Assembly: GCF_002865645.1 (NCBI RefSeq) | Contig: NW_020194558.1 | Location: 496,001 to 560,000 of the forward strand | Direction of reading: 5' to 3' | From: Hyaloscypha bicolor E | Lineage: Eukaryota; Ascomycota; Leotiomycetes; Helotiales; Hyaloscyphaceae | DNA: 64,000 nucleotides | Shown: positions 1-64,000 of the stretch, one piece after another | How the letters are laid out: every line of letters starts with the position of its first letter | Position numbering within the stretch: position 1 is the first letter of the stretch | Program-made: the position numbers and the translations under genes | Notes under the pieces: generated by a model | What the model saw: the letters and a program-made list of their open reading frames with translations, nothing else | Told to the model about the DNA's origin: nothing | Databases searched by the model: none

Positions 1-982
1 CTGGTGGACCTCCTTGTGCTGCAATCTCGGCTTCTTGGAATGCGGTTGGATGGTACCAATCTGTGATGGGCATTGCGCCAAGGTCGATGTCGTAATTCGC
101 TGTCGCTGGTCCGTAGATTACTATTGGCCCAAGAACCCCATCTCCATATTGCGCTGAGAAATGCGAGTGGTACCAGGTCGTCCTAAATTGTTGTTAACAA
201 CTTCTTCAGTACCATGGACTGATTGAAAGTACCCAAATTGTGTGCAGAGAAAAGTATATGTCTTTGTCTCTCCAGGAGCAAGGGGGCACTACAAGCTTGT
301 CACTATCCGGTCAACTCTTTGAGAAAAATTCCTGTTGATACCTCTGTAATGCCATTGGTGCCATCCATATTGCAGGAGTTCGCCTGCCGAATGCCGTGCC
401 AGTGCATGCTCGTTCTGGGAGGGTTCAGCAACTTGTGCCTCGCGAATTATTTCTGCGGGACACTTACCCATTGTTCTTCAAGCTGTTTTTGACAGTGACT
501 TGTAGTGTATCACCCCAATCTATAATTTCCATTAGTAATGGCAACTACAATCTTCAGTCCCGCTCAGATACAAAACTTACTTGCAGAAATCGTAGGTCCT
601 GGATACTGGCCATTGATGGCCCTGAAGTTTTGTTAATGTCTTTTCATCCTCTCGTAAATCTGCTGGACATACATCACAAGACGAGAGTACCCATCTGGAG
701 CCAAGGTTGTGTTCGTTATCTCGAGGTGGTACTAGAAAAAGTCAGAAATCTCAATTAAGAAACCCGGGACTCTCTTACCGAAACAGTTTTGCCAGTGACT
801 GGCCATTTCGTGTCATAGTCAGTCGCAATACTGAACCCATTTCCCCAGCACTGTCTCGTAAAAGGTCCGTTTGTGCAGCTGGAATCAGCAACTTTAGTAG
901 ATGTCGATGTCTGAGAAGTCGTCGTCGTCGCTGTTGAGGCAAAGGAGGCGAGGCTTGCTAGTATAAAAGCCAGGAGTAACAT
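1..982 (-). CDS. Secreted laccase (multicopper oxidase), 3' part cut by window edge
   Basis: Blue-copper phenol oxidase, expected to be secreted and to oxidise phenolics with O2. I start at the ATG at 982 because the in-frame codon at 1003 is TTG; a hydrophobic signal peptide (MLLLAFILASLASFAS) follows. Exons by frame continuity: 779-982, 673-731, 581-621, 520-excluded then 468-519, 342-414, 233-288 and 1-182, with introns 732-778, 622-672, 520-580, 415-467, 289-341 and 183-232. The spliced reading gives the laccase entry motif CWGNGFSIATDYD, then ITNTTLAPDGYSRLVMAING, the first copper motif HWHGIRQANSCNMDGT and the second copper motif TWYHSHFSAQYGDGVLGP. All six introns are 47-61 nt and no stop interrupts the frame, so the gene looks functional. 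The remaining cupredoxin domains and the HCHIAWH-type motif lie left of the window. Family assignment is firm; the subclass (laccase versus other fungal multicopper oxidase) is inferred from the CWGNG start. Confidence 0.93.
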
Positions 983-2843
983 CTTGATTGATCTGAAGAG
1001 CAACTATTTCTTTCAATCACTCGCAATCTGAATGAGTGAATGAAACGGGAGCACGATATACTGCTTCCGAAGTGCGGAAGCTTTTCCTGCCCAGGGATCA
1101 CCCATTACCCCCCGAGGATTCCATTCTAAGAATGAGAATTGGACCGCTTGTGTGAAGCTTACTTTCAATATTCTGGCCATGTGCCATTTATCATTGGACA
1201 GCCACTCGTTCAGCTTCCCCGTTTGCAACAAGGAATAAGCACCTCACAGCTCGAGGGATGCCTGTCAATGCATCGAGGCTGACACGGGAATCAACGCCCG
1301 TGCCCCTCCAGGTCCCTCATCCCAACTTTGAGATCCATGCACATACAGGTACTTTCGTTAGGGAGATGCAACTTTGATGTAGTCATGCAGCACACTTCAA
1401 GAAGTTAAGCTTTGTGGCAGTTTGTGATAGGCACTCAGCCTCCGCTTCGGTCACTGTTTTGCGGCCCGCTACTCACACGGACAAATGCTTATGCCCAGAA
1501 TACGAGCATCCCCATAATGGCTTGAAGCTGGAGATCAGAAATCAGGGGTCGGTATGTGGAGGATGCAGCGAGACACTGAGGCGTTTGGGGCGGGAGGCTG
1601 GGAGTGGAGAGCGAAGTCGTATGACTTTCCGAGTATTGATCATGAAGGGCCGCCGGGGTACAGAATGCCTCTGATCGGGGTTCAGCCCGGCGCAAATCAT
1701 CTTCATGATAGCCTGCGGCCCTGGGTCAGATGTTAGCTTCATGTGTTCATCCTCGCGGATCATCGGAGTTGAGTTATTCCTTGCTTGAGGTGACCTGCGA
1801 AATTCCTCTTGGACGGGTCCGTGCTGGTTCTCCCCCACAACAGCCCGATCTTTTCCCCACCCCGGGAGGCTGAACAACCATAAAAAAAATCGATGTCGCA
1901 CAAGAGTGGCACAGCACCCCAGAAATAGCTCCCAATCCTAGACTTGCAAGGTCGATCGTTTGACAGCTCATGCTTATTACCCCGCAGGCCTGAGTTCCGC
2001 CGTGTTGGGCGCATTATCTTGCACCATCTATTGGCCAGAGCTCAATCTGCAAAGATCAGATAGCTGACTCCTCCAGTGGGCTGAGAAAACTTCAGACGAG
2101 ATACGAGCTCCATCGATCGCTCTGCATGAAGCCTTGCTACAGCCGTGTGGTTTTCTACCATTGATCAACTGTATTGGCGCCTTTGCGTTAAGCCAAGGAA
2201 AGGCATTATGTTGAGTATCAATTCAATATCTTGTTTTTTCTGCATAGTATGTAACTGCTGTTTCTATTTCAGGTTCACTTATTCCGTTGAGATATGCTTT
2301 GGTATGGTCTCTTCATCAGGATAATTGTTGACATTTCGATGTGCCCTCCTTGTTTGCCCGCTTTATGAAAAGTTGATCCTTGTCGAGACATGCTGGGAGC
2401 ATCCCGGATCCTTCCAGTAACCCCGACCCGCCATTCATCTGGTGCCTTGTGTTGGTCTGGTCGTATCGATATGCATGGCCACACATTAATTTGCAGGGGG
2501 CTCGAAGCCTCATTGAAGCCACAGACCAATGACGTTACCGCGTTGCCTCTGCTCTGGGCACTTTGGTTGGCCTCTTCCCGGGTCCGCTTCCTCCAGCCGC
2601 TGAGCATTGAACAACACCGTGAAAACCTATCAGCGTGGATCCTTGATGATATCAAAATCCTAGTACCATGTGCCTGTGATCTATGACCCTTGTGTCAGCC
2701 CGAGTAGCGGTTTCTGTGTACCCTGAACAGTTCCCGGGTTCCTGCCGATGTCCATTCAGTCCACCCCTCAAAATCTTCAGCAATTCAAGTCCTGAATGTT
2801 TTGAACGATTCATACTTTGCGAACAATAGTTGTACTTGTCACA
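983..2843. other. Intergenic, no gene supported
   Basis: Divergent promoter region between the laccase (-) and the secreted Ser/Thr-rich protein (+). Several open frames of 60-126 codons exist on both strands, but none has recognisable motifs, a convincing ATG context, or splice-supported extension. I see no repeat or RNA gene. Confidence 0.5.
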
Positions 2844-4363
2844 ATGCTTCGCGGCTCTATCCTGCTCCTAGCTATTGGATTTGCGGTACGAGGCGCTGCT
2901 CAATGTCAGTCATATGGGTATGATTTTGTCGACGGCGGTAGCTACTTTCAAAACATATCATCTAGCGATGATTTCACTTTCATCAGCTACTTCGAAGGTT
3001 GTGAGGGAGAAGGGTCAATCACTCCTATTCTCGTAGATCCAAACGAGAATGAGTACTTTTGCTCTGATATTGCTACAAGCCCCGACGATGCTTTATTCAC
3101 CTCGACATGGTAAGGTTTGAATGGCCAAGTAAAGGATATCAGCTAATAATCGGAAGCCCCATAACAAAGTCCGAAATGTTTTCTGGCACCTGGTACCTTG
3201 TAATCGAGGGTCCTGACTTTGCATATACAAGAACTTTCTACCTCACGGTAGATGTTCCGACGACAATCATAGTAACTTGACCCCAATTTTGAAAGAAATT
3301 TGAACTAACAACCCCCTAGGCCACTCCGACAGGTACGACTTTCGAAGGTGGTTGAACGAAAGTTGAAACTGACCTTTCTTAACAGACGTTTTTGGCTATA
3401 CTATCACCCCCAATGCTACCAGTGAGTGGGCACGAAATGACCCGTGAACGTGCAATCCTAACGTCGCCCACTAGCTGTCACGTCAAATATAACTGAGACG
3501 GATTCAACAACCTTACCAGTCAGCACAACGACCGTACCGTGTCAAACATACATCAAGTTAACAACGACAACGCCAAAGAAGGTTACAGTATATTCCACCA
3601 AAACAATAACAAGGACTCGGACCGACGGTATTTGGACAACATCGACTTCCACCGTCATCTATAGCACTGCAAGCTGCACTCTGCCGCCTTACCCGCCCAA
3701 GCATGACCAAAAACTCATTGGAAGGTTTACTCCCAAGAACTCTCCAACTAGCCGCGGCAAGCAACAATATCACCCGCGTAGGACCCCTGATAGACATGCA
3801 GCCAGAAGGTTTCCTCTAGTAGAGCGAAGCCCAGGTAAGTCAGGTGATCTATATCAGCTCTTTAGTCGAGTGACTGACAAGCAACAAGACATGGCTACGA
3901 CGACGGTAACTGAGGCTACATACACCTTTAACAGTACGACGACTGTGATACTTCCAACTCCCACTGTCACTGAGATTGGTAAGAAGTCGCTTGCGCTTTC
4001 TCCCCTTTCAGATTTTGCTGACGAAATATCTAGATGTCGTTACCACCACAAACACGATGTAAAGCCTGGTGTGAAGAATTCTAAGCCGTAAGCTAACAGC
4101 TTTAGAACACCCGCACCATGTACTGTTTGTAAGGGTATTACGATTCAAAAGAGTACGATTACGGCACCAACTCCAACACGGACACGGACTACGAGGACTT
4201 GGGTGACCGTCTGGACTACCAAAACGATCAGCATTGTGTAGGTTGCTCTCTGCTATCTTCTCAATTTAAATGTACTCATAACAAGAATAGACGAACGGAG
4301 ACGAGTGTAGTGACGCCAACTGGAACGGCGGCAGCGTGTACGAAACGAGGAGGGCATATGTAA
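2844..4363 (+). CDS. Secreted Ser/Thr-rich protein of unknown function
   Basis: Nine exons join in frame to 369 residues: 2844-3109, 3157-3271, 3320-3332, 3386-3421, 3475-3834, 3889-3978, 4034-4058, 4106-4237, 4291-4363. The start is the ATG at 2844, which opens directly into a signal peptide (MLRGSILLLAIGFAVRGAAQ). The N-terminal ~125 residues form a Cys-containing domain (YFEGCEGEG, YFCSDIA, TCPITKSEMFSGTWYLVIEG). After it come Thr/Ser tracts likely to be O-glycosylated (TTTVPCQTYIKLTTTTPKKV, RTRTDGIWTTSTSTVIYSTA), a basic linker (PRRTPDRHAARRFP, a possible Kex2-type processing site) and more Thr-rich sequence. Such proteins are common in Pezizomycotina secretomes and may be wall-associated. 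I do not know a defined function. One 13-nt exon (3320-3332) is unusually small but is needed for phase. Confidence 0.72.
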
Positions 4364-5738
4364 AACATCCAGGTCGGGGGAACTGTCTACGATTTACAAA
4401 ATGATGATCAAATGAGTGAAGGCAAAGCGCAGAGGAGACGTAAAGAATTCCTCATGACTAATTAAAGATCCATCCCTTGCTCGCTGGTAACCATGTTTTC
4501 TCCCCCCGCTGTGCCTCGCCAGCTATGATCTAAATTCGAACCAGAATTAGGCAGAGATCAGAGGCAAAGCTCTCGGAGTTCTTTTTTCTTTTTCTTCTTC
4601 AAATTATGCCCTACATAGAGCAAGAGTGATTAATAGTTAGCATCTCGAAGTTCTCCACTGATCGAAGCGAACTGCCTTCTGGCCCCGGCATCGCGACTCG
4701 ATAATGCATGCTGAGGATCAGTAAATCTGCTCTCAGAAAGGACGGCGAGCGACTTAGCTAATATTCATTCTTATCTAATCTTACATATTCACTGCTCCAA
4801 TTCACACTGTTTTGTAATTTATGCAACGGGGCGAGACCCGAACTATATGCTTGGCTGGGAGCCTTAGCCAAGTCACATGATCACGGACTGGCCGTAGTCA
4901 TGTGACGTGTCCCTTTGATTAATGGAGCAACCACGCGTCACTCAGGGCGCTCGGATGTCCCAAGGAACACGGTTTTCATTTCTCTCCTTTTCTTTTTCTT
5001 CTCTCCTTAGAGAATTCTACTTAATTAATCAAACCACTAGTCTTCTTTGCACAAAGGCCTGGCCTGTGACAAAGAGAACTACAGGGACGCCAATAAAACA
5101 CCTCACCGCCTTGCTTTAAGAGTCCAAATTGCGGATAGTCAGATGCTCAATTCGTACTGTCCGGTGACGCGTCTGGTCTGTTATCAAGACATTTTTTGTT
5201 GTCAAATTTCCATACATTATCCCCGAGGCCAGAGTGAGAGCAGATCTTCCTCGGCATTTAGAGTTGAATATATGCACATTTTCGTTATGTCGCAGTCAAC
5301 TGGACGGTTCACTGAAATTCGCTCCGTTTAGCGGAAAGTCATATTGACAAACTCCGTGTCATCTAGTCACAGCTGTGCTGGCTTTATGGGGCGCATGTGG
5401 AAGATGTGGGGAGTATATACCTACTCCTGAAGTGCGAAAGTGCTGAGGCTGATGATGGTGGTTCTTCCTCTTTATGTCCCTTTTGGGGTTCGTACTGTAC
5501 GAAAGCGTGGGGAAAAGTGGGGGGTTTGGTTCCTGCCGTTTTAGGTTTTAGTGTGATGGACTGGCCTGGATCCAGGAACCTCACAGGGGCGATAACGCCT
5601 CCAAGCCCCTGCCGCGGTGCCGAGGATTGCTGTGCCGCCAGGCAGTCGTCCGAGTACGAGTACCAGTACTTAACTTCGACGACGGACAACTGCAAAACTT
5701 AGCCCTGATCTCGTTCTCACAACAATCTGTGGCACACC
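4364..5738. other. Intergenic, promoter of the aminopeptidase gene
   Basis: No gene supported. The sequence holds an imperfect palindrome around 4873-4909 (cacatgatcac / gtcatgtgacgtg) and pyrimidine-rich tracts near 4975-5010. Open frames here lack motifs and overlap each other on both strands. Confidence 0.45.
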
Positions 5739-7335
5739 ATGTTGCGCTCCGCCCTCGTGCTTCTTTTAAGCACTCAGTTTGCCCTCGGCGCTTCATTCCA
5801 GGACAAACAAGCGGTCCTCGTGCAATCTCCAGAGCTCCCAATTGCAAATGCACAGGCCGAGCACGTTGTGGACGAGGCAATCCTTGCAGCGCTCAAGACG
5901 CATTTTGACCCTGTTGCTGCACTACTTTCCCTCCAGCCCGAACTTGCAGCGGATCTCGCCCAAGAACGACTCTTGCATGTCGTTGGTGAGCAGAAGCCGG
6001 AATGGATGACGGAAGGAGATAAGCTGCGTCTGCGCAGACGCGGGAAGAAGTTCGTGGATATCACGGACCATGAAGAGTCCTATGCCCAGCAGGTGGGCAT
6101 CTTGTCCGGTAAAGCTAGTGAGAGCCTCCTCAGCTCAGTCAAGGTGCTTTTGTTCACGCTGTTGCAGATCTCCCCGACTTGAGGCACCAGGGCCTTATTA
6201 AGCCTCTCTTCTCGCATGTCTCGACGCAAAGAATGCACGATGTGCTCAAACACATGACGGGGTACTACAATCGGTACTATGGAGGTACTTATGGCGCACT
6301 GAGTGCCGAATGGCTGCACGACCACATTGCCAAGGTATGCTTCTCCTCTCCAACTTAGCCTAGCACTGAGAAAGAGAAGGCACTGACCGAGTCGTGTCAC
6401 AGATCATCAACGACTCTCCATTCGGCACCCACATCTCGCTCGAATACTTCACGCACCCTTTCCCCCAGTCCTCCATCATCGCGCGCTTCGAACCAAAGAT
6501 CCGCAACTTTTCTCATCCGCTGACGATTCTCGGCGCGCACCAGGACTCTGCAAACTACCTCTTCCCTCTCCTTCCCGCACCGGGCGCGGACGACGACTGC
6601 TCCGGCACTGTCAGCATCCTTGAAGCATTCCGAATCTTGGCCGAGAGTGGTTACACACCCAAAAATGGACCGGTTGAATTCCACTGGTATGCGGCTGAGG
6701 AAGGTGGATTGTTGGGTAGCCAGGCGATTGCGAGGTACAAGAAAGAATCGGGAGCTTCCATTGGGGCTATGATGGAGTTTGTAAGTCCTCTGAAACCAAC
6801 CTCATCTTCGCAATCAATGGCACTAATAGTCTAAAAAGGATATGACCGCCTTTATTGCCCGCAACGCAACTGAATCCATCGGGTTCATAAAGACCCAGGC
6901 GGACGAGGCGCTTACGAACTGGACATTGAAGCTGAGCAAGGAATACATCTCGATTCCCTCTGATATATACGAGCTAGCGGCGTAGGTTCACAACTTCCAA
7001 TCTCGTTTTGACATAGGCAGTTGACGAAGTAGTAACGCTGGCTCGGACTACATGTCCTATACCAAACTCAACTATCCTGCTGCGTTCGCATCAGAGGGCG
7101 ACCCACTGGCACAGGGTGGGTTCCCCGGTGATATGGATCCGTACGTGCATGGGGTGAACGACACGATGGATGTCGATGACGATACAGGCTTCTTCTCTCT
7201 CGACGTAAGTTAAGTCTCATTCCTATATTTGTTTGGAAAGTTGTTAAGATTGGCTGGCAGCACATGGCACGATTCTCGGAGCTCGCGATCGCCTTTGCTG
7301 TGGAGCAAGGCGGGTGGGACAATAGCTGGCGGTGA
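5739..7335 (+). CDS. Secreted M28 leucine aminopeptidase-like protein
   Basis: Zinc exopeptidase removing N-terminal residues outside the cell. Six exons give 434 aa: 5739-6108, 6168-6334, 6403-6780, 6839-6981, 7033-7204, 7261-7335. The ATG at 5739 begins a signal peptide (MLRSALVLLLSTQFALGASF); a propeptide-like segment follows to about residue 100. All M28 zinc-site motifs are visible in order: GAHQDS (His near 225), GADDDCSG (bridging Asp), the catalytic/ligand pair AAEEGG, MEFDMTAF across the 6781-6838 intron, and the last ligand in YVHGVNDTMD. YYGGTYG and FASEGDPL are also typical of the fungal LAP group. Length fits the family (about 380-430 aa with propeptide). It converges on the Zn2Cys6 gene, with 317 bp between stops. 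Nothing suggests inactivation. Confidence 0.92.
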
Positions 7336-7652
7336 ACTAGCCCACTCGAGGCTATTTGCTCTAAGAACTGCCTTCAAATTTATAGAATTTCTATTGGTTT
7401 TGCCCGAGAGCACATATCGCATCTCGGAAGTTTACCCGTACCTTACAATCTTCAGGTTGAGTCAGGATATATCCAAGATGGATCAAGGTTAATTCATCTT
7501 GCTTTCATTCGATCAAGTTTTCAATGTCAGCAGGTCTGGTCATGAAGTAAATGTTCGAAGCGTGGCTAGAACATTGATCGCTCCCAGCAATGTTCCAGGA
7601 ATTTTGGACATCCGATTATTATTGGTGTAGCACTTTCCACTTCCACAGAGAT

Positions 7653-9321
7653 TCAAACCACCAATACAGTTTGACCCTGCTCCTCAGCTCTCAGCATCCT
7701 CTCACCCAGCTCCGCAACCTTCACTGCATCCCACACAACCTCAATCCTCCCCTCCGCCAACCTCAAAATTCGAATAGCCTCTTCCCTTATCCCTCGATTC
7801 CGACAAATCATAACCGCAATAAACAACGCCGGGACCACCCCACAGTCAAACCCAAACGTCTTCTTGAACCGATGATCCAGCACCACGCGTCTCGTCAAGT
7901 CGAGAATCTCTCTTGCTTCGACTTCAAACAGCTCTTTCGGACGCTTGTCAATCTTCAGACATACTCTCTGAACGGAGATATCCGTGCCTAGAGCAAGGCA
8001 GCGCAGCGTCGCTGCGCCGATGAAATTTTTATCATCAGGACGCAGGGCGGCGTCGAAGAGCGGCTGGAAGCTTCGGTACCATTGTTGTAGCTGCGAGCCT
8101 AGGATCTCATAAACGCTTTCTGACACCGGGCACGCGAATTTGTCACCGTACATGAATGTATCTGTCAGATGGGAGAGGTACGGCATAGCTCTGAATTGGA
8201 AGTGCTCTAGGTAACCCTTTGCCTCGACGAGGTCGCGGAACGAAGGAGGCATGTATAAATGCTCATCGATGTACGTGATATCAAGGAAGCTGTAGCGCGG
8301 CCGGTAAGGATCGCCGAGTATACTCGACATAATGGTGTTATCGAGACGGACGAAGATCTCCAGTACTTCGTCCTCGAGACCCGGGATCGAGGACAGCCGC
8401 CGGATCTGTGAGTATTTCCGACTCGAGGTGTCGAGCCGCTTTTTCATCATCTTTAATGTGGCTTTGGCGTGCTCAACTGCTTGCTCGGGATTCCCGTGCA
8501 TCGACTCGAAGCTGAAGATTAGCAGGGAGGCGATCAGCATCGTGCGGATGGTTTCTAGGTCGTTGGAAGAGGCGACCATCTCGCGCATGCTGCGGAGCGC
8601 TTGTCCGTATTTGATCACCGCGAACTCTCGATGTTTTTCCCTTGCCCCAAAAGGGGATTTGGATTTCCCGAGCGCAGCGATGGCGACTGTGAGGTAGCGC
8701 AGGGTAGGCGAGTCGTTGCAGGCTTGTAGGACAACGTAGTTCCAGCACTTAGTTGGAACGTGCCCCGCCAGGTCGTGGACTACCTCGTCCCGGAAATAGA
8801 GCCAGTATTGATACTCTTCCTGGTCTCTAAAAAGGGCTGTCATTGGCAGTATGGAAATGTGTAGCGGGCAGCTGTGGCTTGGCAGGAGGCGTTTCTTGGC
8901 GGAAGAAGCAGGGGCGGGAGGCTTCAAATAGCCATTGCATGAAACGCCGAACTTTGTACATCTCTGGCAGCTTGGCTTCGTTTCGTCGCATTTGACTCTC
9001 CGTAGTCTGCGGTCCCGTCAGCGAAGATGCCCATTTTGCGATGAACTCGCATGACCGCGTCAAATGCTGGCGAGGGATAGGAGAGAGCACTTGGGGGGAA
9101 TTTGGAGAGACTCACTTGCAAGTCCTACATCCATTTCTGGTCTTGGGTTTCTTCGCCCGCACCCGATTGATCTTTTCTGGATAAACCTTCACCCGTTTGC
9201 TCGTCTGACCGGACGACTGGGATTCGCCTGACGAGGATGTTGCGCCCTCGTGTCCGGCTGCTCCCTCCGCCATCCGTGAACGTCGAGGTTCGGCATGTTT
9301 GTTGCTGAAGCTAACGTCCAT
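7653..9321 (-). CDS. Zn2Cys6 fungal transcription factor (copy 1)
   Basis: Nuclear zinc-cluster regulator, 519 aa from exons 9116-9321 and 7653-9006 (intron 9007-9115). The upstream in-frame codon at 9351 is TTG, so I choose the ATG at 9321. The zinc cluster is split by the intron directly after CRTCK: six cysteines at about 65, 68, 75, 82, 85 and 92 with spacing C-x2-C-x6-C-x6-C-x2-C-x6-C (CRTCKLRRVKCDETKPSC then QRC, VSC). A basic stretch before it (RVRAKKPKTRN) may serve as nuclear signal. The remainder matches the 'fungal specific TF domain 2' style seen in many Pezizomycotina regulators (YWLYFRDEVVHDLAGHVPTK, NYVVLQACNDSP). A paralogue with the same intron position lies at 28899-30898. 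Target genes cannot be read from sequence. Confidence 0.88.
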
Positions 9322-10186
9322 CTGAGACGTATTAGAAGGACGTTGGAACAAGATGAAGAAAGTATGTCCTTTGTAAGGCTGGCTCGAGGCTGAGAAGGTT
9401 AGACAGAAGTGAGATCTGGGTTAGGTTTGGTCCCCACTCGTGTTAGTGCTTATGGACAGGGGCTCGGTTGTTGTACCGCTGACCAATCAAAACATCTGAT
9501 TTTTGAGAGGCACGTGAGCGCTATTCTCTTCTCAGTTTCGTCGTCAATGCTACTTCAAACATCCAAATTCTCAGCAGTCATCTTCATCCCTTCAAACTCA
9601 TCAATCAACAAACCTCTCTAACTCCATTGTTCCCGATTAGCTCAATGACATTCTACCTTGCTCCAGGCTCAAGTCATGGGGTCAGGACTCTCGTGAAACG
9701 AAAACGCTCTGTTCCTCCCTGTCCGGACTCGACTAGCCCTCTCCCAACACATCTCGCAAAAGAGCACCGTTTCTAATCAAGGTCATACACTCCAGGCATA
9801 ATCCCGCTACAAAATGGCTATTCGACTCCCGCGATCTAAAGTCCGAGGAAGATGCATGAGAACAGGCCGTCTTTGAGGCTGAAACCTTAAGCCCCTCAAC
9901 CAGGTAGCGATCGAAGATCATACAACGCGATAAGATCAGATGTAGCCAAGAGCTTGATGCGCCTTGGCTTTCCTTATCGTCGGAGCTGGTTCCCACACTC
10001 TGACTGAAACGAGCTCCTTTTCTCGGTATGAGGGAATGTCATGAGGAGTCCGGGCTTGAGGTCTGGACTCCCCCGTGATCTGGGCCGGATCTTATATGAT
10101 GATCAGATATTTCCCAGTGGGACAGTCGGTGATCTTTTTGGCTGTTGTGTCGTCACAATATTAAGTTAAGTTGGAGAACCATCAAG
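9322..10186. other. Intergenic between regulator and SET gene
   Basis: Divergent upstream region. An open minus frame of 87 codons (9733-9996) has GTG rather than ATG at its head and no family signature, so I do not call it. Confidence 0.45.
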
Positions 10187-11548
10187 ATGTTGGTCCCTTC
10201 AGTAATTCTAACTTTTGCTTTCTCATACGTCGTTGATGCTGGCTATTCATTCGATATTACACCTGCATATCAATCCCCGCTCAATGAGCTATCACCAAAC
10301 GCTTTCTGCCCTCTCAAAGATGTTTTCCCATCGAAATTGAGAGCGCATGCTTATTCAGAGACATGCTCACATCACCACGACGACCATGTGCTCCAAAATA
10401 ATATTTCTTCGGCTTTCTTCGACCCCTCCAGAGACCCTTGGACTATTGCGCCAACATGCCTGCCCAATACGTCCGACGATGAGAGATTCTGCGCCTTCAC
10501 GTCCCAGAGCTTCTGGGGCGGCAGAGGAATCACCACCCTAACAAAGTCGTCCATCGCTCGCGAGATAGCCCAACTCCCCGCTTTCACTGAACCTACGAAT
10601 AAAGCCTCCTCCCTCTCCGAAAACGACACTCGCGACCCTCCCTTCTACGTCACCGCCATCCCAGGCCGAGGAATGGGCCTCATCGCAAACGGCACAATTG
10701 AACGAGGCGATCTAATCAAAGCCCACGCGGGCGTAGCAATCTTCCACAACGACTGCGTCGACAAATCCTTCGACGACTACCTCCCCCACAAAGAAGCCCT
10801 CACGAAGCTCGCCGTCAACCAACTTCCACCTCCAACCCGCGACCTCTTCCTTTCCATGGCCGCACACAACGAGTCCGAAGAACCGTACATCGAGAAAATA
10901 TATACGAATACATTTGGCGAGGATTTTGGGGAGGAGGAGCACTCGCTCGTGGTGCCCGAGACGGCTAGGATGAACCATGATTGTCGGCCCAATGCGATGT
11001 ATTATTTTGACTGGAACACGTTGGTACACTACACGCATGCTTCGAGGAGGATTTATGCTGGGGAGGAGATCACGATTACGTATATCGATCCTTTACAGAC
11101 GAGGTTGAGGAGGAGGGCAGCGATCAAGAGTTCGTGGGGCTTTGATTGCAGCTGCAGCTTGTGTTCGGCTGAGAATCACTTTATCCGCGAGTCGGATCGA
11201 CGGGTTATAGAGATCAATAGGATCAGCAAAATCTTGGATGAGGTGGTGAGCCAGAATGAGACGGAGAGGGAGGCGGCGAGGAAACACGTTTCGGCTGCGG
11301 CGGAGATGGCGGACTTGTTGGTTAGCTTGTATGAGCAGGAGAGGCTGCATGCTGGTATTGCAGATGGATATAGATTGGCGGCGCTAGTCTACGCAAGTAT
11401 TGGGAATGAGTGGAGGGCCGTGAAATGGGCAATGATGGCTGCTGATATTGGGCTCATCCATGATGGGCCCGAGGACGAGGGTGTCCTTGATGTGAGAAGA
11501 CTATTGCTTGCGCCGAGGCAACATTGGAGTTGGGCTGTAAATTTATGA
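10187..11548 (+). CDS. SET-domain protein with N-terminal signal peptide
   Basis: Single-exon gene, 453 aa. The frame is open further upstream from a TTG at 10145, but the first ATG (10187) starts a clean hydrophobic leader, MLVPSVILTFAFSYVVDAG, so I take that start. SET-domain motifs are visible: GRGMGLIANG near residue 160, RMNHDCRPNAMYY near 261 (the NHxCxPN knot motif), GEEITITYIDP near 291, and a post-SET cysteine cluster FDCSCSLCSA near 320. This is the SMYD/SET5-like layout without an obvious MYND finger. SET enzymes methylate lysines, usually in nucleus or cytosol. A secretory leader is therefore odd, and the substrate is unknown. The middle of residues 40-110 is Cys/His containing and unrecognised. 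Confidence 0.85.
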   Translation: MLVPSVILTFAFSYVVDAGYSFDITPAYQSPLNELSPNAFCPLKDVFPSKLRAHAYSETCSHHHDDHVLQNNISSAFFDPSRDPWTIAPTCLPNTSDDERFCAFTSQSFWGGRGITTLTKSSIAREIAQLPAFTEPTNKASSLSENDTRDPPFYVTAIPGRGMGLIANGTIERGDLIKAHAGVAIFHNDCVDKSFDDYLPHKEALTKLAVNQLPPPTRDLFLSMAAHNESEEPYIEKIYTNTFGEDFGEEEHSLVVPETARMNHDCRPNAMYYFDWNTLVHYTHASRRIYAGEEITITYIDPLQTRLRRRAAIKSSWGFDCSCSLCSAENHFIRESDRRVIEINRISKILDEVVSQNETEREAARKHVSAAAEMADLLVSLYEQERLHAGIADGYRLAALVYASIGNEWRAVKWAMMAADIGLIHDGPEDEGVLDVRRLLLAPRQHWSWAVNL

Positions 11549-12842
11549 CATTTGTAGCTGTAGTTAGTGAATGTAATGGTCCTTTGCTTCTTAACTTGGG
11601 AGCTAGCTTTTGGCCGATTTGAGGAAACATTGAAGTTGTCGATGGCTGGGGCTTCGAGCAGGACTAATATAATGATGCAATGGTTTAAATGTTTTATCGA
11701 AGATATTTGATTATCTATCTTCTCGGATACTGAGCAAGAGATTCTCCAATATCCTCTGATTATCTTTCACTTCTGTTATATTTATCATTCTGACGACGTG
11801 ACTCTATTCCTCCACATTCAGTTGAACTCCCCTGCTTTCCTCCCATCTCCTCCATCACCAGGATTCCCTCATCCGTTATTGCTACCCCCTCGCTATCCCG
11901 AGTCCCCTCAACACCCCCATAGCCTCCCATCCCGCCGCCCTCCTCGTTGCCGACAAAGCCACCACTAAAGACTGGGTATAAACCCATACGGGGACATAAA
12001 CCCACCAGTGAACCCCTGATCAACAGTTATCTCCTTACAGAGCCTCAGTAACTCCAACAAACACATTCCAGCACCTCATCCGACGTCGGCATCGTATCAG
12101 TTGGAAGATTCGGCTTCATTGGTCCATGAAGCAAAAGGTACGTCTGTAACCCCTGCGCTCTCACCATCTTAGCAGCAGTGTAACTATGACCCTTCGGGTT
12201 CGTAAAATCCTCTCATGAAGCTACTAAAAGCGCTCATTCACTACACCTGCTACGTTCTCAACTCCTCCATCTCCCCGTTGAAAAGAGTGACTTCCTCGGT
12301 ACTCCCTATAAATGGACATTCCGGTGGATCGCGACTCTCGACATTCGGCATACTTCGATATTGGATATGTCATAGATATCTCCTAGCTGTTTGCGTGTCG
12401 ATGAATTAGCTAGGGACCACGTGTAGCTTGATACGGTAATAATCACCCTCCCGCCCGCCTCCTAAAAATGCTATGCCGCACTCCACGAAAAAATTAACCA
12501 CTAATATTTAAGGTTCATAGCCTATAATTTAGCGACCAGAGCCCTATAATTTAGTAATTAGAAGCCTATAATTATAACGCTTACGCCCGACTCTTAACTC
12601 TCGACTCTCGACCCTCGACTCTCGAAGTTCGCTTTCCACTTCTCACTTTTCTACTTCTCCATTTTTATCTTACGCCGCTGCCCTTCCTCCCTCCCCTACC
12701 GCTATACTTATATATATATATTAAAGAGAGAGAGTAAAGATTTTAAATAATAGTTTGAGACTTGAGAGGGGCGTGGTAGTGGGCATGGTCAGGTAGGAAA
12801 GTGCGGAAGATTTTTGGTAGGGTGAAACATGCAAGCGGGATA
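11549..12842. other. Degraded intergenic tract entering transposon region
   Basis: Contains one coding-like fragment (listed separately at 12045-12212), a tandem of short CTCTCGAC-type units near 12590-12625, and falling GC content towards the MITE at 12843. No intact gene. Confidence 0.45.
12045..12212 (-). pseudogene. Unidentified coding relic, 55 codons
   Basis: Minus-strand frame reading EDFTNPKGHSYTAAKMVRAQ, then GLQTYLLLHGPMKPNLP and TDTMPTSDEVLECVCWSY before a TGA. The residue usage looks protein-like, but the upstream frame is broken by several stops (TGA, TAG) within 60 bp. I read it as the surviving tail of a decayed gene next to the transposon cluster. I do not recognise the family. 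An open frame continues below (11760-12023, -) but is Gly-rich and unconvincing. Confidence 0.3.
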
Positions 12843-13700
12843 CAGCGATATTAGTAACAATCGTCTAAATCGCATTTTGAGCGCGAGCGCAAAAAGGGTC
12901 AGGAACACCAAACCCATAATATTAATTATATCGACTGTATCACCATTTATTAATAGAACTCCATAATTTTAATTGAAATAGATGGGGGCATTAGTGCGAT
13001 TAATTTAAGCTACTATAGTCCTCTTCTGGACTTATAATTTCTAAGTTATTTGAGATCGGGCGAAAATGCGATTTTCTAGCCTTGCGCGCCAAGCTTTGCC
13101 AAGCCCAGCCCCTCGATTTTCGATTTTCGTATCCCTCCGACTCCTTTTCTAAATAACTTTCAAACCATACTTCTAGACTTAGTACTCTCGGGCTTAAATA
13201 GATTATATAAGTATCCCCTTACTCTCTTTAGGAGTTTATATTATTATAATACGATTTGGGACTATAGCCGGCAAAATAATACTATTTTATACCAAAATTA
13301 AATGTAAAAACTACCCTTTATTAAATTATATAATTAATCTGCTTCTAGCCAAAGAGCCTTCTTACTAAAAGAAAGCCCCAGATATTCCCTTACTCTCTCT
13401 AAGAGCTTAGACTATTTTAATAAGGTTTGGGACCGTGGCCGGCGAATTAATACTATTTTATACCAAAATTAAAAGTAAAATCGCCATTTACTAAATTGAA
13501 TAATTAATTTGCTTCTAGCCAAATAGACCTTTATCTAAAGAATGCCCCAAATGCCCCCATTAATTTGAGCCTATCACCGTTTTAATTAAGGCTATTATTA
13601 TTGAGAAGTCGTAGAAAATAATTTCGTGGTTTTGGTGTTCTCGACCCTTTTTGCGCTCTCGCTTAAAATGCGATTTAGACAATTGTTACTAATATCGCTG
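12843..13700. mobile_element. MITE-like element with ~75-bp inverted repeats and TA flanks
   Basis: The left end (from 12843, CAGCGATATTAGTAACAATC) and the reverse complement of the right end (ending 13700) match over about 75 bp, differing mostly by C/T and G/A changes. TA dinucleotides sit immediately outside at 12841-12842 and 13701-13702, as expected for a Tc1/mariner-type target duplication. The inside has no coding capacity and is AT-rich, so the element is non-autonomous. It contains an internal direct duplication (listed separately). Confidence 0.75.
13205..13550. repeat. Two ~173-bp direct repeats inside the MITE
   Basis: Unit 1 begins near 13205 and unit 2 near 13377. Both contain the block CCTTACTCTCT, GGTTTGGGAC or its variant, CCGGC, ATACTATTTTATACCAAAA, and GCTTCTAGCCAAA in the same order. 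They differ by scattered transitions. Confidence 0.6.
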
Positions 13701-13737
13701 TACACGTTTTGCGTTTCGCGCTTGGACTACGCAGTAG

Positions 13738-13865
13738 ACTACGGAAAGCCGTAAGGATCAGAAGACCAAGCGATTTTCGAATCTGGTTTTCGACCTTCGA
13801 TGTCTGATTTGTGGCACGTGCGCACCCCACCAAAAATCGCCCGCAACCAAAATACCGCATTCTGC
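13738..13865 (+). repeat. Left terminal inverted repeat of the 9.5-kb element
   Basis: Pairs with 23083-23210. Contains CCCCACCAAAAATCGCCCGC, the part best conserved in the third copy near 61130. Confidence 0.8.
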
Positions 13866-14137
13866 AGGTACAACCACACCTAACTTAAGTCCCTTTGTTA
13901 CTGTCCATTATAAGACTCGTATATATAATTAAATCATGTTTCTAAGTATAGATAATTTATGATATAATTAACTGTAATACTTCTGAATCGTTCTTGTAAG
14001 GTTATACCAGCCCCGTACCACTACCTGTAATACCCCTCTGCCCCTTCTCTCTACTCTTACTAATATGTGACTAGCTTTGTATATATAAGATATATATAGA
14101 AGGACGGAATCATGTCGGATTAGAGAATTAGTTACAG

Positions 14138-14392
14138 AGGATATACTTGGAATAGCTGGTTAGTAGGAGGCGTATCCGAAACCGGCAAAAATAAGTCAAG
14201 ATATACGAAGTCACTGGTTCGTAGGAGGCCTGCCCGAAACCGGTAGTACCGAATAAGGATATACTTGGAATAGCCGGCCGGCAGGAGGTGCGTCCGAAAC
14301 CGGTAGTAACAAATAAGGATATATATAGAGTCGCTAGTTAGTAAGAGGCGTATCCGAAACCGGCAGTAATAAGTAAAGATATATTACAGGAT
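14138..14392. repeat. Four subterminal tandem repeats of ~62 bp
   Basis: Each unit has GGATATA, a variable GAATAGC or AGTCGCT segment, GGAGG/GAGGCGT, TCCGAAACCGG and AATAAG in fixed order. Copies start near 14138, 14199, 14257 and 14318. Their place just inside the terminal repeat resembles transposase-binding arrays, which is inference. Confidence 0.65.
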
Positions 14393-14571
14393 AACTCGGC
14401 ATGGATCTATATCCAAAATAGAAACAGATAGTCTCACCGATTCTTCAATATAGAGGGGTTTTCCTATTATATTCTTATTCCCTAGATTACTATCTTTGCT
14501 CCCTTTTGCTCCCATTCTCAATCCAATCTCTTTAAAACTGCCTTATCCAAGACTTTATATATTATAATACT

Positions 14572-16593
14572 ATGGCCTACTATAAAAAGTGCCAAAAGCA
14601 GAAGGGCATTAGCCCTTTTTATAGCCGCTATAGTACTATCTTTCCCTCCTCAAGCCCGACCGAATCTACCTCAGAGGAGGAGCATCTATAGAAGGCCCGT
14701 AAGCCAAAGCCGAAGCCTCTCGCCTCTCGCCCTTCCAAGAATAATAAGAGGGACGATAATAATAATAGTACTAAAGAGGTAGGTACTAGAAATTAGTATA
14801 CCTATTAGGCCAAGTTCTAAAAGGATAAGGAAGAGAGAGAGAAGGAGGGGAAGGAGAAGCGAGTAAGGAAGGAGAGGGAAAGTCTCTAAAGGACTATTAC
14901 TAGGGATACTTTTCGTAGTATATAGGAAGACGACCTCGCCTCTACTAGGAAGAAGAAGAAGAAATCAAGGCTCCAGGGAAGTACTTTGACTAAGGCTTAT
15001 AGTTAGCGAGAGTTAAAAGCAAAGGAAGATAATAAAAGAAAGCATAATAAAGAAGGGCTAACCAGTGGATATAGCTATAATCCTGCCAATAAGCCTTTAC
15101 TAATAGGCTTATTAATAACTATCTATTACTATATCGGCTACCCTGGGAAGCCGTTTAAGCAGACTGCCCCTTTGAAACTCCCATTTTTTCTCGACCCTTA
15201 CGAGATATTCGTAAGGCTCAGTGGCTGGGTACTCAATCGCCTCCTAGAGTCTGATATCTGGAAAGGCGTTAGAAGGGCTAAATACTATAAACTTGACCTT
15301 GAGGATCAAAGCCTGACTATGGGCTACCTTACTAATAGGGTTGCCTGCTCCAAAGTTCCGGACTTCCCGGTTCTATTTAGAGAAAATCGCACTTTTAAAT
15401 AGTTCCTTGAATATATAAAGAAGACATGTCCTAGTATAAACTATTAAGAGCCCAAACTCTACTTCCTTATTCCCGTTAAAAAAAAGTGGCCTTTACAGGA
15501 TTATTAACCGTATAAAGGGCTAATAGTTAATTTAATAATAACCCCTGATACCGATAACTTGTCAAAAACCCTTAATACCAATAACTCTAATAGTAATATA
15601 ATTGGAAACAATTATATATCTAAAAAGGAGCGGCATTAGTATTAAAGTGCCAGTGGAAAACTTGGTATTATCTATTAAGAGAACCACAAGAGATCTAAGT
15701 CTCCACAAACTCTAGCCGGTAAGCCTACTCTAGCCACTAAAACTCCAGCCCGTAAGCCCACCCCAGCCGCTAAAACTCTAGCCCGTAAGCCCACTCCAGC
15801 CACTGAAACTCTAGCCCGTAAGCCCACTCCAGCCGCTAAGCCTACTCCAGCCAGTAATTCAGAGGAGCCCTTTAACGAGGTATTCAATAAATAATATAAG
15901 TAGCTAAGGGAGTCTATAATAAAAGGTTATATTAATAGGTATTGGTATATATTAAAAAAGGGGCTAGCGGACCTTAAGAGGGAAAAGGAGTAATTTGAGG
16001 TACGAAAACAGAGCTTCGAAAAGGAAAGGGATACGGTAATCAAAGAAAGCAATACCTATATAGACAGGCTTAATAAGAGAGTACGGCTTTTAAAAGCTAC
16101 AAAAGAGGAATTTGAAATTAAAAAACAAAGTCTCGCCGAAATCCATATAAAGAATCTTAAGAAGCTAAATACAAAGATGCTCTCTTTCCTTTCAGGAGAT
16201 TCTCAAGGCAAGGCAGTTAAGGGAAGACAATTATCCATGAGTTCAAAGTATCTTAATAGTCTTACAAAAAAGGATTTGGAGATTACGGACTTGCAAGAGG
16301 AGGTGAGGCTTATAACAGAGGCTCTTTAATAAAGTCTCGACCATATGGTACGAAACGAGGAGGGGCTTGGCAAGCTAGTTATTTAGCAGGATAAGAGCGA
16401 AAGCTCGACGTCTACTATACAGGGAGCCTTTTAGGTAGCTATATAAGAGACCCAGGGCGAAAGCTCGGGGTCGGTAGTACCAGTAGTCCAGGAAGCTCAG
16501 GGCAAAGGCTCTGGATCTCTTGAGGCAGCTGGGCCTAATATTAATAAGAGCTCTCTATAGTCTGCTAAGGGCAAGGGGAAAGCACGCAAGTAA
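14572..16593 (+). pseudogene. RIP-degraded ORF of 673 codons in the transposon (Lys/Glu-rich, coiled coil)
   Basis: Starting at ATG 14572 the frame continues to the tandem TAA codons at 16591 with no net frameshift (2019 nt = 673 codons), yet about two dozen internal TAG/TAA stops interrupt it. There is no TGA among those I read. TAG/TAA is what CAG, CAA and TGG become by C-to-T change on either strand. The protein was basic at its N-terminus (KARKPKPKPLASRPSK) and had a central globular stretch (LPFFLDPYEIFVRLSGWVLN, KVPDFPVLFRENRTFK), a Lys-Pro-Thr-Ala repeat tract, then a heptad-rich segment (FEVRKQSFEKERDTVIKESN). I do not recognise the family. Not a retrotransposon gag as far as I can see. 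Confidence 0.6.
15710..15853 (+). repeat. 33-bp in-frame minisatellite within the relic ORF
   Basis: About four copies of an 11-codon unit read as KTLARKPTPAA/T, ending with KPTPAAKPTPAS. The period is a multiple of three, so it was tolerated in the original protein. Confidence 0.6.
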
Positions 16594-17269
16594 TAAGAGA
16601 CTGTCTGGATTTCCTAGTATTATTAAATTAGTCGTATCGAGAATCTTATTACTCTAGTAGCTAGTCAAATTGGGAATATAAAAAGTAATATTTACTTGTT
16701 TCTAATTAACTAATTTCTAGTTAATTTCAAGAACTTGGGAATTACATGGTTATATGCCTTTTCCCTCCGGCTATATAATACCTTAAAAAACAGATATTAT
16801 ATGTCTACTATAGTAAAGGGCTTTATTATTAACCTAATTAGGTAAGGCATAATACTACCTTATTATATTACTAGCTATTTATATAGCTATTCTATAAGCG
16901 ATTTGAGTAAGCTTTAATATCCTCGGATCTCTATATATAGCCTAGTCTATAAACTAAAATAGCTCTATATCTAGTAATACTATAATTTAATTTTTAATAT
17001 GAAAATAATTACCTTATTTCGGTATACTTAAATATATTAGGTTTGGTTTTTTTAATAGTATTATTATTAAATTATTATTTTCTAGGAATACTAAGTAATA
17101 CTTTCTCCTAAGAGATATATATCCTTAATAAATAGCAAAAGTGAATATGGAATTTAATAACGTAATTACCCCGTACTAGTACCTTTCTTTTTTTTTATAA
17201 AAGTATAACTTTATTCTATCTTTATTCCAAAACCTCTATCCTTCTTCTATATTTTTTCGACTTTACTAT

Positions 17270-17500
17270 TAATACCAAGAGCTAGTATCTTATTACCCTC
17301 TACTAATATTTCCATTAATACTAAGAGCTAGTATCTGACTACCTATAACCTCTCCCTCTTTCTTTAAACCCCTCCTCCTTTGACCCCTCCTCCTCCGAAC
17401 CCCTCCTTCTTTAAACCCCTCCTCCTTTAACCCCTCTTCCTCTAAACCCCTCCTCCTTTGAACCCTCTACTAATAATACCAAGAGCTGGCACCTGACTAC
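17270..17500 (+). repeat. Pyrimidine-rich short tandem repeats
   Basis: Three dispersed copies of AATAC(C/T)AAGAGCT(A/G)G at about 17276, 17320 and 17473 surround six units of the type AACCCCTCCTCCTTTG (17364-17462). In one frame this would encode Pro/Leu-rich sequence, but stops interrupt it. Confidence 0.5.
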
Positions 17501-18095
17501 CACTTCCGGGTCACTTTTGTCCGGAACTCCCATATTATAAGTCTTTAACCCACTTGCTCCTTAGAAAGCTAAATTTTAGATCCCTCCTCCCCTTTTCCGA
17601 TATCTTTTACGCCTTCGGGCCCTTTGGGAGTACCCTCTCTTAAACTTCCAAAAAGAGGCTAACTTCTGTTTAGATCCCTCCGAACTTTAATACCTCCTCC
17701 CCTTTTCTAATACCTTCTCCCCTCCTTTAACGCTTACAAAAGCCTTCGGGCCGCTACTAAGTACCTCTATTCTTTATCTTAGAATATATACTAACTTATT
17801 CTTATAAGAAATAGCCTTCCTCCCTCCGATCTCGACTTCTTTAATATATACTCCTTGCCTTCGGGCTATTTAGACGTCTCCCTATTCTCTTTTACGAAAT
17901 ATATACTAACTTATTTTTTAGTTCTCCTTGCCTCACCTCCCTCGCCTTACCTCCCCTTTAATATTACCGTATATATGCCTAGTTAGTACTAGTTCTTATA
18001 ACCCATAATTAGGCTTTCTATTTATTAAATACCCGGATATTTTATTTTACTTTTGCTTTATATATTTTGTTTTATATACTTTACTTTCCTTTTAT

Positions 18096-18830
18096 TATAG
18101 GTTAGGACTCAAATGGTATTTACCTTAAGTACTTATACTCTCGGGTATATAAGACTCCTATAGATCTTTCGGGATTATAAACCAGCCTACTTTAGTTCGG
18201 GGGAGCTTCCTCGAAAGTATTCCAGGAGTTATGGTATTTATTATAATCCCTCCCAAAGATTAATATAGTATGGGTAATTCTGGTCCATTCTCTCTCTATA
18301 GAGCAAACCGCTGCCCTAAGTCCATATAAAAGTCCTAATTATCCCTCGAGTTAAAATATGGGTACTTCTTATTCCTATTAAATTAGGTATAAAGGATAGC
18401 AGGCGCCTTTGGGCTAGACTATAGTACTAGTTAAGTACTAAGACTCCCTATACCTTGCGAGATATTACTTATAGCTCCAGATATATTATATTTAATAGGG
18501 CTTCCATATCCAATTACCTTATATTATAGTAAAATATATGGTATTATAGTTAGGGGAGTTCTGCTTTATAATCTTATCTACTACTTATAGATTTTCTAGC
18601 TAATAAGTCTTGGCTAATAGCTAAGAAACTTATTAGCTACTCTGTCTAAAGCCTCTGGGAGCGGGAAGTTGCCTTAATAAAGACTTAGTATCAAAAATAG
18701 GTTTAACTAATTAATCCAAACGAGGAGTTTATAGCAGGAGTCTCTATATATGGGTAATTCCATATAATAAACTCAAGTCCCTGTCCCTGGTTATATGAGT
18801 GAGCTATATAAGAAACTCTTTCTGGCCTAT
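18096..18830 (+). pseudogene. Unidentified degraded coding region in the transposon
   Basis: A long plus frame with protein-like composition, broken by TAG/TAA stops: GELPRKYSRSYGIYYNPSQR, then HIKVLIIPRVKIWVLLIPIK, then SLWEREVALIKT. The stops fall where Trp or Gln would fit, as in the neighbouring relics. I cannot name the family. The 5' and 3' limits are approximate. Confidence 0.4.
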
Positions 18831-19423
18831 TAGAGCAGTCCCTATCCCTGGTTATATGAGTTATAACGTATAATAAACTCAAACTTTTCTTGGGTTATCT
18901 TTGGAAGAATTAGCAAGCTTTTCTAGACAGACTCATTAAGGCCTTGGTTTTCAAAGATATTAGTCCAGCCTTCTTACTCCCCCCTTAAGTAATAGTTCGG
19001 CTCTCAGGAATTATATATAAACGTTGGAATAAATGAGGAGATATATTATATATGTTTTCTAGATAGATTGGGATAGAACCTATAGAATTCCTGCAATATT
19101 TATATTAAATCTATAGTACTGGCTAGCAAAGACTTTAATAACCTTAATAAGACTTGAATTGCGAGCCTAGCCCTCAGATTTCCCGCTTAACTTCAAGGTT
19201 AAATAGTCCATAACAGGTTACCTATTATAGAACGTATTATACTCTTTTCCCAAAAAGTGCCGGGTACTAGTAATAGTCCGGATACCCCAAAGCCCTTAAG
19301 ACTCTTTATAAGTTTCCGGCTTTGGGGCATTTTTACGGCCAGCCGATTCTATAGAATTATGTAACTACGCAATCCCTTATATTAATTTAAAGGAATTATA
19401 TCTTTGTATATAGCTATAATATT

Positions 19424-21174
19424 ACCTTTAAAGAGCTTGATATAAATAAACTTTTATAGCCCAAATATTAGTTATTAAATAAGTTATCCAAGATCCCCTC
19501 GTTCTCTAAACCCCCTGAATTATCCTCGTATTACCCCTCATTATCTATAGAAACCTTACTATCAAGATTATCCTCTTTAATATTCCCTGGTCCTCGATTT
19601 ACTATAATTATATTCTCTAGTCTCTATTCCGCCTCTCGAACTGCCTCTAACTACTTATTCCCCCTATAAGGAGGCTCGATATTAAATAGGAGCTTTCTAA
19701 CTCTCTCCTTATAGAGTTTAAGGATATAATAAAGGAACCAATATACCCTAATATAGTCTTAATCTAGCCCTGCTTTAAGCTCATCCATAATATATATAAT
19801 ACCGGTATCTTCAAGGAGAGTTATATAAAGCTCTTCAATTTCGGGGGTTTAATATACCATATAATTATATCCTATAACCTCCTCTTTAAGCTCAGAAAGT
19901 AATTACTCAGTCGCTCCTATTAGGGAAGTACCATAATAACGAACTCCCTAGTAATAATCATATAGCTCTTCTGGAACTCCAGGCCGGAGGTAATTAGCCC
20001 TTGCCTACTAAGAGCGAATCGGACTAATATTATAAAGGAGGATAAAGTTATTAATCTATTAGTAGAGGATATTCATATAAATAAATCAAATAATAATCAG
20101 GTTATAATAAGACTCCCTATTAAAGATACTTGTATTATAAAAAGATTCAAAGAACCATTTCCAGGTCTCTATAAGCCCACTAGCTAAGGTATTCCACTAT
20201 ATCTCGATATGCTAATTCTTTATTAAGGGCCCGTAAGTAAAGGCCTTTTTCCATAGTAAATCGTAACCCTTTACTAACCGCCGGAGCTCGACTTACGTAA
20301 TTACCATAAGTAGTATCTCCTAGCCTTTATTAGCTTATAACTTTTTTGGAAAGTAACCCTATTCCCTAATATAGAAAAGGTAGAACTTCAGAATAGTAAT
20401 CTATATACAATTTAATATACTAACAAAAATACTAATTATTATTCGAGAATATATATTAATAATACTATAGATCTGGAAGCCGTAATAGGATAACTTGTTA
20501 TACCTATCTATAGACTAATATCGACCTGGCCCCTTAATAGTAAACCTCCTATACTTCCGATCCTTATACTTATCTTACGCCTTTACCCCTACCTCGTCTA
20601 ATATCCTAAGTATCTGCTATATCTCCTTACGGAATATAAATTTACTAGTATTCTTTCGGATCCAGTAATATATCCTCCCATAGCCATACCGGATTAATTA
20701 ACCGCTCTTTAGTTCCTTGAGGATGAATTCTTTGGCTTCCTTAAGAGCATTAATATATTCGGTATTAAATCAATTTCGTCTTAGCTAAAGCTTATAATAG
20801 TACCAAATTATTTTCAGGGTATATATATTAAGCCTAGAATAATCGAGTTTGTAATTAAAGATCCGAAGCATATATTTAGGCAAATAGTTCCGATACCAGA
20901 GGTAATATACTATCTTAACTAGCTTCTTATTACGGAGATATGCCTTATACTTTACTTGCTATTAATCCGGAAAGAGTTTAGTATTCTATTATTATAATTA
21001 AGTAATATAGCTAGTCTTACTAGTATTAAACCCTTCTAGTTATAAGGCGTATCTAATATCCTAAAGAGTCTTCTCTTAAATATAATAGAGCTCTTTAATT
21101 TGAGCTCGATATCATTCCTATAATTAAGGATTAATTCTATTAGTTCCTATAGTATAGTATAGTTTGCAAGTCAT
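19424..21174 (-). pseudogene. Integrase/DDE-core transposase, RIP-inactivated
   Basis: The minus strand reads as a degraded copy of the fungal integrase-core proteins. An N-terminal helical part (YRAQIKELYY, EGFNTSKTSY, LFPD) resembles the DNA-binding region found before this core. Then come NTEYINALKEAKEFILKEL, IRKNTSKFIFRKEI, ILDEVGVKA, and the core strands RRFTIKGPGRY*SIDRYNKL and SYYGFQIYSIINIYSRIIIS, where the first acidic residue is the D of SIDRYNKL. Further on are ANKG*EILLM and VELRRLVKGYDLLWKKAFTY with HIEI*WNTLASGLIETWKWF; the second acidic position now reads N, as expected from G-to-A change, and the HIE glutamate is kept. Stops replace probable Trp/Gln. It is dead in this copy. 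A shift of frame somewhere in the segment is likely, because the distance from the first ATG to the last stop is not a multiple of three. Confidence 0.65.
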
Positions 21175-22031
21175 AGTAATAGTAATTAGGAATAAAGAGT
21201 AAAGAGGGGAGGGAATATACGGTCTTTAAATATTAGTCTATACTAGTATAAAAACCCCACTTTTGTATTTATATAAAATATAATATTATAACTACTAAAA
21301 ATAGTCTTGTTTTTATATTATATTATCTAGATATATTATATCTAGATTATAAAATAATACTAATATTTCGTTTCTTATATATAAAGAAAGCTTATTTTTA
21401 GTATTATATAACTATGTAATTCCCTGGATCCGAGAAACTAGTATAAAATTTAGAGAGGGCAACTTGCTATTTATATAATTCCAAAATTATTAGGCTTCCT
21501 AATCTAATCCTATACTTTTCAGGTTTAACTAGGAACTCTCTATCTATACCCTAGTATTATACTAGTAGCGGACCCGTAAATATAGTTTACCTAACCTACC
21601 TATTTGGCCCGGGAATTATGTCTTATAATTCCCCTTTATAAAAGTAGTATTAATATAGCGGATACTATTGCCTATAAAATTAATCCTATCTTCTAATTAG
21701 CTCATTAATCCCATTATTACCTCTATTTGCGAATTTATTATTACTCTATAAGGGAGAGAGCTTAGGAAGGTTAATCCGATCTCCTAGTTTATTCGTAAAT
21801 CCGTTCTTTTATATTTTTTAGGCCTTTATAGTATAAAGGTAACTCCGAATTCGTAATTACTTTTCGGGAAGAGGGTATTATAAAAAGGCCTTCTTTTCCT
21901 TCTAACTAACCCTCCTTCTCTTTCAACTATAATACTATACCCAACCTCCTCTTTACCTCTCTTCTTCTTCCTTCAAGTATTATTCAAGCCTTCCTTCCTA
22001 CCATAAGGTAAATATAATCCTTTATTATACC

Positions 22032-22920
22032 ACCAAAAAAGTCCTCAAAGGAAAAGAAGAGACGCAATATATATAATATTAGTAATATTAATAACCTGTA
22101 CCCGTCTAGTAAAGATAAGTAATATAATATAGCTCAAGTACAAAGGCTTAAAGACTCGAGGTATTATAGAGAAGTAGTAAGTTATACTCTCCCTATATAA
22201 AAAGCTAGAATATAGTACTAATCGAATATTAGAATAATGATTTATTAAATCTACTAAACCCCCCTCCTTTCTCAAATACCTTATAGCCTCCTCTTACTAC
22301 TACTAACGAATAGTACTATCTCGAGCTTTTCGATATCCCCGATAAGATAATACAAGTTATAAAGGATATCTATAAAATACCAGAGGTTCGAGATATAAAG
22401 TTTCGTCCTGGAAAGAAGCTAGCCAACTTGAATAATCCGAAGATTGTAGCAAACCTAGAGGCAGTATATAATCAAACTCGAGGCTATTTAGTACCTATAC
22501 CTTGTATTAATTATACGAAAAAGAACCCTAAAGGCCCATAGCAGGAGTATATATAAGTTTAGGGCAAATTCGACCGAGCCTATTATAATTACAGATATAA
22601 TAATAGCGGCAGAGTATATACCTTATACTGCCTTAATATAGTACTAAAAGATCTAGCTCCTCCCAAGTTAGCCTCTATAAAACCTCAATTTTTAAAACCA
22701 CGAATACCCTCGAAATGAAGTAATAAAGTAAAGAGACTAATAAAGGGGGAGGGAAAGAGAGAGGAAGAGGGTAAGGATAAGAATAAAGAGGATAATGGAG
22801 ATGGAGATATTTCGAGTATTATAGGGGATAATAGCGAGGATAATAATAGTAAGGAAGGTATGCCTCGCAATCTATAGGATCTACTATACGGACTATGCAA
22901 GTTAAAGGGGGATTAATAGT
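22032..22920 (+). pseudogene. Degraded Cys-motif protein relic (DUF3716-like)
   Basis: Two frames probably joined by a lost intron. The first reads PPKKSSKEKKRRNIYNISNI after an ATA that could be a mutated ATG. The second runs LELFDIPDKIIQVIKDIYKI, VRDIKFRPGKKLANLNN, then GYLVPIPCINYTKKNPKGP*, and RAYYNYRYNNSGRVYTLYCL. In the fungal DUF3716 family the equivalent stretch is rich in Cys. Here most such positions are Tyr, the outcome of TGC/TGT to TAC/TAT change. The tail is Glu/Lys/Asn rich. Resemblance is from memory and needs a profile search. Confidence 0.4.
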
Positions 22921-23082
22921 AATTAAGAAGGGGGGGCGGAGGCAGGGGCAGGGGCGGAGGGAGTACTAGAGATATTATAGCAAAGATAAATATAAATATT
23001 AGTACGTTTAGTAACTGTAAATAGCTTTATTTTGGCTATCTCTATATAAGTTATATATACGAGTGCAATAGTGGTTATATCC

Positions 23083-23210
23083 GCAGAATGCGGTATTTTG
23101 GTTGCGGGCGATTTTTGGTGGGGTACGTACGTGCCACAAATCAGATATCGAAGGTCGAAAACCAGATTCGAAAATCGCTTGGTCTTCTGATCCTTACGGC
23201 TTTCCGTAGT
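23083..23210 (-). repeat. Right terminal inverted repeat of the 9.5-kb element
   Basis: Reverse complement of the left repeat with three transitions. Just outside (23217-23234) the terminal motif TACGGAAAGTCGTAAG recurs, suggesting a duplicated or nested end. Confidence 0.8.
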
Positions 23211-23609
23211 AGACGTTCTTACGACTTTCCGTAGCATTTTGGCTTGAGCTTCGGGGAGCAAATTGGGCCACAGTAATTCAATGAAGAATTAAACACCAAG
23301 AGTCATCTGGAGTAACATTCATCCGATGAGATGGTAATACGGCGCGATAGCTAAGGATGGGATCAGTCTCGGACTCTCGGCTAGTGCGAGAACACGCGCC
23401 GTTTATCTCTTTTCGGAAAGGACCTTCCTGTATGGACGTACTCCGTGACCAAAGGATGTCGCCGAGAATAAGCCCCTATTATAGCCGCATACTCGCATTC
23501 CTAGCGTAATTGTGTTGGATTAAGATCTGGTGAAAATGGAGCCTACCCCAATCCTTTCCACCGACCTCTTGTTTGCCTCCTCGCCCTGCAATACTGTGCT
23601 AGTACTATC

Positions 23610-24681
23610 ATGGATACCTCGATCCCACTAAATCCCAGCAATCTCGTCGTCATTACTGGCGGCGGCAGCGGTATGGCCTGTCCGGTCCCCGCTTTCACTA
23701 ACTAACCTTAACCCAAACCAGGCATTGGCCATGCAATTGCCTCCGCGCTTGTCCAAACCGGCGCATCCCGCATCTACATCCTCGGCCGGCGTCTCGCTGC
23801 CCTCGCCGACGCTGCCAGCAGCCTCAGCAACTCCGTAATCCCCATCGAATGCGACGTCACCTCCCCCACCTCTGTCTCCGCCGCCGTTTCGAGGATAGAG
23901 CAGGAGATCGGATATATAGACGTGCTAATTAACAATGCCGGCATGCAAGGGCCGAACCACCGGCCCGCGAATGATGCAGAGACCATTGAGGAGCTGCAGA
24001 GCATCCTGCTGAGCAATGCAGAAGGTTGGGAGGCCACGTTTGCGGTCAACTCTAGCGCGGTCCTCTATGTGTCCGCCGCATTCCTCAAGTTACTAGACGC
24101 CGGCAATAGGAGCCGTGGCTGGGAAGGAGGGAAGCTACCCGCGGATCGAGCTCGTCGGAGGGAGAAGGACAACCTAACGAAGATTCTGATCGAGCCAGAC
24201 GATGAGAGGACTAGCCAAATCATAACAGTTGGGAGCATATCAGGGCTTAATCGGTTTACAACGGCGGGGCTGGCGTATAGCTGCAGCAAGGCTGCGGCAA
24301 TACACTTGTGCAAGATGCTAGCGTACTTGCTGGCTCCATGGGGGATCCGAAGCAACGTGATTAACCCCGGAGGTGAGTTGTACTTCTACTTAATTACGCT
24401 GCTTCGAAGATTTGTCTGCGTAGAGTCCCCTCGTCGTTCTGTACCCCTAGATCTGAGAACGTCGTCGATGATCAACACTTGCCGTCGTAGTATACCCCTC
24501 GGTAATGACCGCCGGCTCGACAGACTCCTATAATTATAAAGAAGTCCCTGCTGGTTGCAAAGGCAGCTTTCAGGATATTGCTGGTGTTGTACTGTACCTG
24601 GTGGGGAAAGGCGGAGCTTACGTTAATGGTAGTATGAATACAGATGGAGGAAGGTTGAGCGTGATGCCTGCAACTTATTAA
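23610..24681 (+). CDS. Short-chain dehydrogenase/reductase
   Basis: Cytosolic NAD(P)H-dependent oxidoreductase of the classical SDR family, 300 aa. Exons are 23610-23670, 23722-24372 and 24491-24681. The cofactor motif TGGGSGIG (residues 16-23) is split by the first intron. NNAG is at 91-94. The catalytic Tyr and Lys lie in YSCSK (Y206, K210), preceded by SISGLNRF with the catalytic Ser region. The last exon gives NPGVYPSVMTAGSTDSY and the C-terminal GGAYVNGSMNTDGGRLSVMP. The 118-nt second intron is needed to reach that ending; read-through would stop early. It stands alone between the 9.5-kb transposon (400 bp upstream) and an AT-rich tract, with normal GC and no stops, so it has escaped the mutation that hit its surroundings. 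Substrate unknown. Confidence 0.9.
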
Positions 24682-27032
24682 GTCGTCTTCAAGGTGACAT
24701 GTACTTAGCAGATGAGTTGTATCGCGCACTTTGGACTTGCAAATTCGATGGTGAGGATTTTAGTTATATAAAAGCCATCGCACTTGTACGCCTCTCCCCT
24801 CTCTTTCATTTTCCTAGCCCAATATACATGCACATCTTGCTGCACCCGTACTCGGGAACACCACATCTGCTTCGTTGATTTCTTTTGCTCCCTTATCACT
24901 CTGTCCTCGTGCGTACCGTCAGGAGAGCGAGAATGCCGGTATATATCAGCGTGCGCGTGAGATGGTGAGGTGCTGGCGGATGCATTGCTTATTTTGCGCT
25001 GGCGGTCGAACTTGTCTTATAACAGGGGTACACGATTAACAAGGATGGGTCGTTGCAAAAGCTCGTGTAAGGATGTGAAGCTGTATATTGGAATTGGGAG
25101 GGAGTTCTTACTTCATTCTTTCGGTCGGGCTAGTCTTGCATAAACGGTATATTATTAATAAGGACAGGACATCGCAGAAGCTCGCTTGAGGATAAGAAGT
25201 AGGAGTTAGGATTTAGAAGGGACTTTATCGTAAATAATATATAAGAAGGTGTTATACTAAGTGTATTGTAATTAAAAATGTATATCTAGCTAGCTCGGAA
25301 TAAAATTCTCACTTGCCTTCCCTCTTCTACTTGCTTCTGGACCCTATTATACGCCTATCCCATACTATTATATTACTATTATTACCTTCTCCTTAATCGC
25401 CTCCAAACCCCCCTCTCCTTCTTTACCCCCGGATTTCCTCTCTCAATATTTATTTGTACTATTAGATCTGTTCCGTCCGGCCCCGGAAGTTTTCTAATTA
25501 TAAATTCCGTATCCCTAAACTTCCTACTCGTCTTTAATCCCCTTGGCTATAGCAATATAACTTTTACCCTCCTTGCCCTTATCTTTCTTAGTAGCTCTAA
25601 TAATATCTGCTCCGGTATTCTTACTCCCAAATCTAGAATCTCGATAAGTAAGGTACCGACCCGCAAGCGGGCAAAGGCATACCAGAAAGCTTCTTACTTG
25701 GCTTTATTAGCTTTGGGATTAGTATTAGCGGCCGTAAAGCCAATGGGCCAGGTACGGGATAGCAAGTATATAGGGCTAATAAAGGAGATAAAGAGATAAA
25801 GATATACAAGGGCTATATAAGGGGCAGGGACAGTAGTAATAAGTTATGTAGCGGCACTAATAGAGAGGCGGAAGGTAGTAAATAAGTAGATATTTTTAAT
25901 AAATTCAAGATAGCAATTAGGCCAGATTAGCTAGAATAGTAGTATATAGCATATATTATATATTAGGTAGGGCTTATATTTGCCTATAGCTCAAGAGTAA
26001 GAGTAATATTTTCTAGTTATCTTATATGCTTTTTTAATAAGCGGTATTATACGAAATATAGATACCGTTTCTAGCGCTCTGGGTTTACAAATAGATTATT
26101 ATAGTTCAGGTTTCGATATTCTGGTTACCTAATACTATTACCTAACAAGTAATATAGGAATACATATAGGGAAATTTAGAATACTAAGCCCCTTACGGGC
26201 TTAGTATATTACGGGTATACTTTACTCTTATAGTCTCCTATATTCTAGCTTTCCCTCCTTTAAGCTTTAAATCGTCTTTATAAGGGACCTTCTATCTTGC
26301 TTTCCAAGCACTAAATGCCGTACTCGTAATAGATATATAAAGTTAGTAATATGCAATATATGTATATATATATTAGTTTGCTATTGGAAAGAAGGATATA
26401 TTACACCATTTTATAAGAGTAAAGAATGTGGGTATAGATTTGATACCGGATTGAGGGAGGGAGGGTACTAAGAAGCTGAGAGTGGATTTGTATATATATA
26501 GCAGATGCCGGTTGGGGATTAGTAGATATGGATATAAGGGTGAGGAGGCTCGTAAATCGAGGCTAGTGAACCATAATATGAGCTTTGAGGGGTGATTTCG
26601 GGCTGCTATTATGGGGTCCTTGCGCGAAGGAGACGAGGACGAGGAGGTTCGATTAGGCATAAAAGACGTATTATAGTAATAGCTTGAGAGTATTAGGGCC
26701 TGTAGTCAACGTATGGGATTAATGCTATAAAGGCTGTCTAGATACAAGAAAATTCAATTATATGTCAAAGTCAATTTGCTTACTAAAGCGGAGGTTGGCC
26801 ATAAATCAACTCATGGAGCCTCTGCTAATAGGGATCTGGGACCCATATTAATTTATAGTACAGGTCTAGTATATATAGCAAGGGCCGATTCGAAGTCTCG
26901 CTTGACCCCAGTGTGTCGCGGTTCGAACATCTAGACCCCCTAGGCGCATTCGCAATGCTAATTAATCTTCGGAAAGAATGGCACCACACGGGGCAATCTC
27001 AAGAGCTCTAAACCAATTTCGACAATCCTACC
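24682..27032. other. AT-rich relic tract
   Basis: No gene supported. Two imperfect direct repeats near 25027-25087 and 25146-25206 share AACAAGGA/AATAAGGA, GCAAAAGCTCG/GCAGAAGCTCG and AGGAT. A short plus frame around 25640-25880 (RKRAKAYQKASYLALLALGL, interrupted by TAA/TAG) looks like a decayed transposon ORF. TTCGAAC near 26920 resembles a tRNA T-loop, but no cloverleaf forms around it. Confidence 0.4.
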
Positions 27033-27722
27033 TCATGCAAGCAAGTCTTGATCATCATCTAACAGCCTAGCGTGCTCAAGAAAAATTCGGTAGTATGCAG
27101 CTGTGGCATCAACCTCCCTCAACACCCGTCTCGACCAACACCGGCCTGCATCTGCTACCGATGCACCAACTACCTTCCCCTCAGAATCGTCCAGAAGATG
27201 GCGTGTAGTCTCAGGCAGCTCATCCATGCTGAGGCCAGTGGGAACGAATTGCAACCAAGGAACAAGTCTGTCATCGTGCCACTCCTTGAACAACTCCTGC
27301 TGAAGCACTAAACAATTCGACTTCAACAATCTGTAGTACCGTCCACTGAAACTATTTCCGTTCACTTCACATAGTAGCTTGCATTGATTCGCGTCTTCAT
27401 TGTTTTCTCGTTCGGCCTTGTGAACGTACTCTTCTTGTTCTTTGCACTCTTCGTCACCACACTGTATGAAACCAGTAAACTTGACATCAAATTTTTGTTG
27501 TTGCTCGCTCATCGTGCTTTTGTGTACCGCCCAGTTTCCCTCGGTTGTTTTGAGGAGTCGGAATTCGGCATCAGGGAAGTTTGTTAACTTTACGAAGCGT
27601 TGTCTGCGACCCATTTTCCAAGACCCTTTGGTCCAGTGGCCTCCTGTATTCGACACTCTCCAGTAGATTGCGTCCTTCTGATCTCATGGCACATCCTTGA
27701 ACTCATCATACCCCGTGAAGCC
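27033..27722 (-). pseudogene. Truncated GT90 (CAP10-domain) glycosyltransferase relic
   Basis: C-terminal third of a CAP10/GT90 protein. Visible signature: EVNGNSFSGRYYRLLKSNCL, VLQQELFKEWHDDRLVPWLQ, FVPTGLSMDELPETTRHLL, AGRCWSRRVLREVDATAAYY. Upstream the frame continues through GFTGYDEFKDVP, a TGA at about 27684 (a Trp in the family context PWDQKDAIYW), and YWRVSNTGGHWTKGSWKMG. The frame then ends near 27722 with no further homology and no ATG; the codon at 27656 is GTG. So two-thirds of the gene, including the signal anchor, is missing. Functional members transfer xylose or related sugars in the Golgi. One nonsense change plus truncation suggests fairly recent loss. Confidence 0.75.
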
Positions 27723-27962
27723 GTCCTGGAAATAGGCAGAGATTTACCAGGCAGCCCATCCCTGTGTCATCATGAACAAAAGTAACTTCTCTTTCCTCTT
27801 TTTCTCCTTCGAGACAACAAGGGTTGAGCGCGAACCGGCAAAGGAGCAAAATATTACATGTTAGACCACGTCGTGGAGTTAGTCATTGTTTTAGTGTATA
27901 TGCTTAGAAACATGTTTTATTCTAGGTGACTCAGGTGAGGAGAAAAGAAAATAGAGCCAGTA

Positions 27963-28384
27963 GCTGATCCATAGTATCGCTTAAGCTGATCACTATTATC
28001 AATTAGCGAGAATACCCTTGTATTTTCCATAATATGGATCAACTTTCCTCACCAAAAACCACACTGTATATACTAGCTTTAATGATATATAGACACCTGT
28101 CCTCGTTCACACCCTTCTTTCAATCCCGACCTCCTCCCAATGGCCCGCCAGGCGCCCGCTAGGCATACTCCTAGCATATGCTTAACCTTTACTATTACTA
28201 AGAAGCATATAAGTAAGTTAGAATATATCTTGCTTTACTATTGTTATTGCTCTAGTATATACTCGGTATATGGAACCCATATACTCAGCATATGCTAACT
28301 CTAACCCGTAGGAGATCAGCTAAATAAACGAGCATATGCAGAGTTTGATAATAGTGATCAGCTTAAGCGATACTATGGATCAAC
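27963..28384. mobile_element. 422-bp MITE with 40-bp inverted repeats and TA flanks
   Basis: Left end 27963-28002 and right end 28345-28384 are inverted copies: G(C/T)TGATCCATAGTATCGCTT followed by AAGCTGATCACTATTATCAA, with one difference in 40. TA flanks both sides (27961-27962, 28385-28386). The interior is AT-rich and non-coding. This fits a non-autonomous mariner-type element and is unrelated to the repeat at 12843. Confidence 0.8.
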
Positions 28385-28898
28385 TAAAACCTCCAGAAAA
28401 TGACGTGGGATCGCTCCTTGTGCACCGTGGAGAAGAAATGAGAATATCAGTCCTAATGTTGTGACGTCAGCGTCACATGACTTGGCCCTAGCGTGGCACC
28501 CTGTACTTAGCTCGAGCTCCCCGCTCCTCTCTTCTCTCTTTAGACGTTACATACACACCCAAAAAGAGCTGTTTACCAGACCAGGTCTTCAGCCCAGGGA
28601 CGTGATACCTAAGAAGCCTTGACGGAAATCCGAGGCTGGTCTCAAGTTTCCCAGTACTAGACCAAGACTGGTATCGGCCTCTGCGCGAGATCATATCCAA
28701 ATCTCCTTGTAGGGGAAGTCAATCCCATTTGTTGAAATATAGTATTTTTACGTTCATGCAAGCATACAAACGCTTTCCCTGACGTCGTGGTATCTTCGAC
28801 CAAATTTTACACCTTGCAATTCTCACTACCCGTATACTCGGTCCTCTCTGTTTCCTTGTCTGTTAGCGCTGCTAAGACACTCTCAGACTCCCCAACAC
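28385..28898. other. Intergenic, no gene supported
   Basis: Lies downstream of the second Zn2Cys6 gene. One minus frame of 70 codons (28488-28700) has no motif. Confidence 0.45.
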
Positions 28899-30898
28899 TT
28901 AACGCAGCGATGGATCAATAAATTCCATCCCCATTTCCTCCTTCACAATTGACTTGTCCCCAGCCTCCGCACAGACACGGCTATCCCACACCCCCTCTCT
29001 CCTCGGCCTCATCGCCTTGAATACTTCGACAGCCTCCCTCCTCAACCCTCGATCCGGACACAACATCACCACTAGTGAAAGAGACGAAATGATCCCAATA
29101 TCGAACACAAATCCCTTCGAGAACTTAGGGTGTGCCACAAGACGTCGTGAGAAGTTGAGGATTGCGTGGACGGTGGGGAACAAGGCGGTGTTTTCCTGTG
29201 TTGGGTGGGGTGGGGAGTGAGACGAGCTGCGGCGGTGCGAAGGCACATTTGGTGGAACACTGAGAGATCCGCCGGAAACTGTTCGCGTCACTGGTTCGAG
29301 ATCGCTGAAGGGTGAGGAGTGGAAATTCGAGAAGGAGGAGGATCGTTGTTTGGAGACATCGGAGAAGGAAGGCGGGAAGAAGCCAGTGAGGACGAGTTCT
29401 GCAGCCAAGGCTTGGATGTGTAGTATTGCGGCGGGGATGAACATTGCTTCTCCAGCGGGAGTCATCGCGTAGTTCAATAGTGGCGAGAATGCATCGTGCC
29501 AGAGTGCCAGCCGCTGACTGATGATAGCAGAGTCCTGTGGGGTTTCATATGATTGATACCATTGCTGGACCTGCCACGGAACGGCCCCGATGTCAGGACT
29601 TAGATCTTCTTGTTTGTCGTTCTGCCATAGCTTTGACATAGATTCTGGTGCTTGGGAGCAAGGAAACATCCGCCACCGTATATCATCCAGGTATGTTCTT
29701 GCTTCCTCGATAGCTGAGAAGATCATGGGAATTTCGAAGGGTTCTGCTGGGAAGATGAGGTTGAAGATTCGACCTGCTGGGCGAGGTGACTGTCCTTTCT
29801 GTCGACATAGAAGAGAGAGAGATGGACGATCTATACGCATGAAGGCCAGGAGCAGCTCGTCGTTGACCGGTGTGGTGATTGGCTGAGAGCTAAGAGATCT
29901 CGCAGAAGGAATCTGGTATGCATGAGGTTCGCTCGATAGCTTTTTAACAATGATTTCTAGAGCAATTTGTATATGCGTCATGGTTGGAGTAACGTCTGCC
30001 TGAAGGCTCTCAAAACAGAAGATCAGCAACGCGCTGATCATTGCCGTTCTCACTGAGTCTGAACAGGAGAGTATAATCTGTCGATGGATAGCCTTGAGAG
30101 CTTCTCCGTATTGTAGCAACGCGTATTGACGGTGGAAATCGGAAGCAGTGTTCCAGTGGCTTCCTGGCAGAAGAGAGACAGCCATGCTCATAGCTGCTGT
30201 CGCGATTGTTAACTGCCGGATCTCAGCATTGTCACATGCCTGTAAGATGACTGTATTCCACAGTGTGGGAGAGAATCCACCAGCTAGTTCGATGGCGGTG
30301 ACGTCCCGAAAGTGGCAGAGATATTGAAGTTCTGCTTCGTCTTGGAAAGTGATCCCCGGAGGAATAGCAGGATTGAACTGTGTAGCCGGTGTACTGGAAG
30401 AGAGGAGAGTAAACCGAGCATCAAGCGGCGGAGGAAGCTCCGGTATAGGTTCTGCAGGTACAACCTTGGACAGAAGTCTCCGTTTCGTGGTAGGAATGGT
30501 GTCTTTTGGTGGAGTGTCTTCTTTGGAGGTATATCCAGCGCATTTTCGACCAAAGTTGGCGCATCGTAAGCAATTCGGTTTCGTCTCATCGCATTTCACG
30601 CGTCGTGACCTATTGTTTCATGAAATCAGTAAAGATGAACACTGAGACAAATCAGGGCCTTCTAGCTTCTGAAAAGGTTGCAGTGTGTCGTGTTTGGTGT
30701 TGCTCAGCCGTTTAACTCCTTTTGGACAAGTCATAGAGGAGTAGAGCATTTCAACGTGTTTTATCGTAATTTTCGTATAGACCGTCCAATAGAATATAGC
30801 ACTTACTTGCAAGTGTGACATCCCGACTTCACTTTTGGCCTAGACGCTCTCGGTTTCTTTGGGTGACTTAACTCGGGCTCTGGAAACGGTCTTTCCAT
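28899..30898 (-). CDS. Zn2Cys6 fungal transcription factor (copy 2)
   Basis: Zinc-cluster regulator of 600 aa from exons 30807-30898 and 28899-30609, joined over a 197-nt intron. ATG at 30898. The zinc cluster has Cys 27, 30, 37, 44, 47 and 54 (GCHTCKSRRVKCDETKPNC, LRC, RKC), again interrupted by the intron right after CxxCK. The following region (FQDEAELQYLCHFRDVTAIE, LAGGFSPTLWNTVILQACDN) is clearly related to copy 1 (YQYWLYFRDEVVHDLAGHVP). A Ser/Pro-rich low-complexity loop near residues 435-500 (RRSSSHSPPHPTQ) is absent from copy 1. Both end in the R-R-E-A-(I/V) helix (GLRREAVEVF here, GIREEAIRIL in copy 1). Frame intact; normal GC. Confidence 0.88.
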
Positions 30899-31780
30899 TA
30901 TCGGCCGGCGAAGGGGTCTCTAAGGACCAAATTGGACGCCCAAGATAGAGGTTAAAAAGCTCGAAATCACGAGCTCCGAACTTGGAACTTTCTGTCGCTG
31001 TTACCAGATTCTCCGATGAATGCCGTCGTAGCTAATATACCATGCGGATTTTGTGAGCTTCTATATCCGACGTGAGTTCTCAGTGAAGGTATCACTTGAA
31101 CTCGTTTACGTGGGCCAATCAAAACAGAAGGAAGATAACTCCAACCACTAGAGCTGCTGCAGCGGCTACGCCGAAAGAGATCGCCCCTGCTGATGTAAGA
31201 GATGGAAAACAAACTTTGCCGATCCGCCTCAGTCTGCCTGGTGAGGCATCCCGACTCATCATGAATCTGCATTATTAATAACGAAGTTCCTTCTTGGCAC
31301 GTGGATTCGCTCGCTCGCATCTCCCTACAATCGAGTTGGATCGACCCAAACGATGATCCACTTCTCAACCCTTCCCGATTGTACTAAGGGATGGAGCGTT
31401 TCTGCCACTACAGTAGCTGTGCTTATGCAAATCGCGCGAGGTGATTAGGCTGCTATCTCTTCGCCTGCGAAGCCATGTGGCAAGGATCGCCTTCCCCTGG
31501 GCAGGGGCGAAGGCCCGACTTTTGGGGATGGTGTCTTCTAGAAGGCTGGAAAACGAGGAAGAGGTTCTATTTTGTGGCTACCTCGCCTCCTCCCCCTTAA
31601 GGTGTGTCACAAGCCACAACTTTAGTGTTCGAATCATGCTTTAGGGCTGAGCTAGAGTCAGCGACTAGCGCTCCCGTCGTAAAAGTTGCTCTAGCAGCCA
31701 ACGAATTCTCCGAGGTGCCAATCAATCTTTTTCAAATTCACAACTAATCAGTGGAAAGTTAGTTGCTTTCGTGACAGTCT
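30899..31780. other. Intergenic, upstream of the regulator
   Basis: No gene supported. GC drops sharply from about 31740 into the AT block. Confidence 0.45.
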
Positions 31781-32791
31781 TAATAATATAACATAGTCTA
31801 CAATAGAGTTCGAAATCGACTTTAGTTTGGAACACTCAATTATTTTATTTTTGACCTATACTTTATATATACTAATCCTCAATAACCACGGAGTAGTTAG
31901 TCGCCTCCCTCTATACGTAATTTGCCTCGGAACTTTTCACAGCCAGTTATCGGTATTACTTCTACAATATTACGTAAGAGTATTAATATTGTATCTAAAG
32001 ATTGCTTCCAGCTTTATAAAACGTTCTAGTAATTTAACTTGCTTATTTATTAATAGTTATTATTTTAAATACTAAGTTTTATTTCTTTAATTATATTATT
32101 ATATTATTAATTCTAAGTTTTTTTTAAAAAATATTATTATAAATTAATTAAATTAAAATAGAAATTTTATTAATAAGTTAAATTATATTTAAATTATTAC
32201 TAATAGCTTTATATAAGCTTTAAAGCTAATAATAATTTTATTTTAAAGTCGTCTCGAGTTATTAAATTACTTTAGTATTTATAAACTTAATTAATTATAT
32301 TAACGATTTTAAACTTACTTATTATAATATTAAATTATATTATAGTTTTAATATTTCTTATATAACTCGCTATTTATAATATATTATAAGCTAATTATTT
32401 AAAGTAATTTAATTATATAATAATATAAAATAATTAAATAACTAATTTATATTATATTATTAATATTTTTTTATTAATAAATTATAGTTAATTATAGTTT
32501 ATAAAAATAATATAAACTTATATAATTAATATTTTTTAATTTAAAAATATTATAATAAAATAAGTATTATAATAATTATAAAGAATATATATTAAGCTAA
32601 AAATACTAGCTAATATATTAAAGAAATATTTAAATTATTTAAGTTATTTAAATATATATTTAATAAATATTAAATAAAATATAAGTAAGATATTTTTAAT
32701 TAAGTAAAAATAAATAAGACCTATTACTTTATTTTATGTTATTTATTTAATATACTAGTACTAATTATATATTATATAATTAGTATTATAA

Positions 32792-32855
<64 letters not shown>

Positions 32856-33770
32856 CTAAATATAAAGAAAAATTCTAATATATTTTATTAATACTTTATT
32901 ATAATTATTATATAAAATAGTAATATTATATTTATATTATATATCTTAAAGATATACTTTTTAAATAAATATAAAAATAAGAAAGAAACTTGCTTTATAT
33001 ATATATTAAAAAGCTAAAATATTATTAAAAAATAGCTTTTTTAAAAGCAAGAAAAAGAAATTAAACGAAATTTAAGTTTTTAATTATATAATATAATATT
33101 AAAATTACTTTTATAAGTACTACTTGTAATTTTATTAATTTATTAAATAAAAAATAATTAAGAATATATAAGTTTTTTAAAGTATATAAACTATAATAGA
33201 AATATAAGCTTTTATAATATGAAATTAGGAAATAAAGATTAATTAATTTCTTAAAAGAAAAAAATATTTATAAAGTAAAATATTTATAAATTATAAGTAC
33301 TCGAATATTTAAAGGTTATATAATTGTATTATATAATTATAAAGTTAAAATTCTTATTATAAATCCTTTAAAGTATATAAGCTATTATAATTACTTTATA
33401 GCTATTTTATTTAACTTTTATTAAAGTCTTTTCTAAATTCTTTCTTTTATATATTAAGATTATTATAAATCTTATTATTCTTATAGTTATATAAATTATA
33501 ATTAAATAATATTTTTAATAATTATAAAAGTTATAACTTTAAGACTTTAAGAAATTAAAAATAGTTTCAAATTTCTAAATAAGAAAAGTAATATTAAAAA
33601 AAGACCTTTAAAATTTTATATATTAAAAAGATTCTATTAAAAGAATTCTAATTAGTCTAAATTAAAGAGAATAATTAAAAAGTATATTAATTATTTATAA
33701 GCTTATGAATATCTTATATTATAAGTAATTTATTATATAAAAACTAAAAAGCAATGAAAAGTTAAGTGCA
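31780..33770. other. Extreme AT-rich, RIP-like block
   Basis: About 2 kb composed almost only of A and T with scattered GC, no open frame of note except a meaningless 82-codon one at 31827. This is what repeated C-to-T mutation leaves of an old repeat. No inverted ends were recognised. A trinucleotide run lies inside. Confidence 0.6.
32797..32852. repeat. (AAT)n microsatellite
   Basis: About 18 uninterrupted AAT units inside the AT-rich block. Confidence 0.85.
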
Positions 33771-34115
33771 ATGTGTGCAATATTATTAAGTCATGTTTTT
33801 TTCGGGGTTTTGGCAGGAGTATTGCTATCGGCCTCGGTATTTGTCAAGCACGAACATGACTCCTTTGGGCGGACAATCCTGGTTTGGGAATGCTACGCTA
33901 GCTAAACAGAGGGGTATACAGGGGTTAGCAGAGGCATCCTCATTTTGTATCTATTAGTAACATTTAATCGTATTATTATGTACCAGCCGTAGCCGCCTGT
34001 ACGCCGCTGTATATTCAAATCATTAAGTGATCGATCCAGGCCGTCACCACTCGCACACCCCTCATTCTCCTTTCCCGCCGAAGCTGTTGTAAAGCGCATC
34101 AGCTCCTCACAACGA

Positions 34116-35786
34116 CTACCTCCAGCCAACATTCCAGACTACGTATACCATATCTTTCGCTGTATTTACGGCGTCAACCACTTTCCCAAATAGGCCTCCC
34201 GAAACTACATCGTCTTCGTCTTCGTCTTCGTCTTCGTCGCAGGGCATGAACATGCCTGAGGGTGTACGTCTCATGCCTGGTGGATCGCCGTTGAGACTCG
34301 AGGATGACCCAGATGAGTGCAGGTTCTGGGATCGCTCTCGGGTTATTGCCATGCTATCTTTGCAGCTGGGTAAAGCACGCGGTGGCTGCCAGTCAATATC
34401 CGCATCGTCGTCTTTCAACTTGTTTCCAAGTAAGATCAGGGTCGGTGGCTTTAGTAGCCCGAGCGCTTCTTGTGAGAGGTGTGAGGAGAGTTTGCCACGG
34501 TTCCAAGAGCCATTGTTGTACTTCGGTGTTGTCTCCAGCGATTCCAAGGGGGCTTCCCTGGGTTTTAACGTCGTAGATGGTAGCATCGCAATCGTCTTAC
34601 TGTCAGAACTAAAGCTCGCCAGCGGTGTAGCCTTTCTCTTCGACATGAGCGGTGAATCTGACCTGGGATTAGTTCTCTTCATCATGATGGCCCCATCGTC
34701 CGATTCGCTATCATCGTAATCGTGAATGGCAGACGAGCCAAGCTCCTCATCTTCGTCACCCACCATTTCCAACGCAATACATTGCTCGACCTGCTCATTG
34801 AAATGAATGTGCTTCTCCTCCCCAGCGCCAGTAGGTTCAAATCCCGAGGATAAGACTGAATGAAGGAAGCTGGGGTTTTCACTACTCACTCCTCTCGCAG
34901 ACAAGGGAAACGTAACACAGCCAGAAGACGCCCGCCCGATAACAGTCTGGCCACATCTTTGTCCAGCGTCACAAAACTGCTGTGTCTGAATTGCAGCTGC
35001 TGCCTGCTTGAGTAGAGAGGAATTGGACTTTGAAATGCGGCTACGGCTGACAGGTGAGGAAGAAGGCATTCCCAATGACCTGTCTGATCCAGTCAGTAGC
35101 GGCCCATATAGCCAAGTTACATCACTGTCCCTCAGCCTACTAGATGTCAGCAAGAGCGCAGCTACGCTCGACAGCTGAGATCGCAAATTATCAAGGCTTA
35201 CCAATTGAGTGATTCTGGCGAGACTGTCTTTAACTTGTTCTTTGACTTCATCCATGTCCTCCAAGATGCATTTTCCAGTCTCGCACTGTTGCTGTACTCT
35301 TTCCGCTTCAACACAACATGCTTCCATGACGACCAAATATCTTCCTCCTTCCAAGCATGCGATAAGTAATCTACATTCCTCGATGGTTGTGTTCGCACCG
35401 CTGCATCGTCCTCTGCATATTCAACCGGATCCGGAGACTCCAGTGTCGATACATTGGTCGGGGTGCTGTTAGAAGTTGGCGAAACTGCGTAGGAATCACC
35501 TATCCAGAGGCTCGCTGGAGGTTCTAGGTCTTCTACTTGGCTGTAATATCGTACGTCGTAGGAGGGAAAGATAATTTGGCCCTTGACAGCGTTATCCTTC
35601 CAGCTGGCATCGAGCGATAAGTTGCGAGCCGCAGTTGAAGAGTTCGAAGGGGCTGAGCAGTCAGTGTGCAAAAACATTTGGCGAAAATGGAGCTGAGGAA
35701 GGTGTAGAATTGGTACCCGAAATTATGGTATTGAATCTGCGCTGGCCTTCGATTTCGAAGGGGATTTCCGGTATGGCGTTTGATGT
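34116..35786 (-). CDS. reg1: Reg1/Hex2-like regulator of protein phosphatase 1 (N-terminus unresolved)
   Basis: Putative PP1 (Glc7) targeting subunit acting in glucose repression. The stop is at 34116. Exons by splice reading: up to 35717, 35202-35652 and 34116-35136, with introns 35653-35716 and 35137-35201. Conserved family landmarks in order: IPEIPFEIEGQRRFNTIIS; YLSHAWKEEDIWSSWKHVVL with ASWRTWMKSKNKLKTVSPES and LRDSDVTWLYGPL (the DUF1752 region, crossing the last intron); KHIHFNEQVEQCIAL, which contains the RVxF-type PP1-docking sequence; PTLILLGNKL; an acidic DEDEDEDED run; and the C-terminal GLFGKVVDAVNTAKDMVYVV. The first ATG in the last long frame (35677) falls inside the 35653-35716 intron in my model. 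The true start lies further upstream, possibly via ATG 35868, but that junction does not keep frame, so I leave it open. Confidence 0.8.
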
Positions 35787-38069
35787 CTGATAAACTCAGG
35801 CTGGGCGTGAGATCCACGAATTAGACTTTGACGAGAAGCAAATGCACACCTCGCGAGAGCAAGCTCATGTTGTGGGTTGGTAGTGAGTGACAGGGAAGAC
35901 AAAGCCCGTGCGTGTGTTTCGAGTCTTTCAATGGCGTGTCGACTTTGGGGGCGGAGGGAGAGAAGCTGGAAAAGCTGGAGGATGTCAGACCCTTGCTTCG
36001 TCGAGCGTGGGGATAGGAGGGGAACGATTCGAATACAGAGCAGTAAAAGTCAGCATTGTGCGTCAACGATATGCAAAGCAAATTGTTCTGCGACAGGCAA
36101 AGACAAAATAGGCACTTCCACTCGACTCAATAATCCAATTGAGAAATTGATCTTCTATTCCGGGTCCTCGAGGTCGACTACTACTCGCTGTGGCATGCGG
36201 GGAAGATCAATTGATTGAAATCGAGCGGGCGGGCTTAGTCCTTCTGCACAGTGGATAGGCAGGATGCACCGCTGTTCAGTGCACAGCGTACATACAATTG
36301 ACACGTGAATACGGGTAGGTCCTGTCTATTTCGCTTTGATATGTAGAATGAAGACAGGAGAAGTGTATGCGGCCAATTCTGGAGATGCTGCAGATGCAAT
36401 GCAATGCCAATCCATGGACGCTAGGGTTCAAGTGGCCACAAGCGGGAAGAAACTTAATGACCCTCAGTTCTGTCGATCTCGAATATGTATGGTCGATACT
36501 GGTGGCTTCACTACTGGTCTGTGTTGCAACCACACGGCTTGATGAGCGAACAATAGGGATAACGATCACTTTCAGGTTTGGCTGAAAATATACTTTATTG
36601 GGTATTACATGTCTGATACGTCCTTGTTACAGTGCCTGAAGAACCTAAGCATCATGGAGTAGTAAGGATGCAGTCAAATAGGCATCGAACAAAACTTAGA
36701 CACAAATCCAAAAGATCTCGAAGTTGTAGTCTGGGCTTCAGATCCTTGACCCCGCGGAGGGCGTAAAATTCCAGAGGAATGGGGTCAAATTCGCTCGAAG
36801 GATCCGCTAGCCAACGCTCATACCCCCACTCCATTTCACTACAACAACGGTATAAAACCGAAATTTTGAGTAGATATTTGTCATTAACGATAGCAATTCT
36901 TAAAGTATTTTAGCATTTTCCTAGTGCTTTAAAAAGAATCCCAAAATTTTGGTATTCTAATAGGGGTATGAGAAGTAAATGCCTCTAGTAAGGGGTTTTG
37001 ACAGCGAGGCAAAAATAATAAAAACACCACCTTTAGACGATTCTAGCCGCACTTCTAGTTTTAAACGGACAAGTAGATATAAAGATATCGAAAATACTAT
37101 AAAGTGCAGATATGCAATGGAATTTGCAATTATAATAAAGATATAATGAAAATTTATATCTTTAAGGTGGGCGGTTAGGGGGTTTGGGCGATGGGCTAGT
37201 GGATCCTTCTGTGAAGCGAGCCTGCATGTACTCGTGCAAATTGACAACATTGGCTAAGGAGTACTATGGCACTCTACCGCACTTCCAGCGTAACTGAGAT
37301 CCCCCTGAGATCGGAACATCCGTGAGCAGCGCTGGTCCAAATCACAAACAGAGCCTGCGTGCCGAAATTCGATCTTCAAGCCTGGTGGGCTCTCTTCGTC
37401 AAGCCAACGACGTAATCCCTAACCGTTGTTACTGTATTTGCTCCCAAGGCTCATTTCAACTTGGGCCCGGCAACCCAACAGGGATTGCGGCACCGGAGCT
37501 CTTTCTCCGAACGGTCTTGCCACGGCTCGCCCAGGCAACCCGCTGTCATTCTTGCATCGATGAGAATCCCGCCAAGGAAGCCACACGCAATTCGACCGTG
37601 GGGATCTAACCCCCACCCATTTTCTCTCACATACCTCCAAAGAAAAAAAAACACGTTCACATGGAAGCAATCAGCCCACACATCCATGGCACATCCATGA
37701 TCAACGCTTGTCTAAAGCGATCACATGTTGGAATGGCAGAGAATCGTGCTCTTCAGTACGTCGTGACTTATGGTTTGCGCCGTGAGGTCAATTGCCAACT
37801 CGCAATTCTTCCCCGTTTCAGAAAATGCAATAACAAATTCTCCAATTTCTTTAGGTCATGCAGAATCGTCTGCATGTCGTGCCAACAACCACCACTTCTG
37901 TTGGGAAGTATTTCGGATTAAATCCTCGAATGAGTTGTGAAGTTGATGAAAGTCCTGCAATACGTAGAATTCGAGAAGGATCTGCAGCGCCGTTAGATAG
38001 CCCACCTGCGGTCATTGCATGCATCGATGCAATAACGCACTGACTTGCAAATGTCTGCAGGTACTAGTG
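35787..38069. other. Intergenic, only weak open frames
   Basis: No gene supported. A 60-codon minus frame with ATG (36652-36834, MEWGYERWLADPSSEFDPIP) looks protein-like but has no recognisable family and may be a relic. Near 37740-38060 the minus strand still reads weakly as a continuation of the kinase relic (ALQILLEFYVLQDFHQLHN). Confidence 0.4.
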
Positions 38070-38493
38070 TCATGCAGCCGGCCTAGTTTGCTTGATCCAA
38101 GAATCCTTCCAACCACTCAATAATAATAGTTGCACCAAGCGCATATGTGTCCACTTTTGGTGGCTGGTCGTTTCAACCAAAGTTCTTAACCAGTCGACGA
38201 CCTTTGCAATACCATAGTCACTGAGATAGAAGTTTTCGCTTCGATAGAGGGTATTCGCAGGCTTCACGTCTTGATGAATGTAAACAAGAAGTATTTGTAC
38301 TTTTATATCCACTCATGGCTGTGAGAGCAGGTTGCTATGGACATAGGTTCTCCTTTGTGTCTAGGAGCCTTCAAAAATCAGGATTCCTCGACTTGTATCT
38401 CATACCGGCATAGATCTCTGCGGGCCGATGCTTCTCCATAACCCGGCGTCCCCTGACCGCAGCCCTGATAATCACGCCTTGCCATGTACTCAT
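38070..38493 (-). pseudogene. Protein kinase relic
   Basis: Broken minus-strand pieces of a Ser/Thr kinase: STWQGVIIRAAVRGRRVMEK (from ATG 38493); then, in another frame, YIHQDVKPANTLYRSENFYL with SDYGIAKVV (catalytic-loop HxDxKxxN, and DYG in place of DFG); then, after a further shift near 38185, PKVDTYALGATIIIEWLEGF (the subdomain IX Asp region). Two frame changes and several stops separate them, and the ATP-binding P-loop is not seen. Clearly non-functional. Extent to left and right is approximate. Confidence 0.6.
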
Positions 38494-41400
38494 CGTTTCC
38501 TTCCTTCCTTCCAGCTTGGGAGGGCTTCACAGATGCTCTCTCGCTGCCCTCGTTCCACCATATCATATCATCGTTCACCGAACCCACTCCGGGGCAGTCA
38601 GAATTGACTCTCTGGAAGATGCTATTCGGAGACGAGCTGCAGATTATTGGTGGGTAGCTGGAGCAATGGTTTCCCATATTCTTAGAATATGTCTTGTAAG
38701 CGCGGGTATCACAACTCTAGGGGTTTGGTCAACTTACAGTATCCAACGGGGTTCTAGCTGTCTTGGAGTCTTCTGTCATACATTTAAACGGGCTCGGGTC
38801 CGGCAAAGCAGCTGAAAAACTAGCAGCGTGGGCAGGAGACTGGATATCATTTGCATCTCTCCACCAAGCTCGGCCATCACTTCGCACAACTCGCGCTTCA
38901 CCGAATTGCGATGCCAGAAGGGAACGTCGCTGCTGGCCCTGCTGGCCCTGCTGCGCGTCCTTTTGGTTCTGAGCATCAATTAAGGTACGGTGAGGTTGCC
39001 TGTGGGCGTTGAAACGCGTAAATGCATGTTTCTAGGGCACGTAAGCTTCTACCTAGGCAGAGCAACACTGACGCCCCGTAGCTTTTTGCCTCTTGAACGA
39101 GTAGAAGGTGCGGAGATTACAGTTCTGGATCGCTATCCGTGGACAGATTGTGTCTCAAGGCTATGGTACAGACTTACATATGGAAGAGTTGTAGGTGAGG
39201 GACACGGTGTGGGAGGTGTGATAGGTATCTCAAAGGGATAATCTTCGGTGTTTACTAGCCAAGACGTCATAATCAGGTAGCCTGAATGCAAGAGAAATTG
39301 ACGTGACTGGGTAGCAAAGACCAATGTTTACACGACTAGTTACAGAAGATGGATTTCAAAACATTTCCCACTCGACAGGTCACCAGCTTATGTATACCAA
39401 GGACAACTTCAGAAGTGTTGGGATTGCAGACTTGATGGAATTGGTGGATACTGGAATGAGATCTCAACTACACACTTGGTGGAAATTAAATGCTTTGTTC
39501 CCTGAGCAATAACTTTAATGCTGACCTTTACATGGCTAATTGGAATCGACGAGCTCAATGGAAAGGGGCTGGAGAGGGCCGACGCAGGGGTTTGGAGTGC
39601 AACTGCTGCACTCCCCCATAAATGCATGCAGGTTCACATGCGCTCTCGCATAAATCATCACACCAATAGGGGGGCACGGAGCGCAGGGCAGATGGCAATC
39701 AGCTAGAAGCTTATCTTTCTATCGGCCGAATTAGCTAAGTAACTAAGTAAGATATCGCATTTCCAAGATACATTCTGATGAGTAGTCCCGTGACTTTCGC
39801 CCAGTTAGCAAATAAGGCAGAGATGTTGAAGCCGGTGGTGGGTGCATCCATCAAACGCAACCTGCCGACTTGGCCGTTGCAAGTACTCGTGAACGGACTT
39901 GGTGTTCTCTGGAAGATCCGAACGCAGCGCGGGTGATCTATGCAAGCCACGGTTAGTGGGCTTAACTAAACATAATATACAATGCTTAAAATGTCTAGGT
40001 GCAGCTTGAATGCAGCATTATCTTGGTTTGTTCCTCGCATAGCGAATGAGAACCATGTACTCCGCAGGCATGCAGTATTGGGGCCTCTTTTCGCGTCGGT
40101 CCGGGCCTGGATCGTAAGGTGTCGATATCTATCAATCTTGGATCGACTCTGGCGATCTAATCCGACCCACTAAACCGCCGATCATCGCCAAGCCTGGTCG
40201 GGCCTCTTTCTCTATCGGGATCACTTCTGCATCGGCACCTCCCGCATCGACTCCTGTACCGGCATCTCTTGCATAGGCATTTGTATTGTTGTGGACGAAG
40301 ATCGCGACATGCAACAAGATTTTGCATCTCAGCCTTCACCGGTCATGTGATAACTTGTATCACCACGCTCTAACCAAAACAAGAGCAGAAAGGCCAGCAG
40401 CCTCTAGCACTTGATTTGAGAGTTGTAATTACCAATTTACCTATCAAGCACGAGACCCAAAACGACGGTGATTTTCACAAATGTGCTGCTTGGGTTCAGC
40501 TGCAAAAGCAAGCAAACCCCGTCCCCGGTAGTACCCTTCCATCTGAGCAATCCTCCCTACAACACCTGCCAGATATTCAACCGCCGGAGGCTGAAGCTCC
40601 CCCACCCCCAAGATTGAAGACTCCTATTTATTGATTTCTTATACCGCTAGAAGAGGGATGAGGAATTAGCGTTTGAAAAGAATGCTCTCTCTTACGCAGC
40701 TTCGTCCCCCGCCGAAGGGGGGGCCACATCAGAAGAATACTCTAACAAATCTTCCCTTTCAAAGGAGATCAATCTTGCTTTTGCTCTTTGCATCTGCACC
40801 TGCTTGTGCGGCCCCTAGTTTAGAAATTGCGTTTCAGGACGTGGCCGTGGTCCGCGATCTCGTATTTTCTCCGTAGCTGCCGAATGCGGATTGCGAAAAT
40901 GGGGTTCCAGATCCCTGAGACTGAATACGAGATTCACGAGAGAGAATGAAAATGTAATTTCAAGTATATAAGGGAGTTTCGTCTCAGGGTTGTGATGAAT
41001 CTTCCTAATGACCGCTAGTTCTTCAAGAGCGCCTTCGGATTTCTGGAACACTGGAACAGCCAGCAATACATCATTGTGATCTTGCTGACCTGGTGAATTG
41101 AATATAGATAAATGGTAGCCCTTCTCTACAGTCCAAGTTGAAGTTCCTCTACTGCATATATCTCTGAATGACCCCCCTCTTCTGTGCCAAATTATACGCT
41201 CTCCGTCCTAGCCATATTTAATACCGAGAGTAGGATCACCCCTGGCAATATATTTCATCCGGATCTCTCTCTACAGGTCAATGACAACAACACCTGAAAA
41301 AGTGCTTGGTGTTGGGAGCACAACCTCGGACAACTTCTGCAACTAACGAGTAGGGGGCAATTAAGCCATTTGTTTCAACTTTCACAACTTCCTTTGGCCT

Positions 41401-41509
41401 CGAGATTGGAATCCGTCGTCACCCTTTCGAGACAAACTGCTTGTAGCAATGCTCATTGAGATAACTACCTCAGGAGAGACCACCACTCATTATATAGAGC
41501 ATAAAGAAG
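38494..41509. other. Long stretch with no supported gene
   Basis: Short open frames on both strands only. Minus-strand sequence near 38780-39240 (SLLASQFGEARV; EDYPFEIPITPPTPCPSPTT) could be further decayed parts of the kinase locus. 40200-40270 has imperfect GGCA(C/T)C(T/C)C-type short repeats. Nothing else recognised. Confidence 0.35.
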
Positions 41510-41846
41510 ATGGCGGATGTTCTATGGCAATATTGTAAGCAAAAACGTAGAAAGTTCTTGACAATGGGTGACCTATTCACTGGCCATGAAATCAAGTCCA
41601 TGTGTCTTCTCTCCTTCCAAGCTGATTGTAAGTGTTTATACCTCGAAAGATCATCTCAATCGCATTTCAGGCACGCACACAAAAGCGGAGGAAGCTTCCA
41701 GACCAAGAATATATATTTTCAATCACCGTGGATCAACACTTCCCCCAGTCCACCAGGATGTAAATCCCAGCAAAGGCTCCATCCATGACTTGAATATAGC
41801 CTCTCTCGCCATTGATTTACTCTCTTTGCGGGGTCTCGAACGGTGA
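41510..41846 (+). CDS. Hypothetical small protein, 97 aa (tentative)
   Basis: ATG at 41510. Splicing a 43-nt intron (41628-41670, GTAAGT...TTTCAG) joins MADVLWQYCKQKRRKFLTMG...SFQAD to THTKAEEASRPRIYIFNHRG, STLPPVHQDVNPSKGSIHDL and NIASLAIDLLSLRGLER before TGA. Exons sum to 98 codons including the stop. I do not recognise it. Splice sites and composition are plausible, but chance cannot be excluded. Confidence 0.3.
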
Positions 41847-42477
41847 CAGCAGCAAAGAAAGATACTGTTGTAGAATAATTCTTGAAGCCACGTTCAATGC
41901 TGCGAGAGGGGGAGGAGAAGCAATCGAACAGACTTAAGGACTTGTCACGTGAGGAGGAAAATGTCCAGCGTAGAGAATGGGAGAAACAGGGAAAGAAAGC
42001 TGCGGATACGCTAACGAGTATGGATATAAGGAAAATCGGTTGTATCATCTTCTCTTGAATCATAATGAGGAAATCTGAATCTCCCACGACTAGTGGCACA
42101 TTCCCCTTCCCCTTCCCCTGCCCCTTCAATGTCCCACAACCCCCAGAACATTCACAAACGCACATCTCCTCCCTGAATCAAGACGTTTAATCAAAGCTCA
42201 CATTTATTCAGCAAGGAAGGTATCTCTAGCAAAGGCAAACGCAATCCTCCCTTTCCACAGCTGCGCCCTCCCCACAAACGCCAGCAATGCCATGCCGCCG
42301 TCTGAAAATCTACCTAGTATTTATGTATCTCATTCGCATTTCTTGCCATCCCTTCGTCGCGCATAAAGCATCAGCGTCAAAGCATAACCTTTACCACCGC
42401 CCAGAAAAAAGGAAAACGCCCTTCGCCGCTATGCAATCCTCGCTCAATATCCGATTAACAAAGAAACAGGAATAGGT
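41847..42477. other. Intergenic, 3' of the kelch-BTB gene
   Basis: No gene supported. Small open frames only. Confidence 0.4.
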
Positions 42478-45222
42478 TCAAGACATCTCCATCTCCTCAT
42501 TCTCATCGACTTCGCTGCCAAGCGGCTGCGTCTGATTACTCGAGACACTCGCCTTCCTCGCCATGCCTCCGAAGCCGAACCTGGAACCCCCGAGACCGCC
42601 GACAAACTCGAGTTCTTCGCCTAAAGGCACAGTAAATGTTAACAAATGAAGATATAAGATAGATCGAGCTCTTCATGAGAAGATGAAGATGGCGATAATG
42701 AAGACTGCTTACCTCCAACAACACGACCTTCCATGTCGATTTCCTGGGAGAGTTCAACGAGTGCTTGGCGCGGGAGTTTCAGGAATCCTTGGGTCCGGAC
42801 GACGCGGCCCCAGTGCATGAGGCAGAAGTTCGCAGCACGCTTGCGTAGCCAGTCCTCGTTGGCGATGCCAGCGCAGTGCCAGATGATGCAAGCGTGGTCG
42901 ACGTCGAGTTCCTTGGAGAGCCGGTTGACGCACAGGAGGCGCAGATGCGGGATGTTGTAGATGTTTGACATGACGAGGAGACCGGCGACATCGCTGAGCT
43001 CGCCGCAGTCTTCGGGCTGGATGCTGTCGGTGTAGAGGTAGTACAGGAAGGCTTTGACGACGGAGTATGGTTCGGGGATGTGCATTTTCTTGGTGTGGAA
43101 TTCTGCCATTTGTGCGTTGTAGAGACGGGCGAAGTGTGGCCAGCGAGCTTGGAGGATGAGCTTGTGAACGTGGATTGGAGGCGAGGTTGTAGTATTTGGG
43201 TCGAGCCAAGTTTGCTGGGCTTGATCCTCAGCCCGCATCATGCTAGAGCTCATCAATTCCTCGTCGTCCCAATCCCCATCTTTCAAGGCTGTAATTGTGA
43301 AATCGGTTCCGCTGCCACTCTCGGGGGGTTGATTAAACAATTTGGCGAGATCTGCACCGAGACCCTTGGAAGCTTGCACGACCATGCGATCGGCAGAGGG
43401 CATTTGCGATCTTTCGACGCGAGGTTCAGGGGTAAGATTGTTTCCAATTATACCATACCGACGCAGATCAACTTCCATGATGTCACTAAATATATTAGCC
43501 TTCGTTCCCTGATTTCGTGGCTCAAACTTACCTCAAGTACTCCTCGAAGCCACCAGGTCCAAGATCGGTAGCGGTGGGATCCGTAGGACACCCAAGCAAC
43601 CACGCCTTTGTACCATCCTCATTCATTGTGCAATAATGCCATCTGTACCCGCGAGTGAAGATATCACAACCTTCTGCCAGCTTCTGCCAGCGCAAAGTAT
43701 CGAGGTCCAACGAGGATAAGGAGCATTCATTTGGAGTGATAGTCGCAGCAGGGGTGACGAAGTCGAGGAGGGTGCCGGATGTATAGACATGGAAATGCAT
43801 GCCAGATCCCTGTGCAGGAATATTCGGGCCCGAAACAAACTTCAGTGATGAAATTGTGCCAGGAGCAACAGGTGGTGAAGTTGTGAGCTGAAAGGAGGGC
43901 GGATTGACTTGTGCACTGCTTGAATTGGCAGCGTATCCGGAGCTTCCAACCGCAGGTGGCGGCCCCATCGAGTATGACGGTCGAGGGGAGCCATTCATAC
44001 GAGCCAAAGCCGAGCTTCTGTCGAGGTGGCCAAAAGACGGGGCCGAATCGAAAGCCGGACTTCCCTTCACATCAAGCCACCAGATATCACCAATCTTGTC
44101 CATGTCTTCACTCAATCCGCCAAACACCCAAACCCGGTCACCCCATATATATGCCGAATGGTCGAATCTGCCAACAAACTTCCAGGCTCTTGACCAAGTA
44201 AAGGTCTTCAAGTCGAGGTAGCAGATGTCATCGAGGACATAATTATTGTGGCCTGTGATTCCTCCAATGATGAAGAGCTTATCCTCGTGAAGCACTGAAG
44301 CGTGTCTGGCCCGGCCTTTTGGTATTGGTCCGCTGACTGCGGGTTGTGTCCAATGTGCAGTCTTGAGATCGAAGATGATGAGATCGGAGAGGTAGATTCG
44401 ATGTTCGTTCTCGCCGCCAAAGATCAAGAGCTTATCTCCTTGGTATAATGTGGCAGTGTGACCTAGATTCATCAATTGAAGTCAGACTGGTACATTGAAA
44501 GCAACATACCCATTCTGACGCCTGGAATATCGCCAAAGTTATCAACCAGGCTCCACGTGTGACTGACCATGTCCAGCTTCAGCACATGATTGTAGACCTC
44601 ATCCGTGTATTGGTCGAAACCGCCGAAGGCGTAAATTTGGTTGTTTCCGCAGTAGGTGACTGAGGCGTTGACCAAACAAGCAGGCCTCTGACCCAAAGTT
44701 CTGGTGACCTTTGGTCGATATCCATCTCGACTGAGAACGCCACCCTTAACCGGGGAATTAGGCATGAGGAATGTGTTGTTCGAGGAGACGGCGGAGGAAG
44801 GAGTGAGGACAGTCGAGAGTTGATTGTTTGCATTGGCAGAGCTGGAGCCGCCTCCGAAAATGGAGTGGGGGCCGCCAGATGGAGTTGAAGGCTGAGCCTG
44901 GAGCGTTTTATCGTCAGTAAATGATTCTACTTCAGTTTGAGGAACATTCAGAGGGAAGAAATCTCAAAGTGCCAGGAACTTTGAAGACACTTCGAGGAGG
45001 CTGGGAGTTGATTGTCCAACACGCCTTTGGTGGGGGCTGAATTTCAAGATTCCAAGAGATCGTTGAACTTTTGAACGAGACAAGTCTTGAACGTCCCGGG
45101 AGTTTTCAAGACATTCAGATCAGAAAGTCTTGAATGTGCAACAACTCGCAGAACATTTAGATCGGGTAGAAGCTGAATGTTTCACAGTTCCCAGAACAAT
45201 TTGGAGAGGAAGACGTACCATG
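42478..45222 (-). CDS. Kelch-repeat / BTB domain protein
   Basis: 745 aa from five exons: 45220-45222 (the ATG alone), 44510-44897, 43532-44462, 42713-43485 and 42478-42620. Kelch blades in order: VTYCGNNQIYAFGGFDQYTD, HTATLYQGDKLLIFGGENEH, ARHASVLHEDKLFIIGGITG and FDHSAYIWGDRVWVFGGLSE, followed by a Pro/Ser linker and a last blade-like region (SLDLDTLRWQKLAEG). The C-terminal half has a BTB fold: PPIHVHKLILQARWPHFARL, VVKAFLYYLYTDSIQPEDC and LLCVNRLSKELDVDHACII. The plan resembles LZTR1-like and other kelch-BTB proteins that serve as cullin-3 adaptors or scaffolds; the role here is inferred only. It is divergent from the Cdc20 gene, 716 bp apart. The 322-nt first intron separates the start codon from the rest. 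Phase and the frame total (746 codons) support it, and upstream of 44897 the frame has no other ATG I could find. Confidence 0.85.
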
Positions 45223-45938
45223 CTTGCTAATGCCCTATACGAGCATGCTAGAAGGGAGTGAGTCCTGCAGTGAAAGCAAGAGATCGTGGCCTCGTCGGAG
45301 AGGAGTGTTGGTTAAACGAGAGACGGAATTTGAGGTGAATTCAAGCAGCACACAGCTGGGCTCGAGATGCCTGGCTGTCTGGCTTGTTTGTCTCGACGTC
45401 AAACGGGCGGATCGCTTTTTGAAGATCGGGCAAAATGCCTCTCCTCGCCCCGTCCGACCTTGCCCAATCGGGTCTACCTCGCCCGTACCTGACCCACGAG
45501 GCACCAAGAGTGCATCGCCCTGGCAACCACGCTAGCTCGGTAAACAATCCGGCCCTTGAAAAGCGCTGCTGCTCGACTCGATTCCTCTTCCTTCCTCGCA
45601 CATTGCAACTCTACAAACCCGCACACCTTCTACCCTCTCGCATCCTCTACACATACCACATCTTTCCAACCTTCTTACGCGCACGCACAAGAATACTTCA
45701 AGTCCACTAGATCTTTCTGCCAGTACTCCGTACCAGCCCATTGATCGCCTCCGACTTAAGCACTTCTTGAAGAAGGCTCATTCGACATATCGAGCACAAC
45801 AAACGAACATACTAACCAACAACTACCAGGAACCATTAGGTTGAGTCTCTTGGAGCTCGTTCGATATACCGAACCTCTTATCATCGATCGATACATTTAC
45901 TTGTCTTTCGACCGAGATCATACCCCCGATATTGCAAG
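45223..45938. promoter_or_regulatory. Shared divergent promoter region, kelch-BTB / cdc20
   Basis: 716 bp between the two start codons, C/T-rich towards the Cdc20 gene (45540-45900), as is usual for fungal housekeeping promoters. No specific binding site is claimed. Confidence 0.5.
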
Positions 45939-47781
45939 ATGGCAACCGCAGTATCAACCCCCATCAAGTCCCACATGGGACTTTTCTCCTCCCGTACCGC
46001 TGGCGGACGGATGCCCTTGACACCTTCTCCCCGCACACGCACGGCAACAATGTCGAATAACAACTCATCTCCTTTCACACCCGAGAGAAAGACATTGGAC
46101 AATGAGAGCATCAAGTCATCTAAGTCAACATACGGGGGAAATCTATCGTCACACTTCACGAAGTCGGCATCAAGAACCACTCACCGTGACTCGCCAAAGT
46201 CTAATATCGCCAGAAACGCACAAACACCTCGTCGTGCTCTGGAACTCGGTGTCTCGGACTTCGCCCTTACTGGTACTGGTGCCAAGACTCCCAGCAGCAG
46301 TAAATCACGAAAAGGTCCTCTTCGACAGAAGTCTACCAAGACTACACTCTCATACGGCGATCGATTTATTCCCAATCGTGCAGCAAGCTCAGCTATTGCG
46401 ACTGTCGGCTCAGGCAAGCTCGAGCACAGCGACAAGCAGCGACCAAAGACAAGTAGCGGAGAAAGCTCAAGTGTCTTGGCATCCGGTGCGGATGATGCAT
46501 TAGCAGCACTTGGATCACTGTCATTGAACGATGATGATGAGCCATCTACATACAGCCGACCATCACCAAACACTGTTGCATACCAAGACTCTCTTGCGTC
46601 AGCTTGCGGCGTCTCTCTCAATCAACGAATCCTTGCTTTTAAGCCAGCTCCTCCCGAGTCATCAAAGCCTGTCGACCTTCGATCCCAATACAACCGACCC
46701 CTTAAGAATGCAAATGCTGCGTCTGCACAATTCAGACGTCGTGTTGCTACAGCCCCTGAACGTGTCCTCGATGCTCCTGGCCTTGTTGACGACTACTACC
46801 TGAACCTTCTTGATTGGTCTTCTGGCAACCAAGTCGCCATCGGTCTCGAGCGCAACGTCTATGTCTGGTCAGCCGAGTCTGGATCGGTCAGCTCCCTCTT
46901 GGAGACCAGCCCAGACACCTACGTCAGCAGCGTCAAATGGTCCGGCGATGGAGCATATGTCAGCGTTGGACTTGGTACAGGAGAAGTTCAGATCTGGGAT
47001 GTTGAGGAAGGCACAAAGCTCCGAAGCATGCATGGCCACGATACTCGTGTTGGCGTTATGGGATGGAACAAACACACTTTGTCAACTGGTGCTCGATCAG
47101 GTCTTGTCTTCAACCACGATGTACGAGTCGCAGAGCACAAGATTGCTGAGCTAGTCTCTCACACATCCGAAGTGTGTGGTCTGGAATGGCGCGCAGATGG
47201 TGCTCAACTTGCTACCGGTGGCAATGACAACCTCGTCTCCATCTGGGATGCTCGTTCATTGGCTGTTCCCAAGTTCACCAAGACAAACCACAAGGCTGCA
47301 GTGAAGGCTCTCAGCTGGTGCCCATGGCAACCAAACGTGCTCGCTACTGGTGGTGGATCATACGACCGTCATATCCACTTCTGGAACACAACCACTGGTG
47401 CTCGTGTCAACAGCATCGATACTGGTTCTCAGGTGACTTCTCTTCGATGGAGCCCTCATTACCGTGAGATTGTCAGCACCAGCGGCTTCCCCGACAACTC
47501 GCTCAGCATCTGGAGCTACCCCACTTTGGTTCGCAATGTTGAGATTCCTGCTCACGAGACCCGAGTCCTTCACAGCTGTCTCAGCCCGGATGGACAAATG
47601 TTGGCTACAGCTGGTAAGTTTGTTGATCGTGCTTGATGATCATAGCTAACGTTTTGCAGCTGCCGATGAGAGTCTGAAATTCTGGAAGATCTTTGAGAAG
47701 AAGGCTGGCGCAAGCTCTTCTGCTGGTGGATCAGGTACTTCTGGAAAGGCAGATATGGTCAAGCAAATGACTATCCGCTAG
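45939..47781 (+). CDS. cdc20: APC/C activator Cdc20/Slp1 family, WD40 protein
   Basis: Mitotic activator that brings substrates to the anaphase-promoting complex and is the target of the spindle checkpoint. 598 aa from exons 45939-47613 and 47660-47781. Diagnostic features: the C-box DRFIPNR at residue 141; the linker RKVATAPERVLDAPGLVDDY-type sequence (here RRRVATAPERVLDAPGLVDD); seven WD40 blades beginning YYLNLLDWSSGNQVAIGLER and including GHDTRVGVMGWNKHTLSTGA and WCPWQPNVLATGGG; and the C-terminal Ile-Arg tail (MTIR), all needed for APC/C binding. The tail and last blade require the 46-nt intron at 47614-47659. The N-terminus is Ser/Thr-Pro rich (PLTPSPRTRT), as expected of a Cdk-phosphorylated region. 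The CDC20 ending DGQMLATAAADESLKFWKIF distinguishes it from Cdh1, though separating these two paralogues by eye is not absolute. Confidence 0.92.
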
Positions 47782-48754
47782 GTGAAAGTCATCGAGCTCT
47801 CCTTAGAGCGCGGTAAAGTATAAGGACGGTTCCATACTGGCATTAGCGGGTTGGATTTTATTCAGCGTGGAGTTGGGGAGTTCTGCTTCTGCCCGCGCCC
47901 GAAAGTGCTTCACCCGGCGAATTATGCTTTGACGATGGATGACTGAAAGGGAATACGGGACGGACTTTCTGCTGGCTGGCTTTTATCATAAGTCGGGCAT
48001 TTGTACTTAGAACTAACAATGAGTATTGTAAGAGTATTGATGGATTACTTCAACTTCCAGCTTTTCCTTGGCCTCGCTCACGTGCATCGTACTCAAATTA
48101 GGAGCCCGCCTTTGTGAGTGAACGCATCGGAGATTGTTCATCTCACAGCCGGGAGAGCCTCAGAAGTACCGGTATGCAATTGACCGTAGAAGCCCCTTTC
48201 TGACATCAAGTCTTAAAGGTATTCGGCTTCTCGGGATTTTCGAGGTCGCGGTCAGTTCGCTTTGGAACGCCACTCAGACAGCGGCGATTGCGGCTCAAGC
48301 GCCATTACTAAGCCACTTAGCCCCATCACGCTGCCTATTACCCAGCAAAAGCGTCCATCCCTCTACAACCCCCACAGCGCCGGACGAGCATCGTCCACTA
48401 CGTCTACAATTTATCCATAACCGACGGCAGTCAAGGTCTACGGGGAGCGCATAGCGGTCAGGAAGGTCAGGAAAGGGCTACAGAAGATCGCGGGGTCGTT
48501 GCGTGGGGTGTTGGCTGTGTGCGACCGGAGTGTCACCTCTCTCGACACCGTCGGACAAAGAAGATCTCTCAACACATAGGGACCTTCGATCACCGTCGAG
48601 ATCAGATCCTCTACACTGTCTCCTCCGTATCCTGCGTATCTCACCATCGTCCGCTGTTCTTGTGGTCGTCGCATCCCTTGGAGCGTGGCAAGCCTCCTCG
48701 CCTCTTCGCTACACCTCCAACAATCACGACCAGCGCCAGCGTTACAAGGGCAAG
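47782..48754. other. Intergenic / TFIIA leader
   Basis: 3' region of cdc20 followed by the upstream region of the TFIIA gene. Overlapping open frames between 48438 and 48750 are out of frame with it and have no motif. Confidence 0.45.
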
Positions 48755-50702
48755 ATGTCGAACAACCAAGTCGGAACCGTATACCAACAGATCATCCAGG
48801 ATGTTGTCGAATCGTCGCGCGTCGACTTCGAGGAGGGTGGCGTTGATGAACATGTGCTTGAGGAACTGAAACAGGTAAGTCCTCACCTTTCCATCCTCTC
48901 TATTGGTGCCATCGATGCGTCGTCTGTTTCGCTTTCAATAAATGCCCCATCAATTCCCCTGTCGTTGCTCTTCATTCTGATGGCGCCGAGAGTATCGAGG
49001 AGTGCTGGTGGTGATATAAAGCGATGTGTTGCTGCCTGCGCTGTGTTACTCACCTCGTTCGCAGCGAGCGCTGCTGGGGTCAGACCTCGAGTTTTCGCGG
49101 GTGGGCGAGCCTCTGTATTTGCAGACCATTTTATACCCGAAGCGTCGCCAGCCCAGGGCCTGCCAAGCCGCTAGGACGCTTTGGGAACATATAGATCACG
49201 TGGCGGCTGGCACTCTTCTTTCCCATCCTTCACAATTTTTTCAGCTATGATTTCGTTGATGATTTACATCTCATTAGAGGTGACAATATACTGACTTCTC
49301 CTTCAGGGCTGGCAATCCAAGCTCTCGCAACTGGGCGTCGCTACCTTTCCTTGGGACCCCAAGCCCGAACCCCAACCCACCATCTCCAACCCGCCCACCG
49401 TCCCCTCAAATGCAGGCAACTACCAATCCATAGGTACACCCCCCATCAACCAATCCCAGCCCGGCCTGCCTATGCCCCAGATCTCCAATGGCCCGCGCAT
49501 CAAGGCTGAGCCAGGTCTCGAGTCACCCCTCGGCATGAACCAGCCCTCGCCTTATCAAAATCAACCTATGCCCGCCCTCCAGAATGCTACCACCGCACAA
49601 CAAAGAGCTGCAGCACATCTGCATCAGAACTATGGTCCTCGAGCCGCTGCAAGCATTAACGCAATCCAGTCAGGAGGCCAGCCCCAGCAGAATGGCAACC
49701 CGACGATGCAGCAGTTGCAAATGATGCAGCAGCGTGCTGCGCTCGCACAGGCGCAAGGTCAAGGCATGCAGCAAGGCCAGCGACCTCAAATAACCCAAGA
49801 GCAGTACCAGCGGATGATGCAGCAGAACACCACGAACCAGATGCAGCAAGCGCGACAGAACGGCCAACATCCGCAAAATCCCAATAACCCAAACTCTCAA
49901 AATCAAAATGGCCAAGGTCAGAACGGTTACCAAGGCCCACCGCAGACTGATGGACCCGGCGATGAGGAAACGGAGAGTTTTGGCGTCATTGCGCAGGGTG
50001 GCGAGGTCATGGGACGGGTGGAGATTGATAATTTAATCAGAGCGCAGATCGAGAGTATGGGACGACATATGGAGGGCGGTGGATTGATGTTACCTTTGCG
50101 TAAAGCTCCCTCCTCTACCGCCCGGGGCCGACGCCAACTTGAGCGGCAACGTCTGCGCCAGGCCCGGAATCAACGCCAAGAGAACGGTGAGGGCCAAATG
50201 GATGGCGGCGACGATGACGATGTTAAGCCCGAGGAGTTAGATGAAGATGCGATTAACTCGGATCTCGACGATCCGGATGAGGGATTGAACGATGAGGAGG
50301 ATGAGGATGAGGGCATGGGGCATATTATGCTTTGTATGTATGATAAGGTGCAGAGGGTTAAGAATAAGTGGTATGTCCCCCTCTCCCTCTTTTCCTTTCT
50401 CTCCCCTCCCCGTCTCCCCTAAATCCTACCTCTCTCTCTTCCTTGTTGTACTCTGTACTACTGGCGAATGGAGAGCTAACGCCTCTGGGGGTCGATGGTA
50501 CCGCTCCTTTCTCCACTACACGCACGTTCAAGGAAACTGGAGTTGTGGATGGAGTTAGGGCTGGGTTGGGGTTGGGTTGGCTTTGAGAGATCTATGATTT
50601 GCTGACGCAAAGAACAGGAAGTGCGTTATGAAAGATGGTGTCCTCACCGTCAATGGCCGGGAATACGTGTTCCATAAGGCGAGCGGGGAGTATGAGTGGT
50701 AG
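48755..50702 (+). CDS. toa1: TFIIA large (alpha/beta) subunit, Toa1
   Basis: RNA polymerase II general factor that stabilises TBP on the TATA box. 422 aa from exons 48755-48874, 49307-50370 and 50618-50702. The N-terminal helical domain is VGTVYQQIIQDVVESSRVDF, then HVLEELKQGWQSKLSQLGV across a long 432-nt first intron. The middle is a Gln/Asn/Pro-rich linker (MMQQRAALAQAQGQGMQQ; QNPNNPNSQNQNGQGQNG). An acidic stretch (GGDDDDVKPEELDEDAINSD, DDPDEGLNDEEDEDEG) precedes the C-terminal beta-barrel half: MLCMYDKVQRVKNKWKCVMK and DGVLTVNGREYVFHKASGEY, ending EW. The second intron (247 nt) splits the NKW codon. Both conserved ends are present, so the gene is complete. Introns are much longer than others in this window. 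Confidence 0.93.
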
Positions 50703-52297
50703 ATCCCACTCCCCCATCTCCTCTGTGTTCTTCCTCGGCCATCGGCCGTCCGCGGATTTCTTGCGCTGCTTTTGACAGCGCACAAAAAATCCCTCGCCTA
50801 CTCTAAGGCTTCAATTTACTTTGGCTTCTCTGTCGATCACACCACACCAAAAATAACTCATCTGCGACCTCGCCTTGATTTCCGAATAGATTTCTCCTCT
50901 CTGCGTTTCGTTTTCTCCTGCCGGCTTTGGGGGAGGGTGTATCGTGCATGGATTGACCTGGCAGTTCGTTTTCCTAGGTCGTAGGGCGAGGTGATAGATT
51001 GGCAGGTGGGGACATAAATTGAATACCCAGTGGGTGGAGAGGAAATACATTGGCATGGCGTGGGATGGAGAAAGGGAGACATACGCATGCATGCGTGGAA
51101 TTGAATGGGATTTGGGCAGACGTCTTTCGATGCTGCTAGGGGTGCTGGAGTGTATCATAGTCTTTCTTCTAGCTCTGAGTTGAGAATGGGAGATGGTTAT
51201 TTCTTTGAGATTCTGAATTGCGTTTGATTTGTGAATGATTTTTGAGACTTGAAGGGTGGTGGGAGCAGGGTTGGGCCAAAGTGGGAGGGTGAATATCCTT
51301 TCTCTCGCCTATCTTCCAGGGGCGATTGGCTGGAAGGCTGTGAGATATCATGGCTGGAGCCGGCAATCCTTCTTTACATATATACAGTCCGCGCATAGTT
51401 GGAGATGTAGTGAGGAGTATGGTGTGTCCTTGTAGAGACCCTAGGGTGTCCGGGATGATGTGCGGTGCTGCTGGGGGGAGTTCGCGCTGTCAAGTTTGAG
51501 ACTCAGAGGCATTTGTGTAGCAAAGACATGTATAATTTTGAGTTTCAACATTAAACATTTTCGCCGCGAACAATTGGCATCACTCTATCCCTCAGTCCGT
51601 CGTAGGCTGGGATACCGCGAAGGCGACGATGAATCCTCGCTCAAAGACGCGTTTGTGTGAACTATCTAGGTCGAGAGAGTTTATCCTCGTCCCATGTGGG
51701 AGCAATGGGGAGCTGTAGAACTAGATCACAGTTTTGCTGAAGATAGTGACAAGGGATTGTCTAAGTCTATCACAACTTATCTCGACGCCCCTAATTAATG
51801 GTCGGACTTAACGTCGCTCTAAAGGAAAGGTCCCTTTAGCGCGATGTTAAGTCCGACTATTAGATACTTTTTTTTAGGCAACCAGACATTTGGCCTATCG
51901 CTAGCAGCGGACATTCCGAAACGGGACACAGTGTGCAGCTTTTCGGTCAGAATACCCCTTTTGTCATCAGACCTTGCGGGGATTCCTTTAGGTTTGTGAG
52001 TGCCTGTTACATTGACGAACTCATGTTTGGGAAGGCAGTCAATCAGTGGAGAGCTGGGAAGCTAAAGAGCAATGGAGCCGCTTGGGATGAGAGATTAGTG
52101 AGAGGAACACCAAGCTGCGAGTCACACAATCCTCGGGTCTCCAAGAATGATTCTCACTGAATCTCTCGACCTACCTACCGGGAGTGAAATCCCTCCGTCA
52201 TCCCCCGACGATCTACCTCAATGCCTCTCCACGAATTTCTGTTATACCTGTACTTGCTCCTCGCAACAAAGGTTCGAGTGCATTTCTCAGAATAAAA
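50703..52297. other. Intergenic with one foldback sequence
   Basis: Convergent 3' regions of TFIIA and the gene at 52298. No gene supported; open frames lack motifs. A 67-bp foldback is listed separately. Confidence 0.45.
51796..51862. repeat. 67-bp inverted repeat (foldback)
   Basis: The left arm TAATGGTCGGACTTAACGTC plus GCTCTAAAGG pairs with the right arm CCCTTTAGCGCGATGTTAAG plus TCCGACTATTA over about 30 bp with four mismatches and a loop of a few bases. It could be a tiny foldback transposon or an RNA hairpin/terminator. Confidence 0.6.
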
Positions 52298-53848
52298 CTA
52301 TTTTACGTTTGGCATCGCTGGTCCTGCCCAGTACCTCATAACAACATGCTCCGGTAGCGGTTTCCTTCCTTGCTTCGAGACAAAAACGTGCAAAGCTACA
52401 GGCTTAACACCATGTTCATAAATCCCTATACAAGCTTTCTCCTTGGTGCACTGGACGGATTCCCGTAACTGCGACAGCAGACTCGCTAACTTCCGCAGTG
52501 CATCTTGGTTCGCCTCCTTTCTCTCCCAATCCTCGAATCGATCTCTAACCTGACCAATATCGACGCTGTCGAAAGTGCCGTTGGCATGATGGCCTGTAAT
52601 TAGATAAGGTGTGCGGCCGAACCACAGCTGTGGCAAGATCTTTGACAGAGAACTTGACTTCGTGCGTGTCTTGATTTCTGCAGTACTTGACTGTGCAGTA
52701 ATGGTTCCGCGAGGAATGACACAGACTGAGGTATGGGGCGATACGTTACTGTTCAACGTCGGAGCGCGTATTTGTAACGAGTCTAAAGAATCAACAAGAG
52801 ATACAGTCTCATCTCGAGGGGCCTCGCTGGTCTCCTCCTTCTCTGGTGACTTGGTTTCTGCGGGAACCTTGAGGCAAGCATCAACTTCAAAGCGGATGGC
52901 GCAGCTCAAATCCCCCAAGTTGTATCGTAGAACGCGATGATGACTGGAGCTGTCTTCCAACCCCGACGGTAATTGTGTGAATATACGTTCAAAGTTATGA
53001 CCGTACCCCGGCCCACCAGACCCACGGATCATCTGCTTTGCATTCTTCTCGCATCTTTCAATGATCAGAGTATTTCGCACTATGTGAAGGTTGATACGGA
53101 AGCTGTCCTGGTTGCGTCCGCGACAGAAGTCCAGGAGCTTTCGCATGCTGTTGCGGTTGACGAGGACGTCGACTGTGTCGAAACGGAGGCTTGGACTCAT
53201 GACCCCAACAGCCTGGAACACTACCTCGAAGGGGTACTCAGGGATGCGTGAGGCGTTTTGGTCGATGAAGTGCATTCCGGAGTCTTTCGGGACGCTTACT
53301 GGTAAGCTCATGTCTTTCCAAACTGCGGCGCCGCCTAAGTGAGAGTCAGAGTGCACTGCAATAAGGGTAACCCGTTACCTGGGACATAGGTTGTAGGTGC
53401 TTTATGATTCGCCCAGTTGTAGCTGCATATGAGCTCATAGCCAGTGCTGCTTGATACTGGGGTGTCTGCTGGCTTAAGTGACGAGACTTCAATAGTATCA
53501 ATCTTTCCTCCAACATCTTTGACCATCCACTGGTCTCTCGTCGCTTGCAATTTCAGACTGGCTGCACCCTGTCGGAATTTGGTTAGTTTTTAAGGGCACC
53601 CCAACCCGATACTACAGTAATACTCGCCGAACTGCAGCAGTACTTAGCCCACCTACCTGAGAGGAGCTTTGCAAGCCAGAGCCATAACTATTCCGCGTGC
53701 TTGCAGGACCGAGTGCTGAGGGTGTGCACCTTGTAGCCCAAACAAACTGGGCTCTGTCCCGCTTATGTTGTTCAAGGGCGTCACGACTTATGAATTGTCG
53801 TCCACAGCCGCATGAGAATATGTCGCCGCTCGAGGAAATTGACTCCAT
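52298..53848 (-). CDS. Conserved fungal protein of unknown function, C2H2-like N-terminus
   Basis: 472 aa from exons 53657-53848, 53379-53568 and 52298-53334 (introns 53569-53656 and 53335-53378). ATG at 53848. The body matches a widespread Pezizomycotina family often labelled 'geranylgeranyl pyrophosphate synthetase' in databases, without any prenyl-synthase DDxxD motif here; I regard that label as wrong. Family landmarks: LICSYNWANHKAPTTYVPGG, DSGMHFIDQNASRIPEYPFE, NSMRKLLDFCRGRNQDSFRI and NTLIIERCE, GYGHNFERIFTQLPSG, LRYNLGDLSCAIRFEVDACL, and the C-terminal LWFGRTPYLITGHH. In front is a zinc-finger-like start (FSCGCGRQFISRDALEQHKR, that is C-x-C then H, second His not evident). No function can be named. 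Confidence 0.78.
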
Positions 53849-54528
53849 TTCTAGCGTCTCAACCGAGTCGGTGTTACGAGTGAATGCGTTTTGCTGTACT
53901 GGATGCAGTTGAGCGAGGATGAAGGTAAGACGATGGAAATCATAAAGGGGAGGACAAAGGTTCGAGTGTGGATGCGTTGGCAGATTCTCTCGCTAAACAT
54001 TTTGGGTTAAAGCCTCTTGTAAGAACCAGAGATTTTAAAGCGACCCTAAGCTTCCGAACTCGCAGCTTCCATATATCTTTTGTTCTACAGGGATTTCACA
54101 TGCATCTCTCGACGTGCCCAAGAACCAGTGTTTTCGCTCAAACAGTGATCAAATAAGTAGTGCTACTCCGAATCCTCCTCAAAGCCACACCGACTTCTTC
54201 AGAGGGCAAATAGGGGTTAAGCGAGACACGACCTCGCGGGGTGCAAATATCGACCTTTTCAATACCACTTAAAACTTACCACAGAATGACTCTTGCCCGA
54301 TATCTATCAACTGCTTCTTGAAATTTTGCGTTATTTGAATGTAGAAGATTCTAAATCATTGCGAAGTGAAACTTGTGCCGCGTTGTGGCTAAAGCATGCC
54401 ACTTGGCCTACGCCTCCACCAAGGCCGCTGCACAGCGCTGTATTCGGAAGATGGGCGTGACTAGATGAGACAAGCTCGCAACCTACATCTCAGCCACGCT
54501 TGGAACTCCTTTCCCAAATTTTCTCGGC
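53849..54528. other. Intergenic, no gene supported
   Basis: Upstream region of the minus-strand gene at 52298-53848. Nothing recognised. Confidence 0.4.
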
Positions 54529-54986
54529 TACGTGAGCGTATCAGCTCTCAACACATCTACTGTCCGATTGTGTTCAAAATACTCAAACCGGAATACAACA
54601 TTTGATCTTTTTCTATTATGGAAATGAACGCGGTTCAAGTTTCAGGGGGCTTTGCAAAGCAGCCAATGGCGAGCTGTATGGTATGAAATATTAAGAAATC
54701 CCGATCACTTTGAGAGGTCTGTCTTTCTCTAGATGTGTCATATTCAGCCGACGGCCACTCAATCACAATCAATCTTCGAAATCCAACCGACTGCACGCTT
54801 TGCGCGTTGTTCATCAGTCTATTCTCGATTTCAGGGGATTCAAATCCTTTCAATGTTCATTATTATGTGCTTATGCGACACGGGTATTTCGTGCGAGCCT
54901 TTGATCTGCAGGTTGGGGGAGACAATTTTGCATACCTTCGTTTGTCGTTACATCCTCATGGTAATATTCAAAACGTCAGCTTTTAA
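54529..54986 (+). other. Coding-like stretch, unidentified
   Basis: An open frame from about 54529 (AYQLSTHLLSDCVQNTQTGI, QHLIFFYYGNERGSSFRGLC) joins, by a 51-nt GT-AG intron (54682-54732), to VSYSADGHSITINLRNPTDC, ALFISLFSISGDSNPFNVHY and AFDLQVGGDNFAYLRLSLHP, ending in a TAA at 54984-54986. No ATG opens the frame and I do not know the family. It could be a gene tail, a relic, or chance. Confidence 0.22.
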
Positions 54987-56402
54987 AGGAAGGAATCATA
55001 ACCTTAAACAAATCTAGAAACTTAGATTATAGATGAGAAGATAAAGCCTTGTAAGACTATCCTTCCGAAATCAACCCATTCGAAAGAAAGCTTCCAACAA
55101 GCAGATAACTTGCTGACAGATTGCGTGGAGAATCATCAAATTCGCGAGGATATATTTCCACTGGGCCCATTTATCCCGATACGACTGATTGAAATCAAAA
55201 GGAGAGGCGGTAACCGCTTGCAAGTCCGACTGATACATGGAACATCACTGAAAACGCGGGTAAAATACTACACTAAATCATTGTTGGGGGCGTAGCATGC
55301 CATTCAAGTCTATTAAAGAGAATTTAGAATCGTGCATGGATGAGATTTTGTTTGAGGCAATATCCAAGGTTTTCAAAGGCGCCATTTATGTTGCCATCAG
55401 TTGCAATATCCGGTATATTTGGGCCGACTCATGTAAGTACGGTATGGCTGTGTGGTTCACTACTGTAGTAGCGAATCGTAGACATTATACAAGATTCAGT
55501 TCCAGACTGACGTCATGAGTCCTCTCTCATGGAATCCGTTTACCATTGTTTCTTCAACATTTCAGTACCTTAGCTCAAGTTAGTCCCTGAGTACTCCCTA
55601 TTACGTTTCTAGAAGGGCTTATAATTTAAATAATAATTCGTAGTATAGTTAGTAGCTTAAGAATCTCGATTTACGCACAAAGCGTTTGGTGCCCCTGGGC
55701 TAAAATTGGACTGGAAAGGCAGTTTCGGTCCAACTTTCGGACGCGACTGTACTGCTGTAATCCATTAGCTCTGTTTGTTGGCGCCACGTGAGGGGCAGCT
55801 CCGAAAAGGTGAAAGTGAGTTTCTAAGGGGCCTCCTCTGGAATAAAGATTAAAAAGAGATAACAGCTGAACATATCAACGGTTAAATAACAAAGAGGGGT
55901 CATAGGGAGCTGACCCGACGAATCTTCAATTTTGGAGGAGCTGCAAGCACCCAAAACAGTGTTGTAGACTTGTGTCAATCCTATTGAATTTCGTCTTGAA
56001 GCTTAATAAACGTTTGATTTCTCGAGAAAATAGTAAACCAGATGCTCCGGATGAAAGAATTTAGGCAAAGAGATAGACAGAATCAATACACAACTGGAGT
56101 TCAAGATGGGTATATCTAAGATAAATCCACACTTTTGTTGTGTAGGCGGTTCATTTACCATTGTATAACGAGATAATTAGTAAAAGTGGAACTGAAGTAA
56201 TTGGCTATTTATGATCTTGAATTTCCCTCAATAGGGATTGCAGGTGCTGTAGTGATATGCACACCGGAATGAAACAACCCAACCCCGAGCCTGCTGCAGA
56301 CCCCCAAACGCCGAATGACTTCCAAGACAACTTGTAATACCTCGATCTTTATGTACTCACACCCTATTGTTTTCTCTCTTGAACCTCTGCACCAACACTC
56401 TA
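54987..56402. other. AT-leaning tract, weak open frames
   Basis: Two plus frames, 55110-55295 (IREDIFPLGPFIPIRLIEIK) and 55297-55518 (ATG, MPFKSIKENLESCMDEILFE), look mildly protein-like but unrecognised. The rest is AT-rich and featureless. Confidence 0.3.
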
Positions 56403-56755
56403 TTACCACTTTGCTCTCTCAAACTCCGACGCCGTCCGATTCCATGGCTTCGCTGCCTTCGCTTTATTCATCAGTTGCGTCCGATCATAAATTGTATCTC
56501 TGAAATACAAAGTCAGCCATTCTGAAACACCATGAGACTTGGAGTTTTGAAGAATGGCTCTTACAATCGATCTTGTTGAGGTTGTGGCTTGGCATTGTAA
56601 GGTCTTCTTTCTCCCCAACCGTGCGTTGACTCTCGATCCTTCAAGCTTGCAATATTGTAGACTTCGGTGATTCCTGCAATAGTGCCAACGATGCCAACAA
56701 AGGCAATGGAGAAGTTTCACAGGATGTGCGCTGTAACTGCTGGAGGGGTGGCCAT
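56403..56755 (-). pseudogene. Small conserved-looking gene with in-frame TGA
   Basis: From ATG 56755 the frame reads MATPPAVTAHIL, then a TGA at 56717-56719, then NFSIAFVGIVGTIAGITEVY, NIASLKDRESTHGWGERRPY and NAKPQPQQDR. A 65-nt intron (56500-56564) joins LDTIYDRTQLMNKAKAAKPW and NRTASEFERAKW before TAA. The hydrophobic segment could be a single membrane helix. No short intron I tried removes the TGA while keeping frame, so the copy is probably broken at codon 13, unless stop read-through or a sequencing variant applies. Family not recognised. Confidence 0.45.
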
Positions 56756-59313
56756 TTTTTCGGAGTGGAGTTTGATTGTGGAAAAGCTTGCGAGAACGTG
56801 TGTTGTGTAACTTGGAGACTCTTTGATAGTGGTACTTCGAAGGACGGCTATAGGAATTTTGAAGGTATATATGTTCCTTTGGATTGCGTTGTGATTTGGT
56901 TGTGGTTTTCCGAGGTGGCACGTTCGCATCAGGTCGTGGTGTGATTTGACGAACAAATGAAGCATTCCCAGTTCTGGATTTCGGGAGCTGCCGAAATCAA
57001 CTGATGTCAGTTGAAAGACAACACCACTTCTTGCACCACTCGCACGATTTCTGGGCGAGGGATTTTAGGTGACTCAAACTGAGCAATATCATTCGATAAT
57101 TGAATATCTTGCTACCCATAATTGATTTTCTCTTCTTCGGAAATAGGGCCCCAGGCGGGAGTATTCGGAGGTTAACTAAAACCAGCCTCTAGGAGGCACC
57201 GTTAACAAAAACTAGCCAAGCAGAACAGAGTAGGAGGGACCTTACACGAGGAATGGGATTTTTATCCTCTTTTTTTTTTTTTAAGGAATTGCGACCTTAT
57301 GGAGTGCTGGGTCGTCTTTTCTTTTCAAGAAGCACTCACATGCCACGAAGTGATGGAAGAATCCATCACCTTCTCCATACTTTCCGTTTGGACTACGAGG
57401 TGACATGTAGTAATTAGCAAGTCATGGATCAAAAATATCAGTGAATGGCGCGGGTAGAAACTAGAACTATGCTGCAACCTTAACGGGGCAAATAGAAGTC
57501 AAGAGGAGCGATCGGGTACTGAGACAGCAGGGTATAAGAAGCGGTCCTAGACCATTTCCTTTCTACCTCCCAAATTTAAGCGCCAATGCTGGACCAACAT
57601 CTGTTGAGCCAGATTTTGGTTCCGTAACTGGTGAAGAAATCAGATGAGGATTTTGCTCTTCCTGGAGTCTGGACATTCTTTAATAATTTCTCCTAGCACA
57701 CTCTGTGGTTTAGAGCAAAATAGGAAGGGAGCTAGCAAAGACTTTTGGATAAGAGGCCTTGTCAAGCCTTGTTATACTGTAATTCTACCCATCCACCCAT
57801 CCTTTTCCAGCGCCAAGTGCCATGTATTGTGCTCGGATTAAAACAAGACAATCGTACTTGCTTTGGTCTCTTGAGATATGGTACTGATGCTTATACTGCT
57901 ATTCATTTGTTTCTTTGCGCTCTCAATGAAGTTGGAGTCACGAGTTAAGTTGTGACATGAGCTCGATGGCCCTGCCATCCTGAAGATTAGGGGTATTGCC
58001 GAGGTTTAGCGATCCCCTATACCCTGTAAACGATTCTAAATTAGCGTGACATCGCGCTGATCTCGGCGCGAGTCGCGTTAACTCAAATCTCCTTAGGCGT
58101 CCTCAACATTGTCTCCCTCACAACCTTCCATCGTTCAATCATTGAAGTAAACCATCTCACCACGGCTACTCGAAGTTATTGAATCCCTATACTAAGAAAA
58201 GCCAGCCGCTTGCTGATATCTCTCTCCTGCAACCCAGCTAGAAAACTACATTTTCGAATTCAGCCCTGAGCCTATAACCTTTAAGGCAAAGCGGGCAGTC
58301 ATTCGCAAGGTCTCGATGACAGCCTCCACAACCTTCAGTCAACTGCATATCGGCCTACAGATAGCCTTCCAATGGAATGAAGCTCACGAGTGGGAATTTA
58401 ACGTCAAACATTCCTCTGAATGGACAAATACAGAACGCTAGAAGTCTCTAGCCAGGATCGAATCATCCACATAAAGAATGTTTTAAAGCGAGCGAGCTTC
58501 GTGATAGCAAAGCTACGTTCGACGATCTTCTAGAAGACACACCATACAGCGAGAGGATAGTGGATTATGTTTGAGATTTTGGGTGAAATTGGAACCACAT
58601 CAATCACTCCCGAGGGAAGGAAGGAGAACCAAGTCATATACAGTTGATCTTTCGGAATGGAAAACCTCCACCAGAGGATCCGCCATTCGATGTCGAACCT
58701 TTCGAAAAGAGGGAAAGGAGAAAGTCAATGTGCGGTTGAGCAAAATTCACTGCGGAATGAAGGATGTGGAGGGGGTTTCCGAAAACAAGCCGCAATATAC
58801 CTCGGCCGAGAAATGGGATCCTACACGTTCTACGAAAGCAGTTGTTCCCTTGAAAGAAGGGAAAGGCCAAGCATCTCCTGCGCAGACAATGCCGACCGTT
58901 CCACAAGACGAACAAAAAGAGACGTGGGGACGCTGGTGAGAATGCAGGCTGATCATCCAGAAGTATGAAGATGAAATGGGTGAGTATCCATCGGATTTAC
59001 GATTGTATTCCCGTGTATCGTATCTCATTCTGTCACCAAAATGCGAAAATTTCGAATCTGAGCTCGGTTGATAATGCAAACCAGGCCAGAGAATGGAGAA
59101 CTCCATTTCAGACACGTCACTAGTGCGGAAGTTTTAGAAAGATCGGCGGGTTATTCCCTTCATTCGAGGTAAAATTACGACTGGGCTTGTGGCGCAGTGC
59201 TTACGGTAAGCTGACGATCGGGCTCTATCAGGAAACCTGCTTGCCCCGCAAACCCCCCAATTTCCCCACTGCTCGTCACCAAGAGCAACAACTAGCTCAT
59301 CCCAAGGGATTCC
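56756..59313. other. Long stretch with no supported gene
   Basis: A poly-T run lies at about 57270-57282. Overlapping open frames at 58570-58970 exist in three frames with no motif. I see no RNA gene or repeat. Confidence 0.4.
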
Positions 59314-60345
59314 ATGAAGAAAATGGTTTTGCACATCAAGAAAGTAGCCGTAGCTGGACCGAATGGCAATACTGGGCCAACAGTCGTGAAGACTCTTGTC
59401 GCCTCCGGCTTTGACGTGACAGCTGTCACACGCTCCCTTGCAAAGACAAGAGATATTCTAGGCCCTGAGATCGACATCATAGAAGTTGACTACCTCTCTC
59501 AGCACTCTCTTGTCTCAGCACTCAGGGGCATCGATGCTGTCGTTGTCTGCGGGGTGGGAATGTACGCCTCTCATTGAATTCCACGCATTCCCTCAACTAA
59601 CACAACACTCCCCAGGTTACCAGAGCAAACCAACCTCATCGACGCCGCCATCGCGGCCGGCGTGCGGCGTTTTCTTCCTGCCTCTTTAGATACCGACATC
59701 AGCAATCCTGTCCTTCGCTCCTTCCCGTTTGCCCAGAACAAAACTATCGTCCAAGAATACCTCAAGAGCCGTGAATCAGTCATCTCCCACACGAGTATCA
59801 GGACCGGTCCGCTGCTAGACTACGTTCTTTCCCTCGGTGCGATAATCAATATGAGAGAGCACTCCATGACTCGGTTTGATGATGGCGAGAAGAAATTCAG
59901 TACCGCCACGATCCAAACAGCGAGCAAAGCAGTAGCCGCGGTGCTGAGGATGGGAAAAGAGGCGGAGAATCGTGATTTCCGGGTTCATGATATTGTAACG
60001 AGCCAAAACGAACTGCTGAAATGGGGGAAAGAGGTTGTTCCGGATGCTGAGTGGACTGTCACGCCTGCGAACACGGAGGATATGGCGAAGAAAGTGGTGG
60101 AAGCGAGTAAGGTGGATCCAGAAAGCCGAATGGTGGATATCATGTTCAAGGCGCTTGCTATTTTTGGGAAGGAATTCAACTCTGTTTTTGAGGAGGCCAA
60201 TAATGAGGTGTTAGGTATTGGGATGATTGGTGAAAGTGAGGTTAAGGAGATGTTGAGGAGTTTTGCTGGTGCAGTGCAGAGTAGCGCCGGGGAGCGTGAT
60301 GCAGCCATCATCAACAAGCTAAGCTCTAGCGGAAACGAAGAATGA
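59314..60345 (+). CDS. NmrA-like / isoflavone-reductase-type NAD(P)-binding protein
   Basis: Atypical short-chain dehydrogenase fold, 325 aa, from exons 59314-59561 and 59616-60345 (54-nt intron). The dinucleotide-binding loop is VAVAGPNGNTGPTVVKTLVA (GxxGxxG), followed by the strand-2 TAVTRS. GIDAVVVCGVG leads over the intron into MLPEQTNLIDAAIAAGVRRF and LPASLDTD, which is the NmrA/isoflavone reductase pattern. NPVLRSFPFAQNKTIVQEYL and RTGPLLDYVLSL follow. Fungal members range from redox sensors (NmrA) to small-molecule reductases; substrate is unknown. ATG at 59314 has a second Met three codons on. It converges on the truncated HET-like gene, 127 bp between. Confidence 0.86.
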
Positions 60346-60472
60346 TATCTGGTCAGACCCTGTAGGATCTCTTCAGTATTTGAGTTCTCCAGTATTCAGA
60401 TCTGGAGAGTTCAGTGGTGGGCCTTTCCCAAGTCATGATAGATAGAACTGACCTTTCGCCTCAACAGCAGAC

Positions 60473-60907
60473 TCAATTTTTTGATGGAGCAGGGACTAAT
60501 CGAATCCAAAAGTCCTCACCCTTCGCCACTGTCTTAAATTCAAAGACAGCACACTCTGCATTCTGCTCCCCGCACTCTCTACGGGCTATCAACTCCTTCC
60601 TTTCATCCGGCTTCAACCCCTCTATAATAGCGCAGAGAGGACAGCCATTGCCTGATATTTCGGCTACCTTGTCTGTGTTCTTGTAAACACAGCCTGTCTC
60701 ATTCAAAATAAACGCCACTAGCCTCCCATTCCAGAAAGCTTCGCCATTGTATACACCCTCCTCGTTTGCTTTCAAGTTTGTATCTAAGGCTGCGATGAAA
60801 GACCTGCACGTGGTGCAGACAGTGTGCTCCACGTCTCTGGTAGCCGGTACTTGATAATTATCACAGTCGAGGTAGCAGACAGGGCTTGAGAACTCTCGGT
60901 CGTCCAT
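60473..60907 (-). CDS. Truncated HET-type protein, N-terminal Cys-rich part only
   Basis: 145 aa from ATG 60907. The pattern CTTCRSFIAALDTNL ... SGNGCPLCAIIEGLKPDERK is the CxxC...GCxxC module that precedes the HET (heterokaryon incompatibility) domain in many fungal proteins. The frame ends at 60473 after RLVPAPSKN, and downstream 120 bp shows no HET-domain sequence, so the effector domain is missing. Possible readings: a decapitated pseudogene, or a small stand-alone protein. A pentanucleotide repeat and a transposon end lie directly upstream of its start. Confidence 0.5.
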   Translation of the reverse strand: MDDREFSSPVCYLDCDNYQVPATRDVEHTVCTTCRSFIAALDTNLKANEEGVYNGEAFWNGRLVAFILNETGCVYKNTDKVAEISGNGCPLCAIIEGLKPDERKELIARRECGEQNAECAVFEFKTVAKGEDFWIRLVPAPSKN

Positions 60908-60977
60908 TTGAAATAGCGCGTCAAGTGCTGGATGTTCTGAAGAGATAGTTGACTTGAAAGGCTGGAGGTGGAGGATA

Positions 60978-61006
60978 AAGTGAAGTGAAGTGAAGTGAAG
61001 TGAAGT
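60978..61006. repeat. (TGAAG)n microsatellite
   Basis: About five tandem TGAAG units 70 bp upstream of the HET-like start codon. Confidence 0.8.
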
Positions 61007-61081
61007 ACCATGTGTTGCTCCCGCTCGGCTTAACGCGGGGAAGGTCAGCCTCCCTTTCGGACCCCAGAGCCGAATGGTAAT

Positions 61082-61160
61082 GAAAGCCGTAAGGATCACA
61101 TGTGCCAGCGCGAAATGCGAAAAGCCTTCACCCCACCAAAAATCGCCCGCAACTAAAATA
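61082..61160 (+). repeat. Third copy of the 9.5-kb element's terminal repeat (deleted variant)
   Basis: GAAAGCCGTAAGGATCA is followed shortly by GTGCCA and CACCCCACCAAAAATCGCC then CGCAACTAAAATACC, matching both ends of the 13738-23210 element but lacking about 50 bp of its middle. No partner end is seen to the right within the window, so this is a solo end or a fragment. Confidence 0.65.
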
Positions 61161-61189
61161 CCTCTATTTGCGTGCGCAACCCCACTTAA

Positions 61190-61392
61190 CTCAGGAAGGC
61201 GGAGCGTAAGGAGATGTTTCGGGAAGCGAGGAGAGTGCAGAGACTGGAAGAGCGGAGGCAGAAGGTGCTTGAAAAGGAAATTGCAGCGTTCGATTCGGAT
61301 GCGCGTCCTTCCCAGAACCCAATGGCAGCCCCCTTTCTACCGGGGTTCGGGGCTGGCACCCAACCTGCCCCCCATCTTGCCACTCCAACCTG
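61190..61392 (+). pseudogene. Charged-helix ORF fragment next to the transposon end
   Basis: Plus frame KAERKEMFREARRVQRLEER, RQKVLEKEIAAFDSDARPSQ, NPMAAPFLPGFGAGTQPAPH then stop. There is no clear ATG start at the head. A Glu/Arg-rich helix before a Pro/Gly tail is common at the C-terminus of fungal transposon proteins, so I read it as cargo or remnant of the element whose end is at 61082. Not identified further. Confidence 0.35.
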
Positions 61393-61861
61393 AAGTCACT
61401 CGTAGTTCACTTGTATTTGACAACGCAATGGTATTTAGGCTTCTTGAATAATAAAGAGAAAGAAGATTTTGATAAGATTTTACCCTAAACCTTCCTCTTT
61501 TAGAAATACAAACTTCAATTGGATCTAATAAAGTCCACGGGGCTTGGTCAGGAGGAGTATAAGTTCCAGGATATCAGAGATTATAGATTTTGACTTATAT
61601 CCCTAACCCAAGAGTACCTAGCCCATACACATGAATGGCACTTCCGAAATGACGCCCCGTGAATTGACCACGCTTGATATATCATGCTAGCCAACGGTAA
61701 ACTTACGAAGGGGTATCCGCACAACGCTTCAATATTCACTTCCTCACCGTGAAAACACCCTAACACAAACCCAAAATATCCATGAACTCCTTTATACAGC
61801 AGACGCAACATATATGATGAACAGCCTTCCACGTTTCTTGATTTCTGGTCGACTGGGCCAA
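61393..61861. other. Intergenic, no gene supported
   Basis: 3' flank of the ankyrin gene. Nothing recognised. Confidence 0.4.
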
Positions 61862-64000
61862 TTATTGCCTCTTAACACCCCTCTCCAGAAGGGAACTCGG
61901 ATCCAGCACCGCGCCCGCATGCTCAAGGTGTGAGATGACCTCTTTAACTAGATAAACCAACACATGGTCATTGTGCTTAACCGCCTCATCAAGCGCATGA
62001 TGCGTAGCTTGCAGGACGCTTAATTCATTATCTGCCTCTTGTCAGCGTCACCATCGCCACGAAGCCCCGAACAAAAAGCAGAAAAATGCAAACATACCAG
62101 ATCTCGCATTGACATTAGCCCCCGCCTCAATCAAACTCCGAACCGAGTCCGGCCGTCCCAGAATTGCAGCACTGTGCAGCGCCGTTGCCCCCTCGCGATC
62201 CTTCATGTTCACCTTCACTTTATTCCTCAATCTCTCCTCGAGATCTTTCCCAAGGATCGTATCCAGGTACTTGCTCATCGTCGCGCCGGTCTCCTTTCCC
62301 TTCCCTGGTCTCTCACGAATAAATGAGCGGAGTGGGTGTGAGCCTTCGAGATTCAGGAGGTTGAGGTCGATGCCGCGGGCTATGAAGTACTCGAGGTTTA
62401 GGAGGATGTAGTTTCCTTCGCGGTTGTGCAGGTTCAGTTTGTCATCTTTGAGGGTGAAGTGCTCCAGTCTTAAGAGGACATCATTGGTGGATTCCAGGCG
62501 GGAGAGGGCATGTACGGCGTTATCACCTGTTTCGGGGTCGATGTAGGAGGGGCGGTAACGTGCTTCCAGCACGATGTCTTGGGCTTTGATTTGCTTGACA
62601 CGCTCTAGGCGCCATTCTTTGGTTGTGAGGCTTTCATCTGCGGCGGAGTCTTCCTCTGGGAGCGTGCTGTGCCGTTGCCAAGGTTTCATTGGTGCTTGGT
62701 CGATTACTTGCCCGTGGCAGTCGTAGGTGAGGGGGATGATGTCTTCTGGAGTCCGGCCGAATCGGTCGGGTACTGTTGAGGAGTATCCGGCATCGACCAG
62801 CATTCTGCATGAACGGTCAGCGTTCAGGGAGAGAAAGGTCACGTGAATAAGGATAGTTTCCATGGAGAAGAGGAGCAGTCTTTGCTTACTTGAAGATCTT
62901 AGCCTTGAGCTCTGGTTCCGTGATTTTCAATGCAAGAGCATGCATGATCGTCTGACCGTCATTGTCCCTCCAGTCAAAGACTCTATCATGGTGAAGAAGC
63001 TTCAAGAGCTTGATCAAATCATCGCTCTTGAGACAATCGGAGTTCGGTTCGAGTGTAAAAGGTTCAATTGGCCGCAAACAGTAGATGAAGAGTTCACCCG
63101 CTGTGTTGGCAATGTATGGGTCCACACCGACGTCAACCAGGGCCTTGAGATGCTGGTACCCGGCCCCACCTGCAGCTGCATAATGCAGTGCGCTGTTGCC
63201 TGCCGCGTCGAGGGCACAGAAGTCGTAGACACCCTCCAATTTCAGTTCACTAAGGAATACTTCTAGTTTGAGATAACGTGCCGACCATGCTAAGTTGTGA
63301 ATAGAGGAGTAGCGGCAATATGTGCAGGTTGGAATATCCTTGCATTGGTTCTTGCTTTGCGGTTCATGGAGGGTATGGCAAGCCACACGATATAGGCCGT
63401 TGAACTCTTTCAGTGACTGTATGTTCATTTGTCGGACTTGATCGAGTGTCAAGCTTGAAGTATGACCAGTAGCGTATCCAGAGTCGTCCGTATTATATGT
63501 AAATTGAGAAGGGGCGTATCTTTTCTTGCCGCACGAGGAAATGGAGGAGGCGGCAGACTTTGGCTTGAACAAAGATCGAAGTCTGTTGCGTGCCCCTGAA
63601 TTGCTGCCCGAACTGCCGAGGCGTTGAAGTGGATTTCTGACATTGTTTGGTTCGCTCTTCCGTTGGAACGATTCGATGGCTTCATCATACAAGGATGATC
63701 CTTCAGTTTGGTCCTTTATGACTGAGAGGGATGGCATCCAGACTGCACTGTTCTGGGATGTCCAAGGATCAGAACCTTTGTTGCCTTGACAGTCTCCTGC
63801 TGGGATGCTGTCTTGGTCGTAAGAATCAGTATCTATTCCGAAATACGCGCCCCCGCTGAGTTCCATTGTGAAATCTTGAAGCAGATCCGGTTGCTCAAAG
63901 ATGCTCATGGCTTCGTCCAGGTTGGTGGTGGAGCCTTCACCAGGAGACCAAAACGATGATAGCATATCGGTCTCGGGGCTCAAAGTCGGTGCGCGAGCTG
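61862..64000 (-). CDS. Ankyrin-repeat protein, 5' end beyond the window
   Basis: Three exons in view: 62890-64000 (open to the edge), 62098-62804 and 61862-62031, with introns 62805-62889 and 62032-62097. The frame from the edge (ARAPTLSPETDMLSSF) is open, and the codon at 63983 is TTG, so the gene probably starts to the right, perhaps with a Clr5-type DNA-binding domain as in similar fungal ankyrin proteins (inference). After a Ser-rich region come CTYCRYSSIHNLAWSARYLK, then ankyrin units GNSALHYAAAGGAGYQHLKA, VDVGVDPYIANTAGE, DNDGQTIMHALALKI, MLVDAGYSSTVPDRFGRTPE and GATALHSAAILGRPDSVRSL followed by IEAGANVNARS. The last exon closes with ATHHALDEAVKHNDHVLVYL. Likely a protein-interaction scaffold. 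No stops interrupt it. Confidence 0.82.

What the first reader, a model, noticed from the sequence alone, without database searches (positions are those of the whole stretch)
13738..23210. A ~9.5-kb inverted-repeat transposon with near-perfect ends and a wrecked interior
The two 128-bp ends differ at three positions, all transitions, while the coding interior carries dozens of TAG/TAA stops. If RIP had hit the whole element equally, the ends should be decayed too. This fits a dead copy whose ends stayed functional and which was mobilised in trans by a live relative, or an element that is naturally very AT-rich inside. Gene content (integrase-core transposase, Cys-motif protein, coiled-coil protein, one unknown) does not match any fungal transposon group I know by name, so it is a candidate for an undescribed large DNA transposon group.
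Basis: partly seen in the sequence, partly recalled or inferred. Interest (0 to 1): 0.75.

Follow-up and report, generated by a model that had tools for sequence, protein, structure and literature searches.

The report
RIP-killed IS3EU transposon with spared ends
This is a large fungal "jumping gene" of a recently named but known group (IS3EU); the host's mutation defence has wrecked its genes while leaving its two tips almost untouched.

Summary
Window 13740-23208 is a 9,469-bp transposon with 138-bp inverted ends and an exact 6-bp target duplication, GTAGAC. An end-motif search found 12 end pairs 9.1-23 kb apart and 15 pairs 0.2-0.76 kb apart elsewhere and here in the genome. The interior is dead: 37 stops in the transposase frame, 7 in a second gene. 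Two open proteins in a public collection differ from these frames only by changes that C>T/G>A can make (163 of 163 and 59 of 59), so the damage is RIP, not natural AT-richness. The group is not undescribed: termini TACGG..CCGTA, 6-bp (sometimes 7-bp) duplications and an integrase-core transposase fit IS3EU; size and multi-gene layout recall Styx of Zymoseptoria. Movement of dead copies is not needed: eight full copies differ in RIP pattern (no interior pair above 91.4% identity) but have few transversions, as if a near-identical intact element spread and each copy was then mutated in place. RIP falls off toward the ends: 0 of 42 CpA/TpG site-copies mutated in the terminal 60 bp against 81% inside. 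I read this as a repeat-edge effect of RIP; that is the most interesting residue and is not proven.

The parts
13734..13739 (.). left target-site duplication GTAGAC
   Evidence: identical to 23209-23214
13740..13877 (+). left terminal inverted repeat, 138 bp, begins TACGGAAAGCCG
16872..19422 (.). module shared at 75-87% DNA identity with a second IS3EU-like family (L033, L034); coding content unresolved
19471..21150 (-). broken transposase gene, 560 codons, 37 in-frame stops; rva_4 integrase core (PF24764); the open relative P0001 also has a Clr5 domain
22245..22910 (+). broken Cys-motif gene, 222 codons, 7 in-frame stops; the open relative P0003 is DUF3716 (PF12511)
23071..23208 (-). right terminal inverted repeat, 138 bp, ends CGGCTTTCCGTA
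23209..23214 (.). right target-site duplication GTAGAC

Best explanation
It is a copy of a large IS3EU-type DNA transposon. When alive, the element coded for a DDE (integrase-core) transposase that recognised the inverted ends, cut the element out and pasted it into a staggered 6-bp (sometimes 7-bp) target, leaving the flanking duplication. A near-identical intact element spread through this genome. Afterwards repeat-induced point mutation (RIP) turned C into T, mainly at CpA/TpG, in each long copy separately and killed the genes. RIP intensity falls toward the edges of a copy, so the terminal 60 bp or so usually stay unmutated. Short internally deleted derivatives with the same ends, which look little RIPped, were presumably moved in trans while transposase was available. 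Shown here: borders, duplications, transposase type, RIP as the cause of decay, different RIP patterns per copy, the fall toward the ends. Inferred: enzyme activity, binding at the ends, trans-mobilisation of short copies, and that the fall toward the ends is a property of RIP itself.
For: Termini TACGG..CCGTA and exact 6/7-bp duplications in 11 of 14 long and 3 of 5 short copies equal the published IS3EU hallmarks (TAYGG..CCRTA, TIRs over 30 bp, 6-bp TSD: passages of PMC12730594; TA..TA termini and usually 6 bp: passages of PMC10045372). Transposase frame matches PF24764 at 39.3 bits, cut-off 26. Open relative P0001 aligns gap-free over 560 residues: 397 identical, 163 differences all C>T/G>A-reachable, 37 of 37 stops reachable; P0003 likewise 59 of 59 and 7 of 7; controls: 15.8% of random residue/codon pairs are reachable, and the more distant P0002 leaves 107 differences unreachable. 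Between 8 full copies 84-196 transitions but 0.2-6.4 transversions per kb; RIP states correlate moderately in all pairs (phi 0.16-0.43), none near identity (best interior identity 0.914). CpA/TpG sites kept in the window copy are mutated in the other 7 copies at 0 of 42 site-copies in the terminal 60 bp, 16 of 105 at 61-100, 26 of 91 at 101-138, 2,117 of 2,620 at 301-9000.
Against: No IS3EU reference transposase was at hand, so membership rests on termini, duplication length and domain, not on a tree. 2 of 14 long copies lack a duplication. Only 3 CpA/TpG sites per end lie in the terminal 60 bp. On the left side the CpA/TpG rate jumps from 0.25 at 101-138 to 0.80 at 139-300, close to the inner border of the inverted repeat, which a selection or TIR-specific cause could also give. 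One of the three RIPped ends (C70:2415k) has about 110 bp of non-repeated DNA outside it, against a strict edge rule. The copy search started from an intact end and so favoured intact ends.
Confidence: 0.82

Rival explanations
1. One reading: copies were RIPped first, and only those whose ends stayed functional were then moved in trans by a live relative, so the ends look clean through selection for mobility.
For: A degenerate Styx copy was mobilised in Zymoseptoria (passage of PMC10853768). The left-side jump in CpA/TpG mutation near the inner border of the inverted repeat could reflect a functional end. Cut-and-paste moves would leave no sister copy, so lack of sisters does not exclude it.
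Against: No two of 8 full copies share a RIP pattern closely. Counted over all C/G columns the fraction mutated rises gradually: 0-0.04 in the first 60 bp, 0.07-0.20 at 61-140, then noisily to the interior value of 0.37 by roughly 200-300 bp. Copies with RIPped ends also exist in place (3 of 24 ends).
Confidence: 0.12
2. Ends are kept clean by gene conversion from, or pairing with, the many short, little-RIPped copies that carry the same terminal 100 bp or so.
For: Short copies share the first 99-102 bp at 96-99% identity and have RIP ratios near 1.
Against: The 7-bp-deletion variant of the end keeps its own sequence at both ends of two copies, so ends are not simply homogenised; low RIP continues inward beyond the 102 bp that short copies share.
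Confidence: 0.06
3. It belongs to a group other than IS3EU: GingerRoot-like, Polinton-like, or an undescribed superfamily.
For: GingerRoot shares 6-bp duplications and mostly TA..TA termini, and IS3EU and GingerRoot are written as one group in a passage of PMC10045372.
Against: TACGG..CCGTA is the motif published for fungal IS3EU; no polymerase, ATPase or protease domain appeared in the 9 frames scanned (not all frames of the element were scanned).
Confidence: 0.07
4. The interior is naturally AT-rich and was never coding with a standard frame.
For: GC of the window copy is 0.356, below most of the window.
Against: The window copy is the least AT-rich of 8 full copies (0.18-0.36), and two open relatives differ only by C>T/G>A-reachable changes.
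Confidence: 0.01

Closest known systems
IS3EU superfamily, fungal members (PMC12730594 and PMC10045372, passages read)
   Same: Termini TAYGG..CCRTA, inverted repeats longer than 30 bp, 6-bp duplications, integrase-like DDE transposase
   Different: 7-bp duplications in 3 of the 19 copies examined here; no TET/JBP or alpha-kinase domain matched in the 9 frames scanned; carries a DUF3716 gene
Styx of Zymoseptoria (PMC10853768, passages read)
   Same: Large multi-gene IS3EU-related element with an integrase-type transposase, a gene with a putative zinc-type DNA-binding motif, highly conserved ends, 6-bp duplications, unpaired single ends, RIP-type decay
   Different: Styx is 7,927 bp with 36-bp ends and still active in Z. 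tritici; here 9,469 bp with 138-bp ends and no open copy seen in this genome. Styx genes carry GATA, CCHC and DUF3577 motifs; here DUF3716. Sequences were not compared
GingerRoot (passage of PMC10045372)
   Same: 6-bp duplications, mostly TA..TA termini, related transposase
   Different: Described there from a clubmoss; no sequence compared here

Membership tests
IS3EU | TA..TA termini (fungal: TAYGG..CCRTA) | tested here: met
   TACGG..CCGTA in the window copy and nearly all ends shown; exceptions: two RIPped ends TATAG and one truncated end
IS3EU | 6-bp target duplication (usual) | tested here: met
   exact 6 bp in 9 of 14 long and 2 of 5 short copies, exact 7 bp in 2 and 1, one mismatch at 6 in 1 and 1, none in 2 and 1
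IS3EU | inverted repeats longer than 30 bp (published for the rust members) | tested here: met
   138 bp
IS3EU | DDE transposase of the IS3/IS481/integrase type | tested here: met
   PF24764 39.3 bits over cut-off 26 in the broken frame; open relatives P0001 and P0002 have rva_4, Clr5 and a sub-threshold rve match
IS3EU | transposase clusters with IS3EU in a tree | not testable with these tools
   no reference IS3EU transposase was available
Styx (the named element) | sequence similarity of ends and genes to Styx; DUF3577, GATA and CCHC genes | not tested
   Styx sequence not held; here DUF3716 was found instead
Polinton/Maverick | DNA polymerase B, packaging ATPase, protease (recalled) | tested here: inconclusive
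   no such domain in the 9 read-through frames scanned, but 21199-22199 and some other frames were not scanned and RIP weakens detection

The most novel reading that the evidence does not exclude
RIP is weak within about 60-200 bp of the edge of a repeat, so it destroys a transposon's genes while leaving the transposase-recognised ends intact. A RIP-active fungus would thereby turn autonomous elements into stocks of dead but mobilisable ones, ready for any incoming live relative. In keeping with this, two of the three RIPped ends seen abut another end of the family, so that repeat homology continues past the border.
Probability: 0.4. Interest if true: 0.6.

Novelty: new member of a known kind. 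Interest (0 to 1): 0.38.

Why it matters
It adds a large, multi-gene, multi-copy IS3EU family with short derivatives, in the style of Styx, in a RIP-active genome, and corrects the idea of an undescribed group. Its copies, nearly identical before RIP, are a clean natural data set on where RIP does and does not act. If the edge effect is general, it explains how RIP can kill transposons yet leave mobilisable ends behind.

Tried and rejected
Natural AT-richness: rejected. Polinton/Maverick: no hallmark domain in the 9 frames scanned, not all frames. Movement after RIP as the main cause of clean ends: no sister pairs among 8 copies, not excluded. Preferential insertion beside older ends: 2 of 44 outward flanks (up to 150 bp) hold an end motif with at most 1 mismatch against about 0.5% for random window pieces; too few to claim. 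Structure of the open transposase: mean pLDDT 38, unusable, so no fold search was made. Solved structures: one weak match, TnsB, E 0.12. The lysine-rich gene: none at E 0.001 among the 7,992 candidates scored. Coding content of the shared module: most indels between families are not multiples of three and transversions show no clear codon period, so it may be partly non-coding. A nested insert in the C14 copy seems to have a GC-richer end, but no second copy was compared. Host name: G handles bear none; not pursued further. Literature on a RIP edge effect: listings and passages of PMC12543289 and PMC10787394 gave no statement of it; subscription journals are mostly not held, so this is no proof of absence. 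Literature on rva_4/Clr5/DUF3716 transposases: listing, nothing relevant.
Full report
What is there. Its CpA/TpG-type RIP suggests a filamentous ascomycete (inference). Positions 13740-23208 are one insertion of 9,469 bp with 138-bp inverted ends and an exact GTAGAC duplication. Over the first 126 bp the ends differ at 3 positions and over 138 bp at 6, all transitions.

Other copies. A 28-base end motif was found 87 times with up to 3 mismatches (control 1). Neighbouring opposite ends form 27 pairs: 12 long (9,073-22,989 bp; the three longest carry further insertions) and 15 short (214-759 bp, some of them from related families that differ after the first 22 bases); 33 ends are unpaired. A search with 2 kb of interior DNA scored 40 of 131 candidates: 15 match nearly the whole query, 25 only about its first 1.4 kb. 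Flanks: of 14 long copies, 9 have exact 6-bp and 2 exact 7-bp duplications, 1 has one mismatch and 2 none; of 5 short copies, 2 have 6 bp, 1 has 7 bp, 1 has one mismatch and 1 none; 0 of 342 non-cognate flank pairs match.

Genes. On the minus strand, 19471-21150 reads as 560 codons with 37 stops; this frame matches Pfam rva_4 (PF24764, 39.3 bits, cut-off 26). A protein search, which scored the 7,991 candidates sharing most words, gave two relatives: P0001 (71% identity) and P0002 (56%), both with rva_4 and Clr5 domains. P0001 aligns without gaps over its whole length: 397 residues identical, and all 163 differences, including all 37 stops, can be made by C>T or G>A alone. Random residue/codon pairs are reachable in 15.8% of trials, and P0002 leaves 107 differences unreachable. 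So P0001 is in effect an un-RIPped version of this gene, from a public collection. The likely catalytic residues, inferred from the alignments, are D215, D274 and E316 of P0001; the window copy has lost the second (D to N). A lysine/glutamate-rich frame at 14572-16596 found no relative. Region 16872-19422 is shared with a second family: 82% with L033, and 75% then 87% with L034. The second family's ends begin TACTGAGGCC and its transposase is only 30-32% identical to P0001 over about 150-160 residues. Over 17401-19422 the module differs from L034 by 27 transversions in 1,977 aligned bases, which suggests exchange between families.

RIP. The 8 full copies compared have (CpA+TpG)/(ApC+GpT) of 0.22-0.59 and GC of 0.18-0.36; the window copy is the least affected. 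Short copies L025-L027 stand at 0.91-1.04 (these figures include about 150 bp of flank on each side). Between full copies there are 84-196 transitions per kb but 0.2-6.4 transversions per kb: they were nearly identical before RIP. No pair of interiors exceeds 91.4% identity, and RIP states correlate moderately in all pairs (phi 0.16-0.43), which hot and cold sites alone might give. This fits insertion first and RIP afterwards, copy by copy.

The ends. At CpA/TpG sites kept in the window copy, the other 7 copies are mutated at 0 of 42 site-copies in the terminal 60 bp (only 3 sites per end), 16 of 105 at 61-100 bp, 26 of 91 at 101-138 bp, and 2,117 of 2,620 at positions 301-9000. On the left the rate jumps from 0.25 at 101-138 to 0.80 at 139-300; on the right it goes from 0.34 to 0.49. 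With all C/G columns the fraction mutated is 0-0.04 in the first 60 bp, 0.07-0.20 at 61-140 bp, and then climbs noisily to the interior value (0.37) by roughly 200-300 bp. Even the two most degraded copies have 0 of 55 and 2 of 55 changes in their terminal 60 bp, both ends together. So the fall looks more like a gradient than a cliff at the inner border of the repeat, but the left-hand CpA/TpG jump is a caution. In a set of 24 ends (the window's two and 22 others; ends of L009, L012 and L014 are shown, those of L010 and L011 entered only the counts), three carry 4, 5 and 8 RIP-type changes among 26 C/G sites of the terminal 60 bp. Two of these abut another end of the family head to head; the third has about 110 bp of non-repeated DNA outside it and does not fit a strict edge rule. 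Five ends belong to a variant with shared differences and a 7-bp deletion. One search ranked places by likeness to an intact end, so intact ends are over-represented; searches corrected this in part.

Mechanism. I conclude: an IS3EU-type cut-and-paste transposon (activity inferred from its kind) spread as an intact element, left short internally deleted relatives, and was then killed by RIP, which acts weakly near repeat borders. Movement of a degenerate copy in trans is published for Styx (PMC10853768, passage) but is not needed here and left no sister copies among the 8 compared.

Known or new. Published fungal IS3EU have TAYGG..CCRTA termini, inverted repeats over 30 bp and 6-bp duplications (PMC12730594, passages). 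IS3EU and GingerRoot share TA..TA ends and 6-bp duplications (PMC10045372, passages). Styx is a 7,927-bp IS3EU-related element with four genes (PMC10853768, passages). IS3EU has also been counted in Colletotrichum lupini (PMC11645255, passages). This element is a new family of that kind; placement in a tree could not be tested.

Noticed in passing
window 12841-13702: An 862-bp inverted-repeat element (TACAGCG..CGCTGTA), 37 bp left of the transposon; 6 near-full copies at 86-100% including this one; no target duplication seen by eye.
   Followed up: partly
window 23215-23233; L047: A same-orientation fragment of an IS3EU end (1 mismatch in 10 bases) sits 25 bp outside the right end; the C52 copy has an exact one 32 bp outside. 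Perhaps insertion into older ends.
   Followed up: partly
window 16872-19422; L033, L034: A 2-2.5-kb module is far more alike between two IS3EU-like families than their transposases, as if exchanged recently.
   Followed up: partly
L040, L041, L042, L043, L044: A variant of the end with a 7-bp deletion and shared substitutions on 5 ends of three copies with the same interior.
   Followed up: partly
L029 (G000:C33:2569237-2569821): An unrelated-looking rva_4 copy in DNA with a genome-like CpA/TpG ratio (1.29), with 5 stops in the domain.
   Followed up: no
window 32001-34000: A stretch of only 9-19% GC, far below the rest of the window; probably another heavily RIPped repeat.
   Followed up: no
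window 14138-14383 and 17354-17478: Internal tandem repeats of about 60 bp and about 16 bp inside the element.
   Followed up: no
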